Made by a program: the position numbers and the translations under genes. A stretch of 64,000 nt of DNA, taken from NCBI RefSeq assembly GCF_900291975.1, contig NZ_OMPN01000001.1:1240001-1304000 (forward strand), given 5' to 3'. The notes under the pieces were generated by a model that searched no databases, was not told where the DNA came from, and worked only from the letters and a program-made list of their open reading frames with translations. Positions 1 through 64,000 of this stretch are shown piece by piece. This stretch comes from Agathobaculum massiliense. GTDB taxonomy: Bacteria > Bacillota > Clostridia > Oscillospirales > Butyricicoccaceae. Each line of letters opens with the position of its first letter. Positions within the stretch are counted from its first letter, which is position 1.

Positions 1-74
1 CCGTTGACCACTCGGTCGACCGTGCCGCGCGACACGCCGCACTGCTCCGCGATCCACTGTGCAGTTATTTTCAT
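1..74 (-). CDS. LacI-family transcriptional regulator, N-terminal fragment
   Basis: Only the first 24 codons are inside the window; the gene runs off the left edge. They encode the DNA-binding helix-turn-helix of a LacI-family repressor, with the recognition-helix motif VSRGTVDRVVNG. The start ATG (72-74, reverse strand) is preceded by a GAGGG ribosome site. LacI proteins are sugar-responsive DNA-binding regulators; the ligand domain is not visible, so the effector is unknown. The gene is divergent from the CobW-type gene at 386. Confidence 0.8.
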   Translation of the reverse strand, partial: MKITAQWIAEQCGVSRGTVDRVVN

Positions 75-127
75 AGCGGATTCCCTCTCTTTTGTGACCA
101 TGACCATCTTTTTCACAAGATGAATTC

Positions 128-156
128 ATTTTAGCACAGGCAAACTGCCCATACAA
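128..156 (-). promoter_or_regulatory. Putative promoter of the LacI-type gene, with a palindrome on its -35
   Basis: On the reverse strand, -35 TTGTAT (151-156) and -10 TAAAAT (128-133) are 17 bp apart. An 8-bp palindrome AAGCGCTT (155-162) touches the -35 and has the CG-centred look of a LacI-family operator, so autoregulation is possible. This is a motif reading only. Confidence 0.45.
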
Positions 157-205
157 GCGCTTTTCCCCATTTTAGACATCTGTCTTCGATGTGTTGTATT
201 CTCAT

Positions 206-289
206 TGTGCATTTTATTTTTGCACAGTTTTATCGTTTTTTGCACAGTATTCTCTGGCTTTTCCACGGTGAAATCATGCTTTTTGCACT
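206..289. repeat. Cluster of TGCACA boxes in the LacI/CobW intergenic region
   Basis: The 311-bp gap between the LacI-type start and the gene at 386 contains TGTGCA (206-211), TGCACA (221-226), TGCACA (241-246) and TGCACT (284-289). The two perfect copies sit in the same context (TTTTTGCACAGT) exactly 20 bp apart, about two helical turns. This looks like a regulator-binding array; the protein is unknown. Confidence 0.4.
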
Positions 290-291
290 TT

Positions 292-309
292 GATTAGCAA
301 AAGCTAACT
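292..309. promoter_or_regulatory. Inverted repeat GATTAG-N6-CTAACT, DtxR-like operator candidate
   Basis: The repeat lies just upstream of the promoter of the CobW-type gene. Its half-sites and 6-bp spacer match the element AGTTAG-N6-CTAACT at 39292-39309 in front of the metal ATPase operon, and the right half-site is identical. TTAG...CTAA dyads resemble DtxR/IdeR boxes, and a DtxR-type protein is encoded at 15600. Confidence 0.45.
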
Positions 310-316
310 CTAAAAC

Positions 317-345
317 TTTTCTTTTTTGCTAAAACGTGGTATACT
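317..345 (+). promoter_or_regulatory. Putative promoter of the CobW-type gene
   Basis: A good -10, TATACT (340-345), follows a weak -35, TTTTCT (317-322), with a 17-bp spacer. It is placed about 40 bp before the chosen ATG at 386. Confidence 0.45.
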
Positions 346-385
346 AGGTTCATCCTATAAATTTTACATTGGTGAGGCGAAAGCT

Positions 386-1483
386 ATGACAAAAATTGAT
401 ATCGTTTCCGGCTTCCTCGGCGCGGGGAAGACCACGCTCATCAAGCGCCTGCTGGCGGACGCCCTGCAGGGCGAGCAGGTCGTGCTGATTGAAAACGAGT
501 TCGGGGAGATCGGCATCGACGGGGGATTCCTCAAGGAAGCCGGCATCGTGGTGAACGAAATGAACGCCGGCTGCATTTGCTGCTCGCTCGTCGGCGACTT
601 CGGCAAAGCGCTGCATGAGGTGGTCGACCAGTACCATCCGGACCGCATCCTGATCGAGCCTTCGGGCGTCGGTAAGCTGTCTGATGTAATCGCCGCCGTG
701 CAGAACGCGCATCTGGATGTGACGCTCAACTCGTTCGTCACGGTTGTCGACGCGCTCAAGGCGAAAATGTACCTGAAAAACTTCGGCGAATTTTTTGAAA
801 ACCAGGTCGCGCATGCCGGCGCGATCCTGCTTTCCCGCACGGCGGAGTGTACGGCGCGGCGTCTGGACGAAACCGTTGCCCTGCTGCGCGGCCTGAACGA
901 GCACGCCCGTTTCGTCACCACGCCGTGGAAAGAGCTGACCGGCGCACAGCTTCTCGCAACTATGGAGGGCAGCCGCGACCTGGTGCAGGAGGTGCTCGAC
1001 GAGATCGCACGCGAACCGCATCATGCGCATCACCACCACGAGCATGCACACGAACACCATCATGACCACGAACACGAGCATGACCATGAACACCACCACG
1101 AACATGGTCCGGACTGCACCTGCGGCTGCCACGACCATGAGCACGGTCACGCGCATCATCACCACGAGCACGACCACTGCAGCTGCGGCCACGACCACGA
1201 CGCGGACGAGGTGTTCACCTCCTGGGGCGTGGAGACCCCGCATCTGTACACAGAGGAGGACCTGCAGAATGCGCTGACCGGCCTGGGCGACCTGTCGCTC
1301 GGCACCGTGCTGCGCGCCAAGGGCATCGTACCCGCGGCCGACGGCGGCCAGTGGCTGCATTTTGATTATGTTCCGGGCGCGCCCGATATCCGCCGCGGCG
1401 CCGCCGACTATACCGGCCGCCTGTGTGTGATCGGCGCCGAGCTGGACGAGGAGCGCATTGCTTCCCTGTTCGGCCTTGCCTGA
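386..1483 (+). CDS. CobW/G3E-family GTPase with His-rich metal-binding loop (putative zinc chaperone)
   Basis: This is a cytoplasmic P-loop GTPase of the COG0523 family, which delivers zinc or other metals to target enzymes. Visible are Walker A GAGKTT at about residues 12-17 and the family's CxCC metal motif (CICC, residues 63-66). Residues about 211-273 form a loop with 31 histidines plus two CxC pairs, a strong metal-buffering signature. The ATG at 386 follows GGTGAGGCG and begins exactly at the conserved MTKIDIVSGF strand; an upstream in-frame start at 326 would lie upstream of the -10 and is unlikely. The next gene, another CobW relative, starts 12 bp downstream, so the two are an operon. 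Metal specificity is inferred from family and histidines only. Confidence 0.9.
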   Translation: MTKIDIVSGFLGAGKTTLIKRLLADALQGEQVVLIENEFGEIGIDGGFLKEAGIVVNEMNAGCICCSLVGDFGKALHEVVDQYHPDRILIEPSGVGKLSDVIAAVQNAHLDVTLNSFVTVVDALKAKMYLKNFGEFFENQVAHAGAILLSRTAECTARRLDETVALLRGLNEHARFVTTPWKELTGAQLLATMEGSRDLVQEVLDEIAREPHHAHHHHEHAHEHHHDHEHEHDHEHHHEHGPDCTCGCHDHEHGHAHHHHEHDHCSCGHDHDADEVFTSWGVETPHLYTEEDLQNALTGLGDLSLGTVLRAKGIVPAADGGQWLHFDYVPGAPDIRRGAADYTGRLCVIGAELDEERIASLFGLA

Positions 1484-1495
1484 GGAGGAAGCCTT

Positions 1496-2449
1496 ATGCC
1501 CAAAAAGGACCCGATACCGGTTTATATATTTACCGGCTTTCTGGAAAGTGGCAAAACCCGTTTTATCAAAGAGATTCTCGCCGACCCCGGCTTCACGGAG
1601 AACGAGCGCACCGCGCTCCTGCTCTGTGAGGAGGGCATCGAGGAGTATGACGAGCAGGAGCTGCTGCGCTATGGCACAGCGCTCGTCCCCATCGAATCGG
1701 CCAGCCGGCTGACGCCCAATATCCTCAAGCGCGTCGAGCAGAAATACGACCCCGACCGCATCCTGATCGAATACAACGGTATGTGGAAGCTGGACGACCT
1801 GACCTCCGTTTTCCCCGCCCGCTGGGAGCTGTACCAGATCGTCACAACGGTGGACGCTTCCACCTTTGCGCTGTACTCGGCGAATATGGGGCCGATGATG
1901 TTCGAGCATATCACCACCGCCGACCTAGTGGTGTTCAACCGCTGCACCGATGCGCTCAAGGAGATGCTCTATCAGAAGAACATCCGCGCCATGAACCCGC
2001 GTGCGACCATCTATCTGGACGACGTGGACGGAAACAGCGAGGACTACGCCCGCAACATGCCCCTGCCGTTCGATCTCAACGCGGATATCATCGATATCGG
2101 GGATGAGGATTACGGCCTGTGGTATATCGACGCCACCGGCGATCCCAGCAAGTACGACGGCAAGACCATCCGCTTCCGCGCGCAGGTGTATGTCGGCGGC
2201 AATGTGCCGTCCGGATCGTTTGTCCCCGGCCGGTTCGGCATGGTCTGCTGCGCGGACGACGTCACGTTCCTCGGCTTCCTGTGCCGCTATCCCAACGCAA
2301 AGGACCTCAAGCTGCGCGACTGGGTGCGCGTAACCGCCTCGGTCACGGTCGAAGCCCTGCCCCAGTACCGCGGCGAAGGCCCTGTGCTGCATGCGGTCGA
2401 GGTCGTCCCCGCCGACAGGCCGGCGGAGGAGCTGGTGTATTTCAACTGA
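1496..2449 (+). CDS. CobW-like GTPase fused to a YcgQ/TIGR03943-like C-terminal domain
   Basis: The N-terminal half (about residues 1-190) is a G3E GTPase with Walker A ESGKT near residue 18, but the CxCC motif of its neighbour is absent. The C-terminal half (about 205-317) reads like the soluble C-terminal domain of YcgQ (DUF1980/TIGR03943): a DGKTIRFRAQV strand, then R-GMVCCADD, where the CCAD motif is characteristic. YcgQ normally pairs with a DUF318 permease, which is not present here. The ribosome site AGGAGGAA is 7 bp before the ATG. Co-transcription with the His-rich GTPase suggests a joint metal-handling role. The domain assignment is from memory of motifs and is less sure than the GTPase call. 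Confidence 0.75.
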   Translation: MPKKDPIPVYIFTGFLESGKTRFIKEILADPGFTENERTALLLCEEGIEEYDEQELLRYGTALVPIESASRLTPNILKRVEQKYDPDRILIEYNGMWKLDDLTSVFPARWELYQIVTTVDASTFALYSANMGPMMFEHITTADLVVFNRCTDALKEMLYQKNIRAMNPRATIYLDDVDGNSEDYARNMPLPFDLNADIIDIGDEDYGLWYIDATGDPSKYDGKTIRFRAQVYVGGNVPSGSFVPGRFGMVCCADDVTFLGFLCRYPNAKDLKLRDWVRVTASVTVEALPQYRGEGPVLHAVEVVPADRPAEELVYFN

Positions 2450-2465
2450 CCGCTGTCACAAAACC

Positions 2466-2497
2466 AAAGGCTTCCCTTTTGGGGTAGCCTTTCATCT
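2466..2497 (+). terminator. Terminator after the CobW operon
   Basis: The near-perfect stem AAAGGCTTCCC / GGGGTAGCCTTT with loop TTTT lies 17 bp after the stop codon and is followed by a short T-rich stretch. Confidence 0.6.
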
Positions 2498-2575
2498 TTG
2501 CGGCGGCGCGTGCCTGTTTCCCCAGTACTGGACGACAGTCTGCCGGCTCATTCCGCTCTACAGTCTCTTAAAAAC

Positions 2576-2613
2576 ACGAACCGGCTTCCCTTGTGGGAAG
2601 CCGGTTCGTTTTA
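2576..2613. terminator. Bidirectional terminator between convergent genes
   Basis: A perfect 15-bp stem (ACGAACCGGCTTCCC, 2576-2590, pairing with 2595-2609) has loop TTGT and a T-rich right flank. It ends on the stop codon of the sulfatase gene, so it can stop transcripts from both sides. Confidence 0.8.
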
Positions 2614-4437
2614 TATCTCTCTATAATAATCCGTGTCAAGGATCGCGTCGTTGACCTCCTGGAAACGGCGTGCGTAGGCGTTCATCTCCGCGACCTCCTC
2701 TTCGGCCATCCCGTCGTTCCACACGACCTTTCCATTTTGGACATAGGCGGCGTCGGTCAGCCAGGTGCCGTCAGGAAAAATGGCGCAGCCTGCGTATGAC
2801 GGGTCAAAGGCATCCCGCCCCAGGGTACGGGGCGCAGGCAGACCGAACAGGTTCGCCAGCGTCGGCAGCAGGTCAACGGTCTGCATCGTCTTGTCCACCG
2901 TGCGCGGCGTGCAGCCCTCATACCAGATAAAGCATGGCGTGCGCTCCAGCAGGCGGCCGCCTGCGGCCGCGGAATATTCCTCCAGCACCGCGCGGTCGGT
3001 CAGACCGTAGGCATAATGGTCGTCGTACACGCAGAGCACTGTGTTTTCCAGCAGCCCGTCCTCCGCAAGCCGCTCGAGCAGGCGCGCAAACATATCGTCG
3101 GTCAGGCGCGCCTTGGCAAACAGGCCGTTTATTTCATACGGTCGGCTGTCATCCGCATATTCCGGATACTGTTCGAGCGCGTAGGTAGTCAGCGCGTCGA
3201 TCTCGTCATAGCCAAGGTGGCCGCTGTAAGTGATCAAAAAGTCCAGAAACGGTTCCGTGTCGATCATGCGCGCATACAGCTCGTCGCAGTCCACCAGGAA
3301 GCGATCCACCCCAACCTCCAGCTCGCCGGACGCATAGTGCAGCGCGGAATGGTACTGTTCATAGCCGAACGCCTGGTGCATCGCGCCGCGGTTGTAAAAC
3401 TTGGCCTCGCTCTTATGAAAGGAGTTTGCGGTATAGCCGGCGTCCCCAAACAGGCTGCCCGCCGCATCGGGAAACGCGCTGCGGCTGAGCGAATAGGCGA
3501 CGTTTCCGTTAGCATAGGGATAGAGTCCGGTCTGCGCAGCAAATTCCGTATTAAAGGTATAGCCGTTGGAATACTGAGGGGTATAGAACTCGGAAAAACA
3601 GATCCCCTCACGCTGCAGGCGCGCGAGCGTAGGCGTATTCTGTTCGTTCAGGACGAAATCGTCAATGCTTTCCAGCTGCACCAGGATCAGGTTTTTGCCC
3701 GCGAGCAGGCCGGTCATCTCGTTTTCCTGATGGGCGGGCCGCTCCGCGAAAAACGCGTCCACCCGCGCCCGCTTTTCCGCCCCGTCCGGATCGGGCGCGA
3801 CCGACAGCCATGCGTCGTGCAGCACAAACTGGTACGGTCCAGTCAACGCCAGGTCGTAAACGGGCGAAGAAAAGCGTTCGTATTCATACCCGCTCGATTC
3901 CCATGCATCCCAGTCCAGCGTTTCCGGCACCGGCGCGTACAGGCGCGGCGCGAATCCCTGCGCCAGAAGGAACGCCGCCAGCAGTGGGAGAGCCTGCCGC
4001 CGTTCCGTCCCCGCGGGCAGCGACCAGACGCCCAGCACGCCCCACAGCAGCAAAAGCATCGCAACCGCTGCGAGCCGCCCGTCGATGATCTGGCGGGCAT
4101 AGCCGGCAAAATCCAGCCCCTCCCCCGCGAACAGGAAATCCGAGAGGAATAAAACGCGGTCGAGGATGCGCCATACGGCATACTGCACCACGGCATAGAC
4201 CGCCCACACCGCGTAAATCAGCCCGTAAAGCAGGCGTCCCCAGCGGCGCGGGGGCAGCAGCGCCAAAGCAGTGAACAGCGCGCCGAAGCCAAGGGAGAAC
4301 AGGTTGGGCGCGGCTGCGTACAGCGGATACCACGCCGCGCCGCCCGTTGCCGCGCGCAGCGTCAGATCGAGCAGCCAAAACGGCAGGGCCGCCAGTAGAA
4401 TATGCAGCAACAGCCGTTTCCGTTCCCGCGTCTCCAT
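2611..4437 (-). CDS. LTA synthase-like membrane sulfatase/phosphoglycerol transferase family protein
   Basis: This 608-residue protein has about five N-terminal hydrophobic helices (residues 1-150) and a large extracytoplasmic alkaline-phosphatase/sulfatase fold. That is the layout of lipoteichoic acid synthase and phosphoglycerol transferases, which move glycerol-phosphate from phosphatidylglycerol to cell-wall or membrane glycans. Consistent motifs are NLILVQLESIDDFVLN (metal-site Glu), the TGLYPYANGN nucleophile region, SYHKSE-like HKSE, and VYDDHYAYG near the C-terminus. The ATG follows GGAGGAC. It may share a transcript with the VanZ gene upstream (73-bp gap). The exact substrate cannot be told from the sequence. 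Confidence 0.8.
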   Translation of the reverse strand: METRERKRLLLHILLAALPFWLLDLTLRAATGGAAWYPLYAAAPNLFSLGFGALFTALALLPPRRWGRLLYGLIYAVWAVYAVVQYAVWRILDRVLFLSDFLFAGEGLDFAGYARQIIDGRLAAVAMLLLLWGVLGVWSLPAGTERRQALPLLAAFLLAQGFAPRLYAPVPETLDWDAWESSGYEYERFSSPVYDLALTGPYQFVLHDAWLSVAPDPDGAEKRARVDAFFAERPAHQENEMTGLLAGKNLILVQLESIDDFVLNEQNTPTLARLQREGICFSEFYTPQYSNGYTFNTEFAAQTGLYPYANGNVAYSLSRSAFPDAAGSLFGDAGYTANSFHKSEAKFYNRGAMHQAFGYEQYHSALHYASGELEVGVDRFLVDCDELYARMIDTEPFLDFLITYSGHLGYDEIDALTTYALEQYPEYADDSRPYEINGLFAKARLTDDMFARLLERLAEDGLLENTVLCVYDDHYAYGLTDRAVLEEYSAAAGGRLLERTPCFIWYEGCTPRTVDKTMQTVDLLPTLANLFGLPAPRTLGRDAFDPSYAGCAIFPDGTWLTDAAYVQNGKVVWNDGMAEEEVAEMNAYARRFQEVNDAILDTDYYREI

Positions 4438-4510
4438 GTATACCGTCCTCCTGTCTCATAAAAGACAGTATACGGTATATTCCGCCGGAACGCAACCGGC
4501 TTTTGTGTTT

Positions 4511-5137
4511 TCATCCGGCAAAGCCGTACAGCAGCCCCGCCGCCCACAGCTCATGAAACAGCAGGAAGCGCCCGGCGAACAGCGCCACGATGTACAGCGC
4601 GGGCGTCGGTTCGCAAACCTCTCCCCGCTTTCTCCCACAGCGCAGCCCCGCCCATGCCAGCGCCCGATACAGCAACAGCCCCAGCGCCGCGCCCAGCGTG
4701 TTCATCAGCAGGTCGTCCACATCCGTCCGGCGGTTGTTAAGTAGCTGGCTGAGCTCGATCAGCAGGGAAAAGGCAAACCCGCCCGCGGCCACGCGTCCCA
4801 GCCTGTCCAGCGCGGGCCAGAGCAGGGGCAGCAGCAGGCCGAACGGCAGGAACAGCACGACATTCAGCGCATAGCCCATCGGATCAGCTTCCCGTGAAAA
4901 CGGCAGCAGGTTGACCTGACCGGCGTTCCACTCCAGCCCGCGCTGGAGCGCGTCGTACATCGTTCCCGCGCCGGTCACATGGAACACCCCAAACAGGTAT
5001 ATGGCAAACAGCAGGAGCAGCAAAGGCGGCGCAGCCCGTCCCGTTTTCCCGCCTCGCCGGTACAGCGCCGCGCACAGTACAAGGCCGGGCAGCAAAACCG
5101 CTGCCGCTTCATAGGCCAGAAGCAAAAGGTTCCGCAT
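4511..5137 (-). CDS. VanZ-family membrane protein
   Basis: A 208-residue, multi-helix protein with the VanZ pattern: a hydrophobic N-terminus, NLLPF (residues about 77-81), then NVVLFLPFGLLLPLLW and ELSQLLNNRRTDVDDLLMNTLGAALG. The E-Q-x4-R-x-x-D-x-x-D-x4-N-x2-G motif is the VanZ signature. The founder member gives low-level teicoplanin resistance, but most members are of unknown envelope function. The ATG at 5137 follows AAGGAGGG. It sits between a DUF1622 gene and an LTA-synthase-like gene, which fits an envelope role. Confidence 0.85.
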   Translation of the reverse strand: MRNLLLLAYEAAAVLLPGLVLCAALYRRGGKTGRAAPPLLLLLFAIYLFGVFHVTGAGTMYDALQRGLEWNAGQVNLLPFSREADPMGYALNVVLFLPFGLLLPLLWPALDRLGRVAAGGFAFSLLIELSQLLNNRRTDVDDLLMNTLGAALGLLLYRALAWAGLRCGRKRGEVCEPTPALYIVALFAGRFLLFHELWAAGLLYGFAG

Positions 5138-5240
5138 CCGTATCCCTCCTTTATCTCAGGATACCAGACAAATATTAAGAAAAACCGAGGGAATTTCTTA
5201 ATATTTTCGCTCGCCCCGTTTAGCACACCACGAAAACGGA

Positions 5241-5276
5241 AAAAGCAGGCCGCGCCGATCGCGCGGCGCGGCCTGC
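5241..5276 (-). terminator. Terminator after the DUF1622 gene
   Basis: A perfect 12-bp GC stem (5245-5256 with 5265-5276) abuts the stop codon of the reverse-strand gene and is followed on that strand by TTTTTCC. Confidence 0.85.
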
Positions 5277-5615
5277 TCAGGGCTCCTCGGGCGGATGCCC
5301 GGCGGTCCTCTCTTCATTTGTGATCTCCCAGTGGATCAGGAACGTGAGCGCCGCGCGCAGGAGGATGATCGCGCCAACGAGTACGATCTCCCGAAGCTCC
5401 CGCACGACCACGGTTCGCAGGATCTCGCTGCCCAGCTTGAATTCAAGCCCCATCGCCAGGCCTTTGGCCAGCTTAAGGCGCGTTTCCGGATCGCGCCGGA
5501 CATAACACACCGCGCCCCGCACGCCGGACGCGACGATCACGCCCACGCCCACATATTCAAACAGCAGTATCGCCCACGACACGATGGTATCCAGCACCTG
5601 ATCCGCCCACGGCAA
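5277..5615 (-). CDS. DUF1622 family small membrane protein
   Basis: This 112-residue protein has two clear hydrophobic segments (about residues 8-30 and 72-95) separated by a basic amphipathic region with RRDPETRLKLAKGLAMGLEFKL (split here as RRDPETRLKLAK and GLAMGLEFKLGSEILRTV), the DUF1622 hallmark. The function is unknown. The only plausible start is TTG at 5613-5615, preceded by GGAAAGG; an in-frame stop lies nine codons upstream. It follows the TrpB gene by 32 bp and ends in a strong terminator, so read-through from the trpB transcript is possible. Confidence 0.8.
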   Translation of the reverse strand: MPWADQVLDTIVSWAILLFEYVGVGVIVASGVRGAVCYVRRDPETRLKLAKGLAMGLEFKLGSEILRTVVVRELREIVLVGAIILLRAALTFLIHWEITNEERTAGHPPEEP

Positions 5616-5647
5616 GCAGACGCACGCCCTTTCCGGTTGTTATGTAG

Positions 5648-7018
5648 CTATTCCGGCTGGCCGGGCAGGGTGTCGAAGCCGGTCTGCAGTTCCTCGTCTG
5701 TCGGCACATGGTTGCGCATCGTGCCGTTATGATATGCCTCGTAAGCCGACATATCAAAGTAGCCCGTGCCGGTCAGGCCGAACAGGATGGTCTTGGCCTC
5801 GCCGGTCTCTTTGCACTTAAGCGCCTCGTCGATCGCACAGCGGATCGCATGGCTGGACTCGGGCGCAGGCAGGATGGTCTCGACCTTGGCAAACTGCACC
5901 GCCGCGTCAAACACATCGGTCTGCTTGACCGAGGTTGCCTCCATGTAGCCGTCATGGTACAGCTTGGAAAGGATAGGGCTCATGCCGTGGTAGCGCAGGC
6001 CGCCCGCGTGGTTGGAGGCGGGCATGAAGCCGTTGCCCAGCGTATACATGCGCGCCAGCGGGGTGACGTGGCCGGTGTCGCAGAAATCATACGCGTATTT
6101 GCCGCGTGTGAACGACGGGCAGGAGGCAGGCTCGACCGCGATGATACGCGGGTCGGCCTTGCCGGTCAGCTTATCCCGCATGAACGGCGCGATCAGGCCG
6201 CCAAGATTGGAGCCGCCGCCCGCGCAGCCGATGACGATGTCCGGATATTCGTCCAGCAGTTCCATGGCCTGCCTGCTTTCCAGGCCGATGATGGACTGGT
6301 GCAGCAACACCTGGTTGAGCACCGAGCCGAGCACATAGCGGTAACCCTCCTGCGTCGTCGCCATTTCGACCGCCTCGGAGATCGCGCAGCCGAGCGAGCC
6401 GCCGGTGTTCGGGTCGTGGGCGAGGATGGCGCGGCCCGCCTCGGTGGTGTTCGAGGGGGAGGGCGTCACATCCGCGCCGAAGGTCTGCATGACCGCCTTG
6501 CGGTACGGCTTCTGCTCATAGGACACCTTGACCATGAACACCTTGAGGTCCAGCCCAAAGTACGCGCACGCCTCGGAGAGCGCGGTACCCCACTGGCCCG
6601 CGCCGGTTTCGGTCGTCAGGCCCTTTAGCCCCTGCTCCTTGGCGTAATACGCCTGCGCAATGGCCGAGTTGAGCTTGTGCGAGCCCGAGGTGTTGTTGCC
6701 CTCGAACTTGTAGTAGATCTTCGCGGGCGTGCCGAGCGCCTTTTCCAGGTTATACGCGCGGCACAGCGGGGATGGGCGGTACAGCTTATACATATCGAGG
6801 ATCGGCTCCGGAATATCGATATAGCGCGTTTTCCCGTCCAGCTCCTGATGGGCGAGCTTTTCGCAGAAAATCGGGTACAGCGCCTCCTCCGGAAGCGGCT
6901 GGTGCGTGCCGGGATGGATCAGCGGATCAGGCTGTTCTTTCATATCGGCGCGCAGGTTGTACCACTGCTTCGGCATCTGGTCTTCGGTCAAATACAGTCT
7001 GTGCGGAATCTTAGCCAT
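5648..7018 (-). CDS. trpB: Tryptophan synthase beta chain, TrpB2 type
   Basis: A PLP enzyme that condenses indole with serine to give tryptophan. At 456 residues and with an N-terminal extension it belongs to the TrpB2 class rather than the about 400-residue TrpB1 partner of TrpA. The PLP-lysine motif GSHKLNSA (about residue 113), the phosphate loop CAGGGSN and the terminal helix pattern are intact. The ATG at 7018 has AAAGGAGAG upstream; a longer in-frame ORF would run into the leader terminator and is rejected. No trpA or other trp gene is adjacent, as is usual for stand-alone TrpB2, which may salvage indole. Expression is evidently controlled by the tryptophan T-box just upstream. Confidence 0.93.
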   Translation of the reverse strand: MAKIPHRLYLTEDQMPKQWYNLRADMKEQPDPLIHPGTHQPLPEEALYPIFCEKLAHQELDGKTRYIDIPEPILDMYKLYRPSPLCRAYNLEKALGTPAKIYYKFEGNNTSGSHKLNSAIAQAYYAKEQGLKGLTTETGAGQWGTALSEACAYFGLDLKVFMVKVSYEQKPYRKAVMQTFGADVTPSPSNTTEAGRAILAHDPNTGGSLGCAISEAVEMATTQEGYRYVLGSVLNQVLLHQSIIGLESRQAMELLDEYPDIVIGCAGGGSNLGGLIAPFMRDKLTGKADPRIIAVEPASCPSFTRGKYAYDFCDTGHVTPLARMYTLGNGFMPASNHAGGLRYHGMSPILSKLYHDGYMEATSVKQTDVFDAAVQFAKVETILPAPESSHAIRCAIDEALKCKETGEAKTILFGLTGTGYFDMSAYEAYHNGTMRNHVPTDEELQTGFDTLPGQPE

Positions 7019-7070
7019 GGTAGGTTCTCTCCTTTTTCTATGTTTTATGAATGAATGGACAAAATAAAAA

Positions 7071-7350
7071 AGCCCCTGTCCCAAATCCATGGGACAGGGG
7101 CTTGTAAACAAACCCTTGCGGTGCCACCCAAGTTGACGCGCCGACGCGCCCGCTCGCTTCCGCGCATCCGACAATGCACGCTCCCCTGATAACGGGCGGA
7201 GTCCCCGTCGCAGTTACTCGGGCGGAACGCCCTTTCGCCTTGCCCTGGTGAAGTCCATTCACAAGGCCCTTGCCTGCCGCGATCCCACCGCCCGCGGCTC
7301 TCTTGGAGGTTCGGTCTCCCTGCTACTCGTCTTCGTCATTGGTTTGTTCA
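7071..7350 (-). promoter_or_regulatory. T-box leader (tRNA-Trp responsive) of trpB
   Basis: On the reverse strand the leader has the T-box order. A GACGAAGACGAGTA stem-I/AGTA region (near 7340-7325) comes first, then a specifier loop reading GAATGGAC with TGG (7257-7255), the Trp codon. The T-box sequence GGGTGGCACCGCAAGGG follows (7129-7113). A perfect 12-bp terminator stem comes last (7071-7082 with 7091-7102), followed by a T run. Uncharged tRNA-Trp should favour the antiterminator and switch trpB on. The specifier reading is by eye. Confidence 0.92.
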
Positions 7351-7360
7351 GTATGGTCAC

Positions 7361-7389
7361 AGTATATTCTTATTTCCCCGCTTTGTCAA
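7361..7389 (-). promoter_or_regulatory. Promoter of the T-box/trpB transcript
   Basis: Consensus -35 TTGACA (7384-7389) and TATACT -10 (7361-7366) with a 17-bp spacer, directly upstream of the T-box stem I. Confidence 0.8.
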
Positions 7390-7447
7390 GCGCATTTTGA
7401 GAATTTTTATAAATTATTACAATGATATTTTATTATCATAATATCAC

Positions 7448-7681
7448 CTATTCCTTTTCCCCGTCCTCCCGAACGCCTGTCAATTGATCCAGCCGCCGTT
7501 CCAGCTCATCGATCCGGCAGAGCAGGCGAAATGCAGCATAGAACAGCAGCGTGACCAGAAAAGCGCCGAAAAGCAGAAGAGACCAAAAACCCCCTTTCAC
7601 ACCCGAAAGGACGGTTGCCGCAATCAGAAGCACTATAACGCATAAGAAATACATAATCAAAAAATCTTTAATCCCTTTCAT
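7448..7681 (-). CDS. Small two-helix membrane protein, unknown function
   Basis: A 77-residue protein with two hydrophobic segments (about residues 6-28 and 32-53) and a charged, probably coiled C-terminal tail (RIDELERRLDQLTG). The ATG at 7681 is chosen because AAGGAGG lies 8 bp upstream; the GTG three codons earlier would overlap that ribosome site. I do not recognise a family. It stands alone between the trpB promoter and a divergent LRR gene. Confidence 0.6.
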   Translation of the reverse strand: MKGIKDFLIMYFLCVIVLLIAATVLSGVKGGFWSLLLFGAFLVTLLFYAAFRLLCRIDELERRLDQLTGVREDGEKE

Positions 7682-7836
7682 CCTCCGCACCTCCTTGCTT
7701 TTCTATTGTAACCGGTGCGCCGGAACACGGTCAAGCGGCAAAACACACAAATCCACGGCACATTTATTGCCGCGCCGCCGCGGCTGTGTTATAATCAAAA
7801 ACGAACATCAAACCGGAATGGAGGGAGGTGTACGCC

Positions 7837-8808
7837 ATGTACACGGTCGAGGGCGAAAACGAGCTGCTTCTGACCTGCAGGGAAATACCGGACGGCGTTG
7901 CCATCCTGCGCTGCGAGACGCGCGACGACAGCGTGCGCCTGCCGGACGAGATCGGCGGCGCACCGGTGGTCTCGCTCGGGAATTACGCGCTCAGCGAACG
8001 CGCGCCGGACCTGCGTGGGCAGGACGTTTTTCCCGTCCGCGTGACCTGCGGCGGGCCGGAGCCGAAGCACGACGCAAACGCCGTCCGTTCGGTCGCGCTG
8101 CCGCAGCCGCTTCAAAGCGTGGGCAGCTATGCGTTTTACAACTGCCGCCGGCTGAAAACGCTTACACTGTCCAGCGCGGTGACCGATTTCGGCGGCGGCG
8201 CGCTGATGAACTGCCGCGCGCTGCGCGAGGTGCGGCTGTATGCCGACCCCTCTGCCCCCACCTGCCTGTACAAGCTGCTCGGCGAGTACGCGGGCGAGCT
8301 GGATGTGCGTTTTTTCTGGAACGGGACAGTGTACTACCTGCTCTTCCCCGCCTATTCCGAGGACCTGGAAGCGCTCACGCCCGCGCATATCTTCCAGCGG
8401 CGCATCCACGGCGCGGGCTACGGCTACCGCCAATGCTTTGACGGCGGCGCGCTCAGCACGCACCAGTACGACCGCGCGTTGTCCGGCCTGCTCGAACGGC
8501 ACGATTTCCTTGTCGCAGCCCGCGTCACCATACGGCGGCTGGCAACGCCGTTCGGCCTGTCGGACGCCGCCCGCGCCACCTGTCTGGACTGCCTGCGCGC
8601 CCACGGCGGCACGCTCGCCCGCCGCTGCGCCGCCGCGGGCGAAAGCGCGGCGCTCACCTTCCTGCTGTCGCTCGGTGTGCTGTCTCCAGCTGAAATCGAC
8701 GCCGCGTGCGATACCGCCCGCGAAAAGGAGCAGACCGCCGCGCTGTCCGTGCTGCTCGCCGCCGGACAATCATCCCCCAAGGGGCGCGCAAAAACGTTTG
8801 ACTTATAA
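7837..8808 (+). CDS. Leucine-rich-repeat (BspA-like, LRR_5) protein
   Basis: A 323-residue protein without signal peptide or membrane helix, so probably cytoplasmic. Residues about 75-145 carry LRR_5-type repeats (VGSYAFYNCRRLKTLTL, then GGGALMNCRALREVRLY). The C-terminal third is helical and resembles short ankyrin-like units (LRAHGGTLARRCAAAGESAALTFL reads as LRAHGGT...AAAGESAALTFLLSLG). The ATG at 7837 follows GGAGGGAGG by 9 bp; a GTG three codons earlier would overlap that site. It is the first gene of a three-gene operon with a VWA/DUF2201 protein and a MoxR ATPase, suggesting a target-recognition or scaffold role. That role is inference. Confidence 0.75.
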   Translation: MYTVEGENELLLTCREIPDGVAILRCETRDDSVRLPDEIGGAPVVSLGNYALSERAPDLRGQDVFPVRVTCGGPEPKHDANAVRSVALPQPLQSVGSYAFYNCRRLKTLTLSSAVTDFGGGALMNCRALREVRLYADPSAPTCLYKLLGEYAGELDVRFFWNGTVYYLLFPAYSEDLEALTPAHIFQRRIHGAGYGYRQCFDGGALSTHQYDRALSGLLERHDFLVAARVTIRRLATPFGLSDAARATCLDCLRAHGGTLARRCAAAGESAALTFLLSLGVLSPAEIDAACDTAREKEQTAALSVLLAAGQSSPKGRAKTFDL

Positions 8809-8823
8809 AAGAGGGGGTTATGT

Positions 8824-10110
8824 ATGGCACAAAGTGAACGCTGGCAAAAAATCGGGCGGGAAATTCTGTTTTCCGCCCGCACCGAGCTGTATATGAGCCT
8901 GCCCTTTCTGGATACGGCGCTGGCCGCGCTGACCGTCTCGGACGGGTACGATACTGCGACGCTCGCAACGGATTCCCGCGCGCTGTATTACAGCGGCCCG
9001 TGGCTCGCCCAGCAGTACGAGCGCTCGCGCGCAAATGTGTGCCGCGCATACCTGCACACGGTGTTCCACTGTCTGCTGCGGCATCCCGCCAAGGCGCGCG
9101 GCCGCGACCGAGCGCTGTGGGATCTTGCCTGCGACGTAGCGGTTGAAAGCATGCTGGACGCGCTCGACTACCGCTGCCTGCAGGCGGACAAGCCCTCCGT
9201 GCGCCGGCAGCACCTGTACCGGCAGCTTCGCGAAAGCATGCCAGTGCTGACTGCCGAGGCGGTTTACCGTCAATTCCGGCGCGAACGGGCGGGGCTTTAT
9301 GACTGCGCGGCGCTGTCCCGCGTATTCCATGTGGACGACCACGCGCTCTGGCCGGAGGAAAGCGACGACGAGCAGGAGCGTCAGTGGCAGCGCGCCGCCG
9401 AGCAGACCCAGACCGCGATGGAAACCGTATTCTCCAACCAGGCGGCCGGCGGCGAGGCCGTGCGCGAGCAGCTCGCGGTCTCCGCGCGCGGGACCGCGGA
9501 CTACCGTTCGTTCCTGCGCCGTTTTGCCGCGCTGCGCGAGGAGGTTGCGGTGGACGCGGACTCGTTCGATTACGGCTACTACGCCTACGGCCTTCGGCAC
9601 TTCGGCAACATGCCGCTGATCGAGCCGCTCGAAACGCGCGAGGTACGCCGGATCGAGGATTTCGTCATCGCGATCGATACCTCCATGTCCACCTCGGGCG
9701 AGCTGGTGCGCGGCTTTTTATCGCACACCTACGCACTGCTGCGGGAAAACGAGAGCTTTTTCCGACGCTTCAACCTGCGCATCCTGCAGTGCGACGACCA
9801 ACTCCGCGCGGACAGGCGCATCACCTGCGAGCGCGAGCTGCGGGAGTATATGGAGCATTTTGAGCTGATCGGCCAGTCCGCCACCGATTTCCGGCCGGTA
9901 TTCGCGCATGTGGACCGGCTGGTCAGCGAGGGCGCGTTCCATCACCTGCGCGGCCTGCTCTATTTCACCGACGGACTGGGCATCTATCCGAAAAAACGCC
10001 CCCGATACGACGCGGCGTTCGTCATGCTGGAGGGCGAGGCCTATCCCGACAACGTCCCGCCGTGGGGCATCCGGCTGATCCTGCGGGAAAGCGAACTCTC
10101 CGCCGGATAA
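8824..10110 (+). CDS. DUF2201 putative metallopeptidase/VWA-domain protein
   Basis: The 428-residue protein has an N-terminal DUF2201 region containing HTVFHCLLRH, an HxxxH pattern at residues 78 and 82 with a further His at 87, like zincin peptidases. The C-terminal half is a von Willebrand A-like domain with a MIDAS-type motif DTSMSTS at about residues 285-291. A charged linker lies between. Family members always travel with MoxR AAA ATPases, which are thought to act as chaperones with VWA partners. The start ATG follows GAGGGGG. It sits 15 bp after the LRR gene and 53 bp before the ATPase. Peptidase activity is only predicted. Confidence 0.85.
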   Translation: MAQSERWQKIGREILFSARTELYMSLPFLDTALAALTVSDGYDTATLATDSRALYYSGPWLAQQYERSRANVCRAYLHTVFHCLLRHPAKARGRDRALWDLACDVAVESMLDALDYRCLQADKPSVRRQHLYRQLRESMPVLTAEAVYRQFRRERAGLYDCAALSRVFHVDDHALWPEESDDEQERQWQRAAEQTQTAMETVFSNQAAGGEAVREQLAVSARGTADYRSFLRRFAALREEVAVDADSFDYGYYAYGLRHFGNMPLIEPLETREVRRIEDFVIAIDTSMSTSGELVRGFLSHTYALLRENESFFRRFNLRILQCDDQLRADRRITCERELREYMEHFELIGQSATDFRPVFAHVDRLVSEGAFHHLRGLLYFTDGLGIYPKKRPRYDAAFVMLEGEAYPDNVPPWGIRLILRESELSAG

Positions 10111-10163
10111 CGGCGGCCCGCCCGTCCCCTTACACCAACGGATAACGCACGAGGTAATGCTTT

Positions 10164-11651
10164 ATGAATATCAAACGAGCAAAAAACGAGATCAAAAACG
10201 CACTGCGCGCCTATCTCGCGCGGGATGCGTTCGGCGCGTACCGCATCCCGCCCATCCGGCAGCGTCCCATCCTGCTGATGGGGCCGCCGGGCATCGGCAA
10301 AACCCAGATCATGGAGCAGATCGCGGAGGAGACTGGCGTGGGGCTGGTGTCTTACACGCTGACCCACCACACGCGCCAGTCCGCGCTCGGCCTGCCCTTT
10401 ATCGAAACCGTGCAGCTCGGCGGTGCGGAGCGCACGGTCACCGCCTACACCATGAGCGAGATCATCGCCTCGGTCTACCGCGAGATGGAGCGTACGGGTA
10501 CCAAGGAAGGCATCCTGTTCCTTGACGAGATCAACTGCATCTCAGAAACGCTCACGCCCATGATGCTGCAGTTTCTGCAGTGCAAAACCTTCGGCAACCA
10601 GCGCCTGCCGGACGGCTGGATGGTCGTGGCGGCCGGCAACCCGCCCGAATACAACAAATCCGTGCGCGAGTTCGATGTGGTCACGCTCGACCGCGTCAAG
10701 CGCATCGACGTCGAGGAGGACTTCGCGGTCTGGAAGGAATACGCCTACCGGCGCGGCATCCATGGCGCGATCCTCTCCTATCTTGAGATCCGGCGCGACC
10801 ATTTCTATCGGGTGGAGGCGACCGCGGACGGGCTGCAGTTCGTCACCGCGCGCGGCTGGGAGGACCTGTCCGAGCTGATGCAGGTATACGAAACGCTCGA
10901 CCTACCCGTCGACCGCCAAGTGGTCGGGCAATACCTGCAGCTCCCCCGCGTGGCAGCCGATTTCGCCAACTACCTGCAGCTTTATGAAAAATACAAGCGC
11001 GTCTACCGCGTGGAGGAGATCCTGGACGGCGCCTGGGAAAAGGTGCGCGCCTCCGAGCTGGCGGGCGCGGCGTTCGACGAGAAGCTGGGCGTGCTTGGCC
11101 TGCTGCTCGCGCGGCTGGCGGACAGCGCGCGCGAGGCATACCGGCTGGACCGTCTCACCGACGCGCTGCATCAGGACCTCGTCCATATCCGCGAGGGCGA
11201 AAAAATGCTCGGCACCCTGCTGGACGAAAAACAGGCCGCGCTCACGCGCCGCCGCGACGCAGGCTCGACCGACAAGGACGCGCTGTTTACCGCCGCGCGC
11301 GAGGCCGAGCGGCTCGCGGCTTTCCAGCAGGCGCTCGCGCTGGAAAAGGTGCCTAAGGGGCAGGCGTTCGAGCGGCTCAAGGCGCTGTTCCAGGAGGATG
11401 TGCAGGCGCGCGCGGACGCGGCGGACCGCACGGACCGGCAACTGGCGAACGTCTTTGCTTTCCTCGACGCGGCCATCCCGAACAGCCAGGAGCTTGTGCT
11501 GTTCGCCACCGAGTTGACCGCGAATTACTTTACCTCCTGGTTTATCCAGAATTTTGGCTGCGAGGCCTACTTCGCGCACAACAAGCAACTGCTGTTTGAC
11601 GATACGCGCCAGCGGCTTCTGCGGGAAATCGGCAGCGCCGAACCGGACTGA
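10164..11651 (+). CDS. MoxR-family AAA+ ATPase
   Basis: A 495-residue ATPase with Walker A GPPGIGKT (about residues 39-46), Walker B ILFLDEIN (about 117-124) and sensor-1 VVAAGNPPEYN. The extra helical C-terminal region (about 290-495) contains long charged helices. MoxR proteins use ATP to remodel or insert cofactors into partner proteins together with VWA-domain co-chaperones; here the partner is evidently the preceding DUF2201/VWA protein. The ribosome site GAGGTAA lies upstream of the ATG. It is the last convincing gene of this operon. Confidence 0.9.
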   Translation: MNIKRAKNEIKNALRAYLARDAFGAYRIPPIRQRPILLMGPPGIGKTQIMEQIAEETGVGLVSYTLTHHTRQSALGLPFIETVQLGGAERTVTAYTMSEIIASVYREMERTGTKEGILFLDEINCISETLTPMMLQFLQCKTFGNQRLPDGWMVVAAGNPPEYNKSVREFDVVTLDRVKRIDVEEDFAVWKEYAYRRGIHGAILSYLEIRRDHFYRVEATADGLQFVTARGWEDLSELMQVYETLDLPVDRQVVGQYLQLPRVAADFANYLQLYEKYKRVYRVEEILDGAWEKVRASELAGAAFDEKLGVLGLLLARLADSAREAYRLDRLTDALHQDLVHIREGEKMLGTLLDEKQAALTRRRDAGSTDKDALFTAAREAERLAAFQQALALEKVPKGQAFERLKALFQEDVQARADAADRTDRQLANVFAFLDAAIPNSQELVLFATELTANYFTSWFIQNFGCEAYFAHNKQLLFDDTRQRLLREIGSAEPD

Positions 11652-11687
11652 GGCGCGGAACCTTCTGCCTAAGCCGGAAAAGGAGGT

Positions 11688-12209
11688 ATGTATCGTTCTT
11701 TTCTGCTCCTGCCGCTGCTTTCCCTTCCGCTATACAGCTGGGGAGCGGCTCCGGACAGCGGCGCGGGCCATCTGGAGGCACCGCCGTCCCCCACTGTAGA
11801 GGAGAACCACCAGCACCACCCCACGGACGAGCTGCAGTTGATCGCGAACAGCCCAACCGGCGGTTACTGCGGCAACACCCTTACGCAGGTGCGCCCGTTC
11901 AACGCCGCGCTGGGCGGCGACGCCCAGGCCGGACTGACCGCGGAACAGGTTGAAGCGATTCGTGATATTCCGGCCGCAACGGCGTGCAATAGAAAAAGGA
12001 CAAGGCCCCGCCTTGTCCTTTTTTGCGGTTATCCGAAGCGCCCCAGCGCGCCGTACATCTCCGGCCGCCGGTCGCGGAACGTCCCCCAGCTCCGGCGCAG
12101 CTCGCGGATCCCGTTCAGATCGAACGTATGCGTCAGGACGCAGGCGTTTTCCCGATCCGCCTGCTCGACCAGCGCTCCGGTCTCATCCGCGATGAAGGAC
12201 GAGCCGTAA
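11688..12209 (+). pseudogene. Probable decayed secreted small protein
   Basis: A strong AGGAGG site precedes an ATG and a signal-peptide-like start (MYRSFLLLPLLSLPLYSWG). A short region follows with GGYCGNTLTQV and then DAQAGLTAEQVEAIRDI. These two blocks look like the ends of a small extracytoplasmic Cys-containing protein whose middle is missing. After about 11960 the frame runs without a stop through the terminator hairpin at 11993-12024 and 180 bp antisense into aguB, which no intact gene would do. I therefore read it as an internal deletion plus frameshift. If expressed, only the first 90 or so residues would be genuine. Confidence 0.4.
11993..12024. terminator. Bidirectional terminator between the MoxR operon and aguB
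   Basis: Stem AAAAAGGACAAGGC / GCCTTGTCCTTTTTT with loop CCC: T run on both strands, lying just before the aguB stop codon. Confidence 0.9.
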
Positions 12210-12892
12210 AACGTCAGCGAGGACGACTGGTTCTGGTTGTCGGGCGAGGGGGTCACGGTTTCCGTACCAATGCGGTTGGCCGCGACCAGCGGCATGATGT
12301 TCGCCGCCGCGTGGCCCTGCATGCAGCGGCGCCAGTGCGGCATGGAATCGCATTCCAGGATCGGCTCGGAGCCAATCGCGGTCGGATAAAACAGCAGCTC
12401 CGCGCCCATCAGCGCCATGCAGCGCGCGGATTCCGGAAACCATTGGTCCCAGCAGATGCCCACGCCGATTTTGGCATAGGCCGTGTCCCACACGCGGAAG
12501 CCCGTGTCCCCGGGAGTGAAATAAAATTTCTCCTGATAGAAATGATCGTCCGGAATATGCGTCTTGCGGTACTGGCCGAGGACCGTCCCGTCCGCGTCGA
12601 TCACGGCGACCGTATTGAATGTGGTGTTGCCCACGCGCTCGTAATAGCTGACCGGCAGCACGACCCGAAAGTCGCGTGCGACCGTCCGCAGCGCGTTCAC
12701 CGCGGGGTTTTCCTCCAGCGTTGTCGCCAGATGGTAGTTTTCATAGCTCTTTTCCTGGCAGAAATACCAGTTTTCAAACAGCTCGGGCAACAGGATGACC
12801 TGCGCGCCCTGCGCGGCCGCCTCCTCGACCCTTTGCACCGCGTTTTCCAGCCCATAGGTCATCTGTACCGCGGCTACGGTTACTTTGCTCAT
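12029..12892 (-). CDS. aguB: N-carbamoylputrescine amidase
   Basis: A nitrilase-superfamily enzyme that hydrolyses N-carbamoylputrescine to putrescine, CO2 and ammonia. The catalytic triad is visible: Glu in LLPELFE (residue 37), Lys in YRKTHIPDD and Cys in GICWDQWFPE. Its 287 residues match the family length. The ATG follows GAGGAGTG. It lies 37 bp downstream of agmatine deiminase on the same strand, so the pair turns agmatine into putrescine. The specific HIPDDHFYQEKFYFTPGD region (written in parts: HIPDDHFYQEKFYF, TPGD) is characteristic of AguB rather than other nitrilases. Confidence 0.95.
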   Translation of the reverse strand: MSKVTVAAVQMTYGLENAVQRVEEAAAQGAQVILLPELFENWYFCQEKSYENYHLATTLEENPAVNALRTVARDFRVVLPVSYYERVGNTTFNTVAVIDADGTVLGQYRKTHIPDDHFYQEKFYFTPGDTGFRVWDTAYAKIGVGICWDQWFPESARCMALMGAELLFYPTAIGSEPILECDSMPHWRRCMQGHAAANIMPLVAANRIGTETVTPSPDNQNQSSSLTFYGSSFIADETGALVEQADRENACVLTHTFDLNGIRELRRSWGTFRDRRPEMYGALGRFG

Positions 12893-12929
12893 ATGCTTTC
12901 ACTCCTCATACGGTTGGTGATTCCCGCGC

Positions 12930-14024
12930 TCACGCGCGGGGGATCTGCTGCGTGATGCAGTGGATGTTCCCGCCGCCAATCAGAATATCGCGCGCGGGGA
13001 TGGCGACCACCCTGCGCGTCGGAAACAGGCCCTGCAGGATTTCTTTCGCCGTCTCGTCCATCGGGTCGTCAAACGCGGGCATGACGACCGTCCGGTTGGC
13101 GATATAAAAATTGACGTAGCTTGCCGCCAGCCGTTCGCCCGGCGTGCGCGTCGGCTCGCCCTCGCACAGGTCGAGCCCCTCACATTCCTCCTCCGTGATG
13201 GTCACGGGCGCGGGCAGCGGCAGCTTATGCACCCGAAGCCGGCGCCCCTTTGCGTCCACCGCCGCCTCAAGCGCGTCCAAGCTCGCCCTGGAAAGCGCAT
13301 ACTGCGGGTCGCTTTCGTCGTCCGTCCACGCCAGCACGACCTCGCCGGGCGCTGTGAACGCGCATACGTTGTCCACATGCTCGTTGGTTTCGTCATGGTA
13401 GATGCCGCGCGGCAGCCAGATCACCCTGGAAACGCCGAGGTACGCGCACAGCGTGCGCTCGATCTCCTCCCGCGACAGGGACGGGTTGCGCCCCGCGGAG
13501 AGCAGGCAGGCCTCGGTGACGAGCGCGGTACCCTCCCCGTCCACATGGAGCGAGCCACCCTCGCAAATGAAATCCCGCTTGTCATAGCAGTCGTTTTCCA
13601 GCAGGTCACAAAATTTGCGGGCCACGCGGTTGTCCTTTTCCCAGCTTGGGTAAAGCCCGTCCACCGCGCCGCCCCAGGCGTTAAAGCCCCAGTCGATGCC
13701 GCGGCGGCCGCCCCTGCCGTCGATCACAAAGGTCGGCCCCACGTCGCGTGCCCAGGCGTCGTCTGTCTCCATCACAACCAGCCTCACCGCATCCGGAAGC
13801 TGGGCGCGGGCATTGTCATACTGCCCCTCCGAGCAGAGCACGGTCAGCTTTTCGCTTTCCGCGATCGTCCGCATCACCTGAATAAACGCGCGCCGCGCCG
13901 CATAGGCTCCATACTGCCAGGAATCCCCGCGCTCCGGCCAGATCATCAGGCAGCCGTCGTGCGGCGCGAACTCCGCAGGCATAAAAAATCCGTCCTGTGC
14001 GGGCGAAGTGTGTAAAATCCTCAT
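12930..14024 (-). CDS. aguA: Agmatine deiminase
   Basis: Converts agmatine to N-carbamoylputrescine and ammonia; a guanidine-modifying pentein-fold enzyme. The 364 residues show the family start with PAEFAPHDGCLMIWPER, the substrate-binding WARDVGP, the EGGSLHVDGEGT motif, the catalytic His in HVDNVCAF, and the nucleophilic Cys in GGGNIHCITQQIP near the C-terminus. It is the first gene of the aguA-aguB pair. Its promoter region is shared with a divergent DUF4282 gene. Confidence 0.96.
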   Translation of the reverse strand: MRILHTSPAQDGFFMPAEFAPHDGCLMIWPERGDSWQYGAYAARRAFIQVMRTIAESEKLTVLCSEGQYDNARAQLPDAVRLVVMETDDAWARDVGPTFVIDGRGGRRGIDWGFNAWGGAVDGLYPSWEKDNRVARKFCDLLENDCYDKRDFICEGGSLHVDGEGTALVTEACLLSAGRNPSLSREEIERTLCAYLGVSRVIWLPRGIYHDETNEHVDNVCAFTAPGEVVLAWTDDESDPQYALSRASLDALEAAVDAKGRRLRVHKLPLPAPVTITEEECEGLDLCEGEPTRTPGERLAASYVNFYIANRTVVMPAFDDPMDETAKEILQGLFPTRRVVAIPARDILIGGGNIHCITQQIPRA

Positions 14025-14055
14025 TGTCGTTTCTCCGTATCGTTTTCTCCCTTAT

Positions 14056-14107
14056 AGCGTACAACATTTCGATTTAACTTGCAACGCTTTCCCGCATATG
14101 TTACACT
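14056..14107. promoter_or_regulatory. Back-to-back promoters apparently sharing one -35 hexamer
   Basis: The self-complementary hexamer TTGCAA (14079-14084) is exactly 17 bp from TACACT (14102-14107) on the forward strand and 17 bp from TACGCT (14061-14056) on the reverse strand. It could serve as the -35 of both the DUF4282 and aguA promoters. Confidence 0.5.
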
Positions 14108-14145
14108 AAATACACAAATGCTTCAATATTTTTCAGGAGGAAACT

Positions 14146-14652
14146 ATGAGCAGCTACCCTTACCTATATACGCAAACCTATTCCTATACGCCGTTTTTTA
14201 GCCTCGTGCTGCCGGTGCTGGCGCTGCTCGTCATTGTAGCGGGCGGGCTTGCGCTGTATTTCCTTTTCGTGCGCAAGCCCAACATCTATAAAGGGTCGGC
14301 CGCCAAGCTGCATGATATTTTTACGTTCCGCACCTTTTTCACCGAAAAGCTGATCCGCGCCCTATACTGTATCGTTGCAGTCGCCATCGCCGTATACAGC
14401 GTCATGCTGCTGTTCTCGCATTTTTTTGCCGCGCTTTTCGTGTTCGTGGTCGGCAATCTGGTTGCCCGCATCACGTTTGAGTATGCGCTGCTGCTGCTCG
14501 TGCTATGCCGCAACACGCAGGAGATCAACCGCAAGCTGGGACCCCTGCCCGCTGAAGAAGCCGCGCCGCAGGAGGCCGCGCCCCCTGTCCCGCCCCAGCC
14601 GCCGGAGCAGGCGCCCGTGCCGCCCCAGCCGCAGGACAATCCCCCGCATTAA
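14146..14652 (+). CDS. DUF4282-type membrane protein with proline-rich tail
   Basis: The 168-residue protein has a hydrophobic segment at about residues 18-45, the DIFTFRTFFTEKLIRALYCI stretch typical of DUF4282, further helices at about 73-95 and 100-125, and a C-terminal tail (about 135-168) that is almost all Pro, Gln, Ala and Glu. The function is unknown. AGGAGG lies 7 bp before the ATG. It is monocistronic, ending in a strong hairpin. Confidence 0.75.
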   Translation: MSSYPYLYTQTYSYTPFFSLVLPVLALLVIVAGGLALYFLFVRKPNIYKGSAAKLHDIFTFRTFFTEKLIRALYCIVAVAIAVYSVMLLFSHFFAALFVFVVGNLVARITFEYALLLLVLCRNTQEINRKLGPLPAEEAAPQEAAPPVPPQPPEQAPVPPQPQDNPPH

Positions 14653-14661
14653 CGCCATACC

Positions 14662-14702
14662 AAGGCCCCGCCCGTCCTCCAAAGGACAGGTGGGGCCTTT
14701 CT
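14662..14702 (+). terminator. Terminator after the DUF4282 gene
   Basis: A long GC-rich stem (AAGGCCCCGCCCGTCC pairing with GGACAGGTGGGGCCTT) is followed by TTCT. It may also stop the convergent yaaA transcript. Confidence 0.75.
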
Positions 14703-14735
14703 CGCTTCAGGACATCTTCCCGCGGCGCTTCCCTG

Positions 14736-15470
14736 TCACGCGCGGACAATAAAGGTCAGCGTTTGGTTGTCCGACAGGCTTTGCTCATACCGGAAATCGT
14801 TCCAGTCAAACAAAGTGAGCTGCTCAGGCGACTCGATGCTGTTTTGCAGGATATACCGCGTCATGCGGCCGCGCGCCATTTTCGCCATGGTGGGCAGGCA
14901 GCGCAGCTTCCCCTTGCGGTAGGTCAGGAATTCGCAGGTCACCATCCGGTCGCCTGTCTGCAGATAGCGCCGCACCGCCTTGCTGTATTCATTTGAGGCG
15001 AGGTTGACCACCGCTTCACCCGCACCGAACAGATCGTCGTAAAACGCACGGCCCCAGAACTCGTACAGGCTGCGCCCATCCAGCCGGTGCGCCAGCTCAA
15101 GCCGGTAGGGGCGGATTGCGTCGAGCGGCCGCAGCGGACCGTAAAACGCGGAAAACAGCCGCAGGCTGTCCTGCGCGAACCGCAGTTCTGCCGCCGTGAG
15201 CGTTTCCGCCTCCAGATATTTATAGGCCAGCCCATCATACGCCAGAATCGCGGGTACGCCGCCCGCGTCTGTCCAGTCCTGGTAGAGCGCCGCCGCCCGC
15301 AGCGCGATCGCCGGACTGGTCTGCAGGATGCTCTCCAGCTCAAACGGCGCCTTGGCACGCAGGGCCGCGGCGAGCGCTTCCGCCTGCTGCAGATAGCGCG
15401 GCGCTGTCATATCCGGCAGCGCCGCCGCTGCGGCGCGCATATTTTTCGCCGGGGATAAAAATACTTTCAT
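14736..15470 (-). CDS. yaaA: YaaA family (DUF328/UPF0246) peroxide-stress protein
   Basis: The 244-residue protein starts with the family signature MKVFLSPAKNM and has YDGLAYKYLEAETLT, FYGPLRPLDAIRPYRLE and NLASNEYSKAV, all YaaA landmarks. In E. coli YaaA lowers free intracellular iron under hydrogen peroxide stress; the fold resembles helix-hairpin-helix DNA-binding proteins. The ATG at 15470 follows GGAGGG by 7 bp; a longer in-frame start at 15521 is rejected because it overlaps the promoter. It is divergent from a DtxR-type iron sensor, which fits an iron/peroxide context. Confidence 0.93.
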   Translation of the reverse strand: MKVFLSPAKNMRAAAAALPDMTAPRYLQQAEALAAALRAKAPFELESILQTSPAIALRAAALYQDWTDAGGVPAILAYDGLAYKYLEAETLTAAELRFAQDSLRLFSAFYGPLRPLDAIRPYRLELAHRLDGRSLYEFWGRAFYDDLFGAGEAVVNLASNEYSKAVRRYLQTGDRMVTCEFLTYRKGKLRCLPTMAKMARGRMTRYILQNSIESPEQLTLFDWNDFRYEQSLSDNQTLTFIVRA

Positions 15471-15492
15471 GGGGCATCCCTCCGTCTTCCCC

Positions 15493-15521
15493 ATTGTACC
15501 CAAAATTGCGCGGCCTTGCAA
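15493..15521 (-). promoter_or_regulatory. Promoter of yaaA
   Basis: -35 TTGCAA (15516-15521) and -10 TACAAT (15493-15498) with a 17-bp spacer on the reverse strand. Confidence 0.6.
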
Positions 15522-15532
15522 GCATCGCTATA

Positions 15533-15561
15533 TTGCCAAAATCAGCCGGATATGCTAAAAT
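15533..15561 (+). promoter_or_regulatory. Promoter of the DtxR-type regulator
   Basis: -35 TTGCCA (15533-15538) and -10 TAAAAT (15556-15561), 17-bp spacer, 39 bp before the start codon. Confidence 0.6.
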
Positions 15562-15599
15562 AAAAAACATGGAAAAGAGAAAAAGGAGGATAAGGCACG

Positions 15600-15983
15600 A
15601 TGAAAGTGCAGGAGAGTGCTGAGAATTATCTGGAAGCAATCCTGATTCTGCAGCACCAAAAAGGGTCGGTCCGCTCGATTGACGTTGCCCACTACACCGG
15701 CTTTTCCAAGCCGAGCATCAGCCGCGCTGTCGGCCTGCTGCGGGACAACGGCTATGTTTCCATCGATCAGAACGGCTTGCTGTGCCTGACCGACGCCGGA
15801 CGCACGATCGCGGAAACGATCTATGAGCGCCATACCGTGCTGACCGAGCTGCTGACCATGCTCGGCGTTTCGCCCGAAACCGCGGCCGAGGACGCCTGCC
15901 GCATTGAGCATGTCATCAGCGCGGAAACCTTTGCCAAGCTTAAGGAGCATGCGCGGCAACACGGCGTGAAAGCCGGCAGATAA
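15600..15983 (+). CDS. DtxR/MntR-family metal-dependent transcriptional regulator
   Basis: The 127-residue protein consists of an N-terminal winged helix (about residues 8-65) and the dimerisation/metal domain (about 70-117); the C-terminal SH3-like domain of DtxR is missing. The metal site reads DACRIEHVIS, with Cys100, Glu103 and His104, plus His78 in ERH. The Cys matches DtxR/IdeR (iron) rather than the Glu of MntR (manganese), so iron(II) is the more likely ligand. It probably represses metal genes; candidate operators TTAG-N6-CTAA lie at 292-309 and 39292-39309. AGGAGG precedes the ATG. It is divergent from yaaA. Confidence 0.88.
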   Translation: MKVQESAENYLEAILILQHQKGSVRSIDVAHYTGFSKPSISRAVGLLRDNGYVSIDQNGLLCLTDAGRTIAETIYERHTVLTELLTMLGVSPETAAEDACRIEHVISAETFAKLKEHARQHGVKAGR

Positions 15984-15999
15984 ACCAAACGCACCTGCG

Positions 16000-16029
16000 G
16001 CCGGTCCGTCACGGACCGGCTCTTTCTGT
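16000..16029 (+). terminator. Likely terminator after the DtxR-type gene
   Basis: Stem GCCGGTCCGT / ACGGACCGGC followed by the imperfect T tract TCTTTCTGTTT. The next gene starts 20 bp later. Confidence 0.5.
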
Positions 16030-16048
16030 TTCCGGATAAGGAGGTATT

Positions 16049-16738
16049 ATGGCGCAGACAACCGAACGGCTTCCCAACGGCCTGCTCCTGCATCAGGACG
16101 ACCGATATTTCAAGCTTGGGCAGGACAGCGTACTGCTTTCTTCCTTTGCCAGACCGCGCCGGAACGCGCGCGTGCTCGACCTCTGCTGCGGCACGGGCAC
16201 GCTCGCCCTGCTGCTTTACCGCCCCGACCTGCGTATGACCGGCCTGGAGCTGCAGGAGGGCGCGCTCGCCCTGTTCCGGCGCTCGATCCGCGACAACGGC
16301 GTGGACATCACCGCTCTACAGGGCGACCTGCGCGAGATCCGCACGCTCCTCCCCCACGGCAGTATGGACTATGTGGTGTGCAATCCCCCGTATTTCGACC
16401 GGAACGCGGGCAAAAACGCGCCCGCGCCGGAACGCCGCGCCGCCCGTCAGGATGGCACCTGCACGGTGGAGGACCTTGCCGTGGCCTGTTCCTTTGTGCT
16501 GCATACGGGCGGCAAGGCCGCGTTCGTGTTCCGTCCCGAGCGCATGTGGACGCTGCTGGAAGCGCTCGCCCGCGTTCGTCTCGTCCCTAAACGGCTCCGC
16601 TTCGTACACCAGACCGCGCAGGCCGTCCCCAGCGCGGTGCTGGTCGAATGCCGCAAGGGCGGCAGCGCGGAAGGCCTTTCGGTCGAACCGCCGCTGCTTG
16701 TCCAAAGCGAGGAATATAACAAAATATACAAAAAATAA
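16049..16738 (+). CDS. tRNA1(Val) adenine-37 N6-methyltransferase family protein
   Basis: An SAM-dependent class I methyltransferase of 229 residues. Motif I is VLDLCCGTGTLALLL (about residues 42-56) and the catalytic motif NPPY follows at about residues 111-114, diagnostic for adenine-N6 methylation. The N-terminus with LPNGLLLHQDDRYFKLGQDSVLL (split: LPNGLLLHQDD, YFKLGQDSVLL) is typical of the YabB/TrmN6 group. It is followed 20 bp later by rsmI, the conserved yabB-yabC-like order of Firmicutes. Confidence 0.88.
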   Translation: MAQTTERLPNGLLLHQDDRYFKLGQDSVLLSSFARPRRNARVLDLCCGTGTLALLLYRPDLRMTGLELQEGALALFRRSIRDNGVDITALQGDLREIRTLLPHGSMDYVVCNPPYFDRNAGKNAPAPERRAARQDGTCTVEDLAVACSFVLHTGGKAAFVFRPERMWTLLEALARVRLVPKRLRFVHQTAQAVPSAVLVECRKGGSAEGLSVEPPLLVQSEEYNKIYKK

Positions 16739-16758
16739 TTTTTTAAGGGAATATTACA

Positions 16759-17613
16759 ATGAGTGAATCCATTCTGTATCTGGTCGCCACGCCGATCGGC
16801 AACCTGGGCGACCTGTCCCCCCGCGCGCGGGATATTCTTTCGTCGGTCGATTTCATCGCCGCAGAGGATACGCGCGTGACGCAAAAGCTGCTGACCGCCT
16901 GCGCTCTGCCCAGGAAGCCCCTGATCTCCTATTATGAGCATAACCGCCGCGCGCGCGGCGAGGAGGTGCTGGCCAGGCTGCGCGCGGGTGAAAGCTGCGC
17001 CCTGGTCACGGATGCGGGTACACCCGCCGTTTCCGACCCCGGCGAGGATCTGGTCGCACTGTGCGCGGCGCATGGCATACCGGTCGTGCCCATCCCCGGC
17101 TGCTGCGCCGCGGTCTGCGCGCTCGCGGCCTCCGGCCTGCCGACCGGACGCTGGTGTTTCGAAGGCTTTTTATCCGTGAATAAAAAGGCGCGCCGCGCGC
17201 ACCTGGACGCGCTGCGAAACGAAAAACGCACCATGATCTTTTACGAAGCGCCGCACAAGCTGTGCGCCACCCTGCGCGACCTTGCGGACACCTTCGGCGG
17301 GGCGCGCCGCCTTTCCCTGTCCCGTGAACTGACCAAGCTCCACGAGGAAACACTCCGCATGACGCTGGACGAAGCCGTTCAGTACTTCGACGCACATCCG
17401 CCGCGCGGCGAATTTGTGCTGACCATCGAGGGCGCGCCGGACGAACCGGATGCCGCGCCGGACGAACCGGCGCGACTGACTGCGGCGGCGGAGGCCGTGC
17501 GCCTCCGGATGGCAGACGGGCAGACGCAGAAGGACGCAATCAAAGCGGTGTCCGCGCAGACCGGCGTCAAAAAGAACGCCCTGTACCGGTATGTATTGGA
17601 GCAGGATATGTAA
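16759..17613 (+). CDS. rsmI: 16S rRNA 2'-O-ribose C1402 methyltransferase
   Basis: RsmI methylates the ribose of C1402 in 16S rRNA. The 284 residues carry the family start LYLVATPIGNLGDLSPRA, the AEDTRVTQKLL loop, SYYEHN, VTDAGTPAVSDPGEDLV and PIPGCCAAVCALAASGLPT, all in order. It probably shares a transcript with the upstream methyltransferase. Confidence 0.96.
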   Translation: MSESILYLVATPIGNLGDLSPRARDILSSVDFIAAEDTRVTQKLLTACALPRKPLISYYEHNRRARGEEVLARLRAGESCALVTDAGTPAVSDPGEDLVALCAAHGIPVVPIPGCCAAVCALAASGLPTGRWCFEGFLSVNKKARRAHLDALRNEKRTMIFYEAPHKLCATLRDLADTFGGARRLSLSRELTKLHEETLRMTLDEAVQYFDAHPPRGEFVLTIEGAPDEPDAAPDEPARLTAAAEAVRLRMADGQTQKDAIKAVSAQTGVKKNALYRYVLEQDM

Positions 17614-17690
17614 AAACCTGTTTTTTGTTCACAGAACGGACAAACTGACACGGTATACTGGTATTATCCGATACAAGGGGTGAAAGCCTG

Positions 17691-18371
17691 ATGTCAATGA
17701 TATTGATTGCCGACGACGAGGCGCGCATCCGGCGCCTGGTCAGCGATTTTCTCAAGAGGGACGGCCACAGCATCCTCGAGGCCGCGGACGGCCGTGAGGC
17801 CCTGCAGATGATCGAAAACCGCCAGTCTGGGCTTGACTTGGCGATTCTGGACGTGATGATGCCCGGCATGGACGGGTTCGAGGTGCTCCGCGCGCTGCGC
17901 GCACAGGAAAGCGGAGACAAGCACCTGCCTGTCATGATGCTGACCGCGCGCGCGGAGGACGCCGACCAGGTCCGCGGGCTGGAGGAGGGCGCGGACGATT
18001 ATGTGACCAAGCCGTTCTCTCCCATCGTTCTGGCCGCGCGTGTACGAGCCCTGCTCAAACGCGAGGGCCGCGCCGCCATGCCGGTCGAGCAGTTGGGCTC
18101 GCTTTCCGTCAACGAGTTGCGCCGCGAGGTGCTGGTGGACGGCGCTCCGGTCGACCTGACGCCCAAGGAATACGAGCTGCTGATTTATTTCAAGAACAAC
18201 CGTGCCATCGCGCTATCCCGCGAGAGCATCCTCAACGCCGTATGGGGCTATGATTACTTCGGGGACCTGCGAACGGTGGACACCCATGTGAAAAAGCTGC
18301 GGGCCAAGCTGGGCGGCTGCGGCACCATGATCGAGACGGTGCGCGGCTACGGCTACCGCTTTGAGGGATGA
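17691..18371 (+). CDS. OmpR/PhoB-type response regulator
   Basis: The 226-residue protein has a receiver domain (1-120) with acidic DDE near the start, phospho-acceptor Asp in LAILDVMMPGMDGFE (about residue 50) and the conserved Lys in YVTKPF. A C-terminal winged helix follows (about 130-225), with LTPKEYELLIYF and the VDTHVKKLRAKLG recognition helix. It probably regulates genes in response to the kinase that follows; its stop codon lies 10 bp before the kinase start. The ATG at 17691 has AAGGGG 10 bp upstream; ATG 17697 is possible. Confidence 0.95.
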   Translation: MSMILIADDEARIRRLVSDFLKRDGHSILEAADGREALQMIENRQSGLDLAILDVMMPGMDGFEVLRALRAQESGDKHLPVMMLTARAEDADQVRGLEEGADDYVTKPFSPIVLAARVRALLKREGRAAMPVEQLGSLSVNELRREVLVDGAPVDLTPKEYELLIYFKNNRAIALSRESILNAVWGYDYFGDLRTVDTHVKKLRAKLGGCGTMIETVRGYGYRFEG

Positions 18372-18381
18372 CGGATACAAC

Positions 18382-19923
18382 ATGAAGGGCCATTCGATCC
18401 GGTTTAAGTTTTTTGCCGCGATCAGCGCCGTTGCGCTGGTCTTTATCGGCGTGCTTTTGCTGCTCAACCTGTTCTTTTACGAGGATTATTACATGCTGAC
18501 GCGCCGCGGGGAGCTGCGCGACGCCTATCAAAGCATGCGTGGCAGCTATACCGGCAACGTGGAGGATATCGCGGCCGTGCTGGACAGCTACGAAAGTCGC
18601 TCTGCCATCCGCCTGTCCGTGGTCCGTGCGGACGGGACGGTGCTGTATTCCTCCGCGTTTTCTCCGGACGCGGCCCGACCAGAGGAGGACGGACCGCTGC
18701 AGTTCCATCTCCCCGATTTCAATCGGGTGGAGCAGCAGTACCGCAGCTATGCCATCCTCAGCTCAATCGCGCAGAGCATGGACCGCGAATTTATCACCAA
18801 GCATAATTACCAGTTTTTGAACGTCTCCCTTTGGGATAACGACCAATACCTCTGCCTGGTCGGCGCACTCGACCGTAATGCGGGCGACTGCCTGTTCGCC
18901 TATATGCCGTACGCCTATATCGAGCAGAACTCCTCCCTTAACCTGGTTTTCCTTCTGATCGCGGGCGGCTGCGCGCTGCTGATCTGTCTGGTCTGCGGCT
19001 TTTTCATCTCCCGCCAGTTCACCCGCCCGTTGATCGCCATGGCCGGCGTGGCCGACCGGATGAGCGAGCTGGATTTTTCCACCCAGTATCAGGGCGGCGA
19101 GCGCGACGAGATCGGCCAGCTCGGCCAGTCGCTCAACCGCTTGTCCGCTTACCTGGAGCAGACGATCCGCGAGCTGCAGGAGTCCAACGACCAGCTTGCT
19201 CTGGAAATCAAGGAAAAAGAACGCGTGGACAACATGCGCCGTGAATTTATCGTCAATGTTTCGCATGAGCTGAAAACGCCGATCGCGCTGATACAGGGCT
19301 ATGCGGAGGGTCTGACCGCCGGCGTGGCCGACGATCCGGAGGACCGGAAATTTTACTGCGACACAATCGCGGACGAGGCCGACCGCATGAACAAGCTGGT
19401 CATGCAGCTTTTGAACCTCTCCAAGCTCGAGTTGGGCGCGGAGCAGACCTATTACGAGGATATCGACCTATACGCCCTCTGTCGGAACGCGGTCGAAAAG
19501 ACCGCCGTTTTGTGTGCAAGCCGTGGCCTGGCCGTCCGGTATGCGGATACGCACGTCACCATCCGCACGGACGGCGACCTGCTTGAGCAGGTGCTTATGA
19601 ACTATCTGTCCAACGCGATCCGTTACACGGCGGATGGCGGCCGCATCGAGATCACCGCCGCCTATACCGAAAATGGGATGCGGCTGGCCATATTCAACGA
19701 GGGCGACGGGCTGCCGGAGGATGAGCTGCCGAAGATCTGGGAAAAATTTTACCGCACCGACCGCGCGCGCACGCGCGAGGCCGGCGGCACAGGCATCGGC
19801 CTGTCCCTGGTGCGCGCGATCGCGGACACGCTGCACGGCAGTTGCGGCGCGGAAAACGTGGAGGGTGGCATTTCCTTCTGGTTTGAGCTTCCCTATTTTC
19901 CGGAGCGGGATGCGCCCGCGTAA
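18382..19923 (+). CDS. Membrane sensor histidine kinase
   Basis: The 513-residue kinase has TM1 at about residues 9-32, an extracytoplasmic sensing loop of about 150 residues without recognised domain, and TM2 at about 184-208. A HAMP linker, the H-box NVSHELKTPIALIQGYAEGL (His about residue 295) and ATPase boxes NYLSNAIRYTADGG and GGTGIGLSLV follow. It phosphorylates the preceding response regulator. ATG 18382 is preferred; an in-frame TTG at 18361 overlaps the regulator. The signal cannot be inferred. Confidence 0.93.
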   Translation: MKGHSIRFKFFAAISAVALVFIGVLLLLNLFFYEDYYMLTRRGELRDAYQSMRGSYTGNVEDIAAVLDSYESRSAIRLSVVRADGTVLYSSAFSPDAARPEEDGPLQFHLPDFNRVEQQYRSYAILSSIAQSMDREFITKHNYQFLNVSLWDNDQYLCLVGALDRNAGDCLFAYMPYAYIEQNSSLNLVFLLIAGGCALLICLVCGFFISRQFTRPLIAMAGVADRMSELDFSTQYQGGERDEIGQLGQSLNRLSAYLEQTIRELQESNDQLALEIKEKERVDNMRREFIVNVSHELKTPIALIQGYAEGLTAGVADDPEDRKFYCDTIADEADRMNKLVMQLLNLSKLELGAEQTYYEDIDLYALCRNAVEKTAVLCASRGLAVRYADTHVTIRTDGDLLEQVLMNYLSNAIRYTADGGRIEITAAYTENGMRLAIFNEGDGLPEDELPKIWEKFYRTDRARTREAGGTGIGLSLVRAIADTLHGSCGAENVEGGISFWFELPYFPERDAPA

Positions 19924-19951
19924 ATTGTCGACGTTTTTTCTTTACACACTC

Positions 19952-19980
19952 TTGACAACCCTTTCAAATCATGGTATAGT
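19952..19980 (+). promoter_or_regulatory. Promoter of the initiator tRNA gene
   Basis: Consensus -35 TTGACA (19952-19957), 17-bp spacer, -10 TATAGT (19975-19980), 31 bp before the mature tRNA 5' end. Confidence 0.85.
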
Positions 19981-20011
19981 TAATAGGCTCCTTAAAGCAA
20001 GGGGCTTATAT

Positions 20012-20087
<76 letters not shown>

Positions 20088-20089
20088 TA

Positions 20090-20128
20090 AAAGACCTGAT
20101 TTCATTTGAAATCAGGTCTTTCTTTTTT
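20090..20128 (+). terminator. Terminator of the tRNA-fMet gene
   Basis: Perfect 15-bp stem (20090-20104 with 20107-20121) followed by CTTTTTT, starting 2 bp after the tRNA CCA. Confidence 0.95.
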
Positions 20129-20169
20129 GTCTGGAGGATACCGGCGCTGTCTCCTTCCCCATCGTAACG

Positions 20170-20214
20170 AAAAAACAGCAGAGGCGGCGCCCGTTCCGGC
20201 ATGCCGCCTCTGCT
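20170..20214 (-). terminator. Terminator of the PTS operon
   Basis: Stem AGCAGAGGCGGC (20177-20188) with GCCGCCTCTGCT (20203-20214), followed on the reverse strand by GTTTTTT, 15 bp after the EIICBA stop codon. Confidence 0.85.
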
Positions 20215-20229
20215 CTTATTTTTCCGCTG

Positions 20230-22344
20230 TTATTTCACCGTGAGCACGTTCTCCCCGGGCTTTACCGCGCCGGTTTTGCACAGCTCAAACGACGAGTATT
20301 GATCCGAATTCGTGACCACTACCGGCGTTACCGTGCGATAGCCCGCGTCCAGGATGGCCTTTTCGTCGAAGCTGCCAATCAGGTCGCCTTTCTTGAGCGT
20401 GTCGCCCTCCTTGACTTGGATGGTAAAGGGCGCGCCACCCAGCTGCACGGTGTCGATGCCCAGATGGATAAGCAGCTCGCAGCCCTCCGTCATCACCAGA
20501 CCGATGGCGTGCTTGGTGCCAAACACGGTCGCCACCTCGCAGTCGGCCGGCGCGTAAACCTGGTTGCCCGACGGTTCGACCGCGAAGCCGTCGCCCACCA
20601 TCTTTTCGGAGAACACACCGTCCGCGACGTCCTCGAGCGGGATCACCTTGCCCGCGAGCGGGGACGCGATAACGATGGGTTGACCGGCCGCAGGATCGGA
20701 AGAAGCCGTTTCTGGAGCCGCTGAAGGTGCTGCGGGCTCCGGCGCGGCCTGGTCGCTCACCGGAGAGGCCAGGAAGGCTTCCAGATCGGACTTGATGTTG
20801 GATACGCGCGGGCCGTAGACCACCTGTACGCCCTGGCCCTTGCAGATGACGCCCGAAGCGCCGGTTTCCTTCAGAAGCTGCTGGTCGACCTTGGACGCAT
20901 CGTGTACCGTGCAGCGCAGGCGGGTGATACAGCAGTCCACATCCGAAATGTTAGCCTTGCCGCCCAGACCCACCATGATCTGGCGCGAGAGCGAATCCTC
21001 GCGGCCGCCTTGCGCAGCCGCCTCGCCCTCCTTGCGGGCGTTGACATCCTTGCGGGTGTACAGCTTGATTTCGCTGTCGTCGCGGCCCGGGGTCTTATAG
21101 TCGAATTTCTTAATCATGAACGAGAACACCAGGTAGTAGACGATGAAGTAGATAACACCCACCACTGGAATCCACAGCCAGCTCGTTTTGGCGTTACCCT
21201 GCATCACGCCGAACAGCGTCAGGTCGATCAGTCCGCCCGAGAAAGTCAGGCCTACACCGACGTTCAGGATGTGCATAATCATATAAGACGCGCCCGCAAA
21301 CACACAGTGTACCACATACATCACCGGCGCGACGAACAGGAAGGTGAACTCGAGCGGCTCGGTGATACCGGTGAGCATGGAGGTCAGCGCCGCGGAGAGC
21401 AGCAGGCCGCCGACCGCCTTGCGGTTTTCCGGCTTGGCGCAGCGATACAGCGCGAGCGCCGCGCCCGGCAAGCCGAAGATCATCAGCGGGAACTTACCGG
21501 CCATAAAGCGGGTCGCCTCGACCGAGAAATGCTTGATGTCCGGAGTGGCCAGCTCGGCGAAGAAGATGTTCTGCGCGCCCTCCACCAGCGCGCCGCCCAC
21601 CATGGCCGTGCCTCCGAGCGCGGTCTGCCAGAACGGAATATAGAACACATGGTGCAGACCGAACGGGATGAGCGCGCGCTCAATAAAGCCGTACAGCCAG
21701 GTGCCGCCATAGCCGGACGCGAGGACAAAGCCGCCGAGCGCGTTGATGCCGCTCTGAATCACCGGCCAGATATAATACATTGCGATGCCCACCACCAGGT
21801 AGACCGCCGCTGAGATAATCGGCACGAAGCGCGTGCCGCTGAAAAAGCTGAGCACCTGCGGAAGCTGAATCTTGTAAAAGCGGTTGTGCAGCGCCGCCGT
21901 ACCCAAGCCGACGATAATACCGCCGAACACACCCATTTGCAGCGAATTGATGCCCAGCACGCTCGCGGTCGCGCCGGACAGGTCGGGCGCGCCGAAGTCA
22001 CCAATCATCGCACCGATGGTCGCGTGCATAACGAAGAACGCGATGACCGCCGACAGGGCGGAGACCTCCTTCTCCTGCTTGGCCATGCCGATGGCGACGC
22101 CAATGGCAAAGATCAACGGCAGGTTATCGAACACGACCGAACCGGCCGCGTTGAGTACCTGCAAAATCGCGTTGATGAACGTGCCAGGCCCCATCAGCCC
22201 CATCAGGCCATAGGTTTCCAGCATGGTTTCATTGGTAAACGACCCGCCTACGCCCAGGAACAGGCCGGCTACCGGCAGGATCGCGATCGGCAGCATGAAC
22301 GAACGGCCGACACGCTGCAGCACGCCAAAAATCTTATCTTTCAT
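20230..22344 (-). CDS. ptsG: PTS glucose-type EIICBA permease
   Basis: A 704-residue phosphotransferase permease that imports and phosphorylates glucose (possibly GlcNAc or another glucoside). Order: membrane IIC domain (about 1-400) with GITEPLEF; IIB (about 440-520) with phospho-Cys in DCCITRLR; Ala/Pro-rich linker; IIA^Glc domain (about 550-690) with active His in LLIHLGIDTVQL. The gene follows the antiterminator by 5 bp, and HPr is first in the operon. A RAT/terminator switch in the leader implies substrate induction. Glucose specificity is the usual reading of this family, not proven. Confidence 0.92.
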   Translation of the reverse strand: MKDKIFGVLQRVGRSFMLPIAILPVAGLFLGVGGSFTNETMLETYGLMGLMGPGTFINAILQVLNAAGSVVFDNLPLIFAIGVAIGMAKQEKEVSALSAVIAFFVMHATIGAMIGDFGAPDLSGATASVLGINSLQMGVFGGIIVGLGTAALHNRFYKIQLPQVLSFFSGTRFVPIISAAVYLVVGIAMYYIWPVIQSGINALGGFVLASGYGGTWLYGFIERALIPFGLHHVFYIPFWQTALGGTAMVGGALVEGAQNIFFAELATPDIKHFSVEATRFMAGKFPLMIFGLPGAALALYRCAKPENRKAVGGLLLSAALTSMLTGITEPLEFTFLFVAPVMYVVHCVFAGASYMIMHILNVGVGLTFSGGLIDLTLFGVMQGNAKTSWLWIPVVGVIYFIVYYLVFSFMIKKFDYKTPGRDDSEIKLYTRKDVNARKEGEAAAQGGREDSLSRQIMVGLGGKANISDVDCCITRLRCTVHDASKVDQQLLKETGASGVICKGQGVQVVYGPRVSNIKSDLEAFLASPVSDQAAPEPAAPSAAPETASSDPAAGQPIVIASPLAGKVIPLEDVADGVFSEKMVGDGFAVEPSGNQVYAPADCEVATVFGTKHAIGLVMTEGCELLIHLGIDTVQLGGAPFTIQVKEGDTLKKGDLIGSFDEKAILDAGYRTVTPVVVTNSDQYSSFELCKTGAVKPGENVLTVK

Positions 22345-22349
22345 ATACC

Positions 22350-23237
22350 TTACTCCTCTTTATCAGATATACCCATATTCATGGCAAGGCGGTGCAAATG
22401 GATGGTCAGGAAGGTCATCTCCTCCGGCGGCAGCCGGATGGAGAACGCCTGCGCCAAATCATCTCGGATGCGCTCGGCGCACTGGTAGTCATACCGGTAG
22501 CGCCGGACGATCATGGACTGGAACTCGGAATCATTATCTTGTGCATACTGGCCCTGTGTAATGCGCTGTCCCAGAAATTTGAGGTGGGTGATGAACCGCC
22601 CGTAATCCAGGGATTGGTCGTCCAGCGCAACGCCATAATACGCCTGCACCTCTGCGACAATGCGGCTGATGAGCTCGGTGATGCGGACCATGTCGGCCAT
22701 ACGCCCGTCGATCTCCGCGTTGACGATATGAAGCGCGATGAATCCTGCCTCATCCTTGGAAAGGCGGTAACCGAGCCGCCGCTCGATGATATCGAGCGCT
22801 TGAATCCCCATGGCGAACTCGGTGGGGTAGAAGTTTGTGATCTCCCACAGCAGTTGATTGGAATACGCCGTGCCGGTGCGCAGGCGCTCCACCGCAAAGC
22901 AGATGTGATCGGTCAGGGTGATATAAATATTTTCGCTCAGCCGCCGTCCAGTCATCCTTTTCGCTTCCTCTATGATCTCCGTGCTGACATCCAGAAATTC
23001 CGCCGGCACGTCGCCGAGCAGCTCCATCAGGCGGGAGGATTTCTCCGGATCGCGCAGGTCGTAGATCTTCTCCACCTTACACGCGGGTACAAGGTCGCCC
23101 GACTGCTTTTTGAAGCCGATCCCCAAGCCGCGCAGGATAACCTCGCGTCCATCAGGGTCAATGATACATACAAAATTGTTGCCAATGACGCGGCTGATCC
23201 GGTAGGCCTCCTGCCCGCCCAGCTCCGCCGAGGTCAT
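22350..23237 (-). CDS. BglG/LicT/GlcT-family transcriptional antiterminator
   Basis: The 295-residue protein has an N-terminal co-antiterminator RNA-binding domain (about residues 12-65; YRISRVIGNNFVCIID) followed by PRD1 (about 75-175) and PRD2 (about 185-290), with histidines in TDHICFAVERL, IALHIVNAE and LTIHLHRL as phosphorylation sites. It should bind the RAT hairpin at 23589-23618 upstream of ptsH and prevent termination when its PRDs are in the active phosphorylation state. Its ATG overlaps the HPr stop codon (ATGA), so translation is coupled. Confidence 0.92.
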   Translation of the reverse strand: MTSAELGGQEAYRISRVIGNNFVCIIDPDGREVILRGLGIGFKKQSGDLVPACKVEKIYDLRDPEKSSRLMELLGDVPAEFLDVSTEIIEEAKRMTGRRLSENIYITLTDHICFAVERLRTGTAYSNQLLWEITNFYPTEFAMGIQALDIIERRLGYRLSKDEAGFIALHIVNAEIDGRMADMVRITELISRIVAEVQAYYGVALDDQSLDYGRFITHLKFLGQRITQGQYAQDNDSEFQSMIVRRYRYDYQCAERIRDDLAQAFSIRLPPEEMTFLTIHLHRLAMNMGISDKEE

Positions 23238-23491
23238 AGCGTCTCCCGAAAGAACGCCTGAAGTTGCTGCGCCGCAGCCTCCTCGTCCGGTCCCTCCATG
23301 GTAACGGTGACCACGCTGCCATGCCGGATGCCCATTCCCATCACGCTCATCAGGCGGGTAGCCTCGGTCTGCTTCCCGTTATACTCCACCATGACCTTGC
23401 TCTGGAACGCCTTCGCGGTCTTAACCAGCTGTCCTGCCGGACGAGCGTGGATACCAATGGGATCGGTGATCTCATACTGAAATGTTTTCAT
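23234..23491 (-). CDS. ptsH: HPr-family phosphocarrier protein lacking Ser46
   Basis: This 85-residue phosphocarrier accepts phosphate from enzyme I on His15 (GIHARPAG) and passes it to EIIA. Alignment by eye with B. subtilis HPr pairs its KSIMGVMSLGI with TRLMSVMGMGI here, so the regulatory Ser46 is Arg46. HPr kinase could not phosphorylate it there, and the P-Ser-HPr/CcpA branch of catabolite repression should not operate through this copy. The ATG at 23491 follows AAGGGGAG; a longer in-frame start adds six unlikely residues. It is first in the ptsH-antiterminator-EIICBA operon. Confidence 0.9.
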   Translation of the reverse strand: MKTFQYEITDPIGIHARPAGQLVKTAKAFQSKVMVEYNGKQTEATRLMSVMGMGIRHGSVVTVTMEGPDEEAAAQQLQAFFRETL

Positions 23492-23542
23492 AGTGCAACT
23501 CCCCTTCATCTTCTGAATCTGAACCGTGCTGTTAAAACAAAA

Positions 23543-23594
23543 AAGACCAAACGCCCGAATACGGATAATATTTCCCGTTCGGTTGTTTGGTCTT
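23543..23594 (-). terminator. Conditional terminator in the ptsH leader
   Basis: Arms AAGACCAAAC (reverse strand 23594-23585) and GTTTGGTCTT (23552-23543) enclose a smaller CCGAA/TTCGG stem and are followed by TTTTTTG. The 5' arm overlaps the end of the RAT sequence, the classic mutually exclusive arrangement. Confidence 0.88.
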
Positions 23595-23618
23595 GCCTGC
23601 CATACCAGTCACAAGCCT
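23589..23618 (-). promoter_or_regulatory. RAT (ribonucleic antiterminator) site for the LicT-type protein
   Basis: On the reverse strand the 30-nt element reads AGGCTTGTGACTG, six bases, then GCAGGCAAGACC. The SacY/LicT consensus is AGGATTGTTACTG-N6-GCAGGCAAAACC, so 22 of 25 conserved positions match with the right spacing. It overlaps the terminator by a few bases. Confidence 0.9.
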
Positions 23619-23636
23619 GTATGATTTTCTGATGGA

Positions 23637-23666
23637 AGCATACTATAACTGCGGCGCTTTTGTCAA
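23637..23666 (-). promoter_or_regulatory. Promoter of the ptsH operon
   Basis: -35 TTGACA (23661-23666) and TATGCT -10 (23637-23642), 18-bp spacer, just upstream of the RAT. The rest of the gap to 23843 shows nothing distinctive. Confidence 0.65.
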
Positions 23667-23843
23667 TAGCTTTGCTCGGAAAGCCGGTAAAACTGTAAGT
23701 TTGTCCAACCAGAAGCGTGTCGTTTTGTTCACAATACCAATATTATGTTGCATGTACTTCCACAAAGGTTATAATGTCCTCTATCATTGCAAAGGCATCC
23801 GCCCTCCGCTCCTACAGGCGTTGGCATTGGTGCCGCCGCGCGC

Positions 23844-24959
23844 TCACAGCTTCATGTCCCCATCCTTGACCCAGCCGAGACGGCGTACCGCCAGGTTGAT
23901 CAGCGGACACAGCACCGCTGGCAGAAGGAACGATACCAGCAGCAGCCCAACCCAGTCCTGCGCCGTAACGGCGGCCTTGGTTCCGGCCGCGATATCGTTC
24001 ATCCAGCCGGTATAAACCCCGATCTGGCCGACCAGTCCACACGTCCCCATGCCCGAGGAAACCGGCGTACCATTCATCTGCAAACCAAATACACAGGTCG
24101 CAATCGGTCCGGTGATGGCCGAGGTCAGGATAGGCGCGATCCAGATGCGCGGGTTCTTGACAATGTTGCCCATCTGAAGCATGGAGGTGCCGATCCCCTG
24201 AGACACCAGCCCGCCCCAGCGGTTCTCCTTGAACGACATGACCGCAAAGCCGACCATCTGCGCGCAGCAGCCCGCCACCGCCGCGCCGCCCGCCAGACCG
24301 GTCAGACCGAGCGCCGCGCAGATCGCGGCGGAGGAAATGGGCAGCGTCAGCGCCACGCCCACCAGCACGGACACCGCAATCCCCATCAGGAACGGCTGCA
24401 GATTGGTTGCCCACATAATCAGGCTGCCGACCTGCATCGCCGCCGCTCCCAGCGCGGGCGCCCACCAGGCGGACAGCGCAATGCCCGCGCCGATCGTGAC
24501 CAGCGGGGTGACCAGGATGTCCACCTTGGTCTCACCCGCGACCGCCTTGCCCAGCTCGGCGGCGATGACCGCCACAAACAGCACGGCGAGCGGCCCGCCC
24601 GCGCCGCCCAGCGCGTTGGACGCAAAGCCGACCGTAATCAGCGAAAACAGCACGAGCGGCGGGCAGCGCAGCGCATAGCCGATCGCCACCGCCATCGCCG
24701 GCCCGCTCATCGCGGAGGCCAGGCCGCCCACTGTGTAGGATACGTCGCTCACCGTCGCGACCGGCATGGTCAGAAACGGGATGCCGAACTGTGCACCTAC
24801 CGTATCGATGATTGTCCCAATCAGCAGCGAGCAGAACAGCCCCTGCGCCATTGCCCCCAGCGCGTCGATCCCGTACCGCCGGACCGAGATTACAATGTCC
24901 TTGCGTTTGAGAAACGCCTTTACCTTTTCCGTAGTTATCCCCTCCCAACACAGCCGCAC
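23844..24959 (-). CDS. PfoR-like PTS_EIIC_2 family membrane protein
   Basis: A very hydrophobic protein with about ten helices, Gly/Ala-rich, related to the PTS EIIC-like PfoR family (VSYTVGGLASAMSGPAMAVAIG, read as VSYTVGGLASAM and SGPAMAVAIGYAL; NGTPVSSGMGTCGLVGQIG). The function of the family is uncertain; PfoR was named as a regulator of perfringolysin, but members are probably transporters. The start is unclear. The GTG at 24959 is the only standard in-frame codon after the predicted promoter, but a good GGGAGGGG site lies further downstream with no standard start after it. Not part of the neighbouring operons. Confidence 0.75.
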   Translation of the reverse strand: MRLCWEGITTEKVKAFLKRKDIVISVRRYGIDALGAMAQGLFCSLLIGTIIDTVGAQFGIPFLTMPVATVSDVSYTVGGLASAMSGPAMAVAIGYALRCPPLVLFSLITVGFASNALGGAGGPLAVLFVAVIAAELGKAVAGETKVDILVTPLVTIGAGIALSAWWAPALGAAAMQVGSLIMWATNLQPFLMGIAVSVLVGVALTLPISSAAICAALGLTGLAGGAAVAGCCAQMVGFAVMSFKENRWGGLVSQGIGTSMLQMGNIVKNPRIWIAPILTSAITGPIATCVFGLQMNGTPVSSGMGTCGLVGQIGVYTGWMNDIAAGTKAAVTAQDWVGLLLVSFLLPAVLCPLINLAVRRLGWVKDGDMKL

Positions 24960-24977
24960 GGCGGCTACACTGCTGCT

Positions 24978-24986
24978 ATTATAGCA
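24978..24986 (-). promoter_or_regulatory. Extended -10 promoter of the PfoR-like gene
   Basis: TGCTATAAT on the reverse strand is an extended -10 element. No -35 is visible. It rules out start codons upstream of about 24970. Confidence 0.5.
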
Positions 24987-25044
24987 CACCTGACGGCGGC
25001 GCGGCGCTGTTTTTGTATTTTTTTGCGGCACCGTGTTCCTCCGC

Positions 25045-25084
25045 GCAAAAAAGCGACACGCAGGGCCGACTGCCTGCGTGCCGC
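25045..25084 (-). terminator. Terminator of the 11-gene transketolase/ABC operon
   Basis: Stem CACGCAGG (25057-25064) with CCTGCGTG (25073-25080), followed on the reverse strand by TCGCTTTTTT. It lies just after the zinc dehydrogenase stop codon. Confidence 0.85.
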
Positions 25085-25093
25085 CGTATTGGG

Positions 25094-26134
25094 TCAGTCT
25101 GAGACTTTAATCAGGGTCTTGATGACTTCCTGCGCATGGGTGATCGTATACTGGAAAGCCTCGTCCGCCTGCTCAAACGGGAATTCCTTCGGCTCGATCG
25201 CCTTGAGGTCGATATAGCCCTTTTCGACCGCCTCGATTGCGAGTGGATAAATATTACGGTAGCGGAACACCGTGCGGATCTCCACTTCCTTGCGGGATAT
25301 CTCCAAAAAATTATAGCTGACATCCTGTGCAATGTTGCCCACCACAACGATCACGCCGCCGCTTTTGACATACCGGCCGGTCTGCGACATTGTCACCGGC
25401 GAGCCCGCCGTTTCAAAGACCACGTCGCAGCCCTTGCCGCCCGTCGCCTGCAATACGGCCTCGGTCACATCCACCTCTTTGGGGTTGGCCGTGACCGTCG
25501 CGCCCAGACGCTTCGCGCTCTCCAGCCGGTGCCCCACCAAGTCGGACACGATGATCTCGGTCGCGCCCATGGCCTTGCAGGCCAGCAGCGTCATAATGCC
25601 GATGGTACCCGAGCCCAGGATGCAGACGCTCTTCCCCAGCCCAACGCCGCCGCGCCTGGCCGCATGCATGCCGACCGCGAGCGGCTCCAGCATGGCGCCC
25701 TCCTGCATGGTCATATCGTCCGGCAGCTTGAAGCACATTTTGGCCGGAAAGGCCATGAACTTACGCAGCGCGCCGTCATACGGCGGCGCCGCGAGGAAAT
25801 GCACATCCGGACAGAGGTTGTATTTTCCTGTCAGGCAAAGCTCGCACTTGCCACAGGGTACGCCCGGCTCGAGCGCCACACGATCGCCGGGCTGCAGAGC
25901 AGTCACATCCGCGCCGCATTCGGTCACATATCCCGACACCTCATGCCCCAGGATAAACGGCAGCGGCGCCACCTTTTTCCCGATGCGGCCCTCCTTGTAA
26001 AAATGCGCGTCCGAACCGCAGATGCCGCAGTACTCCATCCGGACGACTACCTCGTCCGCGCCCGCCGCCGGCATTGGGCAGTCGGCCAGCTCAATGCGGC
26101 CCACCGCGGTCATATGCGCTTTTCTGTTTTTCAA
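25094..26134 (-). CDS. Zinc-dependent polyol/sorbitol-type dehydrogenase
   Basis: A medium-chain dehydrogenase of 346 residues that probably oxidises a polyol to a ketose with NAD. Catalytic zinc ligands are in CGICGSD and GHE, and the structural zinc site is the Cys cluster CGKCELCLTGKYNLC. The Rossmann fold (about 165-190) contains LGSGTIGIMTLLACKAMGA. It is the last gene of the operon, 10 bp after the transketolase C-terminal subunit. In a sulfo-TK-like scheme it could feed a sugar-like sulfonate into the isomerase/transketolase steps; a plain sorbitol or xylitol role is the alternative. Confidence 0.88.
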   Translation of the reverse strand: MKNRKAHMTAVGRIELADCPMPAAGADEVVVRMEYCGICGSDAHFYKEGRIGKKVAPLPFILGHEVSGYVTECGADVTALQPGDRVALEPGVPCGKCELCLTGKYNLCPDVHFLAAPPYDGALRKFMAFPAKMCFKLPDDMTMQEGAMLEPLAVGMHAARRGGVGLGKSVCILGSGTIGIMTLLACKAMGATEIIVSDLVGHRLESAKRLGATVTANPKEVDVTEAVLQATGGKGCDVVFETAGSPVTMSQTGRYVKSGGVIVVVGNIAQDVSYNFLEISRKEVEIRTVFRYRNIYPLAIEAVEKGYIDLKAIEPKEFPFEQADEAFQYTITHAQEVIKTLIKVSD

Positions 26135-26144
26135 TGCCGTTCCC

Positions 26145-27110
26145 TCACTTTCGCGCGATCGCCTTTTTCGCCTTTTCGCAGATCGCCTGCGCCGTCAGGC
26201 CGAAACGCTCCTGTAGGTAATCCACCGGACCGACTTCGCCGAACTCGTCCTGCACGCCGACCTTTTCCAGCGGTGCCCAGCAGGCCGATGCAAGCACATC
26301 CGCGACCGCGCTCCCCAGGCCGTTGATGACGTTGTGGTTTTCCGCAGTCACGACCGCGCCGGTCTCCTGCGCCGCACGGATGACTGCCGTCTCGTCCAGC
26401 GGCTTTACGCAAAACATATCCAGCACGCGCGCCTGTATCCCCTCTTTTTCCAGCAGCTCGGCCGCTTTGAGCGCCTCGGCCACACAGAAGCCCATCGCGA
26501 TGATCGTCACGTCCTTGCCATCGCGCAGCAGGTTGGCTTTGCCAACCTCGAACGTCGTACCCGCCTCGTAAATCGCGGGCGCGGTCTTGCGGTGCAGGCG
26601 GATATACCAGACGCCGTACGCCTCCTTTGCCATGCGCACGATCTCGCGTACCGCGACCGCGTCCGCAGGCTCCACGACCGTGATCTCCGGAATGCTGCGC
26701 ATGATCGCGATGTCCTCAAACGGCATGTGGGTGCCGCCGTTGAGCGCGGTCGTGATGCCGGGGTCGGAGCCGACGATCTTGACATTCTGCTTGGCATAGG
26801 CACAGGAGACAAAGATCTGGTCGCAGGCGCGGCGCGCCGCAAAGGGCGCGAACGTATGGGTAAACGGGATCTGTCCGGTCGCGGACAGGCCCGCCGCCAC
26901 GCCGAGCATGTTGGCCTCCTGTACGCCGCAGTCAAACGTATTTTCCGGAAACGCGGCCGCAAACGGCTTGGTCGCGGAGGCGTTCATCAGGTCCGCATCC
27001 AGAACGCAGACGCGCTCGTCCTCCGCCGCCAGCTCCATCAGAGTGCTACAGTACACCTTACGCAGCTCGGTATCGCCGTGCTTGTGAAAATCAGCTACTA
27101 TTACGCCCAT
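26145..27110 (-). CDS. Transketolase, C-terminal subunit
   Basis: The pyrimidine-binding plus C-terminal domains of a split transketolase (321 residues). The catalytic Glu that activates thiamine diphosphate is in DCGVQEANMLGVAAGLS, followed by FTHTFAPFAARRACDQIFVS. It pairs with the N-terminal subunit encoded 14 bp upstream. Transketolases move a two-carbon ketol unit between sugars. In the sulfo-TK pathway a split enzyme (SqwGH) acts on sulfofructose and sulfoerythrulose; this pair sits beside the same kinds of partner enzymes. Confidence 0.92.
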   Translation of the reverse strand: MGVIVADFHKHGDTELRKVYCSTLMELAAEDERVCVLDADLMNASATKPFAAAFPENTFDCGVQEANMLGVAAGLSATGQIPFTHTFAPFAARRACDQIFVSCAYAKQNVKIVGSDPGITTALNGGTHMPFEDIAIMRSIPEITVVEPADAVAVREIVRMAKEAYGVWYIRLHRKTAPAIYEAGTTFEVGKANLLRDGKDVTIIAMGFCVAEALKAAELLEKEGIQARVLDMFCVKPLDETAVIRAAQETGAVVTAENHNVINGLGSAVADVLASACWAPLEKVGVQDEFGEVGPVDYLQERFGLTAQAICEKAKKAIARK

Positions 27111-27124
27111 GGCTCTCCCCTCCT

Positions 27125-27961
27125 TTACAGCGCCGCGAGCTGGCTGTCCAGCTCGGCCATGGCCTGATCCATCTGCTCCCTGGTAACCGGCATGTTGTGC
27201 GAGCCGACCTTGCCCTCGGCCAGCGAAACGCCCTTGCCCTTGACCGTGTTCAGCACGATCATGGAGGGCCGCTCGCCCTGCTGCTTGGCCTTATGGATGG
27301 CCTCGCTGATCTGCTCTACGTCGTGTCCGTCCACGCTCTGCGCGTACCAGCCGAACGCCTCGTATTTGCCCGCCAGATCGCCCAGCTCGCAGACCTCGCT
27401 GATCGTCCCGTCGATCTGGCACTTGTTGTAATCCGTAAACGCGATCAGGTGGGACAGCTTGTGCTGCGCCGCGAAAAGCGCGGCCTCCCATACCTGGCCC
27501 TCCTGGCTCTCGCCGTCGCCGATGATCAGGTAGGTGTAGTTATCCAACCCCTTTTTGCGGTTGCCGCAGGCGATGCCCACGGCCGAGCTGGTCCCCTGTC
27601 CCAGCGAGCCGGTCGTCATGTCGATGCCGGGCGTGCGGTTCATGTCGCAATGGCTGGGCAGGTTGGTACTCGGCTTGTTGAGCGTGAGCAACTCCTCTTT
27701 TGGGAAAAAGCCCTTCAGCGCCAGCGTGGCGTATACCGCCGGCCCCGCATGCCCCTTGGAGCAAACCAGCCAGTCCCGATCCTCCTTGTGCGGGTCGGCT
27801 GGATCGATGTTCATTTCCCCGCCGTACAGCACGGCCAGCACGTCGCAGATGGACAGCGCGCCGCCCACATGCCCAACGCCCAGCGTGCCGATCGCGCGCA
27901 TGGTCTCCTTTCGGATGGAAACGGCAAATTTCTGGAGGTCTTTTTTGGCCTGCATATCCAT
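27125..27961 (-). CDS. Transketolase, N-terminal subunit
   Basis: The thiamine-diphosphate-binding half of a split transketolase (278 residues). It contains GHVGGALSICDVLAVLY, KGHAGPAVYATLALKGFF, DMTTGSLGQGTSSAVG and the ThDP motif beginning GDGESQEGQVWEA. The usual GHPD motif reads SHCD (NLPSHCDMNRTPGID), a small change close to the substrate funnel. The ATG follows GAGGGG. It is co-transcribed with the C-terminal half and the RpiB-family gene. Confidence 0.93.
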   Translation of the reverse strand: MDMQAKKDLQKFAVSIRKETMRAIGTLGVGHVGGALSICDVLAVLYGGEMNIDPADPHKEDRDWLVCSKGHAGPAVYATLALKGFFPKEELLTLNKPSTNLPSHCDMNRTPGIDMTTGSLGQGTSSAVGIACGNRKKGLDNYTYLIIGDGESQEGQVWEAALFAAQHKLSHLIAFTDYNKCQIDGTISEVCELGDLAGKYEAFGWYAQSVDGHDVEQISEAIHKAKQQGERPSMIVLNTVKGKGVSLAEGKVGSHNMPVTREQMDQAMAELDSQLAAL

Positions 27962-27973
27962 ATTTTCCCCTCC

Positions 27974-28453
27974 TCAGTTGTGGTAGATGCCCTTTTCGAT
28001 GCCCTTGACTTCCTCGCGCGCCTTGGTCAGGAACTCCTGGCGCCACGGCTCCAGGTTCTCGGTGAACGCGGTGTTCAGGAATTTATCCACAATGGCGCAG
28101 CCCGCAAAGTCCGCGGTGATCCAGCCGCCCATGGTCAGGATGTTTGCGTCGTTGATGGCGCGACACTTTTCCGCCGCATAGGTATTCTCGCAGACCGCCG
28201 CGTAAACGCCCGGATATTTGTTCGCCACGATCGCCATGCCCATACCGGTGCCGCAGATCAGGATGCCCTTTTCATACTCCTTCCTGGAGATCTTTTCCGC
28301 GACCACGGGCGCCACCATGTAATACGGCTGGCCGTGCTCCATATCCTGCGTGCCGCAGTCCTCCACCTCATACCCAAGCTCAACCAGGTGCGCCTTAACC
28401 GCCTCCTTGAGCGGGAAGCCCGACTTATCCGAACCAATCACAATCTTTTTCAT
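27974..28453 (-). CDS. RpiB/LacAB-family sugar isomerase
   Basis: The 159-residue isomerase belongs to the family of ribose-5-phosphate isomerase B. It has the start GSDKSGFPLKEAVKAHL, the CGTGMGMAIVANK loop with active Cys, and ARAINDAN-like KCRAINDANILTMGGW. Family members interconvert aldose and ketose phosphates; SqwI, a family member, isomerises 4-deoxy-4-sulfoerythrose. The context without any kinase favours a substrate whose anionic group is not phosphate. The ATG at 28453 is chosen because GGGGAGG lies 8 bp upstream. Confidence 0.9.
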   Translation of the reverse strand: MKKIVIGSDKSGFPLKEAVKAHLVELGYEVEDCGTQDMEHGQPYYMVAPVVAEKISRKEYEKGILICGTGMGMAIVANKYPGVYAAVCENTYAAEKCRAINDANILTMGGWITADFAGCAIVDKFLNTAFTENLEPWRQEFLTKAREEVKGIEKGIYHN

Positions 28454-28473
28454 AGATATCCTCCCCTTCTTTA

Positions 28474-29595
28474 TCACAGGATGCCTTTCAGCAGTGCATA
28501 TACGGTTTGTTCATTCATTACTGCGGGCGTGAGCTGGATGATCGCCGCGCCCAAGCCGACCTTGGTGATATGCTCCAGGTTTTCCTCCCGCACGCCCAGC
28601 TGCCCCAGGCGGGTCGGCATGCCCATGGATTCCATCAGCGCCTCGACCGCGTCCGCGAGCGCGCCCGCATCCGCATAACCCAGGTAGGCGGACAGCGCCT
28701 GCAGCTTTTCCGCCGCCCCTTCCCTGCACAGGCGGATAAACGCCGGCAGGGTGATCGAGCAGGCGGTGCCGTGGCTGGCGTGGTACTCGGTGGTCAGCGG
28801 AAAGCTGAGCGCGTGGATGCCGGTCGTGCGCGTCTGGCTGAATGCCACGCCTGCGATCATGCTCGCCTTGATCATGGCGCCGCGCGCCTCGAGATCGTTC
28901 GGGTCGTCATACGCCCTCTTGATAAAGCGGAGGATGAGCTGCATCGCGCCCATCGCCAGCATATCGCACATGGGCTGGCTCTCCTTGTTCCAATACGCCT
29001 CGATCGCGTGGCAGAATGCGTCCATGCCGGTCGAAGCGGTCACGGCGGGCGGCAGCGAATAGGTCAGTTCCGGATCGATCACCGCATAATCCGCCCAGAA
29101 GCGGTCGGTAACGAGCGGCATTTTGATGCCGGCCTTTTTATTCGTGAACACGCCGACATTCGTGACCTCGCTACCCGTACCCGCGGTCGTGGGTACGCAG
29201 ATCAGCATGGTCTTGCGCTCGGAAAAGGTCTTGGTGCCGCCGCTGTAATAGTCGTAGATGCTGCCCTCATCCCGCGTCAGGCAGGCGACGATCTTGGCAA
29301 CGTCCATCGAGCTGCCGCCGCCCAGACCGATCACGCAGTCCGCTTTCAGCGCGCGCGCGGCCGCGGCCGCGGCATCCACGCTTTCGCACGACGGATTCGG
29401 CTCGATATCGCTGAAATAGCCGACGGTTTTGCCGATCAGGCTTTCGCCGATCCGCTGCGCCACGCCGTTCTGGTACAGGAACGGGTCGGAAATAATCAGC
29501 ACGTTTTCGCCCGCGATGTAAGACGCCATCTTTTGTGAGACCCCGTAATCAAACAGGATCTTGACCGGCATGTAATAATGAAACGCTTTTTCCAT
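28474..29595 (-). CDS. Iron-containing (group III) alcohol dehydrogenase
   Basis: The 373-residue NAD(P)-dependent dehydrogenase has the dinucleotide loop [23 protein letters not shown], and the metal ligands Asp and His in [14 protein letters not shown] plus [16 protein letters not shown]. Such enzymes reduce aldehydes to alcohols in fermentation. In sulfo-TK and taurine fermentation a relative (SqwF/SarD) reduces sulfoacetaldehyde to isethionate, disposing of electrons. Its place between the transporter and isomerase genes suits that role, but the substrate is inferred only. Confidence 0.9.
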
Positions 29596-29603
29596 TTTGA
29601 AAT

Positions 29604-30533
29604 TTACCCTCTTTCCTCAACAGGTTCCATGCTGCCCGTCTCGTTTTTGCGCTGCTCCAGCAGAATACCGAGCGCGCCAATCAGGATGACCGCCATGCCG
29701 CCAAGCTGCACCACGGTCAGCTTTTCCCCGAACGCGAAAAAGCAGATCAGCGACGCCACGACCGGCATGAACAGCAGAAACACCTTGACAAACCATACGG
29801 GGAACCGCCGCAGGTCGTAATAGTAAACAATGTAGACCAGCGTCTGCCCCACGCTGGCGAGCAGCAGCATCCAGCCATAATAGGGCGTGCGGATACAGTT
29901 CATGATCTCGCCCAGGCTGCCCGCCGCCGCGGATGCCGCGATAAAGCACAGCATACAGACGAAATTGTTGTAGTACGCCACCACGTTGTCGCACACGGGG
30001 TTGCGCTTGTCGTGCTGCGCGCTTTTGATTACAAACGCGTTGATCGACACAAAGAGCGCGCTAAGCAGATAGAACAGGTTGCCCAGGTTGAACAGCTCCA
30101 GATGGGCGGGGTTCAGCCCCATCGTGATGAACACGCCCAGCAGCATGACCACGATGCAGCACCACTGCTTCCAGCTCAGGCGCGTCTTGTAGATCACGGC
30201 GGAGATCACCGCCACCATCAGGATATCGCACTTGAGCAGCGCCGTACCCGTGCTGGCGCTGCCGAGCGACAGGCCCACGAACGCGGTCGCATCCAGCAGG
30301 AAGCCCAGCACGCCGATCGTCACCAGCTTAGGCCAGACAAAGCGCACCTGCAGCAGAAGCTTCAGTTCCCCGCGCAGCGCCATCAGCACGGTCAGGAACA
30401 CCATGACGATCAGGCGGATGTATACGCCCATTGAAAACACGGACATGCCCGCCACCGTCTGCTGGCTCGCCACATAATAGGTACCCCAAATCACGGCAAG
30501 AAGCAGTACGGGGAAGACCGGTCTTCCTTTCAT
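29604..30533 (-). CDS. DMT-superfamily (EamA) transporter
   Basis: A 309-residue membrane protein with about ten helices in two EamA repeats (start [21 protein letters not shown], i.e. [13 protein letters not shown]; second repeat [21 protein letters not shown]). DMT proteins export metabolites such as amino acids or act as permeases. Because the operon already contains a complete ABC importer, this one is a candidate exporter of an end product. It overlaps no gene, with 8-bp and 13-bp gaps on either side. Confidence 0.85.
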
Positions 30534-30546
30534 GTCGCCTCGCCCC

Positions 30547-31290
30547 TTACCACCATTTGATTTGGCTCGTTACATATTCGCGCAGGCGGATGAATTCCTC
30601 GCTCGCAATATCGCGCGGGCGGGGCAGTTCGATCTTCAGCTCTTCCTTGACCGTTGTCGGCTTCTGCGACAAAATCAGGCACTTGTTGGAGAGGTAGACC
30701 GCCTCCTCCACGTTGTGCGTGATGAAAATGACCGTGCTTCCGGTCGCCTGCCACAGCTTGATGACCTCGTCCTCCAGATAGTACCGCATTTTAATATCCA
30801 TCTGGCCGTACGGCTCATCCATCAGCAGCAGGTCGGGGTGTAGCGCGAAGCTGCGCCCGATGACAATGCGCTGCTCGGTCGAGGTACTCAGCTCATGCGG
30901 ATAGGCGTTGCGCGCCTTTTCCAGGCCGAGGATCTCCAGGATTTCATCCGTGCGCTGCTTGATCACCTTTTCCTCGACCTTTTTGGTTTCCAGCCCGAAG
31001 CGGATGTTCTGTTCAACCGTCAGCCACGGGAACGCGGACGGTTCCTGAAACACGAACGAGAGGTTGTGCTTCTGCGGGTCCGCCGGTTCGCCGTCGATCA
31101 GGATCTGCCCCTCGGTCGGCTCGATCAGCTTGACGAGTAGGTTGAGGAACGTCGTCTTGCCGCAGCCCGTCGGGCCGACAATGCAGACAAAGTCGCCCTT
31201 ATTGATATCGAACGAGATATTGTCCAGCACTTTCAGGTCGCCAAAACATTTTGTCAGGTTCCTGACCTTTACCTTTACTTGATCGCTCAT
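30547..31290 (-). CDS. ABC transporter ATPase (SsuB/TauB type) with degenerate signature motif
   Basis: A 247-residue nucleotide-binding subunit. Walker A GPTGCGKT (39-46), Q-loop FQEPSAFPWL, Walker B LLLMDEP and the switch His192 (ITHN) are intact. The LSGGQ signature is LSTST (134-138). Its partner at 31308 has a good signature but lacks the switch His. Together they could form one complete and one degenerate ATP site. ATG 31290 follows GGGAGGTG. It belongs to the nitrate/sulfonate/taurine importer family. Confidence 0.92.
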   Translation of the reverse strand: MSDQVKVKVRNLTKCFGDLKVLDNISFDINKGDFVCIVGPTGCGKTTFLNLLVKLIEPTEGQILIDGEPADPQKHNLSFVFQEPSAFPWLTVEQNIRFGLETKKVEEKVIKQRTDEILEILGLEKARNAYPHELSTSTEQRIVIGRSFALHPDLLLMDEPYGQMDIKMRYYLEDEVIKLWQATGSTVIFITHNVEEAVYLSNKCLILSQKPTTVKEELKIELPRPRDIASEEFIRLREYVTSQIKWW

Positions 31291-31307
31291 ACGGACACCT
31301 CCCTGCG

Positions 31308-32063
31308 TCACAGGCTCAGATCGGTATCCGCCACGATTTCGTTACGAAGCCGCAGGAATGCCTGATCGGTATAGTTTCTTGGTCTGGGCATTTCGGGTAT
31401 GTATTCCTTCTTCACGCTGGTCGGATGGCCGCCGAGCAGGATGATCCGGTCGCCCAGATAAATGGCCTCCTCCACGTTGTTGGTGACGAAGATGACCGTG
31501 CGCTTGTTCTTCTCCCAGATCTTGAGAATCTCGTCCTCCATGGAATAACGGGTCTGCGCGTCCAGCGCGCCGAACGGTTCGTCCATCAGCATAATGTCGG
31601 ACTCGCTGGCATAAGCGCGCGCGATGCCCACGCGCTGCTTCATGCCGCCGGAGAGCTGCTTGGGCAGCGCCTTTTCAAAGCCCTGCAGCCCGACCAGGTC
31701 GATATATTTCTGCGCGTTTGCCTGTCGGGTGGCCTTATCCACGCCCTTGAGCTTCTGGTTCATCTCTACGTTGCCCATGACCGATTTCCATGGGAAAAGC
31801 GCGTAGCGCTGGAACACCAGACCCAAGTCGCCCATTTTGGGCCGCCCGTCCGCAAATTCCACCGTACCCGAGGTCTGCTCGTCCAACTCGGCAAGGATGT
31901 TCAGCAGAACGGTTTTGCCGCATTGCCCCGGCCCCAGAATCACGAGGAATTCGTTTTCCTTCACCGTCAGGTTGATATCCTTCAAAACCTCTACCGAGTT
32001 CTTTTTGGAAGCGAATGTTTTGGAGAGGTTTTTGATCACAATTTTGTCTCTGAGAACTGCCAC
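31308..32063 (-). CDS. ABC transporter ATPase (SsuB/TauB type) with H-loop His replaced
   Basis: A 251-residue subunit with Walker A GPGQCGKT (44-51), signature LSGGMKQRV (137 on) and Walker B IMLMDEPF. The H-loop reads VTNN, with Asn195 where the switch His belongs. The GTG start at 32063 is preferred: AAGGAG lies 10 bp upstream and the product then begins at the conserved IVIKNLSKTF strand. The 5' end overlaps the upstream permease by 28 bp. A longer in-frame ORF reaching 32234 is a permease shadow. Confidence 0.9.
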   Translation of the reverse strand: MAVLRDKIVIKNLSKTFASKKNSVEVLKDINLTVKENEFLVILGPGQCGKTVLLNILAELDEQTSGTVEFADGRPKMGDLGLVFQRYALFPWKSVMGNVEMNQKLKGVDKATRQANAQKYIDLVGLQGFEKALPKQLSGGMKQRVGIARAYASESDIMLMDEPFGALDAQTRYSMEDEILKIWEKNKRTVIFVTNNVEEAIYLGDRIILLGGHPTSVKKEYIPEMPRPRNYTDQAFLRLRNEIVADTDLSL

Positions 32064-32812
32064 GGGCAAAGCACTCCTTCCATTTTCTGCAGTATCGTGG
32101 ACAGCAGGAAGCTTACCACGCCGATTGCCAGCATGCAGACGACGATCAACGCCGTGTCGCCGCTCTCCTGCCCGCGGACGATCAGGAAGCCGACGCCCTG
32201 CCGCGCCACGATCATTTCCGCCGCAACCACACACATCCAGCCGCTCGACAGCGCGGTGCGGATGCCGGCCAGGATAGCGGGGATGGTGGCCGGAAACGCC
32301 ACGTCAACCAAAAGCTGCTTACGGTTCGCGCCCAGAACCTTGCCCGCGCTGATCATCAGCGGGTCGATCGCACGGATGCCCGCGCTGGTGTTCAGCACGA
32401 TCGGCACGAACGAGCCGATGAATACGATCACCCATTTGGAAAGCTCGCCGATGCCGAACCACAGGATGATCACGGGGATCCATGCGATCGGCGGGATCGG
32501 GCGCAGCATTTCGAAAAGCGGCCCGAAAAGCGCGTTAAAGCCCTTGCTCCAGCCGATGCCGATGCCGAGCGCAACGCCCAGCACAACCGCAAAGAAGAAT
32601 GCGATCAGAACACGCTGCAGGCTGGCCCAGATATGCGCCGGCAGCGTTGCGTTAGCGATCGGGTCGGCCATGATCTGCAGGAATTTCTCCAGCGTTGCCG
32701 CCGGTGTCGGTACCATCGAGCCCTCCTGTCCGGAAAGGACCACCCAGAGGACAACGAAAATACCGATCGAGCAGACGGACAGCAGTATATTCACCCATTT
32801 GATATTTTTCAT
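32036..32812 (-). CDS. ABC transporter permease (SsuC/TauC family), second copy
   Basis: A 258-residue permease with about six helices and the family motif IPPIAWIPVIILWFGIGELSK, then the EAA loop GANRKQLLVDVAFPATIPAIL (here GANRKQLLVDVAFP). The start codon overlaps the stop of the preceding permease (TGATG), with GGAGG upstream. The two permeases differ clearly, so the membrane part is probably a heterodimer, matching the two different ATPases. Confidence 0.92.
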   Translation of the reverse strand: MKNIKWVNILLSVCSIGIFVVLWVVLSGQEGSMVPTPAATLEKFLQIMADPIANATLPAHIWASLQRVLIAFFFAVVLGVALGIGIGWSKGFNALFGPLFEMLRPIPPIAWIPVIILWFGIGELSKWVIVFIGSFVPIVLNTSAGIRAIDPLMISAGKVLGANRKQLLVDVAFPATIPAILAGIRTALSSGWMCVVAAEMIVARQGVGFLIVRGQESGDTALIVVCMLAIGVVSFLLSTILQKMEGVLCPWQFSETKL

Positions 32813-33591
32813 CACTTATACCTCCAGGGCGCAACCTTTTTCTCGCAGAGGCTGAGCAACCCGCTCATGATGGCGCCGGTGACGCCGATGACCGCCATGC
32901 CGACAATGATGATCTCCGGCCGGCTAAGCGAGCGGCCGATCTGGATCATATAGCCGAGGCCCTGCGTGGAGGCGAGCATTTCCGCCGCGACCAGCGTGGA
33001 CCAGGAGTTTCCGAGCGATATGCGTATGCCCGTGAACACCATGTTCATGGACGAGGGGATGCATACCTTTGTGAACACCTGCCATCGCGAGGCGCCGAAC
33101 GTTTTCGCCACGTTAATCAGCGTCTGGTTGGTCAGCTTGATGCCCAGGTACGAGTTAACCACGCATGGCACAAACGCTGATACAAATATGATGAATACCT
33201 TTGCGTTAAAGCCGATGCCCATGGTCAGGATAATGATCGGGATCCATGCGATCGGCGGGATCGGGCGAATGATCTCAAACAGCGGGGTGAACAGCGAATC
33301 CAGCACCTTATAGTATCCCATGAACAAGCCGAGCGGGATGCCGATGACAATCGCCAGCAGGAAGCCGCTCAAAGAAAGCTTGATGCTTGCCAGGAAATGC
33401 ACCGGAATGGTCGCGCCGTCCGGCTTCTTTTCGACCATTTTGGTGAACAGGGTTTCCAGTGCTGTGGAGGGCGCGCACAGCGTGCGCTCGGATACCAGGC
33501 CGAACCGGACGCTGCATTCCCATATGCCGAAAAACAGGACCAGGCCCAGTATGCTCAACAGCACCAGCTTGAGTTTTTTGTTTTGTTTCAT
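32812..33591 (-). CDS. ABC transporter permease (SsuC/TauC family), first copy
   Basis: A 259-residue inner-membrane permease with RPIPPIAWIPIIILTMGIG and the EAA loop TFGASRWQVFTKVCIPSSM. It forms the transmembrane path with the next gene's product. The ATG at 33591 has a GGTGG site; the longer in-frame start at 33663 lies in the intercistronic hairpin and is rejected. Confidence 0.92.
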   Translation of the reverse strand: MKQNKKLKLVLLSILGLVLFFGIWECSVRFGLVSERTLCAPSTALETLFTKMVEKKPDGATIPVHFLASIKLSLSGFLLAIVIGIPLGLFMGYYKVLDSLFTPLFEIIRPIPPIAWIPIIILTMGIGFNAKVFIIFVSAFVPCVVNSYLGIKLTNQTLINVAKTFGASRWQVFTKVCIPSSMNMVFTGIRISLGNSWSTLVAAEMLASTQGLGYMIQIGRSLSRPEIIIVGMAVIGVTGAIMSGLLSLCEKKVAPWRYK

Positions 33592-33624
33592 AATCCACCA
33601 GCCTGCCTCACTTGATGATTTACA

Positions 33625-33655
33625 AAAGGAGAGGGGCGGAGAGCCCCCCTCCTTT
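33625..33655 (-). repeat. Intercistronic hairpin after the solute-binding protein gene
   Basis: Stem AAAGGAGAGGGGC / GCCCCCCTCCTTT with one mismatch and a 5-nt loop, no T run of note on the reverse strand. Such stems protect the upstream mRNA and raise binding-protein levels. Confidence 0.6.
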
Positions 33656-33677
33656 GCCAACAAACGTGTTTGGGTTG

Positions 33678-34769
33678 TCAGTTCATCGTCTTGCCATGAC
33701 GCTCGGCAAGCTCTCGAATGAAGGTGTCGTCGATAAAGTTGTTTTCGATCAGGTACTGCTTATCGGATTCTTCGATCGAGCCGGTCTGCACGAAGAAGTC
33801 CATCAGGTTTTCCATCGTCGTATCGACATAGCGGGTTCCCTTTTCGCCGGAGAACCATTCGATCTCGTCGTCCAGCGTGGACAGCGGGCGCTTTTCTGCG
33901 CAGCGGGTGGCGATCTCCAGGGTCTGCTCCACACCGTTGTCCAGACCGATATCCATCATGTACTGTCCGTATGCGTCCAGATCGTCCGCGTACTTCTCAC
34001 AGATCTGATAATAGCAGTCCAGGAAGTCCAGAATCTCGTCATGCTTGGTCTCGATCGCTTCCTCAGAGGCGACGATAACGGTCGGCTGGTCCTCGCCGGT
34101 CGCCTTGCCGGAGGAAATGCAGACCCAGTCCTCGTTCTCCGCGTCGAAGCCCTGCGGGTCCCACAGGCAGACAATGTCAGCCTCGCCAGCCTTAAACGCC
34201 GTGTACGCTTGGGCAACGCCCATATCGATGATGCTGACGTCCTCGGTCGTCAGACCGAGCTTTTCCAGCGTTGCGACCAGAGTGAAGTGCGCCGAGGTAC
34301 CGAGCGGGCAGAGGATGGTCTTGCCGCGCCAGGTATCCGCATTGCCGTAGATCTCGTCATAGCCCGCGACCTGGCCCTGAATCTGCGCGATATCGCTGTC
34401 GCTTCTCGCCCAGATCGTGACCGCTTCCGTATCCGGCGAGCCGAAACCGATCACCTTGGCGCCGTAGGCAATGCCGCCGGTGATGGACGGGGGCGAACCG
34501 TAGCAGCCAACGTCCCATTCGCCCGCGCCGAGCGCTTCGTTCTGCACATTGCCGCCCGTGAACATAATCAGTTCCACATCCAGCCCCACGTCTTCAAACT
34601 GCCCTTCCTCCAGGCCGATGTAAGCGGGGAGTGTGTGCGAATAGGGCTGGCCGCTGACCGTCAGCGAACGGCTTCCGGAATCGCCGCCCGCAGCGTCGTC
34701 TCCGCCACCGCAGGCTGTCAGAGAAACTGCCATTGAGAGTGATAATGCCAATGCGATTAACCTTTTCAT
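33678..34769 (-). CDS. SsuA/TauA-type ABC solute-binding lipoprotein
   Basis: The 363-residue lipoprotein has signal peptide and lipobox LTAC (Cys about residue 20). The body has SsuA/NMT1-like features: GQPYSHTLPAYIGLEEGQF, DVGCYGSPPSITGG, GTSAHFTLVATLEKLGL and an aromatic-acidic pocket. Family members bind sulfonates, nitrate, taurine or heteroaromatics. It is the first gene of the 11-gene operon, after a promoter with a 27-bp palindrome. Sulfonate binding is inferred. Confidence 0.92.
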   Translation of the reverse strand: MKRLIALALSLSMAVSLTACGGGDDAAGGDSGSRSLTVSGQPYSHTLPAYIGLEEGQFEDVGLDVELIMFTGGNVQNEALGAGEWDVGCYGSPPSITGGIAYGAKVIGFGSPDTEAVTIWARSDSDIAQIQGQVAGYDEIYGNADTWRGKTILCPLGTSAHFTLVATLEKLGLTTEDVSIIDMGVAQAYTAFKAGEADIVCLWDPQGFDAENEDWVCISSGKATGEDQPTVIVASEEAIETKHDEILDFLDCYYQICEKYADDLDAYGQYMMDIGLDNGVEQTLEIATRCAEKRPLSTLDDEIEWFSGEKGTRYVDTTMENLMDFFVQTGSIEESDKQYLIENNFIDDTFIRELAERHGKTMN

Positions 34770-34804
34770 AGTGTCCTCCTTCTTCCTTCTCTACATTTCG
34801 TCTC

Positions 34805-34831
34805 AAATTAATTAATTGAATTAACTAATTT
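34805..34831. promoter_or_regulatory. 27-bp AT-rich palindrome, candidate ROK operator
   Basis: Arms AAATTAATTAATT (34805-34817) and AATTAACTAATTT (34819-34831) around a central G match at 12 of 13 positions. It covers about +4 to +30 of the reverse-strand operon, where a bound repressor would block transcription. The ROK regulator at 35926 is the obvious candidate. Confidence 0.65.
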
Positions 34832-34841
34832 GTATGCTCCT

Positions 34842-34870
34842 ATTATAGCGATTCTTTCCATTTGTGTCAA
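34842..34870 (-). promoter_or_regulatory. Promoter of the ABC/transketolase operon
   Basis: Perfect consensus on the reverse strand: -35 TTGACA (34865-34870), 17-bp spacer, -10 TATAAT (34842-34847). Confidence 0.88.
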
Positions 34871-34953
34871 TTTATCAAAAGCAATATATTTGTTTTTATC
34901 TTTTTGTATATACCGCACAATATTTCTATTTAATTTTCTGATTAGCTGCTATG

Positions 34954-34981
34954 TTGATTTTTTTAATTATATTGATATAAT
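34954..34981 (+). promoter_or_regulatory. Promoter of the SDR/ROK gene pair
   Basis: -35 TTGATT (34954-34959) and -10 TATAAT (34976-34981), 16-bp spacer. The -10 overlaps a TTATAT-TG-ATATAA dyad. Confidence 0.6.
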
Positions 34982-35011
34982 AAAATTAGAACAAAAAAGG
35001 AGTTGAATTTC

Positions 35012-35866
35012 ATGCTCACGCCCAACCCGTTCCCCCTGGACCTGGGCGGCCGCACCGCTGTTGTCACCGGCGCCGGCGGCATTATGTGCAGCCATTTCGC
35101 GGGCGCGCTCGCACAGGCGCATGCGACCGTGTGCTTGTTGGATATCAACCTGCCTGCGGCGCAGGCTGCGGCGGATGCGCTGACCGCAGCGGGGTATCGT
35201 GCATATGCCTATCGGGCCGACGTGCTGGACAAGGCGCAGCTCGAAAGCGTACACGCGCAGATTCTGGCCGCGCACGGCCCCTGCAGCATCCTGATTAACG
35301 GCGCGGGCGGCAACCATCCGGATGGAAATACGGAGGACGAATATTTTCGCCCCGAAGCGGTGGAGCCGGCGCTCAAAACCTTTTTTCAGCTTGACCTGAA
35401 CGGCTTCCGCCGGGTGTTCGACCTTAACTTTATCGGCACGGTGCTTCCCACCCAGATTTTTTCCGCCGACATGACCGGCCGCAAAGATAGCTGCATCGTC
35501 AACATCTCCTCCATGAACGCCATCCGGCCGCTGACCAAGCTGCCGGCCTACAGCGCGGCCAAATCCGCCGTTTCCAACTTCACGCAATGGCTGGCCGTCT
35601 ACTTCTCCAGGGCGGGCATTCGGGTCAACGCGATCGCCCCCGGTTTTTTTATCACCAACCAGAACCGCCCCAACCTGCTCCACGCAGATGGCTCGCTTAC
35701 CCCGCGCGCGGAAAAGATCCTGTCCGGCATACCGGCGGGCCGGTTCGGGGATATTTCTGAATTGACGGGCGCGCTGCTCTTCCTGCTCTCCCCGCAGGCG
35801 GCGGGATATGTGAATGGGGTCGTGCTGCCCGTGGACGGCGGCTTCAGCGCCTATGCCGGCGTATAA
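35012..35866 (+). CDS. SDR-family oxidoreductase, D-mannonate (UxuB-like) type
   Basis: A 284-residue short-chain dehydrogenase with the NAD motif VTGAGGIMCSHFA, the catalytic Ser in NISSMNAI and the YSAAK active-site Tyr/Lys. The INGAGGNHPDG motif marks the mannonate oxidoreductase (fructuronate reductase) SDR group known from Bacillus and Thermotoga. It may turn fructuronate into mannonate, linking with UxaE at 61567, or act on the substrate of the divergent operon. ATG 35012 is 9 bp after AAGGAG; TTG at 35003 would overlap it. Confidence 0.82.
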   Translation: MLTPNPFPLDLGGRTAVVTGAGGIMCSHFAGALAQAHATVCLLDINLPAAQAAADALTAAGYRAYAYRADVLDKAQLESVHAQILAAHGPCSILINGAGGNHPDGNTEDEYFRPEAVEPALKTFFQLDLNGFRRVFDLNFIGTVLPTQIFSADMTGRKDSCIVNISSMNAIRPLTKLPAYSAAKSAVSNFTQWLAVYFSRAGIRVNAIAPGFFITNQNRPNLLHADGSLTPRAEKILSGIPAGRFGDISELTGALLFLLSPQAAGYVNGVVLPVDGGFSAYAGV

Positions 35867-35925
35867 TCCCTGCCCTGCCGCATACGCGGCGTCGGAATTC
35901 TATCGATAGCTTAGGAGATTTGCTT

Positions 35926-37134
35926 ATGCGCCCTCTTGGAATCAACATGAGTAATGTAAAACAGGTCAATCGTTCCCATGTTTTGTGGCTTTTGCTGACG
36001 GAAGGCGCAATGTCGAGGACCGACCTGGCCAGCCGGCTCCGTCTCACGACCGCCACGCTGACCTCGATCTGCGGCGACTTCATCAGCCGCGGCATCATCA
36101 TCGAGGAGGGGAAAGAAGCCTCCTCTAGCCTAGGCCGCAAAAAAAGCCTGTTGTCCATCAACCAGACCTATAAATACGTTATTTCCGTCAATATCCACTA
36201 CACGGGCAGCACCATTGCCATCACCAACCTGATGGGGGAGCCGCTTGCGCTCGAGCACTTTGCGATCGACCCCGCGCTTGATGTGCCGGGCGCCTTTCAG
36301 GATATTGCCAACCGGATCGTACTGCTGCTTTGGAAAACCAAGCTCAAAAACAAGGATATCCTCGGCATCGGCGTGGACATCCTTGGTCCTGTCAACCACA
36401 ACGAAGGCATCGCCCTGCATCCTTTCCATGTTTTCCACGGACAGGAGGTGCCTATCCAGAAGATATTGGAGGAGCTGCTCCCGTTTCCAGTCTGTGTGGA
36501 AAGCAACGTCTGCTCGTTCCTGAACGCGGAAAACCTTTACGGCACGGCAAAATACACCGCCAATACCATGGTCGTGAAATGGGGGCCGGGCGTCGGCTCG
36601 GCGGCGTCGATCAACGGCGCGCTGTATAAGGGCGCTAATTACCAGTCCTCGGAGATCGGGCATACCTACTTTTACCGCGGCTCGACCACAGTTTGCCGCT
36701 GCGGCAAAACCGGCTGTCTGGAAACCGGTGTCCACTTAAACCAGATCACCGAAAAAATCCTCTCGCTGCAGGAAAGCTCTCCGGTTATCCGCGGCGCCCT
36801 GCTCGAATACGGCCAGCCGACTATCCATAACATCCGCAAATACCTTGCGCTGGACTGTCTGGAGCTGCGCAGCTATCTGACCACCTTGATCTATGACCTC
36901 TCCATCGGCATCAACAACGCCATCTCGGTTTTCGCGCCCAATAAGGTCATTTTGTTCGGCGAGATTTTCGAATGCCCCTTTGTGATGGAAACGTTCATCC
37001 AGCAGGTATCTAAAATCAACCCGTTTTTGTCCACGGACATTTTCGAGCAGAGTTCCCTCGCCCCCCGCAAGGAATTCATCGGCGGCGCCGCGACCGCGGT
37101 GCAGAGCTTTCTGCTGGAGCCCGGGGGCGCCTGA
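35926..37134 (+). CDS. ROK-family transcriptional repressor
   Basis: A 402-residue regulator: N-terminal winged helix (about 10-70; MSRTDLASRLRLTTATLTSIC, i.e. SRTDLASRLRLTTATL), then a ROK sugar-kinase-like fold. It has the zinc motif CRCGKTGCLE (about 242-251). The typical ROK glycine-rich loop reads GPGVGSAASING and SEIGHTY follows. ROK repressors release DNA on binding a sugar or derivative. It is co-transcribed with the SDR and divergent from the 11-gene operon. ATG 35926 follows AGGAG by 9 bp. Confidence 0.9.
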   Translation: MRPLGINMSNVKQVNRSHVLWLLLTEGAMSRTDLASRLRLTTATLTSICGDFISRGIIIEEGKEASSSLGRKKSLLSINQTYKYVISVNIHYTGSTIAITNLMGEPLALEHFAIDPALDVPGAFQDIANRIVLLLWKTKLKNKDILGIGVDILGPVNHNEGIALHPFHVFHGQEVPIQKILEELLPFPVCVESNVCSFLNAENLYGTAKYTANTMVVKWGPGVGSAASINGALYKGANYQSSEIGHTYFYRGSTTVCRCGKTGCLETGVHLNQITEKILSLQESSPVIRGALLEYGQPTIHNIRKYLALDCLELRSYLTTLIYDLSIGINNAISVFAPNKVILFGEIFECPFVMETFIQQVSKINPFLSTDIFEQSSLAPRKEFIGGAATAVQSFLLEPGGA

Positions 37135-37171
37135 CGCCTCCCTTCTCCGCCGCACATCCTCCTCTCTTCCA

Positions 37172-37207
37172 GACAGGGGACGGAAGCATCCGCTTCCGTC
37201 CCCTGTC
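37172..37207 (+). terminator. Hairpin after the ROK gene
   Basis: Perfect 16-bp stem (37172-37187 with 37192-37207), loop ATCC, weak T tract (GCTTTCG) downstream. Confidence 0.65.
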
Positions 37208-37213
37208 GCTTTC

Positions 37214-37250
37214 GCCAAAAAAGGGCCTGCTTGTACGAAGCAGGCCCTTT
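37214..37250 (-). terminator. Terminator of the sstT gene
   Basis: Stem AAAGGGCCTGCTT (37220-37232) with AAGCAGGCCCTTT (37238-37250), followed by TTTGG on the reverse strand, 12 bp after the stop codon. Confidence 0.85.
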
Positions 37251-37261
37251 CCGGCTTGTAT

Positions 37262-38476
37262 TTATTTTTTCTGCAGCTTACGCTTTTGGGTATACTCTGC
37301 CACCGCGGTATACAGCACGTCGGTCGAGGAATTGATCGCGGTTTCGCAGGAATCCTGGATCACGCCGACGATAAAACCGACGCCCACTACCTGCATCGCG
37401 ATATCGTTTGGAATGCCGAACAGGCTGCAGGCCAGCGGGACCAACAGCAGCGAGCCGCCCGCCACGCCGGATGCGCCGCACGCGCTGACCGCAGAGAGCA
37501 CGCTCAACACGATCGCGGACGCCAGATCCACCTCTATGCCCATGGTATGCGCCGCGGCAAGCGCGAGTATGGAGATCGTGACCGCCGCGCCGCCCATGTT
37601 GATCGTAGAACCCAGCGGGATGGATACCGCATAGGTATCGCGGTCCAGCCCCAGCTCCTCGCACAGCTTCATATTGACCGGAATGTTGGCGGCCGAGCTG
37701 CGCGTAAAGAAAGCGGTGATGCCGCTGTCCTTCAGGCATTTCAGCACCAGCGGATAGGGGTTTTTGCGGATGCCGATAAAAGCGATGATCGGGTTGACGA
37801 TAAACGCCACGAACGCCATGCTGCCGACCAGCAACAGGATCAGCTTGCCGTAGCTGAGCAGGGCATCGATTCCCTGCTCAGAGATCGTGGTGAAAACCAG
37901 GCCCATTACGCCGAACGGCGCGCAGTTGATAATCCACCGGACGATCTGCGAGATCGCGTCCGCAACATTGCCGATCGCACGCTTGGTGCCGTCCGAGGCC
38001 TTGCGCAGCGCAATGCCGAGCAGCACCGCCCAGGCCAGGATGCCGATATAGTTGGCGTTCGCCAGGGCGCTGATCGGGTTGGAAACCAGGTTCATCATCA
38101 AAGTGTGCAGCACCTCGCCGATACCGCCCGGGGGCGCCACATCGGAAGCGCTTTCCGCCAGCGTAAGCGAGATCGGGAACAGGAAGCTCGCCACAACCGC
38201 CACGCAGCCCGCCAAGAACGTACCCAACAGATACAACCCGATGATGCTTTTCATGTTGGTCTGCTTACCCTCTTTGTGGTTGGACAGCGCGCCCATGACC
38301 AAAAACAAGACCAGCAGCGGCGCGACCGCCTTCAGCGCGCCGACAAACAGATCGCCCAGCAGGGAGAGCGCCGTCAGCTGCGGCGCGGCCACCCCGAGGA
38401 GGATGCCGACCGCCAAGCCGCAGATAATCCGTTTGACCAGGCTGATGTCATTCCATTTTTTGAGTATTTCTTTCAT
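37262..38476 (-). CDS. sstT: Serine/threonine:sodium symporter SstT
   Basis: The 404-residue carrier of the dicarboxylate/amino acid:cation symporter family imports serine and threonine with sodium. It has about eight helices and the family motifs [13 protein letters not shown], the [14 protein letters not shown] loop, [14 protein letters not shown] and [17 protein letters not shown] (all SstT-type). GAGGGG precedes the ATG. It is a single-gene unit, convergent with the ROK gene. Confidence 0.92.
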
Positions 38477-38583
38477 ATTTCCCCTCGTTCCATTTTTCTT
38501 GTTTTTTAGTATACCACATTTTTCTTATTTCGTAAAATAAATTCATACTTCTCTTTCCCACGCCAGTATTTCCGTTTTTTCTC

Positions 38584-38611
38584 TTGACAGCGGACGCGGA
38601 TGTGTTATAAT
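38584..38611 (+). promoter_or_regulatory. Promoter of the ferritin gene
   Basis: -35 TTGACA (38584-38589) and -10 TATAAT (38606-38611), 16-bp spacer, 68 bp before the ferritin ATG. Confidence 0.8.
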
Positions 38612-38630
38612 TGATATATAATATCAATTA
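38608..38630. promoter_or_regulatory. Palindrome over the ferritin start site (Fur-box-like)
   Basis: TAATTGATAT-ATA-ATATCAATTA is a perfect 10-bp inverted repeat overlapping the -10. The core TGATATATAATATCA resembles the 15-bp Fur box TGATAATNATTATCA at about 11 of 14 positions. Confidence 0.55.
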
Positions 38631-38678
38631 ATATTTTAGGTGGTTTATCCCATCCCCGCTCTAAGGAGGTTACTTAAA

Positions 38679-39188
38679 ATGGATCGCAAGGTTTCCGAAT
38701 TGCTCAACGACCAAATCAACAAGGAATTTTATTCTGCCTATCTGTATCTTGACATCGCTAACTTTTACTCCGACAAAGGGCTGGACGGTTTTGCAAACTG
38801 GTACGAAATCCAGGCCAGGGAGGAGCAGGACCATGCCATGCTGATCTATCAGTACCTGCACAACAATAACCAGAAGGTCACGCTGGAAGCGATCGCCAAG
38901 CCGGACAAGGCGTTCTCCACGCTGATGGACCCGCTGCAGGTCGCATACGAGCACGAACAGTACGTCACCGCATTAATCAACGCCATTTATGGGGCCGCCC
39001 AGTCGGCAAATGATTTCCGCACTGTTCAGTTCCTCGACTGGTTTGTCAAGGAGCAGGGCGAGGAAGAAAAAAATTCCTCCGACCTCATCACCAAGATGGA
39101 GCTGTTCGGCAGCGACGCCAAAGCACTCTACATGCTCAACAGCGAGCTGCAGGCACGCGTTTACGCCGCTCCCTCCCTTACCCTGTAA
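38679..39188 (+). CDS. ftnA: Ferritin
   Basis: A 169-residue non-haem ferritin that oxidises and stores iron in a 24-subunit shell. Ferroxidase ligands are visible: Glu in NKEFYSAYLYLDIA, the E-x2-H pair in REEQDHAMLIY, and the Glu pair in KEQGEEEKNSSDLI. AGGAGG is 8 bp before ATG 38679. It is the first gene of a metal island with an AraC regulator and P-type ATPase, but has its own terminator. Confidence 0.95.
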   Translation: MDRKVSELLNDQINKEFYSAYLYLDIANFYSDKGLDGFANWYEIQAREEQDHAMLIYQYLHNNNQKVTLEAIAKPDKAFSTLMDPLQVAYEHEQYVTALINAIYGAAQSANDFRTVQFLDWFVKEQGEEEKNSSDLITKMELFGSDAKALYMLNSELQARVYAAPSLTL

Positions 39189-39204
39189 ATAGCCATACGG
39201 CCAG

Positions 39205-39238
39205 GCGGACGTCCCGATCGGGGCGTCCGCTTTTTTTG
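39205..39238 (+). terminator. Terminator of the ferritin gene
   Basis: Stem GCGGACG-T-CCC / GGG-G-CGTCCGC followed by seven T residues. Confidence 0.9.
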
Positions 39239-39251
39239 CATTATCCAAGCC

Positions 39252-39281
39252 TTGACAAACCCCGCTGTTTTGGCGTATAAT
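39252..39281 (+). promoter_or_regulatory. Promoter of the AraC/metal-ATPase operon
   Basis: Consensus -35 TTGACA (39252-39257) and -10 TATAAT (39276-39281), 18-bp spacer. Confidence 0.85.
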
Positions 39282-39291
39282 TCTGGCTATG

Positions 39292-39309
39292 AGTTAGTTT
39301 TAGCTAACT
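39292..39309. promoter_or_regulatory. Inverted repeat AGTTAG-N6-CTAACT, DtxR-like operator
   Basis: The dyad sits at the expected transcription start, 10 bp after the -10. Half-sites are perfect 6-mers and a third GTTAG follows at 39313. The same layout occurs at 292-309. Its position fits repression by a DtxR-type protein such as the one at 15600. Confidence 0.65.
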
Positions 39310-39348
39310 GCAAGTTAGTCATTGCAAACTTTTCTATGGAGGATCGGC

Positions 39349-40269
39349 ATGCTGGAAGCGCTATTGGAACAATTATCGGATGCCGGGCTTTCGTCCGGCC
39401 ATATCCGCTGGACCGCCCCCATGGCCGGCGTGCGCGTCTGCGATTTTGACTGCGCGCCGCCGGAGCGCTTTCCCGCCCGCCCCACACATCCGCACCTTGA
39501 AACGCTGTACTGCTGCCGCGGCGGGCTGCTGCTTTCTTTGGCGGGCGGGCGGCAGGTCAGGCTCAAGCCGCGGGAGATCCTGCTGCTTTCCGATCCCGCG
39601 CAGGTTCGATCCGTCCAATTTGCGGACAGCCGTTTCGCGGGCATCCTTATTTCGTTCGTCTGCTGTGAGGCTCGGCACAGCCTGCAAGGGCTTTGCGCCC
39701 TGTTTGGCGGCCTGACGCTGGACACCCGCCAGGTAGGCGCGCTGATGGCAGCGCATCACGGCTGTGCGGCGGTGCGCGGCAGCGCCTGGGGCAACGCGGT
39801 GTTCTTCGCGCTCAGGGACCTGCCCGCTTCCGATCGCGGGCAGTACTGCACGCTCAAGGCGGTGGAGCTATTGTATCTTCTGTGCCGCCAAAGCCCGCTG
39901 GTCTCTCCGGTAGCCGCGAGCTATTACGATCAATACCTGACGGACGCCGTGCAGCAGGTCCATGCCTATATGTTGGAGCACCTCGCGGAGCATCTGACGA
40001 TCAGGTGCCTTGCGCAGCAGTTCCATATCTCCCCCACCTCGCTCAAAAGCTGCTTCCGGCAGCTATACGGCCAGCCGCTCCACCAATACCTCCAGCAGCA
40101 GCGGCTACAGCGCGCGGCCGAGCTTTTGATCTCCTCCCCCCTGTCCGTGATGCAGGTTTCGGTTGCTGTGGGGTACGGCAGCGTCAGCCAGTTCGGCGTG
40201 GCGTTTCGCCGCCTGTACCATCTTCCCCCCTCCCGCTACCGCCGCATTGCGGCCGAGAAAAATGTCTAA
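39349..40269 (+). CDS. AraC-family transcriptional regulator
   Basis: The 306-residue regulator has an N-terminal cupin-like sensing part (about 25-130; HLETLYCCRGGLLLSL, KPREILLLSDP) and C-terminal double helix-turn-helix (about 205-300; LAEHLTIRCLAQQFHISPTSL, read as LTIRCLAQQFHISPTSLK, and SVAVGYGSVSQFGVAFRRLY). AraC proteins of this group are commonly next to metal transport genes. ATG 39349 follows GGAGG. It is first in the operon with two small proteins and the P-type ATPase. Confidence 0.9.
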   Translation: MLEALLEQLSDAGLSSGHIRWTAPMAGVRVCDFDCAPPERFPARPTHPHLETLYCCRGGLLLSLAGGRQVRLKPREILLLSDPAQVRSVQFADSRFAGILISFVCCEARHSLQGLCALFGGLTLDTRQVGALMAAHHGCAAVRGSAWGNAVFFALRDLPASDRGQYCTLKAVELLYLLCRQSPLVSPVAASYYDQYLTDAVQQVHAYMLEHLAEHLTIRCLAQQFHISPTSLKSCFRQLYGQPLHQYLQQQRLQRAAELLISSPLSVMQVSVAVGYGSVSQFGVAFRRLYHLPPSRYRRIAAEKNV

Positions 40270-40364
40270 AACCGTTTATCTCTGTCCAAATCCGGTGGAA
40301 TTTGCCGAACAGATATGCTATGCTTATCCCCAACGGGAAACGACCCATCCAGGAGGTGTTCGCC

Positions 40365-40445
40365 TTGAAACAACATCGGTTTTGGGCCTGGGGCGCTGTG
40401 ATCTGCATGGTCATGGTCATGATCACAGGCTACAGGCGCAAGTGA
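40365..40445 (+). CDS. 26-residue membrane microprotein (FWAWGAVICMVM type)
   Basis: The short ORF has TTG start, AGGAGG 8 bp upstream, and encodes KQHRFWAWGAVICMVMVMI then TGYRRK. One hydrophobic helix has Met/Cys residues and basic ends. I recall similar FWAWGAVICMVM peptides beside DUF6110 and metal P-type ATPases in clostridia. The role is unknown; a regulatory subunit of the ATPase is plausible. The stop is 16 bp before the next ATG. Confidence 0.65.
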   Translation: MKQHRFWAWGAVICMVMVMITGYRRK

Positions 40446-40461
40446 TAAGGAGGAAGCATTT

Positions 40462-40731
40462 ATGAAGAAATACTGCAAGGATATCGCCCTGTTTGTCGGC
40501 GGCGCGCTGTTCGGTTCGGCCGGCATTAAGCTGCTGTCCAGCAAGGACGCCAAAAAGGTTTATACCCATGCCACCGCCGCCGCGCTGCGGGTGAAGGAAT
40601 CCGTCATGACCACGGTCAACACCGTGCAGGAGAACGCGGCCGACATCCTGGCTTCCGCGCAGGATGTCAACCAGGCCCGCACGGCGCAGGAAGAGGCCGT
40701 TGAGGATACCGCCGCAGAAACCCAGGGCTGA
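40462..40731 (+). CDS. DUF6110-like small membrane-anchored protein
   Basis: An 89-residue protein: N-terminal hydrophobic helix (about 7-28; DIALFVGGALFGSAGIKLLS), SKDAKKVYTHATAAALRVK, then a long amphipathic, acidic helix. AAGGAGG precedes the ATG. It always seems to accompany metal ATPases of this type; a periplasm- or membrane-side helper is possible. The function is not known. Confidence 0.75.
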   Translation: MKKYCKDIALFVGGALFGSAGIKLLSSKDAKKVYTHATAAALRVKESVMTTVNTVQENAADILASAQDVNQARTAQEEAVEDTAAETQG

Positions 40732-40747
40732 TTACAACCCGTTTGTC

Positions 40748-40778
40748 AAAGAGGGGCGCATAGGCGGCCCTCTTTTTC
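40748..40778 (+). terminator. Attenuator-like hairpin before the P-type ATPase
   Basis: Stem AAAGAGGG (40748-40755) with CCCTCTTT (40768-40775), followed by TTCCC. It may reduce read-through from the small proteins into the ATPase gene, 20 bp before its ATG. Confidence 0.5.
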
Positions 40779-40797
40779 CCGTTTTGGAGGTCAAGCA

Positions 40798-42903
40798 ATG
40801 AAAGCAACCATTTTACACGAAAGCAACGGACGCCTGCGCGTCCGTCTTGCCCAAAAGCGGATGACGCCGGAGCAGGCAGACCTGCTGGAAGCTTATCTGC
40901 AGTCCTGCACAGGGGTGGCGCAGGCCGCAGTTCATGAGCGCACCCGCTGCGCCGTAATCCGCTATCAGGGCGGCCGAGCAGCCGTACTGGCGGCGATCGG
41001 CCGCTTCTCCTATCAGGACCCGCGCGTCGCGGCGCTCGCCCCCCTGCACAGCAGCCGCATGCTCAACCGGCAGTATCAGGAAAAGCTGGTCGGCAAGGTG
41101 CTGGTCAAAGCGGCTTGCAGCCTGTTCCTGCCCTCCCCGCTTCAAATTGCGCGGATCTGCTGGATTTCCTTTCCCTTCCTGCGGCGCGGCCTGTGCTGCC
41201 TGCTGCGCCGCCGCATGCACGTTGAGCTGCTCGACGCGCTTTCCATCGGCATCTCGATCGCCCGTCACGACTTCGGCACGGCCGGCTCGGTCATGTTCCT
41301 GCTCGAGCTGGGCGAGCTGCTGGAGGAGTGGACGCACAAAAAGTCGGTCGACGACCTGGCCCGCTGCATGGCGCTGGGCGTGGACCGCGTCTGGCGCAAG
41401 GACGGCGATACCGAAACCCTCGTCCCACTCGGCCAGATCGGCGCGGGCGACTGCATCGCGGTCCGCATGGGCGGCGTGATCCCGATTGACGGAACGATCG
41501 CCGAGGGCGAGGTCATGGTTAACCAGGCGTCCCTGACCGGCGAATCCATGCCGGTCGCCAAGCGCCCGGGTACGGCCGTTTACGCCGGAACGGTCGTCGA
41601 AGAGGGCGAATGCGTGCTGCGCGTCACCCAGCATTCTGGCGAAAGCCGTTATGACAAGATCGTCTCCATGATCGAGCAGTCCGAACGGCTCAAATCCGCG
41701 GCGGAAGGCAGAGCCTCCCGCCTGGCCGACCGCCTGGTCCCCTATACGCTCGCCGGCAGCGCGCTCAGCTTCCTGCTGACGCGCAGCGTCACGCGCGCGC
41801 TGTCCGTCCTGATGGTGGACTTCTCCTGCGCGCTCAAGCTTGCTATGCCGCTGGCGGTGCTGTCCGCCATGCGCGAGGCAAGCGCTTACCATATCACGGT
41901 CAAAGGCGGCAAATTTCTGGAAGCGGTCGCGGGCGCGGATACGATTGTGTTTGACAAAACCGGCACGCTGACCCACGCCTGTCCGGTCGTCGCGCGAGTC
42001 ATTCCGTTCGGCGGACGCAGCGAGGCCGAAATGTTGCGCGTCGCCGCCTGCCTGGAGGAGCATTTCCCGCATTCCATGGCCAACGCGGTCGTGCGCGCCG
42101 CCAGAGAGCGCCGGCTCGCCCACGAGGAAATGCATTCCCAGGTCGAATATCTGGTCGCGCACGGTATCTCCAGCACGGTGGACGGGGAAAAAGTCATCAT
42201 CGGCAGCGCGCACTTTGTCTTTGAGGATGAGAAAACCGTAATCCCCGCTGGAGAGCAGGCGGCGTTTGACGCGCTTCCCCCGGAATTCTCCCACCTGTAT
42301 CTCGCCATCGGCGGCGAACTGGCGGCGGTTATCTGCATTGCGGACCCGCTCCGCGGCGAGGCAAAGGCCGCGATACAGGCGCTGCGCGCGCTCGGCATCC
42401 GGCGCACCGTCATGCTGACCGGTGACAGCGAGCGCACCGCGGCCGCGATTGCGGCGCAGGTCGGGGTGGACGATTACCGCGCAGAGGTCCTGCCCGAGGA
42501 CAAGGCGCATTTTGTAGAGGCCGAACGCGCCGCCGGCCGTACGGTCATCATGCTGGGCGACGGCATCAACGATTCGCCCGCCCTGTCCGCCGCCAGCGTA
42601 GGCATTGCAATCAGCGATGGCGCGGCGATCGCGCGTGAAATCGCGGATGTCACCATCGCGGCGGACAACCTATTCGAGCTGGTCGCACTGCGGCGGATCG
42701 CGCAGGGGCTGATGCTCCGCATCCACTCCAATTACCGGTTCGTGATCGGCTTCAACGGCATGCTGATCGTCCTGGGCGCGGCTGGCGCGCTCATGCCGGC
42801 CGCGTCGGCCATGCTGCACAACCTTTCCACCCTAGGCATCAGCCTGCGGAGCATGACCAATCTGCTGTCGCCCTCCTTTGACGCGGTTGCGGCCGGCGAA
42901 TAA
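40798..42903 (+). CDS. Heavy-metal P-type (P1B-like) ATPase with SCA transmembrane motif
   Basis: A 701-residue metal pump. It has an N-terminal HMA-like domain without CxxC (about 1-70), helices, actuator loop TGES (247-250), phosphorylation site DKTGTLT (Asp386), HP-containing nucleotide domain (EEHFPHSMANAVVRAA) and GDGINDSPAL hinge. The metal-selecting motif of the membrane helix, usually CPC or SPC, is SCA (343-345). Specificity is therefore unusual; the iron-type operator and ferritin neighbour suggest ferrous iron or a similar divalent metal. It is the last gene of the AraC operon. Confidence 0.92.
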   Translation: MKATILHESNGRLRVRLAQKRMTPEQADLLEAYLQSCTGVAQAAVHERTRCAVIRYQGGRAAVLAAIGRFSYQDPRVAALAPLHSSRMLNRQYQEKLVGKVLVKAACSLFLPSPLQIARICWISFPFLRRGLCCLLRRRMHVELLDALSIGISIARHDFGTAGSVMFLLELGELLEEWTHKKSVDDLARCMALGVDRVWRKDGDTETLVPLGQIGAGDCIAVRMGGVIPIDGTIAEGEVMVNQASLTGESMPVAKRPGTAVYAGTVVEEGECVLRVTQHSGESRYDKIVSMIEQSERLKSAAEGRASRLADRLVPYTLAGSALSFLLTRSVTRALSVLMVDFSCALKLAMPLAVLSAMREASAYHITVKGGKFLEAVAGADTIVFDKTGTLTHACPVVARVIPFGGRSEAEMLRVAACLEEHFPHSMANAVVRAARERRLAHEEMHSQVEYLVAHGISSTVDGEKVIIGSAHFVFEDEKTVIPAGEQAAFDALPPEFSHLYLAIGGELAAVICIADPLRGEAKAAIQALRALGIRRTVMLTGDSERTAAAIAAQVGVDDYRAEVLPEDKAHFVEAERAAGRTVIMLGDGINDSPALSAASVGIAISDGAAIAREIADVTIAADNLFELVALRRIAQGLMLRIHSNYRFVIGFNGMLIVLGAAGALMPAASAMLHNLSTLGISLRSMTNLLSPSFDAVAAGE

Positions 42904-42916
42904 TGCCAACCAATCC

Positions 42917-42954
42917 AAAAACACGGCTGACCCAAACGGTCAGCCGTGTTTTTT
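42917..42954. terminator. Bidirectional terminator between the ATPase and ferredoxin genes
   Basis: Stem AAACACGGCTGACC with GGTCAGCCGTGTTT, then T6; A-rich on the left, so it serves both convergent genes. Confidence 0.9.
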
Positions 42955-43711
42955 ACAAAAAAAGCTCGTTCTCACGCCGCTCTGCGTCAAACGGCGCCAA
43001 CTTTCCCCGCAGCGCTTCCAGCATCGGGGCAGGCAGGGCGCGGGCCTGCTGCGGACAGATGGCGACACAGCGCATGCACAGGATGCAGCGCGACGGGTCG
43101 GTCGTATCCGGCTGTCCGGTCGGGATCGCCCGTGCGGGACATTTTTCCGCGCACAGGCCGCAGCCGGTGCAGGCTTCCGATACCTGCGGCACGGCAGGCA
43201 TGCCGCTCCACTCCTTATAGGGGTGGCTGCCTGGCACGGCGGGTTCCTCCTGCGAGCCGTGGTCCAGCTTCGCCGCGATCTGCCTGCCGAACGCGCCGAG
43301 CTGCCGCGCGTCCTGTTCATCCGGACGTCCAGCGGCAATATGTACGATCGAATGCTCCGCCAGCAGCGCGGCCGCTGCCATGACGCGGAATCCCTGCCCG
43401 CGCAGCAGGTCGCTCAGCTCGATCAGCGTGTCCTCATAGGCCCTGCCGCCGTACACCGCAGCCGCCACCGCCCGCGCGCCGTTGCCCTGCCATTTTTTCA
43501 GCCGTCCGGTCATCATGGCCGGCAACCGCCCGCCGTAAGCAGGGCCGGCAACCAGCGCCACGTCGTCCGGATGAAACACTGTCGGCTCGGCCTGCGGATC
43601 GCAGAGGTCATACTCCCGCACGTTGGGTGCGATCCCCTTTGCGAGCAGCAGCGCCACGCGCCGCGTCCCTCCGGTTGGGCTGAAATGCAGGATTTTGATG
43701 GTTTGTGGCAT
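42953..43711 (-). CDS. EFR1-type flavodoxin/ferredoxin fusion protein
   Basis: The 252-residue protein has an N-terminal flavodoxin-like region (about 1-150; ILHFSPTGGTRRVALLLAKG is the FMN loop SPTGGT) and two [4Fe-4S] clusters, CTGCGLCAEKCP and CILCMRCVAICP (about 180-225). It probably transfers electrons among redox partners. It is convergent with the metal ATPase and downstream of a possible iron regulator; ATG 43711 follows GAGGAAG. The partner is unknown. Confidence 0.9.
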   Translation of the reverse strand: MPQTIKILHFSPTGGTRRVALLLAKGIAPNVREYDLCDPQAEPTVFHPDDVALVAGPAYGGRLPAMMTGRLKKWQGNGARAVAAAVYGGRAYEDTLIELSDLLRGQGFRVMAAAALLAEHSIVHIAAGRPDEQDARQLGAFGRQIAAKLDHGSQEEPAVPGSHPYKEWSGMPAVPQVSEACTGCGLCAEKCPARAIPTGQPDTTDPSRCILCMRCVAICPQQARALPAPMLEALRGKLAPFDAERRENELFL

Positions 43712-43832
43712 AAACACCGCTTCCTCTCCTCATGTTTCCCTACATGGTGCTTACCAGTATAGCACCTTCTTCCTCCCGTTGCAATTCGCTTTCAACAGTC
43801 CGGCTGGCTGCAAAAGCGCCGCCTGTGTTTAT

Positions 43833-45314
43833 TTACAGCGTAACGCCGTTTTTAAAGATGGCGATTTCACGGTAGCCCAGCAGCTCAGTTTTGGAGGGTC
43901 TGCCGCCCGCGATGTCCAGCACCAGCGCGTACAACCGCTTCGCCGCCTCCGCGATCGGCTCGCCGTCCGCTACCGGACCCGCGTCAAAGTCGATCCATCC
44001 CGGCTTGCGCGCCGCAAGGCCGCTGTTGCTCGCGATCTTTACCGTCGGCGCCGGCGCGCCGAACGGCGTCCCGCGTCCCGTCGTGAACAGCACAATATGC
44101 GCGCCCGCCGCGGTCAGCGCTGTCGCTGATACCAGATCGTTCCCAGGCCCGTACAGCAGGCTCAGGCCGTGCGCCGTTACCTGCTCCCCGTACCCGATCA
44201 CGTCCGCCACCGGCGCCGTGCCGCCCTTCTGCACGCACCCGCACGACTTGTCCTCCAGCGTCGTGATGCCGCCTTTCTTGTTCCCCGGCGACGGGTTCTC
44301 GTACACCGTCTCGTTGTGGCTGATAAAGTAATCCTTAAAGCTGTTGAGCATGGCGGCCGCCTTCCCGAACACCTGCTCGTTGACGCACCGGCTCAGCAGC
44401 ATCCCCTCCGCGCCGAACATCTCCGGCACCTCGGTCAGCACTGTCGAGCCGCCACGCGCGATCACCATGTCGCTGAACGCTCCTACCGTCGGGTTCGCCG
44501 TCACGCCGGACAGGCCATCCGACCCGCCGCACTTCAGACCGATCACCAGCTCGCTCACCGGCACCGCCTCACGCCGGTACCGTCCCGCGTATGACGCGCA
44601 CTGTTCCAGCAGCGTGCGTCCCGCAGCGAACTCGTCCTCCACGTCCTGGCAGGTGAGGAACTTGACGCGCTCCGCGTCGTACTCCCCCAGCTCCTCTACG
44701 AACTGGTCGTGCTGCAGGTTCTCGCACCCCAGGCTCAGCACCAGCACTGCACCCGCGTTCGGATGCCGCGCCAGCGCCGCCAGCAGCTTCCTCGTCTGCG
44801 CGTGGTCATCGCCCGTCTGGCTGCACCCGTATGGATGCGGAAACGTGTACAGCCCGTCTATGCTTCCGCTCACCAAGTCCTGGTTGTCCGACACCAGCTT
44901 TTTCGCCACGTCGTTGACGCAGCCCACCGTCGGGATGATCCAGATTTCATTCCGCACCGCCGCACGGCCGTCCTCCCTCCGGTAGCCCTGGAATGTCTCC
45001 GCCTCCGCCGCCTCTATCTCGGGTACCGACGGCTCATAGGCGTACTCCTCCTCGCCGGACAGGTTGGTCCGCATGTTGTGCGTATGCACCCAACTGCCCG
45101 CCTCCACCGGCTCCGTCGCATGGCCGATCGGGAAGCCGTATTTCACCACCGCTTCCCCTGCCGCGATCGGTACGAGCGCGATCTTATGCCCCTGCGGGAT
45201 ATCCTCCCGCGCGGTCACCACCGCGTCTCCCGCTTTCAGCGTTTCTCCCTTCGCCGCAGCATGCAGCGCCACCGCCACGTTGTCCCGCTCTGTGATCCGT
45301 ATCAGCTTTGTCAT
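43833..45314 (-). CDS. uxaA: Altronate dehydratase
   Basis: UxaA dehydrates D-altronate to 2-keto-3-deoxygluconate. The 493-residue protein has an N-terminal SAF domain (1-95; SWVHTHNMRTNL), and the catalytic part with GCSQTGDDHAQTRKLLAAL, LKCGGSDGLSGVTANPTVG, then ITTLEDKSCGCVQKGG (metal Cys/His). It lies 13 bp downstream of uxaB. Product KDG then enters the Entner-Doudoroff lower branch, encoded elsewhere. Confidence 0.96.
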   Translation of the reverse strand: MTKLIRITERDNVAVALHAAAKGETLKAGDAVVTAREDIPQGHKIALVPIAAGEAVVKYGFPIGHATEPVEAGSWVHTHNMRTNLSGEEEYAYEPSVPEIEAAEAETFQGYRREDGRAAVRNEIWIIPTVGCVNDVAKKLVSDNQDLVSGSIDGLYTFPHPYGCSQTGDDHAQTRKLLAALARHPNAGAVLVLSLGCENLQHDQFVEELGEYDAERVKFLTCQDVEDEFAAGRTLLEQCASYAGRYRREAVPVSELVIGLKCGGSDGLSGVTANPTVGAFSDMVIARGGSTVLTEVPEMFGAEGMLLSRCVNEQVFGKAAAMLNSFKDYFISHNETVYENPSPGNKKGGITTLEDKSCGCVQKGGTAPVADVIGYGEQVTAHGLSLLYGPGNDLVSATALTAAGAHIVLFTTGRGTPFGAPAPTVKIASNSGLAARKPGWIDFDAGPVADGEPIAEAAKRLYALVLDIAGGRPSKTELLGYREIAIFKNGVTL

Positions 45315-45327
45315 CTTATCCTCCCTC

Positions 45328-46818
45328 TCACAGGCAGGAGGCGAACGCGGCCTCCGCGCCCTCCGCGCGGATCTTCGTAAGCCCCGCCAGCACCGCGGCT
45401 TCCAGCCCCGCGATCTCCGTCAGGTCCTGATCCCACATCTGCCGGTTGGTCAGCACCGCGTGTACCAGGTCCGCCGCGCTGTCGTCCTTATGCGCCCAGT
45501 AAAATTCCAGCGCCCAACGGTCGTCCGAGCAGATATAGGTGTTGCCCTTCGCGCGCCTGCACACCAGACCCGCTTCGGTCAGCTCCTGCACATCGCTCGT
45601 ATAGAACGCGATATACGCCGCAAGGCTCATACTCAGGCATTCCGGCAGCCTGCCTGTCTTTTCCACATATTCCAGCAGGCTCGGCAGGTTGCGCGCTTTC
45701 CATTTGGAGGTCGAATTGAGCGAAATGCTCATCAGCTCATGGTCCACGAACGGGTTGTTGAACCGGTCCTGCACCGCCGCCGCGAACTCCTCCAGGTCCT
45801 TTTTATCCAGCGGCAGGGTCGGGATGACCTCCTCGTACAGCATCTTGTTCATAAAGCCGCGGATGCTGTCGTTGTGCATGCAGTCCCGCACGATATCCAA
45901 GCCCGCCAGGTACGCACCCAGCACAAAGCCCGTATGCGCGCCGTTCAGGATGCGCACCTTGCGCTTTTTGTACGGCGTCACATCCGGCACCACGATACAG
46001 TTCAGCCCCGCCGCCTTGAACGGCAGCTGCTCCTCCAGCCACGACGGTCCCTCGATGTTCCACACGCCGAACACCTCGCCCACGTCGATCAGCTCGTCAT
46101 GGTACCCGTTTTCCTCCTCCATGCGCGCCGCTTCCGCCGCGTCCTTGATGCGCCCCGGCACGATCCGGTCCACCAGCGTCGAGCAGAACGTGCAGCTCCC
46201 GCACCAGGCTCTGAACGCCTCCTCCAGACCCCACTGGCCGATGTACTGCTCCACGCACTTCTGCAGCTCTTTGCCGTTGTTGTCGATCAGCTCGCAGGAG
46301 AGGATGACCACCGGCTTTTTCCCTGCCTGCCAGCGCCGGTACAACACCTGCGTCAGCTTCGCCGGAAACGACGCCGGCGGGCAGTCCTCCTTCCGGCAGG
46401 CAGGGTCGTACACAATCCCCGCCTCGGTTGTGTTGGACACGATGTATTCCAGATCGTCCGACTCCGCGACCTGCATCATCGCGTCGTAGCCCGCCTTTTC
46501 ATATGGGTTCAGGCACCGCGACACCGACGAGATCACCCGCTTCCGGTCCACCTTTTCCCCGTTCTCCCGACCGCGCAGGTACAGCGTGTACAGCCCCTCC
46601 TGCCGGTTGATCTGCTCCGCCAGCCCCTGCGCGATCGGCTGCACCAGCACCGCCTTGCCGTTCCAGCCCACGCGCTCGTTCGATACATCAAACCAGTAGT
46701 CCACGAACGCGCGCAGAAAATTCCCCTCGCCAAACTGCAGAATCTTCTCCGGCGCTTCCTCCAGAATATATCCCTTGTATCCGCTCGCTTTTATTCTTTT
46801 GTAATTCAGTTCTTCCAT
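45328..46818 (-). CDS. uxaB: Tagaturonate reductase
   Basis: UxaB reduces D-tagaturonate to D-altronate with NADH; a mannitol-dehydrogenase-family enzyme of 496 residues. Motifs: LQFGEGNFLRAFVDYWFD (NAD site), SNTTEAGIVYD, RIVPGRI and the KKRKVRILNGAHTGFVLGAYL stretch (KxxxxN-x2-H) that holds the catalytic Lys/His. ATG 46818 follows AAAGGAG. A longer in-frame ORF to 46956 crosses the promoter. It forms an operon with uxaA. Confidence 0.95.
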   Translation of the reverse strand: MEELNYKRIKASGYKGYILEEAPEKILQFGEGNFLRAFVDYWFDVSNERVGWNGKAVLVQPIAQGLAEQINRQEGLYTLYLRGRENGEKVDRKRVISSVSRCLNPYEKAGYDAMMQVAESDDLEYIVSNTTEAGIVYDPACRKEDCPPASFPAKLTQVLYRRWQAGKKPVVILSCELIDNNGKELQKCVEQYIGQWGLEEAFRAWCGSCTFCSTLVDRIVPGRIKDAAEAARMEEENGYHDELIDVGEVFGVWNIEGPSWLEEQLPFKAAGLNCIVVPDVTPYKKRKVRILNGAHTGFVLGAYLAGLDIVRDCMHNDSIRGFMNKMLYEEVIPTLPLDKKDLEEFAAAVQDRFNNPFVDHELMSISLNSTSKWKARNLPSLLEYVEKTGRLPECLSMSLAAYIAFYTSDVQELTEAGLVCRRAKGNTYICSDDRWALEFYWAHKDDSAADLVHAVLTNRQMWDQDLTEIAGLEAAVLAGLTKIRAEGAEAAFASCL

Positions 46819-46851
46819 CGCCAGGTCTCCTTTCCTATCCGTCCTGTTCTT

Positions 46852-46880
46852 ATCGTAAAACACCGGCGGCGTTCTGTCAA
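46852..46880 (-). promoter_or_regulatory. Promoter of uxaB-uxaA
   Basis: -35 TTGACA (46875-46880) and -10 TACGAT (46852-46857), 17-bp spacer, 34 bp before the uxaB ATG. Confidence 0.65.
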
Positions 46881-46968
46881 TTTCCGTATTCCCTCTGCCT
46901 GTATTTTTCACCCGCCGCAGCAAAGCTGCATACGTTGACATTGAACACGATTGCAAGAGGTGATTTTC

Positions 46969-47175
46969 ATGACCATGTGCGCTACCGTGCTTTGTGTGCA
47001 GAGCGGTTCACTTTTGGTATGCGACCACTGCACCCGCCAGCAGGTCGTCGTACACACTGCCGGCACAAGCTGTTTTCGGGCGGGCGACCGCGCCTGCATC
47101 CGCTACAACGGCACCATGACAAACAGCATTCCTCCGCAGATTTCAGCGCAGCATATCTGCCGTATCTGCCATTGA
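46969..47175 (+). CDS. Small Cys-rich protein of unknown function
   Basis: This 68-residue protein has Cys at nine positions, including CATVLCVQSGSLLVCDHC, and the conserved-looking stretch RYNGTMTNSIPPQISA near the end. The ATG has AAGAGGTG 8 bp upstream. Similar small Cys proteins with an SIPPQI block recur in clostridia, as far as I recall; none has a known role. It is divergent from uxaB and has its own terminator. Confidence 0.7.
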   Translation: MTMCATVLCVQSGSLLVCDHCTRQQVVVHTAGTSCFRAGDRACIRYNGTMTNSIPPQISAQHICRICH

Positions 47176-47181
47176 TAAAGC

Positions 47182-47215
47182 AAACACCGCTCCTGCACGG
47201 AGCGGTGTTTTTCTA
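47182..47215. terminator. Terminator after the Cys-rich protein gene
   Basis: Perfect 12-bp stem AAACACCGCTCC / GGAGCGGTGTTT with TTC tail; it ends at the stop codon of the convergent small gene. Confidence 0.88.
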
Positions 47216-47377
47216 TTCTACCCATTCCGCCGGCGCCGCGTACAGCGTTTTATCCTCCCCGCGCAAAACGCGGTATCTTTCGCCGTCCGCAGCAACGGTC
47301 CCAACAAACGTACAGCCCGGCGGCGGCGCGTCGGTCACCTGCGCCGCCCCATGACTGCACATCAAAAACCGTCTCAT
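47213..47377 (-). CDS. Small hypothetical protein (54 residues)
   Basis: GAAGGAGGGAG precedes ATG 47377. The product has two Cys, MRRFLMCSHGAAQVTDAPPP, then a beta-rich DGERYRVLRGEDKTLYAAP end. No family is recognised. It is convergent with the Cys-rich gene and could be a conserved small protein, though 54 codons is close to the reliable limit. Confidence 0.45.
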   Translation of the reverse strand: MRRFLMCSHGAAQVTDAPPPGCTFVGTVAADGERYRVLRGEDKTLYAAPAEWVE

Positions 47378-47534
47378 CAGGCTCCCTCCTTCTTCGGTAG
47401 GTTGCCCGCGCGGCGGCGCCTTATCCGCACCCCTGTCCAGAGCGCTGTATGGCAAAGGTAACGGGGAACCGCCCGGCTCCTGTTCGATGCATCCGTTCCG
47501 TCCGGCTTCCCCGCAGCCGCCCTTTCCTCGCTTT

Positions 47535-48353
47535 TTATTCCCGCATCATTGCGGATACCGCCTCAATCCAGCCGCGCGCGGCCGCTTCCTTTGTCGGCTT
47601 GGGCAGGATCTCCGCGCTCAGCACGCCTTGATAGCCGCATTCCTGCAGCTTGCGCAGAATGCCCGCCATATCCGTGTGTCCCGCGCCGGGATACCAGCGG
47701 TTAGAGTCGGAAAAATGTACATACCGGATCTCCGGACTGCATGCCTCGATCGAGGCCATCATATCCGACTCCTCGATGTTCATATGGAACGTGTCGATCA
47801 GAATACCCGTGTTCGTCAGGGAATGGCTACGGATGAAATGCGAGATCTCCCCCATCGTACACAGGAAATTGTTTTCATACCGGTTGATCGGCTCAAAGAC
47901 AATATCCACGCCCGCTTTTGCCGCCGCGTGATCCAGATACTCCATGGAAACCGCCAGACGGTCCAGCGCGGCCGGCAACTCTTCCGCCGTGGCTACGTTA
48001 CCGCGCATGCAGCCGATGATTACGGTTGCATGCAACCGCCCTGCCAGTTCGAGGAAAGCTTCCAGCCGCTGCACAGCCGCCCGCCGGCGCGCCTCATCCG
48101 GATCCGTGATGGACAGGCCATGGTTGACGTAAGCGCGTCCCGTCCCGATCGCGGTCAGGCGCATGGAATTTTCCGCAAGCGCCTGCTCGAGCGCAGGCAG
48201 GTCGACATCGGCCGGATCCGCGATGTGCAGCTCAACACCGTCGTACCCCAGCTCGCGCGCTTTCGCAACCCCCTGCGCGAAGTCCCCCTCGTAAACAAAC
48301 GGCGCGCTTCCTATAATCTGATCGACCATTGTCATGGATGTGATAAACTTCAT
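47535..48353 (-). CDS. iolO: IolO-like sugar isomerase/epimerase (TIM barrel), copy 1
   Basis: A 272-residue AP-endonuclease-2/xylose-isomerase-like barrel. Metal ligands: Glu in FEPINRYE, Asp in DTFHMNIEE, His in HFSDSNRWYPGAGHTD, Glu in SAEILP. These match the 5-dehydro-L-gluconate epimerase (IolO) of the Thermotoga inositol route, which gives D-tagaturonate for UxaB/UxaE. A D-tagatose-3-epimerase relative is the alternative. It is the last gene of the ten-gene operon that begins at 58392. Confidence 0.8.
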   Translation of the reverse strand: MKFITSMTMVDQIIGSAPFVYEGDFAQGVAKARELGYDGVELHIADPADVDLPALEQALAENSMRLTAIGTGRAYVNHGLSITDPDEARRRAAVQRLEAFLELAGRLHATVIIGCMRGNVATAEELPAALDRLAVSMEYLDHAAAKAGVDIVFEPINRYENNFLCTMGEISHFIRSHSLTNTGILIDTFHMNIEESDMMASIEACSPEIRYVHFSDSNRWYPGAGHTDMAGILRKLQECGYQGVLSAEILPKPTKEAAARGWIEAVSAMMRE

Positions 48354-48385
48354 TTAAGACACCTCTTTTAGTATCCAGTTATGGC

Positions 48386-48412
48386 AAAGGCCGCCCATAA
48401 GGGCGGGCCTTT
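48386..48412 (-). repeat. Intercistronic hairpin
   Basis: Stem AAAGGCCGCCC / GGGCGGGCCTTT between the hydrolase and epimerase genes, no T run, likely an mRNA-stability or partial-termination element. Confidence 0.45.
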
Positions 48413-48451
48413 ACCCGACGTAAGAAAGAAAAAAGAAGAAAAGAGAAAGGG

Positions 48452-49570
48452 TCAATCAATAAAGAGGCCGCGTCTGGGGAGCTCATGCACGCTCTTCCAG
48501 CCGTCGCTGAGGGGCTCGCGGAGGCAGGGCTCGATCTCCTCGTAAGGACGGAGGGAGAATTTACGGGGATCGGGTACCTTGCCCGCGGGATAAGCTTCCA
48601 GGATGTCCTCGACCATGCAGTTCAGGTATTCACAGATCGCGGCAATCGGACGTTTTGCCTTTCTTGCTTCACCTCTTGACGGGTAGCCCACAACACCCTC
48701 AGGGGTACCGAAGCGCTCAATTACACGGTGGCCTTCCGCCTCGGACCACTTGTTCGGACGGTGGAATGAGTCCACGGAGCCATCATAGAAGCCTTCGTCC
48801 AGCATCCCCATTGACTTCGCCTGCGCGTCCACCACACAGCCCATATCCACCATGCCCGGGAACATGAGCAGCGCCGCAGAGGTTTCCGCTTCGTCCGCAT
48901 GCACAAACGGCGTGCTGACGAAGTCCGGCCGCTCATCGCCCAGCGGATACCAAAATTCACGAATCGCACGATGCCACTCAACGACCGTTGCGAATGCCGG
49001 AAGCTCAAAGCGCTTAAAGAATTCCTGAATCGCGGACTCGAGCATCCAGTCCATGCCGTGGTTGTTGACAAGGATGATCTTGCGGAAACCATCGTCCCAC
49101 AAGCCGACCATTACGTTAATCAGCGTATCAACGATGGACTTCTCGCTCGTCATGACCGTGCCGGGCATACCGCAGTGATGGTAGGGATGGCCGCCGTAGT
49201 TGATCGGTGGAAGCGCCAACGCGACCTCGTGGCCCGCCTTAGCCGTCTTGCGTCGCACCGCCTCGCAGATCGAGGTACACATAAACGTGTCCAGGCCGGA
49301 GTTGTTATGGATGCCGTGATTCTCGGTGCAGCCGATTGGCACCAGGACGATATCGTTCTTATGGCGTTTCTCAATCACCATCTTGCGAGGCGAGGTCTGG
49401 ATATAGCAGCCCGGCTTTCCGATCTCACTGTCGGACGGGATGCCGTAATCATCCAGAATGGCCTGGATCTCCTCCTCCGAGGCGTCCCACAGCCGTTTCT
49501 TCAGCCGTCCTACCTTGTTATCCTCAAAAAATATGTTCGGATACGCTGTCGTTAAGTACTTCTCTTGCAT
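48452..49570 (-). CDS. iolN: Creatininase-family hydrolase, IolN-like, copy 1
   Basis: A 372-residue metal hydrolase. Motifs shared with the copy at 58890: PIGCTENHGIHNNSGLDTF, YGGHPYHHCGMPGT, KIILVNNHGMDW, TPFVHADEAETS. IolN opens the ring of 3-dehydro-scyllo-inosose to 5-dehydro-L-gluconate. This copy has about 50 extra N-terminal residues and an alternative C-terminus, so its substrate may differ. Family members also include creatininases. It lies between the ABC transporter and IolO-like genes. Confidence 0.8.
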   Translation of the reverse strand: MQEKYLTTAYPNIFFEDNKVGRLKKRLWDASEEEIQAILDDYGIPSDSEIGKPGCYIQTSPRKMVIEKRHKNDIVLVPIGCTENHGIHNNSGLDTFMCTSICEAVRRKTAKAGHEVALALPPINYGGHPYHHCGMPGTVMTSEKSIVDTLINVMVGLWDDGFRKIILVNNHGMDWMLESAIQEFFKRFELPAFATVVEWHRAIREFWYPLGDERPDFVSTPFVHADEAETSAALLMFPGMVDMGCVVDAQAKSMGMLDEGFYDGSVDSFHRPNKWSEAEGHRVIERFGTPEGVVGYPSRGEARKAKRPIAAICEYLNCMVEDILEAYPAGKVPDPRKFSLRPYEEIEPCLREPLSDGWKSVHELPRRGLFID

Positions 49571-49685
49571 AGCTGCATTCTCCTTGTATAAATGTAGGTT
49601 TTTTTCGCTTGGGTCCTACCGTCAGGAAGCGATACCCCTCTCTCCCTCACGGCCAGATCCAAGAACTCAACAAGTGGGAGGCGCT

Positions 49686-49712
49686 GCCGCGGCGGCCTCA
49701 AACCGCCGCGGC
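49686..49712 (-). repeat. Intercistronic hairpin after the sugar-binding protein gene
   Basis: Perfect 10-bp GC stem GCCGCGGCGG / CCGCCGCGGC with 7-nt loop, no T run. It would stabilise the binding-protein mRNA upstream. Confidence 0.6.
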
Positions 49713-49729
49713 GCACCAAAAATCATATT

Positions 49730-50719
49730 TTATTCGTCTTTGAACGAATCGACATTCGTCTCGTCAACAACCTTGGTCGAAACCTCATAGAATTCCTTGA
49801 CCTCGTTGCCCTCCAGTACGTCTACCGCAGCCACTACACCTTCATAGCCCTGCATATACGGATCGCCCCAAGAGGTAAGCGTGATCTTACCTTCCTTCAG
49901 CGCGGAAACCGCATCGTCGTTTGCATCCTGACCAGAAATCATAATCTCACCCGTCTTACCTGCAGCATCGACCGCCTCCGCAGTGCCCAACGCCATCTCG
50001 TCGTTGCAGCAGAAGAACGCGTCTACATCTGGGTAGGACTGGAGCAGGTTCTGCGCCACGTTCAGCGCCTCCGCACGGGAGTAGTTCGCAGACTGAGAAG
50101 CAACAAGTTCAATGTCCGGATACTCCTCGAGCGCTTTCTTGCAACCTTCGATACGGTCAAGCGAGGTCTGCGCACCGGTAGAGCCCTCAATGATGATCAG
50201 CGTACCCTTGCCGCCCATTTTTTCAAACAACGCTTTGGCAGTCTCGTAGCCCTGCTGTACGTTCTCCAAGCCGACAAAGGTTTCACACAGGCTCTCGTCA
50301 CCCAGGCGGGTGTTAAGCGCTACAACAGGGATATCTGCATCAACGATACGCTGTGCAGCCGGAACAATTGCCTCGGTATCGACCGGACACAGAACGACGC
50401 AGTCTACGCCGTTCACGATTGCTTCATCACAAAGCTGATTCTGCTGCTCGTTGCCCGAACCCTCGGCGGTATCGACCGGCGTTTTTACCTCGACATTGTA
50501 GCCCAGCTCTTCGCCGGCAGCCTGTGCCCCCTCAGCCATGCTGATAAAGAACGGTGCGGTAGAGTTCTTCAGGATAACGGTAATGTTTTTACCCCCCTCT
50601 GCGTTTTCGCCTCCGTCGCCCGCCGCATTTCCACCATCGCTGCCGTTGCCGCAGCCTGCGAATGTGGCTGTCATGGCCGCTGCCATCAGCAGCGCCGCAA
50701 TTCTTTTGCTCTTTTTCAT
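49730..50719 (-). CDS. Ribose/inositol-type ABC sugar-binding lipoprotein
   Basis: A 329-residue periplasmic-binding-protein-like lipoprotein: signal peptide with lipobox (FAGC), acidic linker, then PBP type-1 fold with NSTAPFFISMAEGAQAAGEELG, DCVVLCPVDTEAIVPA, GGKGTLIIIEGSTGAQT and FFCCNDEMALGTAEAV. It should capture the cyclitol or sugar and deliver it to the two permeases. Specificity is inferred from context with the inositol-type enzymes. Confidence 0.93.
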   Translation of the reverse strand: MKKSKRIAALLMAAAMTATFAGCGNGSDGGNAAGDGGENAEGGKNITVILKNSTAPFFISMAEGAQAAGEELGYNVEVKTPVDTAEGSGNEQQNQLCDEAIVNGVDCVVLCPVDTEAIVPAAQRIVDADIPVVALNTRLGDESLCETFVGLENVQQGYETAKALFEKMGGKGTLIIIEGSTGAQTSLDRIEGCKKALEEYPDIELVASQSANYSRAEALNVAQNLLQSYPDVDAFFCCNDEMALGTAEAVDAAGKTGEIMISGQDANDDAVSALKEGKITLTSWGDPYMQGYEGVVAAVDVLEGNEVKEFYEVSTKVVDETNVDSFKDE

Positions 50720-50793
50720 GATACATTCTCCTTTTCTGGCTCTTTCTTTATCATCATACGGCGTGATGCCGTTATGACACACAAACAGATGCC

Positions 50794-51765
50794 TCACTTA
50801 TTGCCTTTTCCCGCATATTTTGCCATCAGGTTGTTGAGTACGCGTTCATAAACAATTGCAAACAGAATTACAAAACCGACTACCGCCTGTTGCCAGTTGG
50901 TCGATACACCCATGATGTTCATACCGTTTCGGATAAACATAATGATCATTGAACCGATCACCGTATTGACAACCGAACCTGTGCCGCCGCAAAACGCGAT
51001 ACCGCCGATCAGCGCGGAAGCGATCGAATCGTTTGTCAACGTGCCTCGGATACTGGGATCGGCCGCATTCAGGCGCGCCAGATACAGGATGCCGGTCAGC
51101 GCGGCCAGCAGGCCGTTTGTGACATAAACGCCGAGGATAACCCCATCAGAGTGCATGCCAGACAGCTTGGTCGCCTTTTTATTGTGGCCCAAGGAGTAAA
51201 GCGTACGGCCATAAATTGTGCGACGCGTCAGGAAATACAGCACCGCGAACACAAGGAACGTGACCAGCGCAACATTCGGGATACCCGGGATCAGGTATCC
51301 GTTTACGATACTGCGGAAGCCGTCCGAAAAGCCGTAGACATACTCGCCGTTACATACGACATAGGCCAGGCCAAGCGCCATAAAGTCCACACTGAACGTT
51401 GCGATAAACGGTTCGATCTTTACCTTGCTGATCAGCACGCCATTGAACAGGCCGAATCCAAGTCCCACACCGAACGCAACCACAAGCCCCATAAAATAAT
51501 TCCCTTGCTGGAAATAGGACGCGCTCAGATAACTGGAAAGAACCATGGTGGACGACATCGAGATATCAATACCGCCCGAGATAATGGCAAGGCTCATGCC
51601 GAATGCCATCAGGATCGTGAATGGAGTCTGCTGGAACACAACCTGTGTGATATTATCGACCGACAGGAAAGCCTCCGGCCGGAGCAGGGCGAAGCCCACG
51701 CATACAACCGCCAGGATCAGGAAACGGGAGAGCAGGTCGATCTGGTTTTTCTTTTTAACCGACAT
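50794..51765 (-). CDS. Sugar ABC transporter permease (RbsC family), second
   Basis: A 323-residue permease with about eight helices and the RbsC-family motifs ISGGIDISMSSTMVLSS and RTIYGRTLYSLGHNKKATKLSG. GAGGAGGG precedes ATG 51765, which lies 10 bp inside the preceding permease gene. The two permeases form a heterodimer with the ATPase at 52755. Confidence 0.93.
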   Translation of the reverse strand: MSVKKKNQIDLLSRFLILAVVCVGFALLRPEAFLSVDNITQVVFQQTPFTILMAFGMSLAIISGGIDISMSSTMVLSSYLSASYFQQGNYFMGLVVAFGVGLGFGLFNGVLISKVKIEPFIATFSVDFMALGLAYVVCNGEYVYGFSDGFRSIVNGYLIPGIPNVALVTFLVFAVLYFLTRRTIYGRTLYSLGHNKKATKLSGMHSDGVILGVYVTNGLLAALTGILYLARLNAADPSIRGTLTNDSIASALIGGIAFCGGTGSVVNTVIGSMIIMFIRNGMNIMGVSTNWQQAVVGFVILFAIVYERVLNNLMAKYAGKGNK

Positions 51766-52762
51766 TGTTGTATACCCTCCTCTGCGCCTTGATATTCTTC
51801 CTGTGGTCGTTGACCACATCAATAATGATCAGAGCAACGATCACAAAGCCGGTGATCGCCTTCTGCCAGGTGGCAGGGATGCCAACCAGGCTGAGGCCGC
51901 TCGCCAGAATCTTCATCAGCAGCGCGCCGAGGATCGTGCCGCCAATGCCGCCTTTGCCGCCGATGAACGGCGTGCCGCCAATGACGATGGCCGCCATTGC
52001 GTTGAATGTATAGTCCACACCCACTGCCGGACTGCCTGAATTGGTCATGCAGGCGATCAGCACGCCGGCCAGCGCCGCAAACAGCCCGCTGAGCGCATAA
52101 ACGATAATCGAAGTCTTGACCACGTTGATGCCGCTCACAGAGGCTACAGCCTGCGAACCGCCGAGCGCGAAAACATCGTAGCCGAATTTAGTCTTCTTCT
52201 GTATCCATACCATCAGCGCCGCCAGGATGACCGTGATCCAGATCACAACGTAGATACCGGCAATCTTTCCGTTGCCGATCCAGTTGACGATATCGTTCTT
52301 GATCGCCACGGTATTGCCGTCCGTCGTTACCAGCGCCAAGCCGGCAAAAACGCTCATCATACCGAAAGTGACAACCCAAAAGTCAAAATTACATTTGGCA
52401 ATCAATAGCCCGTTGATCACACCGACCGCAATACCGATCAGCAGCGGCAGCAGCAGAGCCAGCGCGACCGGCACGCCGGCGTTATACAGCACCACCACGG
52501 AGACTGCAGCCATTGACACCACCGAACCGACCGACATATCAATCTTACCGATCAGGATGACCAGTGTGAAGCCCAGCGCCGCCATCAGCAGTGTGCAGGT
52601 GTTGCGGAAAATCATCATGATATTGTACGAGGATAAAAAGCGTTCGTTGGCCAAGCCAAACAGGACGAACAGCACGATGTTGCCGATCAGGATACCGGGG
52701 ATGTTCAGCTTTCTCAGCCCTGCCAGCAGACCTGCCGCGCCCCCTTTCTGCGATTTATTCAT
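51755..52762 (-). CDS. Sugar ABC transporter permease (RbsC family), first
   Basis: A 335-residue permease with LVILIGKIDMSVGSVVSM and FGYDVFALGGSQAVASVSGI, then AAIVIGGTPFIGGKGGIGGT. It overlaps the ATPase gene by 8 bp and the next permease by 11 bp, so all are tightly coupled. Confidence 0.93.
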   Translation of the reverse strand: MNKSQKGGAAGLLAGLRKLNIPGILIGNIVLFVLFGLANERFLSSYNIMMIFRNTCTLLMAALGFTLVILIGKIDMSVGSVVSMAAVSVVVLYNAGVPVALALLLPLLIGIAVGVINGLLIAKCNFDFWVVTFGMMSVFAGLALVTTDGNTVAIKNDIVNWIGNGKIAGIYVVIWITVILAALMVWIQKKTKFGYDVFALGGSQAVASVSGINVVKTSIIVYALSGLFAALAGVLIACMTNSGSPAVGVDYTFNAMAAIVIGGTPFIGGKGGIGGTILGALLMKILASGLSLVGIPATWQKAITGFVIVALIIIDVVNDHRKNIKAQRRVYNNVG

Positions 52763-54278
52763 TCACCGCACGCTCCTTTCCTCCAACAGCGAAGCGCATG
52801 ATGGCCTCCTGCGTCATATTCTCGCGCGTCACCTCGCCCGTGATCTCGCCATCCTTCATGACATAGACACGGTCGGAGATGCCGATAACCTCGTTCATTT
52901 CGGAGGAGATCATCAGGATGCCGTACCCCTCCCCGACAAGGCGGTCGAGCAGCTTGTATATTTCGCTCTTCGCGCCGACGTCGATGCCGCGTGTCGGCTC
53001 GTCAATGATCAGAAATTTACAGCCGGTTTCCAGCCATTTGCCGATAACGACCTTCTGCTGGTTGCCGCCGGACAGCTCTCCGACCAGCTTTTCCGCGTTC
53101 GGAGTCGCGATACGAAGCTCCGCCACATATTTTTTGCCGATCTCGTCCTCCGGCCCCGAGCGCAGGACGCCACCCTTAAACACCTTTGTCAGGCTTGCCG
53201 CGACCAGATTTTCCTTGATGGGCATCTGCAGTACAAGCCCCTCAGCCTTGCGGTCCTCGGAAAGATAACCCATGGAGTTACGCACGCTCTTTACAGGGGT
53301 AGTCCGCGTGATTTGCTTGCCGTATAGCGTATAGCTGCCGTGTTCGATCGGCTCGTCCCCGAACACAGCCTTGGCGATCTCGGTACGTCCCGCGCCAATC
53401 AGACCGGACAGCGAAACGATCTCGCCCTCGCGCACATTTATATTCACGTTGCGGAAGCGCCAGCCGGAAAGGTCCTTTGTCTCAAAGATCACCTTGCCGG
53501 GTTCGCGGTAATGCCGTTCGTACATGTTCTCTATCTTGCGGCCGACCATCATGGAAATCAGCGTGTCCAGATCCATATCCTCTACATCCACCGTATCGAT
53601 GTACTGTCCGTCACGCATAACGGTGACACAGTCCCCAATGCGCTTGATCTCGTCCATACGGTGCGAGATATATATGATCGCCACATTGTCTCTTTTCAGC
53701 TTTTCCACAATCTCGAACAGCTTATCGATCTCACGATCGGTCAGGGATGAGGTCGGCTCATCCATAATGACCAGCTTAACCTCCTTGGAAAGCGCCTTTA
53801 CCACTTCCACCATTTGCATCTGAGCGATACTCAGCTTTTTGACCAGGATGTTGGGGTCCAGATCCAGTCCCAGGCGGTCCATCAGCTCACGGCTGTCCTT
53901 TACCATCTTTTTATAGTCGATTACGCCCTTGAGACCTTTTACCATCGGCTCGTGGCCCAGATAAATGTTCTGCGCGATCGTCCGTTCCGGCAACAGGTTG
54001 AGCTCCTGGTGGATCATGCTGATGCCGGCCTCCATGGACTGGCGGACATTGGTGAAATTGACCTCCTGTCCGTCATACCAGACCGTTCCCTCATCCCTGG
54101 TGTATACGCCGGAAATAATCTTCATCAGCGTGGATTTACCCGCTCCATTTTCACCGAGCAGGATGTGGACCTTGCCCTTTTCACAGGTAAGCTGAACTTT
54201 GTCAAGCGCCAAAGTGCCCGGAAAACACTTCGTAATCCCTGTCATGCGCAAGATCACGTTATCTTGTTTTACGTCCAC
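52755..54278 (-). CDS. Sugar ABC transporter ATP-binding protein (RbsA/MglA type)
   Basis: A 507-residue tandem ATPase. N-terminal domain: Walker A GENGAGKST, signature LSIAQMQM. C-terminal domain: GLIGAGRTE (degenerate Walker A, normal in this family) and signature LSGGNQQKV. It energises import of a monosaccharide or cyclitol. It is preceded by the dehydrogenase at 54297 (18-bp gap). Confidence 0.95.
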   Translation of the reverse strand: MDVKQDNVILRMTGITKCFPGTLALDKVQLTCEKGKVHILLGENGAGKSTLMKIISGVYTRDEGTVWYDGQEVNFTNVRQSMEAGISMIHQELNLLPERTIAQNIYLGHEPMVKGLKGVIDYKKMVKDSRELMDRLGLDLDPNILVKKLSIAQMQMVEVVKALSKEVKLVIMDEPTSSLTDREIDKLFEIVEKLKRDNVAIIYISHRMDEIKRIGDCVTVMRDGQYIDTVDVEDMDLDTLISMMVGRKIENMYERHYREPGKVIFETKDLSGWRFRNVNINVREGEIVSLSGLIGAGRTEIAKAVFGDEPIEHGSYTLYGKQITRTTPVKSVRNSMGYLSEDRKAEGLVLQMPIKENLVAASLTKVFKGGVLRSGPEDEIGKKYVAELRIATPNAEKLVGELSGGNQQKVVIGKWLETGCKFLIIDEPTRGIDVGAKSEIYKLLDRLVGEGYGILMISSEMNEVIGISDRVYVMKDGEITGEVTRENMTQEAIMRFAVGGKERAVNE

Positions 54279-54296
54279 TGAATTACCTCCTTGTCC

Positions 54297-55199
54297 TTAA
54301 TCTGGCGTGCGAGCCAACTGATTCATCCTTTCGTTTACCAGAAGAATCGCCGTGTTATCTCTCTGCTTGAGCCCCATGGCGATCAGGCTGTTGTACATCT
54401 GCATGGTCAAGCTGGCGGTCGGCAGGTTTGCGTCAACCTGCTTTGCCAGTTCCATCGCCATACGCATGTCCTTGTGCATGTTATAGCCGGTCGAGGTCGG
54501 CGTGAAATCCCGCGCTTTCATGGTATCTGCCTTATAGCGCAGAATCGGCGCGGCGGCAGCGCTGTCCCCGATGAGATCGATCATTGTCTCCCAAGGGAGC
54601 CCCAGCTTTTCCCCCAGCACCAGTCCCTCGGAAAAGGACTGCAGCGCCTGCGCCAGCATCATATTAATGATGATCTTCATATATCGGGACTGCTCGCCGT
54701 CTCCCAGCCAAGTCTGGCGGTCGCCCAGGACCTTCAGATACGGCCGACAGGTCTCAAATACCTGCCGGTCGCCCGATACCATGATGCCGAGCGTTCCCGC
54801 CGCGGCAAAATGAGTACTGCCTGTCACTGGCGCGCGAAGCAACCAGCCGCCGTTCTTCTCCATCCGTTCTGCCGCCCTCGCAGAGGAATCCGGATCCACC
54901 GTACTCATATCAACCACTATTTTCTCCTGCAGGCTGGCCTTATCCAGACCGTCCGGCCCAGTGATTACATCCAGCAGAACCTCCCCGTTAGGGATCATCG
55001 TGAAAATGATATCCGCCTGCTCGGCCACCTCACGCGGGTTATGCGCCAGTCTTGCGCCAGTCTCCATCGCGTAACCGGACAGATCACGCCGGCCCGAGCC
55101 GCATATCGTTACCGGATAGCCAGCCTTGCAGAGCCGCGCAGCCATCGGGCCGCCCATCGCTCCGGTGCCGATCCAGCCCAGCCGCTTCGTGCCGCTCAC
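54297..55199 (-). CDS. 3-hydroxyisobutyrate dehydrogenase-family oxidoreductase
   Basis: The 300-residue beta-hydroxyacid dehydrogenase has the NAD fingerprint LGWIGTGAMGGPMAARLCKAGY and the catalytic Lys in the EQSRYMKIIINMMLA helix. Related enzymes oxidise 3-hydroxy acids or reduce tartronate semialdehyde. It overlaps the next zinc dehydrogenase by 4 bp. Its role in cyclitol breakdown is unknown; it might act on an open-chain uronate-like acid. Confidence 0.88.
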   Translation of the reverse strand: MSGTKRLGWIGTGAMGGPMAARLCKAGYPVTICGSGRRDLSGYAMETGARLAHNPREVAEQADIIFTMIPNGEVLLDVITGPDGLDKASLQEKIVVDMSTVDPDSSARAAERMEKNGGWLLRAPVTGSTHFAAAGTLGIMVSGDRQVFETCRPYLKVLGDRQTWLGDGEQSRYMKIIINMMLAQALQSFSEGLVLGEKLGLPWETMIDLIGDSAAAAPILRYKADTMKARDFTPTSTGYNMHKDMRMAMELAKQVDANLPTASLTMQMYNSLIAMGLKQRDNTAILLVNERMNQLARTPD

Positions 55200-56230
55200 A
55201 GCGTCAACACCACTTTCATCGTCCCCTCCGGCACGCGCGCAGTCGCAAACGCCTGCGCCGCCTCCCCGATGGGATAATAATGGCTGATCAGCTTATCCGC
55301 AGAGGCCGGATTTTTGCACAGGAATTCCATCGCGCGCGGGAAATCGCCCGTGCCGCCGATCGAACCGATGACTGTCAGCGACTTGGTAACGATCAGCTTT
55401 TGCGCGATCTCTACCTTGGCGATCATTCCGACGCAGCCCAGCACACCGCCCGGCTTTACCAAGTTGAGCGCATTGGCAAATACCGGCGCGACTCCCGTCG
55501 TTTCGATCACCACATCGTATTTCGCCGCAGCATACAGGGAAGCGTAATCGCCGCCCTCGCTGCTGGGCGCAAGCTCCTGTGCTGCGGGGATACGCGCGCC
55601 TTCGCCGCGTGCCAGCGCGGTGCGCGATTCCGCCAGATCGTATAGTTCGGCTTGCCTGCAGTTTTCCATATGCAGCAGAAGCATCAGCGCGCTCATGCCG
55701 ATCACACCGCCGCCCAGTACCAGTACGCGCTTATCCGCGAAACCGCTGGGGACCGCTTTGCGCACTTTTTCCACTAAGTGCGCCGCGACCGCAACCGGCT
55801 CGGAAAGGCAGAGATGCTTGATATCCAGCCCCTCCGGCGCTCTGTATAAGTACATTTCATCACGCAGAATATAGTCGGCCGAAGCCCCGTCAACCGTGAT
55901 GCCGAACTTTTCAATATGCTGGCACAGGTTTTTGTCCACCTCGCAGGACGGACAGGCGCCGCAGTACCGCGAGCAGTCACCGGTCACGACATCGCCGACC
56001 TCGACGCGGGTCACTTCGCTGCCGACCGCCTCCACCACGCCCGACCATTCGTGTCCGAACCGCATGGGATAGCTGTGCGGCCCGTTATAGGTGCCGTTGA
56101 ACAGATGGATATCCGAGCCGCAGATGCCGACATAGCGGATACGGACCAGCACCTCGCGCCCCTGTGGGACCGGTTTTGGGCCTTCCTGCGCCTCCACGCA
56201 TTTCGGCTCCTTCAAAATATACGAGATCAT
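55196..56230 (-). CDS. Zinc-dependent medium-chain dehydrogenase
   Basis: A 344-residue MDR enzyme with CGICGSDIHLFNG, GHEWSG and the structural-zinc cluster CGACPSCEVDKNLC; the NAD fold has LGGGVIGMSALML. It is the most divergent of the three zinc dehydrogenases in this operon. Candidate role: oxidising myo-inositol in place of the missing IolG, or another polyol. It overlaps neighbours on both sides by 4 bp. Confidence 0.88.
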   Translation of the reverse strand: MISYILKEPKCVEAQEGPKPVPQGREVLVRIRYVGICGSDIHLFNGTYNGPHSYPMRFGHEWSGVVEAVGSEVTRVEVGDVVTGDCSRYCGACPSCEVDKNLCQHIEKFGITVDGASADYILRDEMYLYRAPEGLDIKHLCLSEPVAVAAHLVEKVRKAVPSGFADKRVLVLGGGVIGMSALMLLLHMENCRQAELYDLAESRTALARGEGARIPAAQELAPSSEGGDYASLYAAAKYDVVIETTGVAPVFANALNLVKPGGVLGCVGMIAKVEIAQKLIVTKSLTVIGSIGGTGDFPRAMEFLCKNPASADKLISHYYPIGEAAQAFATARVPEGTMKVVLTL

Positions 56231-57309
56231 TCGTTTTCCTCCTCGCCGTTGGGATGGATGACCACCTTGACCGCGCCGTCCTTATGGTTGATAAAGGTGT
56301 CAAACGCCTGCTCCGTCTGCTCGATGGGGAATGTGTGTGTGACCAGACGCCGAGCGTTGACCTTGCCGTGGCCGATCATCCCTAGCAACGGCAGCGAGCA
56401 GTTCGGATTCGCGCGCACACCCTGAACCGTGATTTGGTTCTTTACCATATAATAAAGAGCTTCCTGTGTGGTCGGGACCTTGGGATACGCGATCACACCC
56501 ACTTTGCCGTTTTTCGCGGTCATGCGGATCAGCTCGTCGAGCGTATCGCCGGCGCCCGCGCAATCAAAGCTGCGGTCGGCACCCCTGCCGCCGGTGAGCC
56601 GGCGCACCTCCTCCACAACGTCCGCAACCTCGGTCGTCTCGATCGTATGATCTACGCCCAACTCTCTGGCGACAGAGAGGCGGTCATGATCCCTGTACCC
56701 GATCACTATGGTTTTGGAGCCCATGGCCTTCGCCATCTGCGCCAGCAGAATTCCCATCGGACCAGGGCCGATCACCGCTGTCCAGCCGCCCGGCACAATG
56801 CCGATCAGGCGGATGCCGTTAAACGCCGTACCGCCGGTATCGATCATGGCGCCCTCATCATAGGTCACGTTTTCCGGCATGACGGTCAGCGCTTTCTGAT
56901 CATAAACCTGATACTGCGCGTAGCAGCCGGGATGCGCATGCCCGTAATGGTGGTGGCCGGAATGCCCGTAATTCATACACAGATTATACAAACCCTGCTT
57001 GCACATTTCGCAGGTGCCGCAGCCGCTGTGCGCCTCGCCCGCTACACGGTCGCCGGGCTTCAGGTTGCTCACACCCTCGCCGATCGCGGCGACCCTTCCC
57101 GCAAACTCATGTCCAGCGATAAAGGGATAGTGCGGCGGCCAGCCGTCTTTGCGCACCTTTCCGGCGAAGATGCCGGGGTCTGATCCACAGATCGCGATCG
57201 ACCGGATCTCTACCAGAACCTCGTTATAGCCCGGCTGCGGGATATCAACCAGTTCTACCTGATATTCGCCCGGCGCATGCAGCACAACGGCTTTCATTTT
57301 TTGTTCCAT
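56227..57309 (-). CDS. Zinc-dependent dehydrogenase, IolM-like, copy 1
   Basis: The 360-residue MDR enzyme has MKAVVLHAPGEYQVELVDIP at its start, AICGSDPGIFAGKV, AGHEFAG, and CGTCEMCKQGLYNLCMNYG followed by a HHHYGHAHPGC loop. The copy at 57322 is very similar, and both resemble the scyllo-inosose 3-dehydrogenase (IolM) of Thermotoga. ATG 57309 follows GAGGTGG. The assignment to IolM is by context and similarity from memory. Confidence 0.85.
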   Translation of the reverse strand: MEQKMKAVVLHAPGEYQVELVDIPQPGYNEVLVEIRSIAICGSDPGIFAGKVRKDGWPPHYPFIAGHEFAGRVAAIGEGVSNLKPGDRVAGEAHSGCGTCEMCKQGLYNLCMNYGHSGHHHYGHAHPGCYAQYQVYDQKALTVMPENVTYDEGAMIDTGGTAFNGIRLIGIVPGGWTAVIGPGPMGILLAQMAKAMGSKTIVIGYRDHDRLSVARELGVDHTIETTEVADVVEEVRRLTGGRGADRSFDCAGAGDTLDELIRMTAKNGKVGVIAYPKVPTTQEALYYMVKNQITVQGVRANPNCSLPLLGMIGHGKVNARRLVTHTFPIEQTEQAFDTFINHKDGAVKVVIHPNGEEENE

Positions 57310-57321
57310 CAGCAATCCACC

Positions 57322-58392
57322 TCAGCAATCCCCGTTTGGATGAACGATGACCTTGAGCGCGCCGTCTTTCCGTCCGATAAAGGTGTCGAACGCTTCGTGT
57401 ATCTGCTCCATGGGGAAGCGATGTGTAATCTGATCCTTTACGTTCAGGCTTCCCTGCGCCATCAGGTCAAGCACAATTTTGGAGCAGTTCGGGTTCGCAC
57501 GCACGCCATGCAGTGTAATCTGGTTCATGATCAGCGACTTGAGCGCCGCCTCCTGCCCGTCTTTAGGCGGAATGCTGATCAGCGCCACATGGCCGCCCTT
57601 GCGCGCCATCTGCACGGATTCAAAATATGCCGTTGCATTGCCGGCCGCTTCAATCACCTGATGCGCGCCGCCACCGGTGATGCGCCGTACCTCCTCAACC
57701 GGATCGTCCACCTTTTCATAATCGATCGTATAGTCCGCGCCGAGCCTTGCCGCCATCGCCAAACGCTGGCGCCGGCCGATTACAATGGTCGCCGACCCCA
57801 TGGCCTTTGCCAGACACATTGCCATAATGCCCATCGGCCCCGGTCCGATAATGGCGGTAAAGCCGCCCGGCTCCACGCCGGTCAGGCGCAGCGCGTTGTA
57901 AGCAGTACCCGCGGTATCCACCAGCGTCCCTTCGTCGTAGGTAACGTTATCCGGTAGCAGCGTCAGCGCTTTCTGATCATACACCTGATACTGCGCGTAA
58001 CAACCCGGCGAACTATGCCCGTAGTGATGATGCCCCGCCGCCTGATTGCCATAATTCAGGCACAGGTTATAATAACCCTTTTTGCACATTTCGCAGGTGC
58101 CGCAGCCACAATGCGCTTCACCTGCTACCCGATCGCCCTGCTTGAGGTTGGTCACGCCCTCTCCCAGCGCTACAACCTGCGCCGCGAACTCGTGTCCGGC
58201 GATAAAGGGAAAGTGCGGCGGCCAGCCGTTCTGCAGCACCTTTCCATTAAAGATGCCGGGGTCCGACCCGCAAATCGCAACCGCTTTCACCTCTACCAAC
58301 ACTTCGCCGCGTCCCGGATGCGGTACAGGGACCCAATCCACGGAGAATTCTCCCGGCGCGTGTATCTGCACGGCCCTCATTTTCTCCTCCAT
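57322..58392 (-). CDS. Zinc-dependent dehydrogenase, IolM-like, copy 2
   Basis: A 356-residue paralogue of the previous gene: AICGSDPGIFNGKV, AGHEFAAQVVALGEGV, CGTCEMCKKGYYNLCLNYG, GHHHYGHSSPGCYAQYQVYD. It is first in the ten-gene operon. The start is uncertain: ATG 58392 is preferred, 58419 and 58380 are possible. Two adjacent copies suggest action on two related cyclitols or on two positions of one ring. Confidence 0.85.
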   Translation of the reverse strand: MEEKMRAVQIHAPGEFSVDWVPVPHPGRGEVLVEVKAVAICGSDPGIFNGKVLQNGWPPHFPFIAGHEFAAQVVALGEGVTNLKQGDRVAGEAHCGCGTCEMCKKGYYNLCLNYGNQAAGHHHYGHSSPGCYAQYQVYDQKALTLLPDNVTYDEGTLVDTAGTAYNALRLTGVEPGGFTAIIGPGPMGIMAMCLAKAMGSATIVIGRRQRLAMAARLGADYTIDYEKVDDPVEEVRRITGGGAHQVIEAAGNATAYFESVQMARKGGHVALISIPPKDGQEAALKSLIMNQITLHGVRANPNCSKIVLDLMAQGSLNVKDQITHRFPMEQIHEAFDTFIGRKDGALKVIVHPNGDC

Positions 58393-58471
58393 CGCTTTAG
58401 ACGCATCTCCTTTCTCCATGCACCGGCCTTCGCGGCCAAACTGTATGGTACAGACAGCCTATCATATTGCC

Positions 58472-58501
58472 ATAATAAAATAACATCTATCTCACTGTCA
58501 C
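58472..58501 (-). promoter_or_regulatory. Putative promoter of the ten-gene cyclitol operon
   Basis: -35 GTGACA (58496-58501) and -10 TATTAT (58472-58477), 18-bp spacer, on the reverse strand. Less sure than the divergent forward promoter. Confidence 0.45.
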
Positions 58502-58542
58502 TTTTTTGCATATGTAGAATATACTGGTTTTTCCTGCTTTTT

Positions 58543-58574
58543 TGGCATTTGAATGGCATGCCATATAAATGCCA
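58543..58574. promoter_or_regulatory. 32-bp nested palindrome, regulator-binding site candidate
   Basis: Outer arms TGGCATTT (58543-58550) and AAATGCCA (58567-58574) share one centre with the inner perfect palindrome ATGGCATGCCAT (58553-58564). 28 of 32 bases fit the dyad. The core TGGCATGCCA recurs at 58794. Confidence 0.7.
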
Positions 58575-58685
58575 TTTGATTCCTCCGTCTTTTTTAGCGC
58601 CTCCCCTCTGTGTAAGACTATAATTCCACATTTCAACCAAAAAATCAAGTGTCTAAAACCTCATTTTTCATTCAATAAGCCACAA

Positions 58686-58713
58686 ATTTTCGCTTCGCCT
58701 ATTGTGCGAAAAT
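58686..58713. repeat. Inverted repeat ATTTTCGC / GCGAAAAT
   Basis: 8-bp perfect arms (58686-58693, 58706-58713) with a 12-bp spacer in the divergent promoter region; a second operator type is possible. Confidence 0.45.
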
Positions 58714-58754
58714 CACAAAAATGAATTTTACCTCTTTATTTTTCCTTTTTCCTA

Positions 58755-58783
58755 TTGATAAAACAAAGGAGCGGGCGTATAAT
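58755..58783 (+). promoter_or_regulatory. Promoter of the iolN2-iolO2-gntR unit
   Basis: -35 TTGATA (58755-58760) and consensus -10 TATAAT (58778-58783), 17-bp spacer. Confidence 0.85.
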
Positions 58784-58793
58784 GCAGCCAAAG

Positions 58794-58814
58794 TGGCATG
58801 CCATTGACATGTCA
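58794..58814. promoter_or_regulatory. Twin operator palindromes at the forward start site
   Basis: TGGCATGCCA (58794-58803) and TGACATGTCA (58805-58814), two 10-bp palindromes 1 bp apart, lie at about +5 to +25. The first is identical to the core of the 32-bp palindrome at 58543. The GntR protein at 60782 is the natural candidate. Confidence 0.65.
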
Positions 58815-58889
58815 TTTGCTGATCCTATCTATCACACCAACGATCCCATTCCATTTACAAATTTTAATACGAAAGGCAGGTACAAAAAG

Positions 58890-59840
58890 ATGAGCAAATG
58901 GGAAATTCCGGCGAAAGGCGGGAATATGGAAGCGGACAACGGTATCTATTATCAGAACATGACGCGCAAGGAAGTGAGCGAGCGTCTGGAGAAGAACGAC
59001 GTGATTCTGATTCCAGTAGGCTCCACGGAGAACCATGGAGCAAGCGCGCCGTTTGGAGAGGATACCTATCTTGACACGCGGCTGTGCGAGCAGGTGGCAA
59101 AGGCGACGGGCTGCACAGTGGCGCAGCCGATCTGGTACGGCTCCCACCCGTATCACCATCTGGGGCAGAAAGGGACGATCATCATTCCCGAGGAGACGCT
59201 GGCGGATTACCTTGTGTATGTGTTCGCGGGCTTCTGGAACGCGGGCTTCCGCAAGATGATCGTGGTCAACGGTCATGGGCAGGATTATGTGATCCCGCTG
59301 GCGATCCATAAATTCGGGAAGAAGTTCCAGGTGCCGTCAATCATCCTGTACACACACTTCTGGAACTGCGCCAAAGAGCAGCTGGACACAAAGGACAGGG
59401 GCGGTCCGTACGATACGCCGTTCGTACACGCGGATGAAGTGGAGCAGTCGTGGTCGCTGGCGCTGTTCCCCGAGCTGTGCAAGATGGAGTATGCGGAGAA
59501 GGTAGAAGCAGCGCCGATGCTGCCCAAGGGACATATCAACAACTCGGCGGAACGCGGGAGCGGCCCGATCAAGTGGTACAATGCGCTGGGCTCATGCGGG
59601 ATGGAGTGCATCTGCCAGCCGCAGGGCGTAATCGGAGACGCGAAGCTGGCGGATCCGGAAAAGGCGCGCAAGGGCATTGAGATGACGCTGGACTATCTGG
59701 AGAAGCTGGTAAACGACATTCTGGAGCGCTACCCTGCGGGTCAGCTTCCGCCGACCGAGCTGATGACCCAGCGCGATCCCGAGGCGGTACGCGCCGTCCT
59801 CGCCGGCGAGCGCCATATCTATACCCTCGCATACGATTGA
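58890..59840 (+). CDS. iolN: 3-dehydro-scyllo-inosose hydrolase-like (IolN), copy 2
   Basis: A 316-residue creatininase-fold hydrolase with PVGSTENHGASAPFGEDTY, YGSHPYHHLGQKGT, KMIVVNGHGQDY and TPFVHADEVEQS. It is closer in length and start (MSKWEIPAKGGNMEAD) to known IolN proteins than copy 1. Expected reaction: hydrolysis of 3-dehydro-scyllo-inosose (diketo-inositol) to 5-dehydro-L-gluconate. ATG 58890 follows AAAGGCAGG; starts upstream of about 58815 lie within the operators or promoter. First gene of the forward operon. Confidence 0.85.
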   Translation: MSKWEIPAKGGNMEADNGIYYQNMTRKEVSERLEKNDVILIPVGSTENHGASAPFGEDTYLDTRLCEQVAKATGCTVAQPIWYGSHPYHHLGQKGTIIIPEETLADYLVYVFAGFWNAGFRKMIVVNGHGQDYVIPLAIHKFGKKFQVPSIILYTHFWNCAKEQLDTKDRGGPYDTPFVHADEVEQSWSLALFPELCKMEYAEKVEAAPMLPKGHINNSAERGSGPIKWYNALGSCGMECICQPQGVIGDAKLADPEKARKGIEMTLDYLEKLVNDILERYPAGQLPPTELMTQRDPEAVRAVLAGERHIYTLAYD

Positions 59841-59860
59841 CCGGAGGAGAGTGAGCGAAC

Positions 59861-60685
59861 ATGAAAAATCTGCTCGCCATCACGGCGATCACCAGCGGAG
59901 CCCCGCGCGCGCCGCTGGTGCTGCGCGGCGATCTGGTGAAGGCCGTCGGGCAGGCTGCGGATTGGGGGTATGACGCCATCGAAATCCACATCATCGACGC
60001 GGGCGATTTTCCGCTCCCGCTGATGAAAGACGCATGCTCCCGTTATGGCGTCAAGGTTTCCGCTATCGTCACCGGTCAGATCTTCACCCGCCGGAACCGG
60101 TGCATCACCTCCCCCGATCCGGCGAACCGCGAAGCCGCTATGGCCGAAGTAAAGGCCTATATCGACATCGCCGCCGCGCTCGGCGCGACGGACGGCGTCG
60201 TGATCGGCTGGGTAAAGGGCAACCGGCCGGATACCCAGCAGGAGGAGTTCGACCGCCTGCTGGCCGGCCAGCTGCGCGAGCTTGGCGCCTATGCCTCGAA
60301 CAAGGGCCAGCGCATCCTGGTCGAGGTCATCAACCGGTATGAAACCAACCTGTTCAACACCGCCGCCGAGCTGCGGGAATTTCTGGACAAATGGGAGCTG
60401 CCGAATTGCTGGGTCCATATGGACACGTTCCATATGAATATCGACGAAGCGGATATGCCGCAGGCAATCCGCACCGCCGGCGACAAGCTGGGCTATCTCC
60501 ATGTTGCCGATTCCAACCGCTTGTATCCCGGCGCGGGGCATTTGGATTTTGCCCCTATCCTTGCCGCGCTGCAAGAGGTGGATTACCAGGGGACCATCTC
60601 GCTGGAGTGCATCCCCGAGCCGGACAGTATGACTGCCGGCGTCCGCGGCATGGCATTTCTGTCAAAAGCCGTGAAATGTTCTTGA
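59861..60685 (+). CDS. iolO: IolO-like sugar epimerase (TIM barrel), copy 2
   Basis: The 274-residue metal-dependent barrel has Glu in VEVINRYE, Asp in DTFHMNIDE, His in HVADSNRLYPGAGHLD and Glu in SLECIPEP, the same ligand set as copy 1. Expected to epimerise 5-dehydro-L-gluconate to D-tagaturonate. CGGAGGAG precedes the ATG, 20 bp after iolN copy 2. About two-fifths of residues look shared with copy 1 by eye. Confidence 0.83.
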   Translation: MKNLLAITAITSGAPRAPLVLRGDLVKAVGQAADWGYDAIEIHIIDAGDFPLPLMKDACSRYGVKVSAIVTGQIFTRRNRCITSPDPANREAAMAEVKAYIDIAAALGATDGVVIGWVKGNRPDTQQEEFDRLLAGQLRELGAYASNKGQRILVEVINRYETNLFNTAAELREFLDKWELPNCWVHMDTFHMNIDEADMPQAIRTAGDKLGYLHVADSNRLYPGAGHLDFAPILAALQEVDYQGTISLECIPEPDSMTAGVRGMAFLSKAVKCS

Positions 60686-60781
60686 CAGTACTTGGAGATT
60701 ATAATAGACTAATTTTAGCAATTCGATGCAAAATAACAAAATTATGGTCTCCTAAAAGGCTGTGAAGAATGGTGAAAACGA

Positions 60782-61459
60782 ATGGAATTTTTTGACGAAG
60801 GCACTGCAAACGGCGAAAGCAAATCGGAATTTGTATATCGGGTCCTGCGGGATAATATCCTCAACGGCACTTATGGCCCCGGCGCTGCGCTGTATATCCG
60901 CGAGCTCAGCAGCCAGCTTGGGGTCAGCCGCACGCCTGTGAAGGAGGCCATCAGCCGCTTGGCGTTTGAGGACTATGTCGAGCTGCTTCCCAACCGCTGC
61001 GCCATCGTCTCCAGGATCAGCGCTACCGAGGTCATCGAATTGCTGGAACTCCGGGAGAGCCTGGAACGCTCCGCCGCCTACTATGCCGCGCTGCGGCATA
61101 CCGAGGCGGATATCATGGAGATGCAGCAGATCCACGATTACCACCGAACGATACCGGCTGAGCAGAAAGAGGCTGTGGCGGAATGCGACCAGCGCTTCCA
61201 CATGGCGATCGCCAAGGCCACCTACAACCGCCAAATGTATCAGACGATCGAAAAGGTGTTTACCAAGCTGGTTCGCGTATCCGTCGCGATTTCCCAGGCG
61301 CGCCTCCCCGACTCCCTCGTACAGCATACCAACATCCTCAACGCCATCCGAGAGGGCAACGCAGAGGCCGCGCGCCGCTACATGTCGGAACACGACCAGG
61401 ATATCCTGACCTCCGTAAAGCTGTTCCAGTATCAAAATATCCATTTGTTCCGCTCGTAA
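60782..61459 (+). CDS. GntR-family (FCD) transcriptional regulator
   Basis: A 225-residue regulator: winged helix (about 10-75; LSSQLGVSRTPVKEAISRLAFE, read as QLGVSRTPVKEAISRL) and FCD ligand domain (about 85-220; metal ligands His/Asp in ECDQRFHMAIAKAT and HTNILNAIREGN). FCD regulators of uronate genes respond to tagaturonate, fructuronate or related acids. It should bind the palindromes at 58543 and 58794. RBS GGTGA. Confidence 0.92.
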   Translation: MEFFDEGTANGESKSEFVYRVLRDNILNGTYGPGAALYIRELSSQLGVSRTPVKEAISRLAFEDYVELLPNRCAIVSRISATEVIELLELRESLERSAAYYAALRHTEADIMEMQQIHDYHRTIPAEQKEAVAECDQRFHMAIAKATYNRQMYQTIEKVFTKLVRVSVAISQARLPDSLVQHTNILNAIREGNAEAARRYMSEHDQDILTSVKLFQYQNIHLFRS

Positions 61460-61480
61460 CCCTTACATCCATAAAAAGTT

Positions 61481-61511
61481 CCAGATTCCAAACGGATCTG
61501 GGGCTTTTTTT
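61481..61511 (+). terminator. Terminator after the GntR gene
   Basis: Stem CCAGATTCC / GGATCTGG with one bulge, followed by GGCTTTTTTT. Confidence 0.85.
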
Positions 61512-61566
61512 GTCTTTCCGCGCATTACCGCGCCGCGTTTGCGCGCGAACAAAGGAGAAATTGAAA

Positions 61567-63042
61567 ATGGAAAAACTGATTGACCTTCTTCCCTCCCTGC
61601 AGGACAAGCTGCAGGACAAGCCGCTCGCCCTGTACCCCGAATCCTGGAACCAACTGGAAAACGGCCAGCTCTGCATGGCGGATTTCGGCTCTTACGACGC
61701 GATCCTTTTCTGGGGCAGAAACTGCCCGTTTCAGGCCGACGAAGTCGTGGAAATAGACCAGCTCCCACTCGCCAAGGTCCCCCTGACCCACGAAACCGCG
61801 GTCTGCCTGCACCATCTTCTGCCCTTCACCGCCCCGCAGCCGGTCCTGGGGCAGGACCGCAGCTTTGGCATGGGCGACCGGCTCGGCATCGCCACCCTGG
61901 GCCATATCCATGCCATCCGGAAATATGATGTGTACCCGATTTTTGCCCAGCAGTCCATGCGCGAGATCAAGCTGATGAACCGGACCTATGACGACGTGCT
62001 GGACCGCGTGACGTTCCAGGTGCTGCAGGCTGGCTTCAAAAAGGGCTACGGCGCGGACGGCGACCACCTCAAGTCCCTGGAGGAGGTCAGATACGCGATC
62101 GACTGCGGCTATACCATGATTACCCTGGACTGCAGCGAGCATATCCGCGGCGAGGCGGCGTCCATGTCCGGCATGGAGCTGGAAGCGCTGCGCCCGCTCC
62201 CTGCCGCGCTGGAGCAGGAATATCTCGGCCGTTCGTTCCAGCTTACGGGCGACGTTTCCGTCCAGTTCACCCGCACCACCCTGCACCAGGCCTACCTGAT
62301 CTATGGCGAGGCCATTTCCTTTGCCAAATCGATCTATGACGCCTGCATCGCCGGTTCCAGCGTGGAGCTCGAAATTTCGATCGACGAGACCGAAACACCC
62401 ACCACGCCCGCGCAGCATTTCTTTGCCGCCAATGAGCTGAAAAAGGCCGGCGTGGTTTTCAAAACCATGGCGCCCCGCTTCTGCGGCGAATTCCAAAAAG
62501 GCATCGATTATATCGGCGACCTCGCGCAGTTTGACGAGGAATTCAAGGTGCATGTTGCGGTGGCCGACCATTTCGGCTATAAGATCAGCGTGCATTCCGG
62601 CTCGGACAAATTTGCAGTCTACCCCTCCGTCGGCCGCATGACGCACGGGCGGTTCCACGTCAAGACCTCGGGTACCAGCTGGCTGGAAGCGCTGCGCCTG
62701 ACCGCGGTCGCGGAACCCGCGCTCTTCCGCGAGCTGTACGCCTATGCCATCGGCGTATTTCCGGAGTCGCGCGCCAATTACCATGTTTCCACCGAGCCCG
62801 AGCAGATCCCCGATATCTCCGGCATGGCGGACAAGGATCTCCCCTCCTTGCTCAATCTGGCCACATCGCGCCAGCTCCTGCATATCACTTACGGCAAAAT
62901 CATGAACGAAACCAATCCGGACGGCTCGCTCCGCTTCAAGGACCGCCTTTACCGTTTCTGGCGGGAGCACCGCGCGGAATACGACAGCATTCTCGAGCGG
63001 CATATGGACCGCCATCTCAGCCTATTGATGCCCCATATGTAA
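61567..63042 (+). CDS. uxaE: Tagaturonate epimerase
   Basis: UxaE interconverts D-tagaturonate and D-fructuronate. The 491-residue protein has SFGMGDRLGIATLGHI, the hallmark of the family, with DGDHLKSLEEV, IDETETPTTPAQHFF and KISVHSGSDKFAVYP (metal ligands Asp/His). ATG 61567 follows AAAGGAG; longer in-frame ORF to 61183 is GntR shadow. It links the iolN/iolO products to the mannonate branch (SDR at 35012) as well as to UxaB. Confidence 0.92.
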   Translation: MEKLIDLLPSLQDKLQDKPLALYPESWNQLENGQLCMADFGSYDAILFWGRNCPFQADEVVEIDQLPLAKVPLTHETAVCLHHLLPFTAPQPVLGQDRSFGMGDRLGIATLGHIHAIRKYDVYPIFAQQSMREIKLMNRTYDDVLDRVTFQVLQAGFKKGYGADGDHLKSLEEVRYAIDCGYTMITLDCSEHIRGEAASMSGMELEALRPLPAALEQEYLGRSFQLTGDVSVQFTRTTLHQAYLIYGEAISFAKSIYDACIAGSSVELEISIDETETPTTPAQHFFAANELKKAGVVFKTMAPRFCGEFQKGIDYIGDLAQFDEEFKVHVAVADHFGYKISVHSGSDKFAVYPSVGRMTHGRFHVKTSGTSWLEALRLTAVAEPALFRELYAYAIGVFPESRANYHVSTEPEQIPDISGMADKDLPSLLNLATSRQLLHITYGKIMNETNPDGSLRFKDRLYRFWREHRAEYDSILERHMDRHLSLLMPHM

Positions 63043-63050
63043 CTTTGTGG

Positions 63051-63090
63051 AAAAACGCCTCCAAAGCGCTGCTTTGGAGGCGTTTTTCCC
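63051..63090 (+). terminator. Terminator after uxaE
   Basis: 16-bp stem AAAACGCCTCCAAAGC / GCTTTGGAGGCGTTTT, loop GCT. It also serves the convergent gene. Confidence 0.92.
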
Positions 63091-63097
63091 GCGTTTC

Positions 63098-64000
63098 TTA
63101 TCGGCGGGCCTTGAAGCCACGCGCATACGCCGCGGGCCAGTCGTAATCGATCCGGTAATCCCGCGCCGTGTTGAGCACCCAATAGGGGTTGCGCAACAAC
63201 TCGCGGCCAAGTGCTACAAGGTCCGCGCGGCCGTTCCCCAGGATTTCTTCCACCTGATGCGGATCGGTAATCAGACCAACCGTGATCACCGGCAGGCCGG
63301 ACGCCTGCCGGAGAAATTCCGCCGCCTTGACTTGATAGCCAGCATACAAGGACGCGGGCGGGGTCGGCACAACGCCACCCGTGCTGACGTCAAGGATATC
63401 CGCATAGGGCCGTATGAGCGCCGCGACCCGCGCCATCTCCTCCGGATGCATTCCATCCGGCTCGTAATCCTCCGCAGAAACACGCACCAGCACCGGCTTT
63501 TCCGCCGGCCACACCTCATGCACCGCCTGCAGCACCTCAAGCAGCAGCCTGCAGCGGTTTTCGGTCGAGCCGCCGTAGCCATCCGCACGCCTGTTGGTCA
63601 ACGGGGACAGGAACTCGCTGAGCAGATAGCCGTGCGCCGCGTGGATCTCGATCGCGTCGAACCCAATCCGCGCCGCCCGTGCAGCCGCGCTGCGGAACGC
63701 CGCGACCGTTTCCCGTATATCCGCTTCGGTCATTTCGCGCGGCAGGGGCGCGCCTTCGTCAAAGGGGATCGCGCTCGGCGCATAAACCGCAGGGACCGAC
63801 GCCTCGCATTTGCGCCCCGCGTGGTTGAGCTGAAGCGCCATTTTCGCCCCCTGCTCCTGGCAGGCTCTGACGATCGGCGCAAGCGCCTCTGCCTGCTCGT
63901 CGTTCCACAGGCCCAGGCAATGATCGGAGATCCGTCCGCAGGGCAGAACCCCTGTGGCCTCCATAATAATCAGCCCCACACCGCCTACGGCGCGCGCGGT
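63098..64000 (-). CDS. Old Yellow Enzyme family NADH:flavin oxidoreductase, partial
   Basis: The gene runs off the right edge; 301 C-terminal codons are visible. The protein is an FMN-containing TIM barrel of the YqjM/OYE type: LNHAGRKCEAS, EIHAAHGYLLSEFLSPLTN, RVSAEDYEPDG, VGLITDPHQVEEIL and LGRELLRNPYW. Family members reduce activated C=C bonds using NAD(P)H. The substrate is unknown. It is convergent with uxaE and probably unrelated to the cyclitol pathway. Confidence 0.92.
   Translation of the reverse strand, partial: TARAVGGVGLIIMEATGVLPCGRISDHCLGLWNDEQAEALAPIVRACQEQGAKMALQLNHAGRKCEASVPAVYAPSAIPFDEGAPLPREMTEADIRETVAAFRSAAARAARIGFDAIEIHAAHGYLLSEFLSPLTNRRADGYGGSTENRCRLLLEVLQAVHEVWPAEKPVLVRVSAEDYEPDGMHPEEMARVAALIRPYADILDVSTGGVVPTPPASLYAGYQVKAAEFLRQASGLPVITVGLITDPHQVEEILGNGRADLVALGRELLRNPYWVLNTARDYRIDYDWPAAYARGFKARR

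Follow-up and report, generated by a model that had tools for sequence, protein, structure and literature searches.

Which substrate feeds an operon that resembles the sulfo-transketolase (sulfo-TK) pathway and yet carries none of its usual entry genes? This question is raised by a 64,000-nucleotide stretch of DNA (the window) from Agathobaculum massiliense, a member of a probably gut-dwelling genus, where 11 genes, all on the minus strand, form a tight cluster running from 34769 to 25094 (Table 1). Since the genes share one strand and are separated by short gaps of 8-20 nt, with two overlaps and 89 nt behind the binding-protein gene, they are likely to form a single operon, whose products are a binding protein, two TauC-like permeases, two ATPases, a DMT transporter, an iron-type alcohol dehydrogenase (Fe-ADH), an RpiB-family isomerase, the N- and C-terminal halves of a split transketolase, and a zinc dehydrogenase. 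Every member of the gene list given by the first-pass annotation (importer, split transketolase, RpiB, Fe-ADH, DMT and zinc dehydrogenase) was found, and the operon showed no gene for a kinase, glycosidase or sulfoquinovose isomerase, as that annotation had stated. Two details were corrected: the SsuABC/TauABC-type importer consists of two permeases plus two ATPases, and the UxuB-like SDR, though present, lies outside the operon: its gene and that of a ROK regulator are paired on the plus strand next to it and diverge from it across a gap of 242 bp. We propose, with a probability of roughly 0.53, that the operon encodes a sulfo-TK pathway with a dehydrogenase-based entry from a sulfonated polyol.

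Table 1. Features of the locus, in window coordinates.
Feature	Position	Strand	Basis or remark
Zinc polyol dehydrogenase, sorbitol-dehydrogenase-like, TTG start	25094..26134	-	PDB matches, NCBIfam
Split transketolase, C-terminal subunit	26145..27110	-	PF02779/PF02780, tree
Split transketolase, N-terminal (ThDP) subunit	27125..27961	-	PF00456
RpiB/LacAB-family isomerase, SqwI-like	27974..28453	-	tree, diagnostic residues
Iron-type alcohol dehydrogenase, SqwF/TauF-like, candidate sulfoacetaldehyde reductase	28474..29595	-	6jko match, pocket residues
DMT/EamA transporter, candidate isethionate exporter	29604..30533	-	EamA Pfam
ABC ATPase 2	30547..31290	-	NCBIfam top: SaoA, under cutoff
ABC ATPase 1	31308..32063	-	NCBIfam top: SaoA and taurine ATPase, under cutoff; start inferred from ribosome-binding site
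ABC permease B, TauC-like	32036..32812	-	PRK10160 TauC 171.6 bits, under cutoff 342
ABC permease A, TauC-like	32812..33591	-	PRK10160 TauC 174.2 bits, under cutoff 342
Substrate-binding protein, SsuA/TauA/NMT1 family	33678..34769	-	TIGR01728, NMT1 Pfam, AlphaFold fold
Divergent intergenic region	34770..35011		242 bp, AT-rich, 25% GC
Imperfect palindrome, candidate ROK operator	34804-34832		inside divergent intergenic region
UxuB-type SDR, candidate 6-sulfofructose/sulfo-mannitol oxidoreductase	35012..35866	+	NF006132 387 bits, cutoff 281
ROK-family regulator	35926..37134	+	PF00480

The isomerase, the sole PF02502 match in the window genome, was placed in a tree of 81 RpiBs. The RpiB scan kept the best 80 of 254 relatives, and 21 Acholeplasma/Erysipelotrichaceae-type loci had been thinned out of this tree and of the transketolase tree. 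All 61 rows of SqwI-type loci, window included, fell in one set (98/92) that held none of the 14 ordinary RpiBs; within it, the window protein belongs to a set of 23 rows (98/97), of which 17 represent SqvD-, SqvB- or YihQ-bearing loci. The positions that are H10, H99, R110, R133 and H134 in ordinary RpiBs (E. coli numbering) are K, I, W, L and E in the window protein, which shows the sulfo-TK states at the diagnostic positions (second copy of L099 left out of the sulfo-TK set); H10, R110, R133 and H134, all absent from it, each occur in 14/14 of the ordinary RpiBs compared, paralogs L119, L123, L124, L125 and L131 having been left out. By tree and residues alike, we predict an isomerase of the SqwI type. 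A housekeeping role in the pentose-phosphate pathway was rejected, because a separate RpiA is encoded elsewhere in the genome and an RpiB of this type, at E 1e-40 or better, occurs in just 5 of the 99 genomes searched, the window's included.

The Fe-ADH has as its top PDB match 6jko (BkTauF, 267.8 bits) and as its best NCBIfam model SarD, at 239.8 bits under the cutoff of 700. It shares with BkTauF the M-ADH family, the pocket residues F252, T257 and F265, and three of four metal ligands, and differs in the fourth, which is Gln196 in TauF and His in the window enzyme; also unlike the BkTauF system, no taurine-degradation gene was noticed in the window operon. With 66-71% identity to its counterparts in the SqvD-bearing operons L033, L044 and L048, the protein (PF00465) is the predicted SqwF-type sulfoacetaldehyde reductase of the operon. 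The transketolase groups with nine other SqwI-linked transketolases (100/99), 4/9 from loci with SQ-entry genes, and falls outside the clade of L044, L048 and L033, away from the enzymes of F. jeddahensis, C. sporosphaeroides and Faecalicatena; judged from its sequence, it belongs to a second, uncharacterised clade that partly accompanies SQ-entry genes. The window genome is rich in transketolase-like paralogs. The resemblance to the sulfo-TK pathway claimed at first pass was upheld for the isomerase, which sits with the SqwI set and not with ordinary RpiBs, and for the Fe-ADH with its TauF pocket residues, while the placement of the transketolase, whose nearest neighbours on the tree are paralogs from its own genome, is less clear.

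Taking as references Clostridium sp. MSTE9 SqwFGHI and the TK/TAL variant of Faecalicatena, the window operon likewise unites an Fe-ADH, a split transketolase and an RpiB-family isomerase, and identity to Faecalicatena contorta (L033) reaches 70-71% for RpiB and Fe-ADH and 53-56% for the transketolase, with a DMT gene in both. A DMT match was also found in 26 of 75 RpiB loci without the window-type importer, at 40-58% identity. In contrast to these references, the window transketolase is from the second clade, and the locus has no match to SqvD, SqvB, YihQ or a CUT1 sugar importer, carrying instead a TauABC-type importer, a zinc polyol dehydrogenase and the divergent UxuB-type SDR.

The search for canonical entry genes was extended to the genome. 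The SqvD family had no match there, whereas positive controls did match (G104 411.5, G105 409.6 and G009 378.3 bits, none of them reaching the curated 700, and 203 for the second type in G106); a hidden SqvD was thus looked for and not found. SqvB (DUF4867) is found in the majority of sulfo-TK clusters; it had no match in the window genome, nor in G009. In Acetanaerobacterium elongatum and Anaerobacterium chartisolvens, SqvD and SqvB families reached at most 74 and 21 bits. No YihQ sulfoquinovosidase match was found within the window, and YihS-type PF07221 matched in 0/3 genomes, with the E. coli control also silent though K-12 YihS scores 466.6 bits against this model. Since SqvD and SqvB families are absent from the genome, the different entry anticipated by the first-pass annotation is supported.

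The importer resembles the SsuABC/TauABC systems in its permease and ATPase families and in having a binding protein of their family and fold. It differs from them in its subunit composition, in its linkage to sulfosugar genes, and in a binding protein scoring below the curated SsuA/TauA cut-offs (TIGR01728, 98.8 vs 163.5 bits; TIGR01729, 32.4 vs 304.25). The AlphaFold model of this protein (pLDDT 88.5) matched best SsuA (2x26, Z 29.7) and TauA (6ssy, Z 28.3), with the bicarbonate-binding CmpA close behind (Z 27.4), so that the fold is not decisive for sulfonate binding. ABC ATPase 2 is 77-81% identical in L031, L049, L054, L102, L103 and L143, and 62% in L142. Spread by plasmids or phages found no support, the best 5 of 226 plasmid records matching the binding protein at 24-28% identity and a viral scan finding no relative.

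The same importer occurs with a SqwI-type gene in six further loci, namely G009 (of the window's genus), A. elongatum, A. chartisolvens, and L049, L054 and L103 (Clostridia/Lachnospiraceae records), and because of this recurrence the grouping is more than chance. A zinc dehydrogenase accompanies this importer in 5/7 loci, vs 1/75 other loci. The Fisher values for this comparison count related loci as independent, and L142, which has no RpiB, is outside the count. In the two importer loci without the gene (L054, L103) the contig breaks off shortly past RpiB, and the L051 locus begins at a contig edge; of the 61 "entry gene" loci, one, L045, was classed as such from just a 24% SqvD2 match. Mapped onto the RpiB tree, the TauABC label required 7 changes vs a shuffled mean of 7.8 with L118 (the window gene again) and L129 (the G009 TauABC locus) labelled TauABC, and 6 vs 5.9 with both as "ordinary/paralog", a class in which L008 (G037) was wrongly kept in both versions.

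The zinc dehydrogenase matched 5vm2, human sorbitol dehydrogenase (1pl6) and ketose reductase (1e3j) in the PDB, its best NCBIfam model being L-idonate 5-dehydrogenase (213.5, under the cutoff of 469). It is 69% identical to the A. elongatum copy and 60% to that of L051; apart from those of L031 and L051, the zinc dehydrogenases of the other loci share just 30-38% identity with it and may therefore have different substrates. The SDR resembles UxuB-type D-mannonate oxidoreductases, scoring over the NF006132 cutoff and being 55-59% identical to relatives beside uxuA (relatives adjoin uxuA in 6/9 loci examined), while its top PDB match is 4wuv (310 bits), titled 2-hydroxycyclohexanecarboxyl-CoA dehydrogenase. 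Unlike them, it is divergent from a sulfo operon and its branch is the longest of the 10 in their tree; none was seen at other TauABC loci. Since uxuA of the window genome adjoins a mannitol-dehydrogenase-type protein able to serve as UxuB, the SDR may be available for a different role. Divergent ROK genes beside the same operon occur in A. elongatum (48% identity) and L054 (40%), where no convincing copy of the candidate operator motif was found.

Gene order, families, phylogeny, conserved residues, the SqvD/SqvB absence and the recurrence were observed directly; what we infer, as follows, are the substrates, the compound that enters and the direction in which the SDR works. The ABC importer would take up a sulfonated polyol, most likely a 6-deoxy-6-sulfo-hexitol, a compound named in no paper found by our literature search, and the sorbitol-dehydrogenase-like enzyme would oxidise it at C2 to 6-deoxy-6-sulfofructose (SF). 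UxuB acts on D-fructuronate, a fructose with a C6 carboxylate, and SF is a fructose with a C6 sulfonate; from this parallel, the SDR perhaps carries out the same oxidation on the manno epimer. The split transketolase would then transfer C1-C2 of SF to glyceraldehyde-3-phosphate, the SqwI-like isomerase would convert 4-sulfoerythrose to 4-sulfoerythrulose, and a second transketolase round would yield sulfoacetaldehyde, which the Fe-ADH may reduce to isethionate, spending the NADH from the entry oxidation. The DMT protein would export isethionate, and the ROK protein is probably a sulfo-sugar sensor at the divergent promoter. The model also draws support from the additional genes of the sister operons L031 and L049 and from the related importer next to HpfG in G288, both described below. 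Taken by itself, the sulfo-TK core is very probable; the dehydrogenase entry is tentative, at somewhat less than an even chance, and was lowered slightly on account of the weak control behind the YihS negative.

The strongest competitor, which we consider unlikely, is that sulfoquinovose (SQ) itself, freed by other microbes, is imported and converted to SF by an unrecognised isomerase, leaving the zinc dehydrogenase and the SDR with secondary roles, e.g., in redox balance or in forming a sulfo-polyol by-product. SQ is the abundant sulfosugar, which favors this view, and since L143, also of the window's genus, has the same importer with SqvD, SQ import is possible. A YihS-type or unrelated isomerase could lie elsewhere in the genome, the PF07221 control being silent, and sulfo-TK Caproiciproducens lacking YihQ and SqgA have been reported (PMC13219744). 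However, neither SqvD nor SqvB families were found in the window genome or above the low scores noted in A. elongatum and A. chartisolvens, and the pairing of importer and zinc dehydrogenase would be left unexplained.

Quite improbable is the entry at C4 of a shorter sulfonated polyol, such as a 4-deoxy-4-sulfo-tetritol, oxidised directly to sulfoerythrulose or sulfoerythrose. TauABC-type importers usually carry small sulfonates, the window operon has no transaldolase match, and a related importer in G288 adjoins HpfG (1025.9 bits, over the cutoff of 1000), the sulfopropanediol dehydratase acting on a C3 sulfo-diol, although by solved structures the nearest relative of this radical enzyme is glycerol dehydratase. 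The HpfG operons for DHPS resemble the window in the related TauABC importer and the zinc dehydrogenase, with TauE, beside HpfG in G288, and differ in their glycyl-radical enzyme, none being among the window operon genes. Against C4 entry, the isomerase would be superfluous for a C4 ketose, and sister operons carry transaldolase-family genes (L031, L049) and, in L049, also a PfkB kinase together with a class II aldolase, equipment that fits a C6 sulfo-ketose; as a YihV orthologue this kinase was rejected, with identity of just 26%. Very improbable, finally, is a non-sulfonate substrate, e.g., an unphosphorylated sugar acid or polyol handled by ordinary transketolase and isomerase chemistry, for which the many transketolase-like paralogs, the fructuronate reductase family of the SDR and the sub-cutoff binding protein could be cited, since RpiB and Fe-ADH both cluster with their sulfo-TK counterparts, whose residues they share, and the importer subfamily is found with SqvD and with HpfG.

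Returning to entry from a sulfonated polyol, a broader version is possible, with the odds against it: an oxidative entry into sulfoglycolysis in which imported 6-deoxy-6-sulfo-hexitols (gluco and manno epimers), a kind of sulfonate so far unrecognised in nature, would be converted to 6-sulfofructose by the sorbitol-dehydrogenase-like enzyme and a recruited SDR, sulfoacetaldehyde reduction would consume the entry NADH, and the module would have joined sulfo-TK cores repeatedly. The entry genes point to a pool of sulfonated polyols unnamed in the literature searched here. Isethionate is a feed for H2S-forming gut bacteria, and surveys keyed on YihQ or SqvD would overlook such operons.

The gene families that the first-pass annotation placed in the operon were recovered in one minus-strand run of 11 genes in the 3.2-Mb genome, confirming the observation; its intergenic gaps measure 8-20 nt, plus two overlaps and one gap of 89 nt. 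Divergent from the operon, across a 242-bp AT-rich gap, lie genes encoding a UxuB-type SDR and a regulator of the ROK family. Past the operon end lies a PTS cluster, in which a LicT-like antiterminator and an HPr-like protein were recognized by eye only.

Coordinates of features in the window and in two compared loci
Feature	Coordinates	Strand	Content and reading
Window operon	34769 to 25094	minus	binding protein, two permeases, two ATPases, DMT transporter, Fe-ADH, RpiB, transketolase N and C halves, zinc dehydrogenase
Palindrome	34804-34832		one, imperfect, inside the divergent gap
PTS cluster	20230-25031		EIICBA and PTS_EIIC_2 protein; probably unrelated to the operon
L049 cluster	3675-11593		PfkB kinase, class II aldolase, transketolase and transaldolase-family gene in one place; possibly three routes cleaving 6-deoxy-6-sulfofructose (SF) in one operon
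L142 cluster (genome G288)	513-9047		HpfG, activase-like radical SAM protein, TauE, zinc dehydrogenase, TauABC-type importer; possible DHPS import and dehydration operon

The operon core is very probably (about 85%) sulfo-transketolase (sulfo-TK)-like, and the first-pass reading of it was sound. In a tree of 81 RpiBs, 61 rows from SqwI-type loci, window included, formed one set (support 98/92), apart from the 14 ordinary RpiBs, none of which fell inside it (0/14). Within this set, the window RpiB belonged to a 23-row subset (98/97) made up of 17 rows from loci with sulfoquinovose (SQ)-entry genes, three from loci lacking them, L008, and the window gene entered twice (once as L118). At 17 diagnostic columns, derived from 14 ordinary and 41 sulfo-TK RpiBs, the window residue was found in the sulfo-TK set at 17/17, two of which (I105 and I121) are also usual in ordinary RpiBs. 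Where E. coli RpiB has H10, H99, R110, R133 and H134, the window protein has K, I, W, L and E, respectively; some of these E. coli residues presumably bind phosphate or open the sugar ring. GTDB genomes were scanned with the RpiB alignment, and the best 80 of 254 loci were kept; among the 75 compared loci that lack the window's importer, many share a gene order in which Fe-ADH is followed by the transketolase N and C halves and then RpiB, and the Faecalicatena contorta locus had a gene content much like the SQ-induced Faecalicatena cluster in the available text of PMC11659671. Primary descriptions of the sulfo-TK pathway come from Liu 2021 and Chu 2023, here as cited in PMC9594981, PMC12890257 and PMC11659671.

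The closest solved relative of the window Fe-ADH was BkTauF (267.8 bits; the next one, 183.5), and among NCBIfam models SarD ranked top (239.8 bits, cut-off 700) and PsrA second (239.2). The BkTauF pocket residues F252, T257 and F265 and metal ligands D192, H261 and H275, as named in the available text of PMC6616044, are identical in the window enzyme, whereas Gln196 is replaced by His, described there as the common residue. In that text the pocket is a proposal backed by mutants, with no sulfonate-bound structure. The window pattern was common to 40/45 rows compared (F265Y in three), among which two further Fe-ADHs of the window genome showed larger departures.

The transketolase is the weak link of the sulfo-TK core reading: the tree check upheld that reading for RpiB but was less clear for this enzyme. 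Its C subunit shared a 10-row set (100/99) with nine partners from SqwI-type RpiB loci, 4/9 of these carrying SqvD, SqvB or YihQ; yet the next set outward consisted of four window-genome transketolases, roles not assigned, and those of F. jeddahensis, C. sporosphaeroides and Faecalicatena were placed elsewhere, apart from the window set. Given this placement, its specificity rests on context. Outside the window, the genome holds twelve frames related to the C subunit (316-378 codons, 32-68% identity) and one more of 670 codons (26%), at loci such as L011-L019 and L021-L026; an N subunit adjoins the C paralog at 7/7 loci read out, and the 68% paralog (L021) is accompanied by an ABC importer and zinc dehydrogenases.

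The different entry proposed in the first-pass annotation was borne out for the SqvD (SQ isomerase) and SqvB (DUF4867) families, neither of which was found in the window genome. The SqvD model, NF048012, scored 411.5, 409.6 and 378.3 bits in control genomes G104, G105 and G009 and 203 in G106 (second type), all below the curated 700. Acetanaerobacterium elongatum and Anaerobacterium chartisolvens, with the same importer and a sulfo-TK core, reached at most 74 bits for SqvD and 21 for SqvB. No match to the YihS family (PF07221) was seen in the window genome or in these two, a weak negative because only 2/14 control genomes gave matches and the E. coli control was silent, although K-12 YihS scores 466.6 bits against the model.

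The TauABC-type importer was present at 7/82 RpiB loci (the best 80 of 254, plus the window and L143). At least one match to SqvD (two types), SqvB or YihQ (sulfoquinovosidase) occurred at 61/75 importer-free loci, including L045 on a 24% match alone, versus 1/7 importer loci (p 6.5e-4), the exception being L143, with SqvD. A zinc dehydrogenase accompanied 5/7 importer loci versus 1/75 others (p 4.5e-6); both tests treat related loci as independent, the two importer loci without it stop at a contig edge, and the extra non-importer locus, L051, starts at one. Within the order the importer was rare (2/394 genomes at E 1e-60, window genome counted). The second genome, G288, has an importer 41-62% identical to the window's, accompanied by a zinc dehydrogenase, TauE and a glycyl-radical enzyme over the HpfG cut-off (1025.9 vs 1000), whose nearest solved structure is glycerol dehydratase; through this HpfG-type neighbor the importer family is linked with a sulfonated diol. 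No Fe-ADH match was seen in that cluster. L100, L102 and L143 show sulfo-TK operons differing in their importer, in their exporter (DMT or TauE) and in the genes for the end step (Fe-ADH, or else ALDH plus SqwKL-like genes), as if such parts were exchanged. The AlphaFold model of the binding protein (pLDDT 88.5, six sequences) matched SsuA (Z 29.7, 2.2 A, 283 aligned) and TauA (Z 28.3) best, followed by CmpA (27.4), a predicted fold that fits a sulfonate ligand, short of proof.

As entry compound, a sulfo-hexitol is the best fit, albeit a tentative one. Entry at SF, a C6 ketose, accounts for the presence of the isomerase; with entry at a C4 ketose that enzyme would be superfluous. Oxidative entry would yield one NADH, which Fe-ADH would spend. 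The nearest solved structures to the zinc dehydrogenase were 5vm2, sorbitol dehydrogenases and ketose reductases, and its top NCBIfam model was L-idonate 5-dehydrogenase, below cut-off. A. elongatum carries a 69% identical enzyme in the same operon, with a divergent upstream ROK (48%); those of L049, L102, L142 and L143 share only 30-38% identity. The SDR, single-copy in the window genome at E 1e-50, exceeded the D-mannonate oxidoreductase cut-off (387 vs 281). Its relatives adjoin uxuA at 6/9 loci examined (absent at 3/9), with uxaC also nearby in L156 (Pfam), L157 and L158 (sequence likeness); the only uxuA of the window genome adjoins a PF01232/PF08125 protein. SF bears a sulfonate at C6 where D-fructuronate bears a carboxylate, and by this analogy the SDR might reduce SF or oxidize sulfo-mannitol; it was not seen at any other TauABC locus examined, and thus may be a local addition. 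Also in keeping with a C6 ketose, L031 and L049 have additional transaldolase-family genes, joined in L049 by genes for a class II aldolase and a PfkB-type kinase. According to the available text of PMC9594981, transaldolase acts on SF and a PF01116 aldolase on SF-1-phosphate, in a pathway whose kinase is PF00365; the L049 aldolase is also PF01116, whereas its kinase is of the E. coli YihV type (26% identity to YihV).

In the literature searched, with most subscription journals outside its scope, no description of a dehydrogenase-based sulfo-TK entry was recognized, and no paper was found on sulfosorbitol, sulfomannitol, sulfoglucitol, sulfoquinovitol or sulfohexitol, which does not prove absence. 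Judged from its genes, the window operon is a sulfo-TK variant with a recurrent non-SqvD entry, and the sulfo-hexitol proposal is open to direct test.
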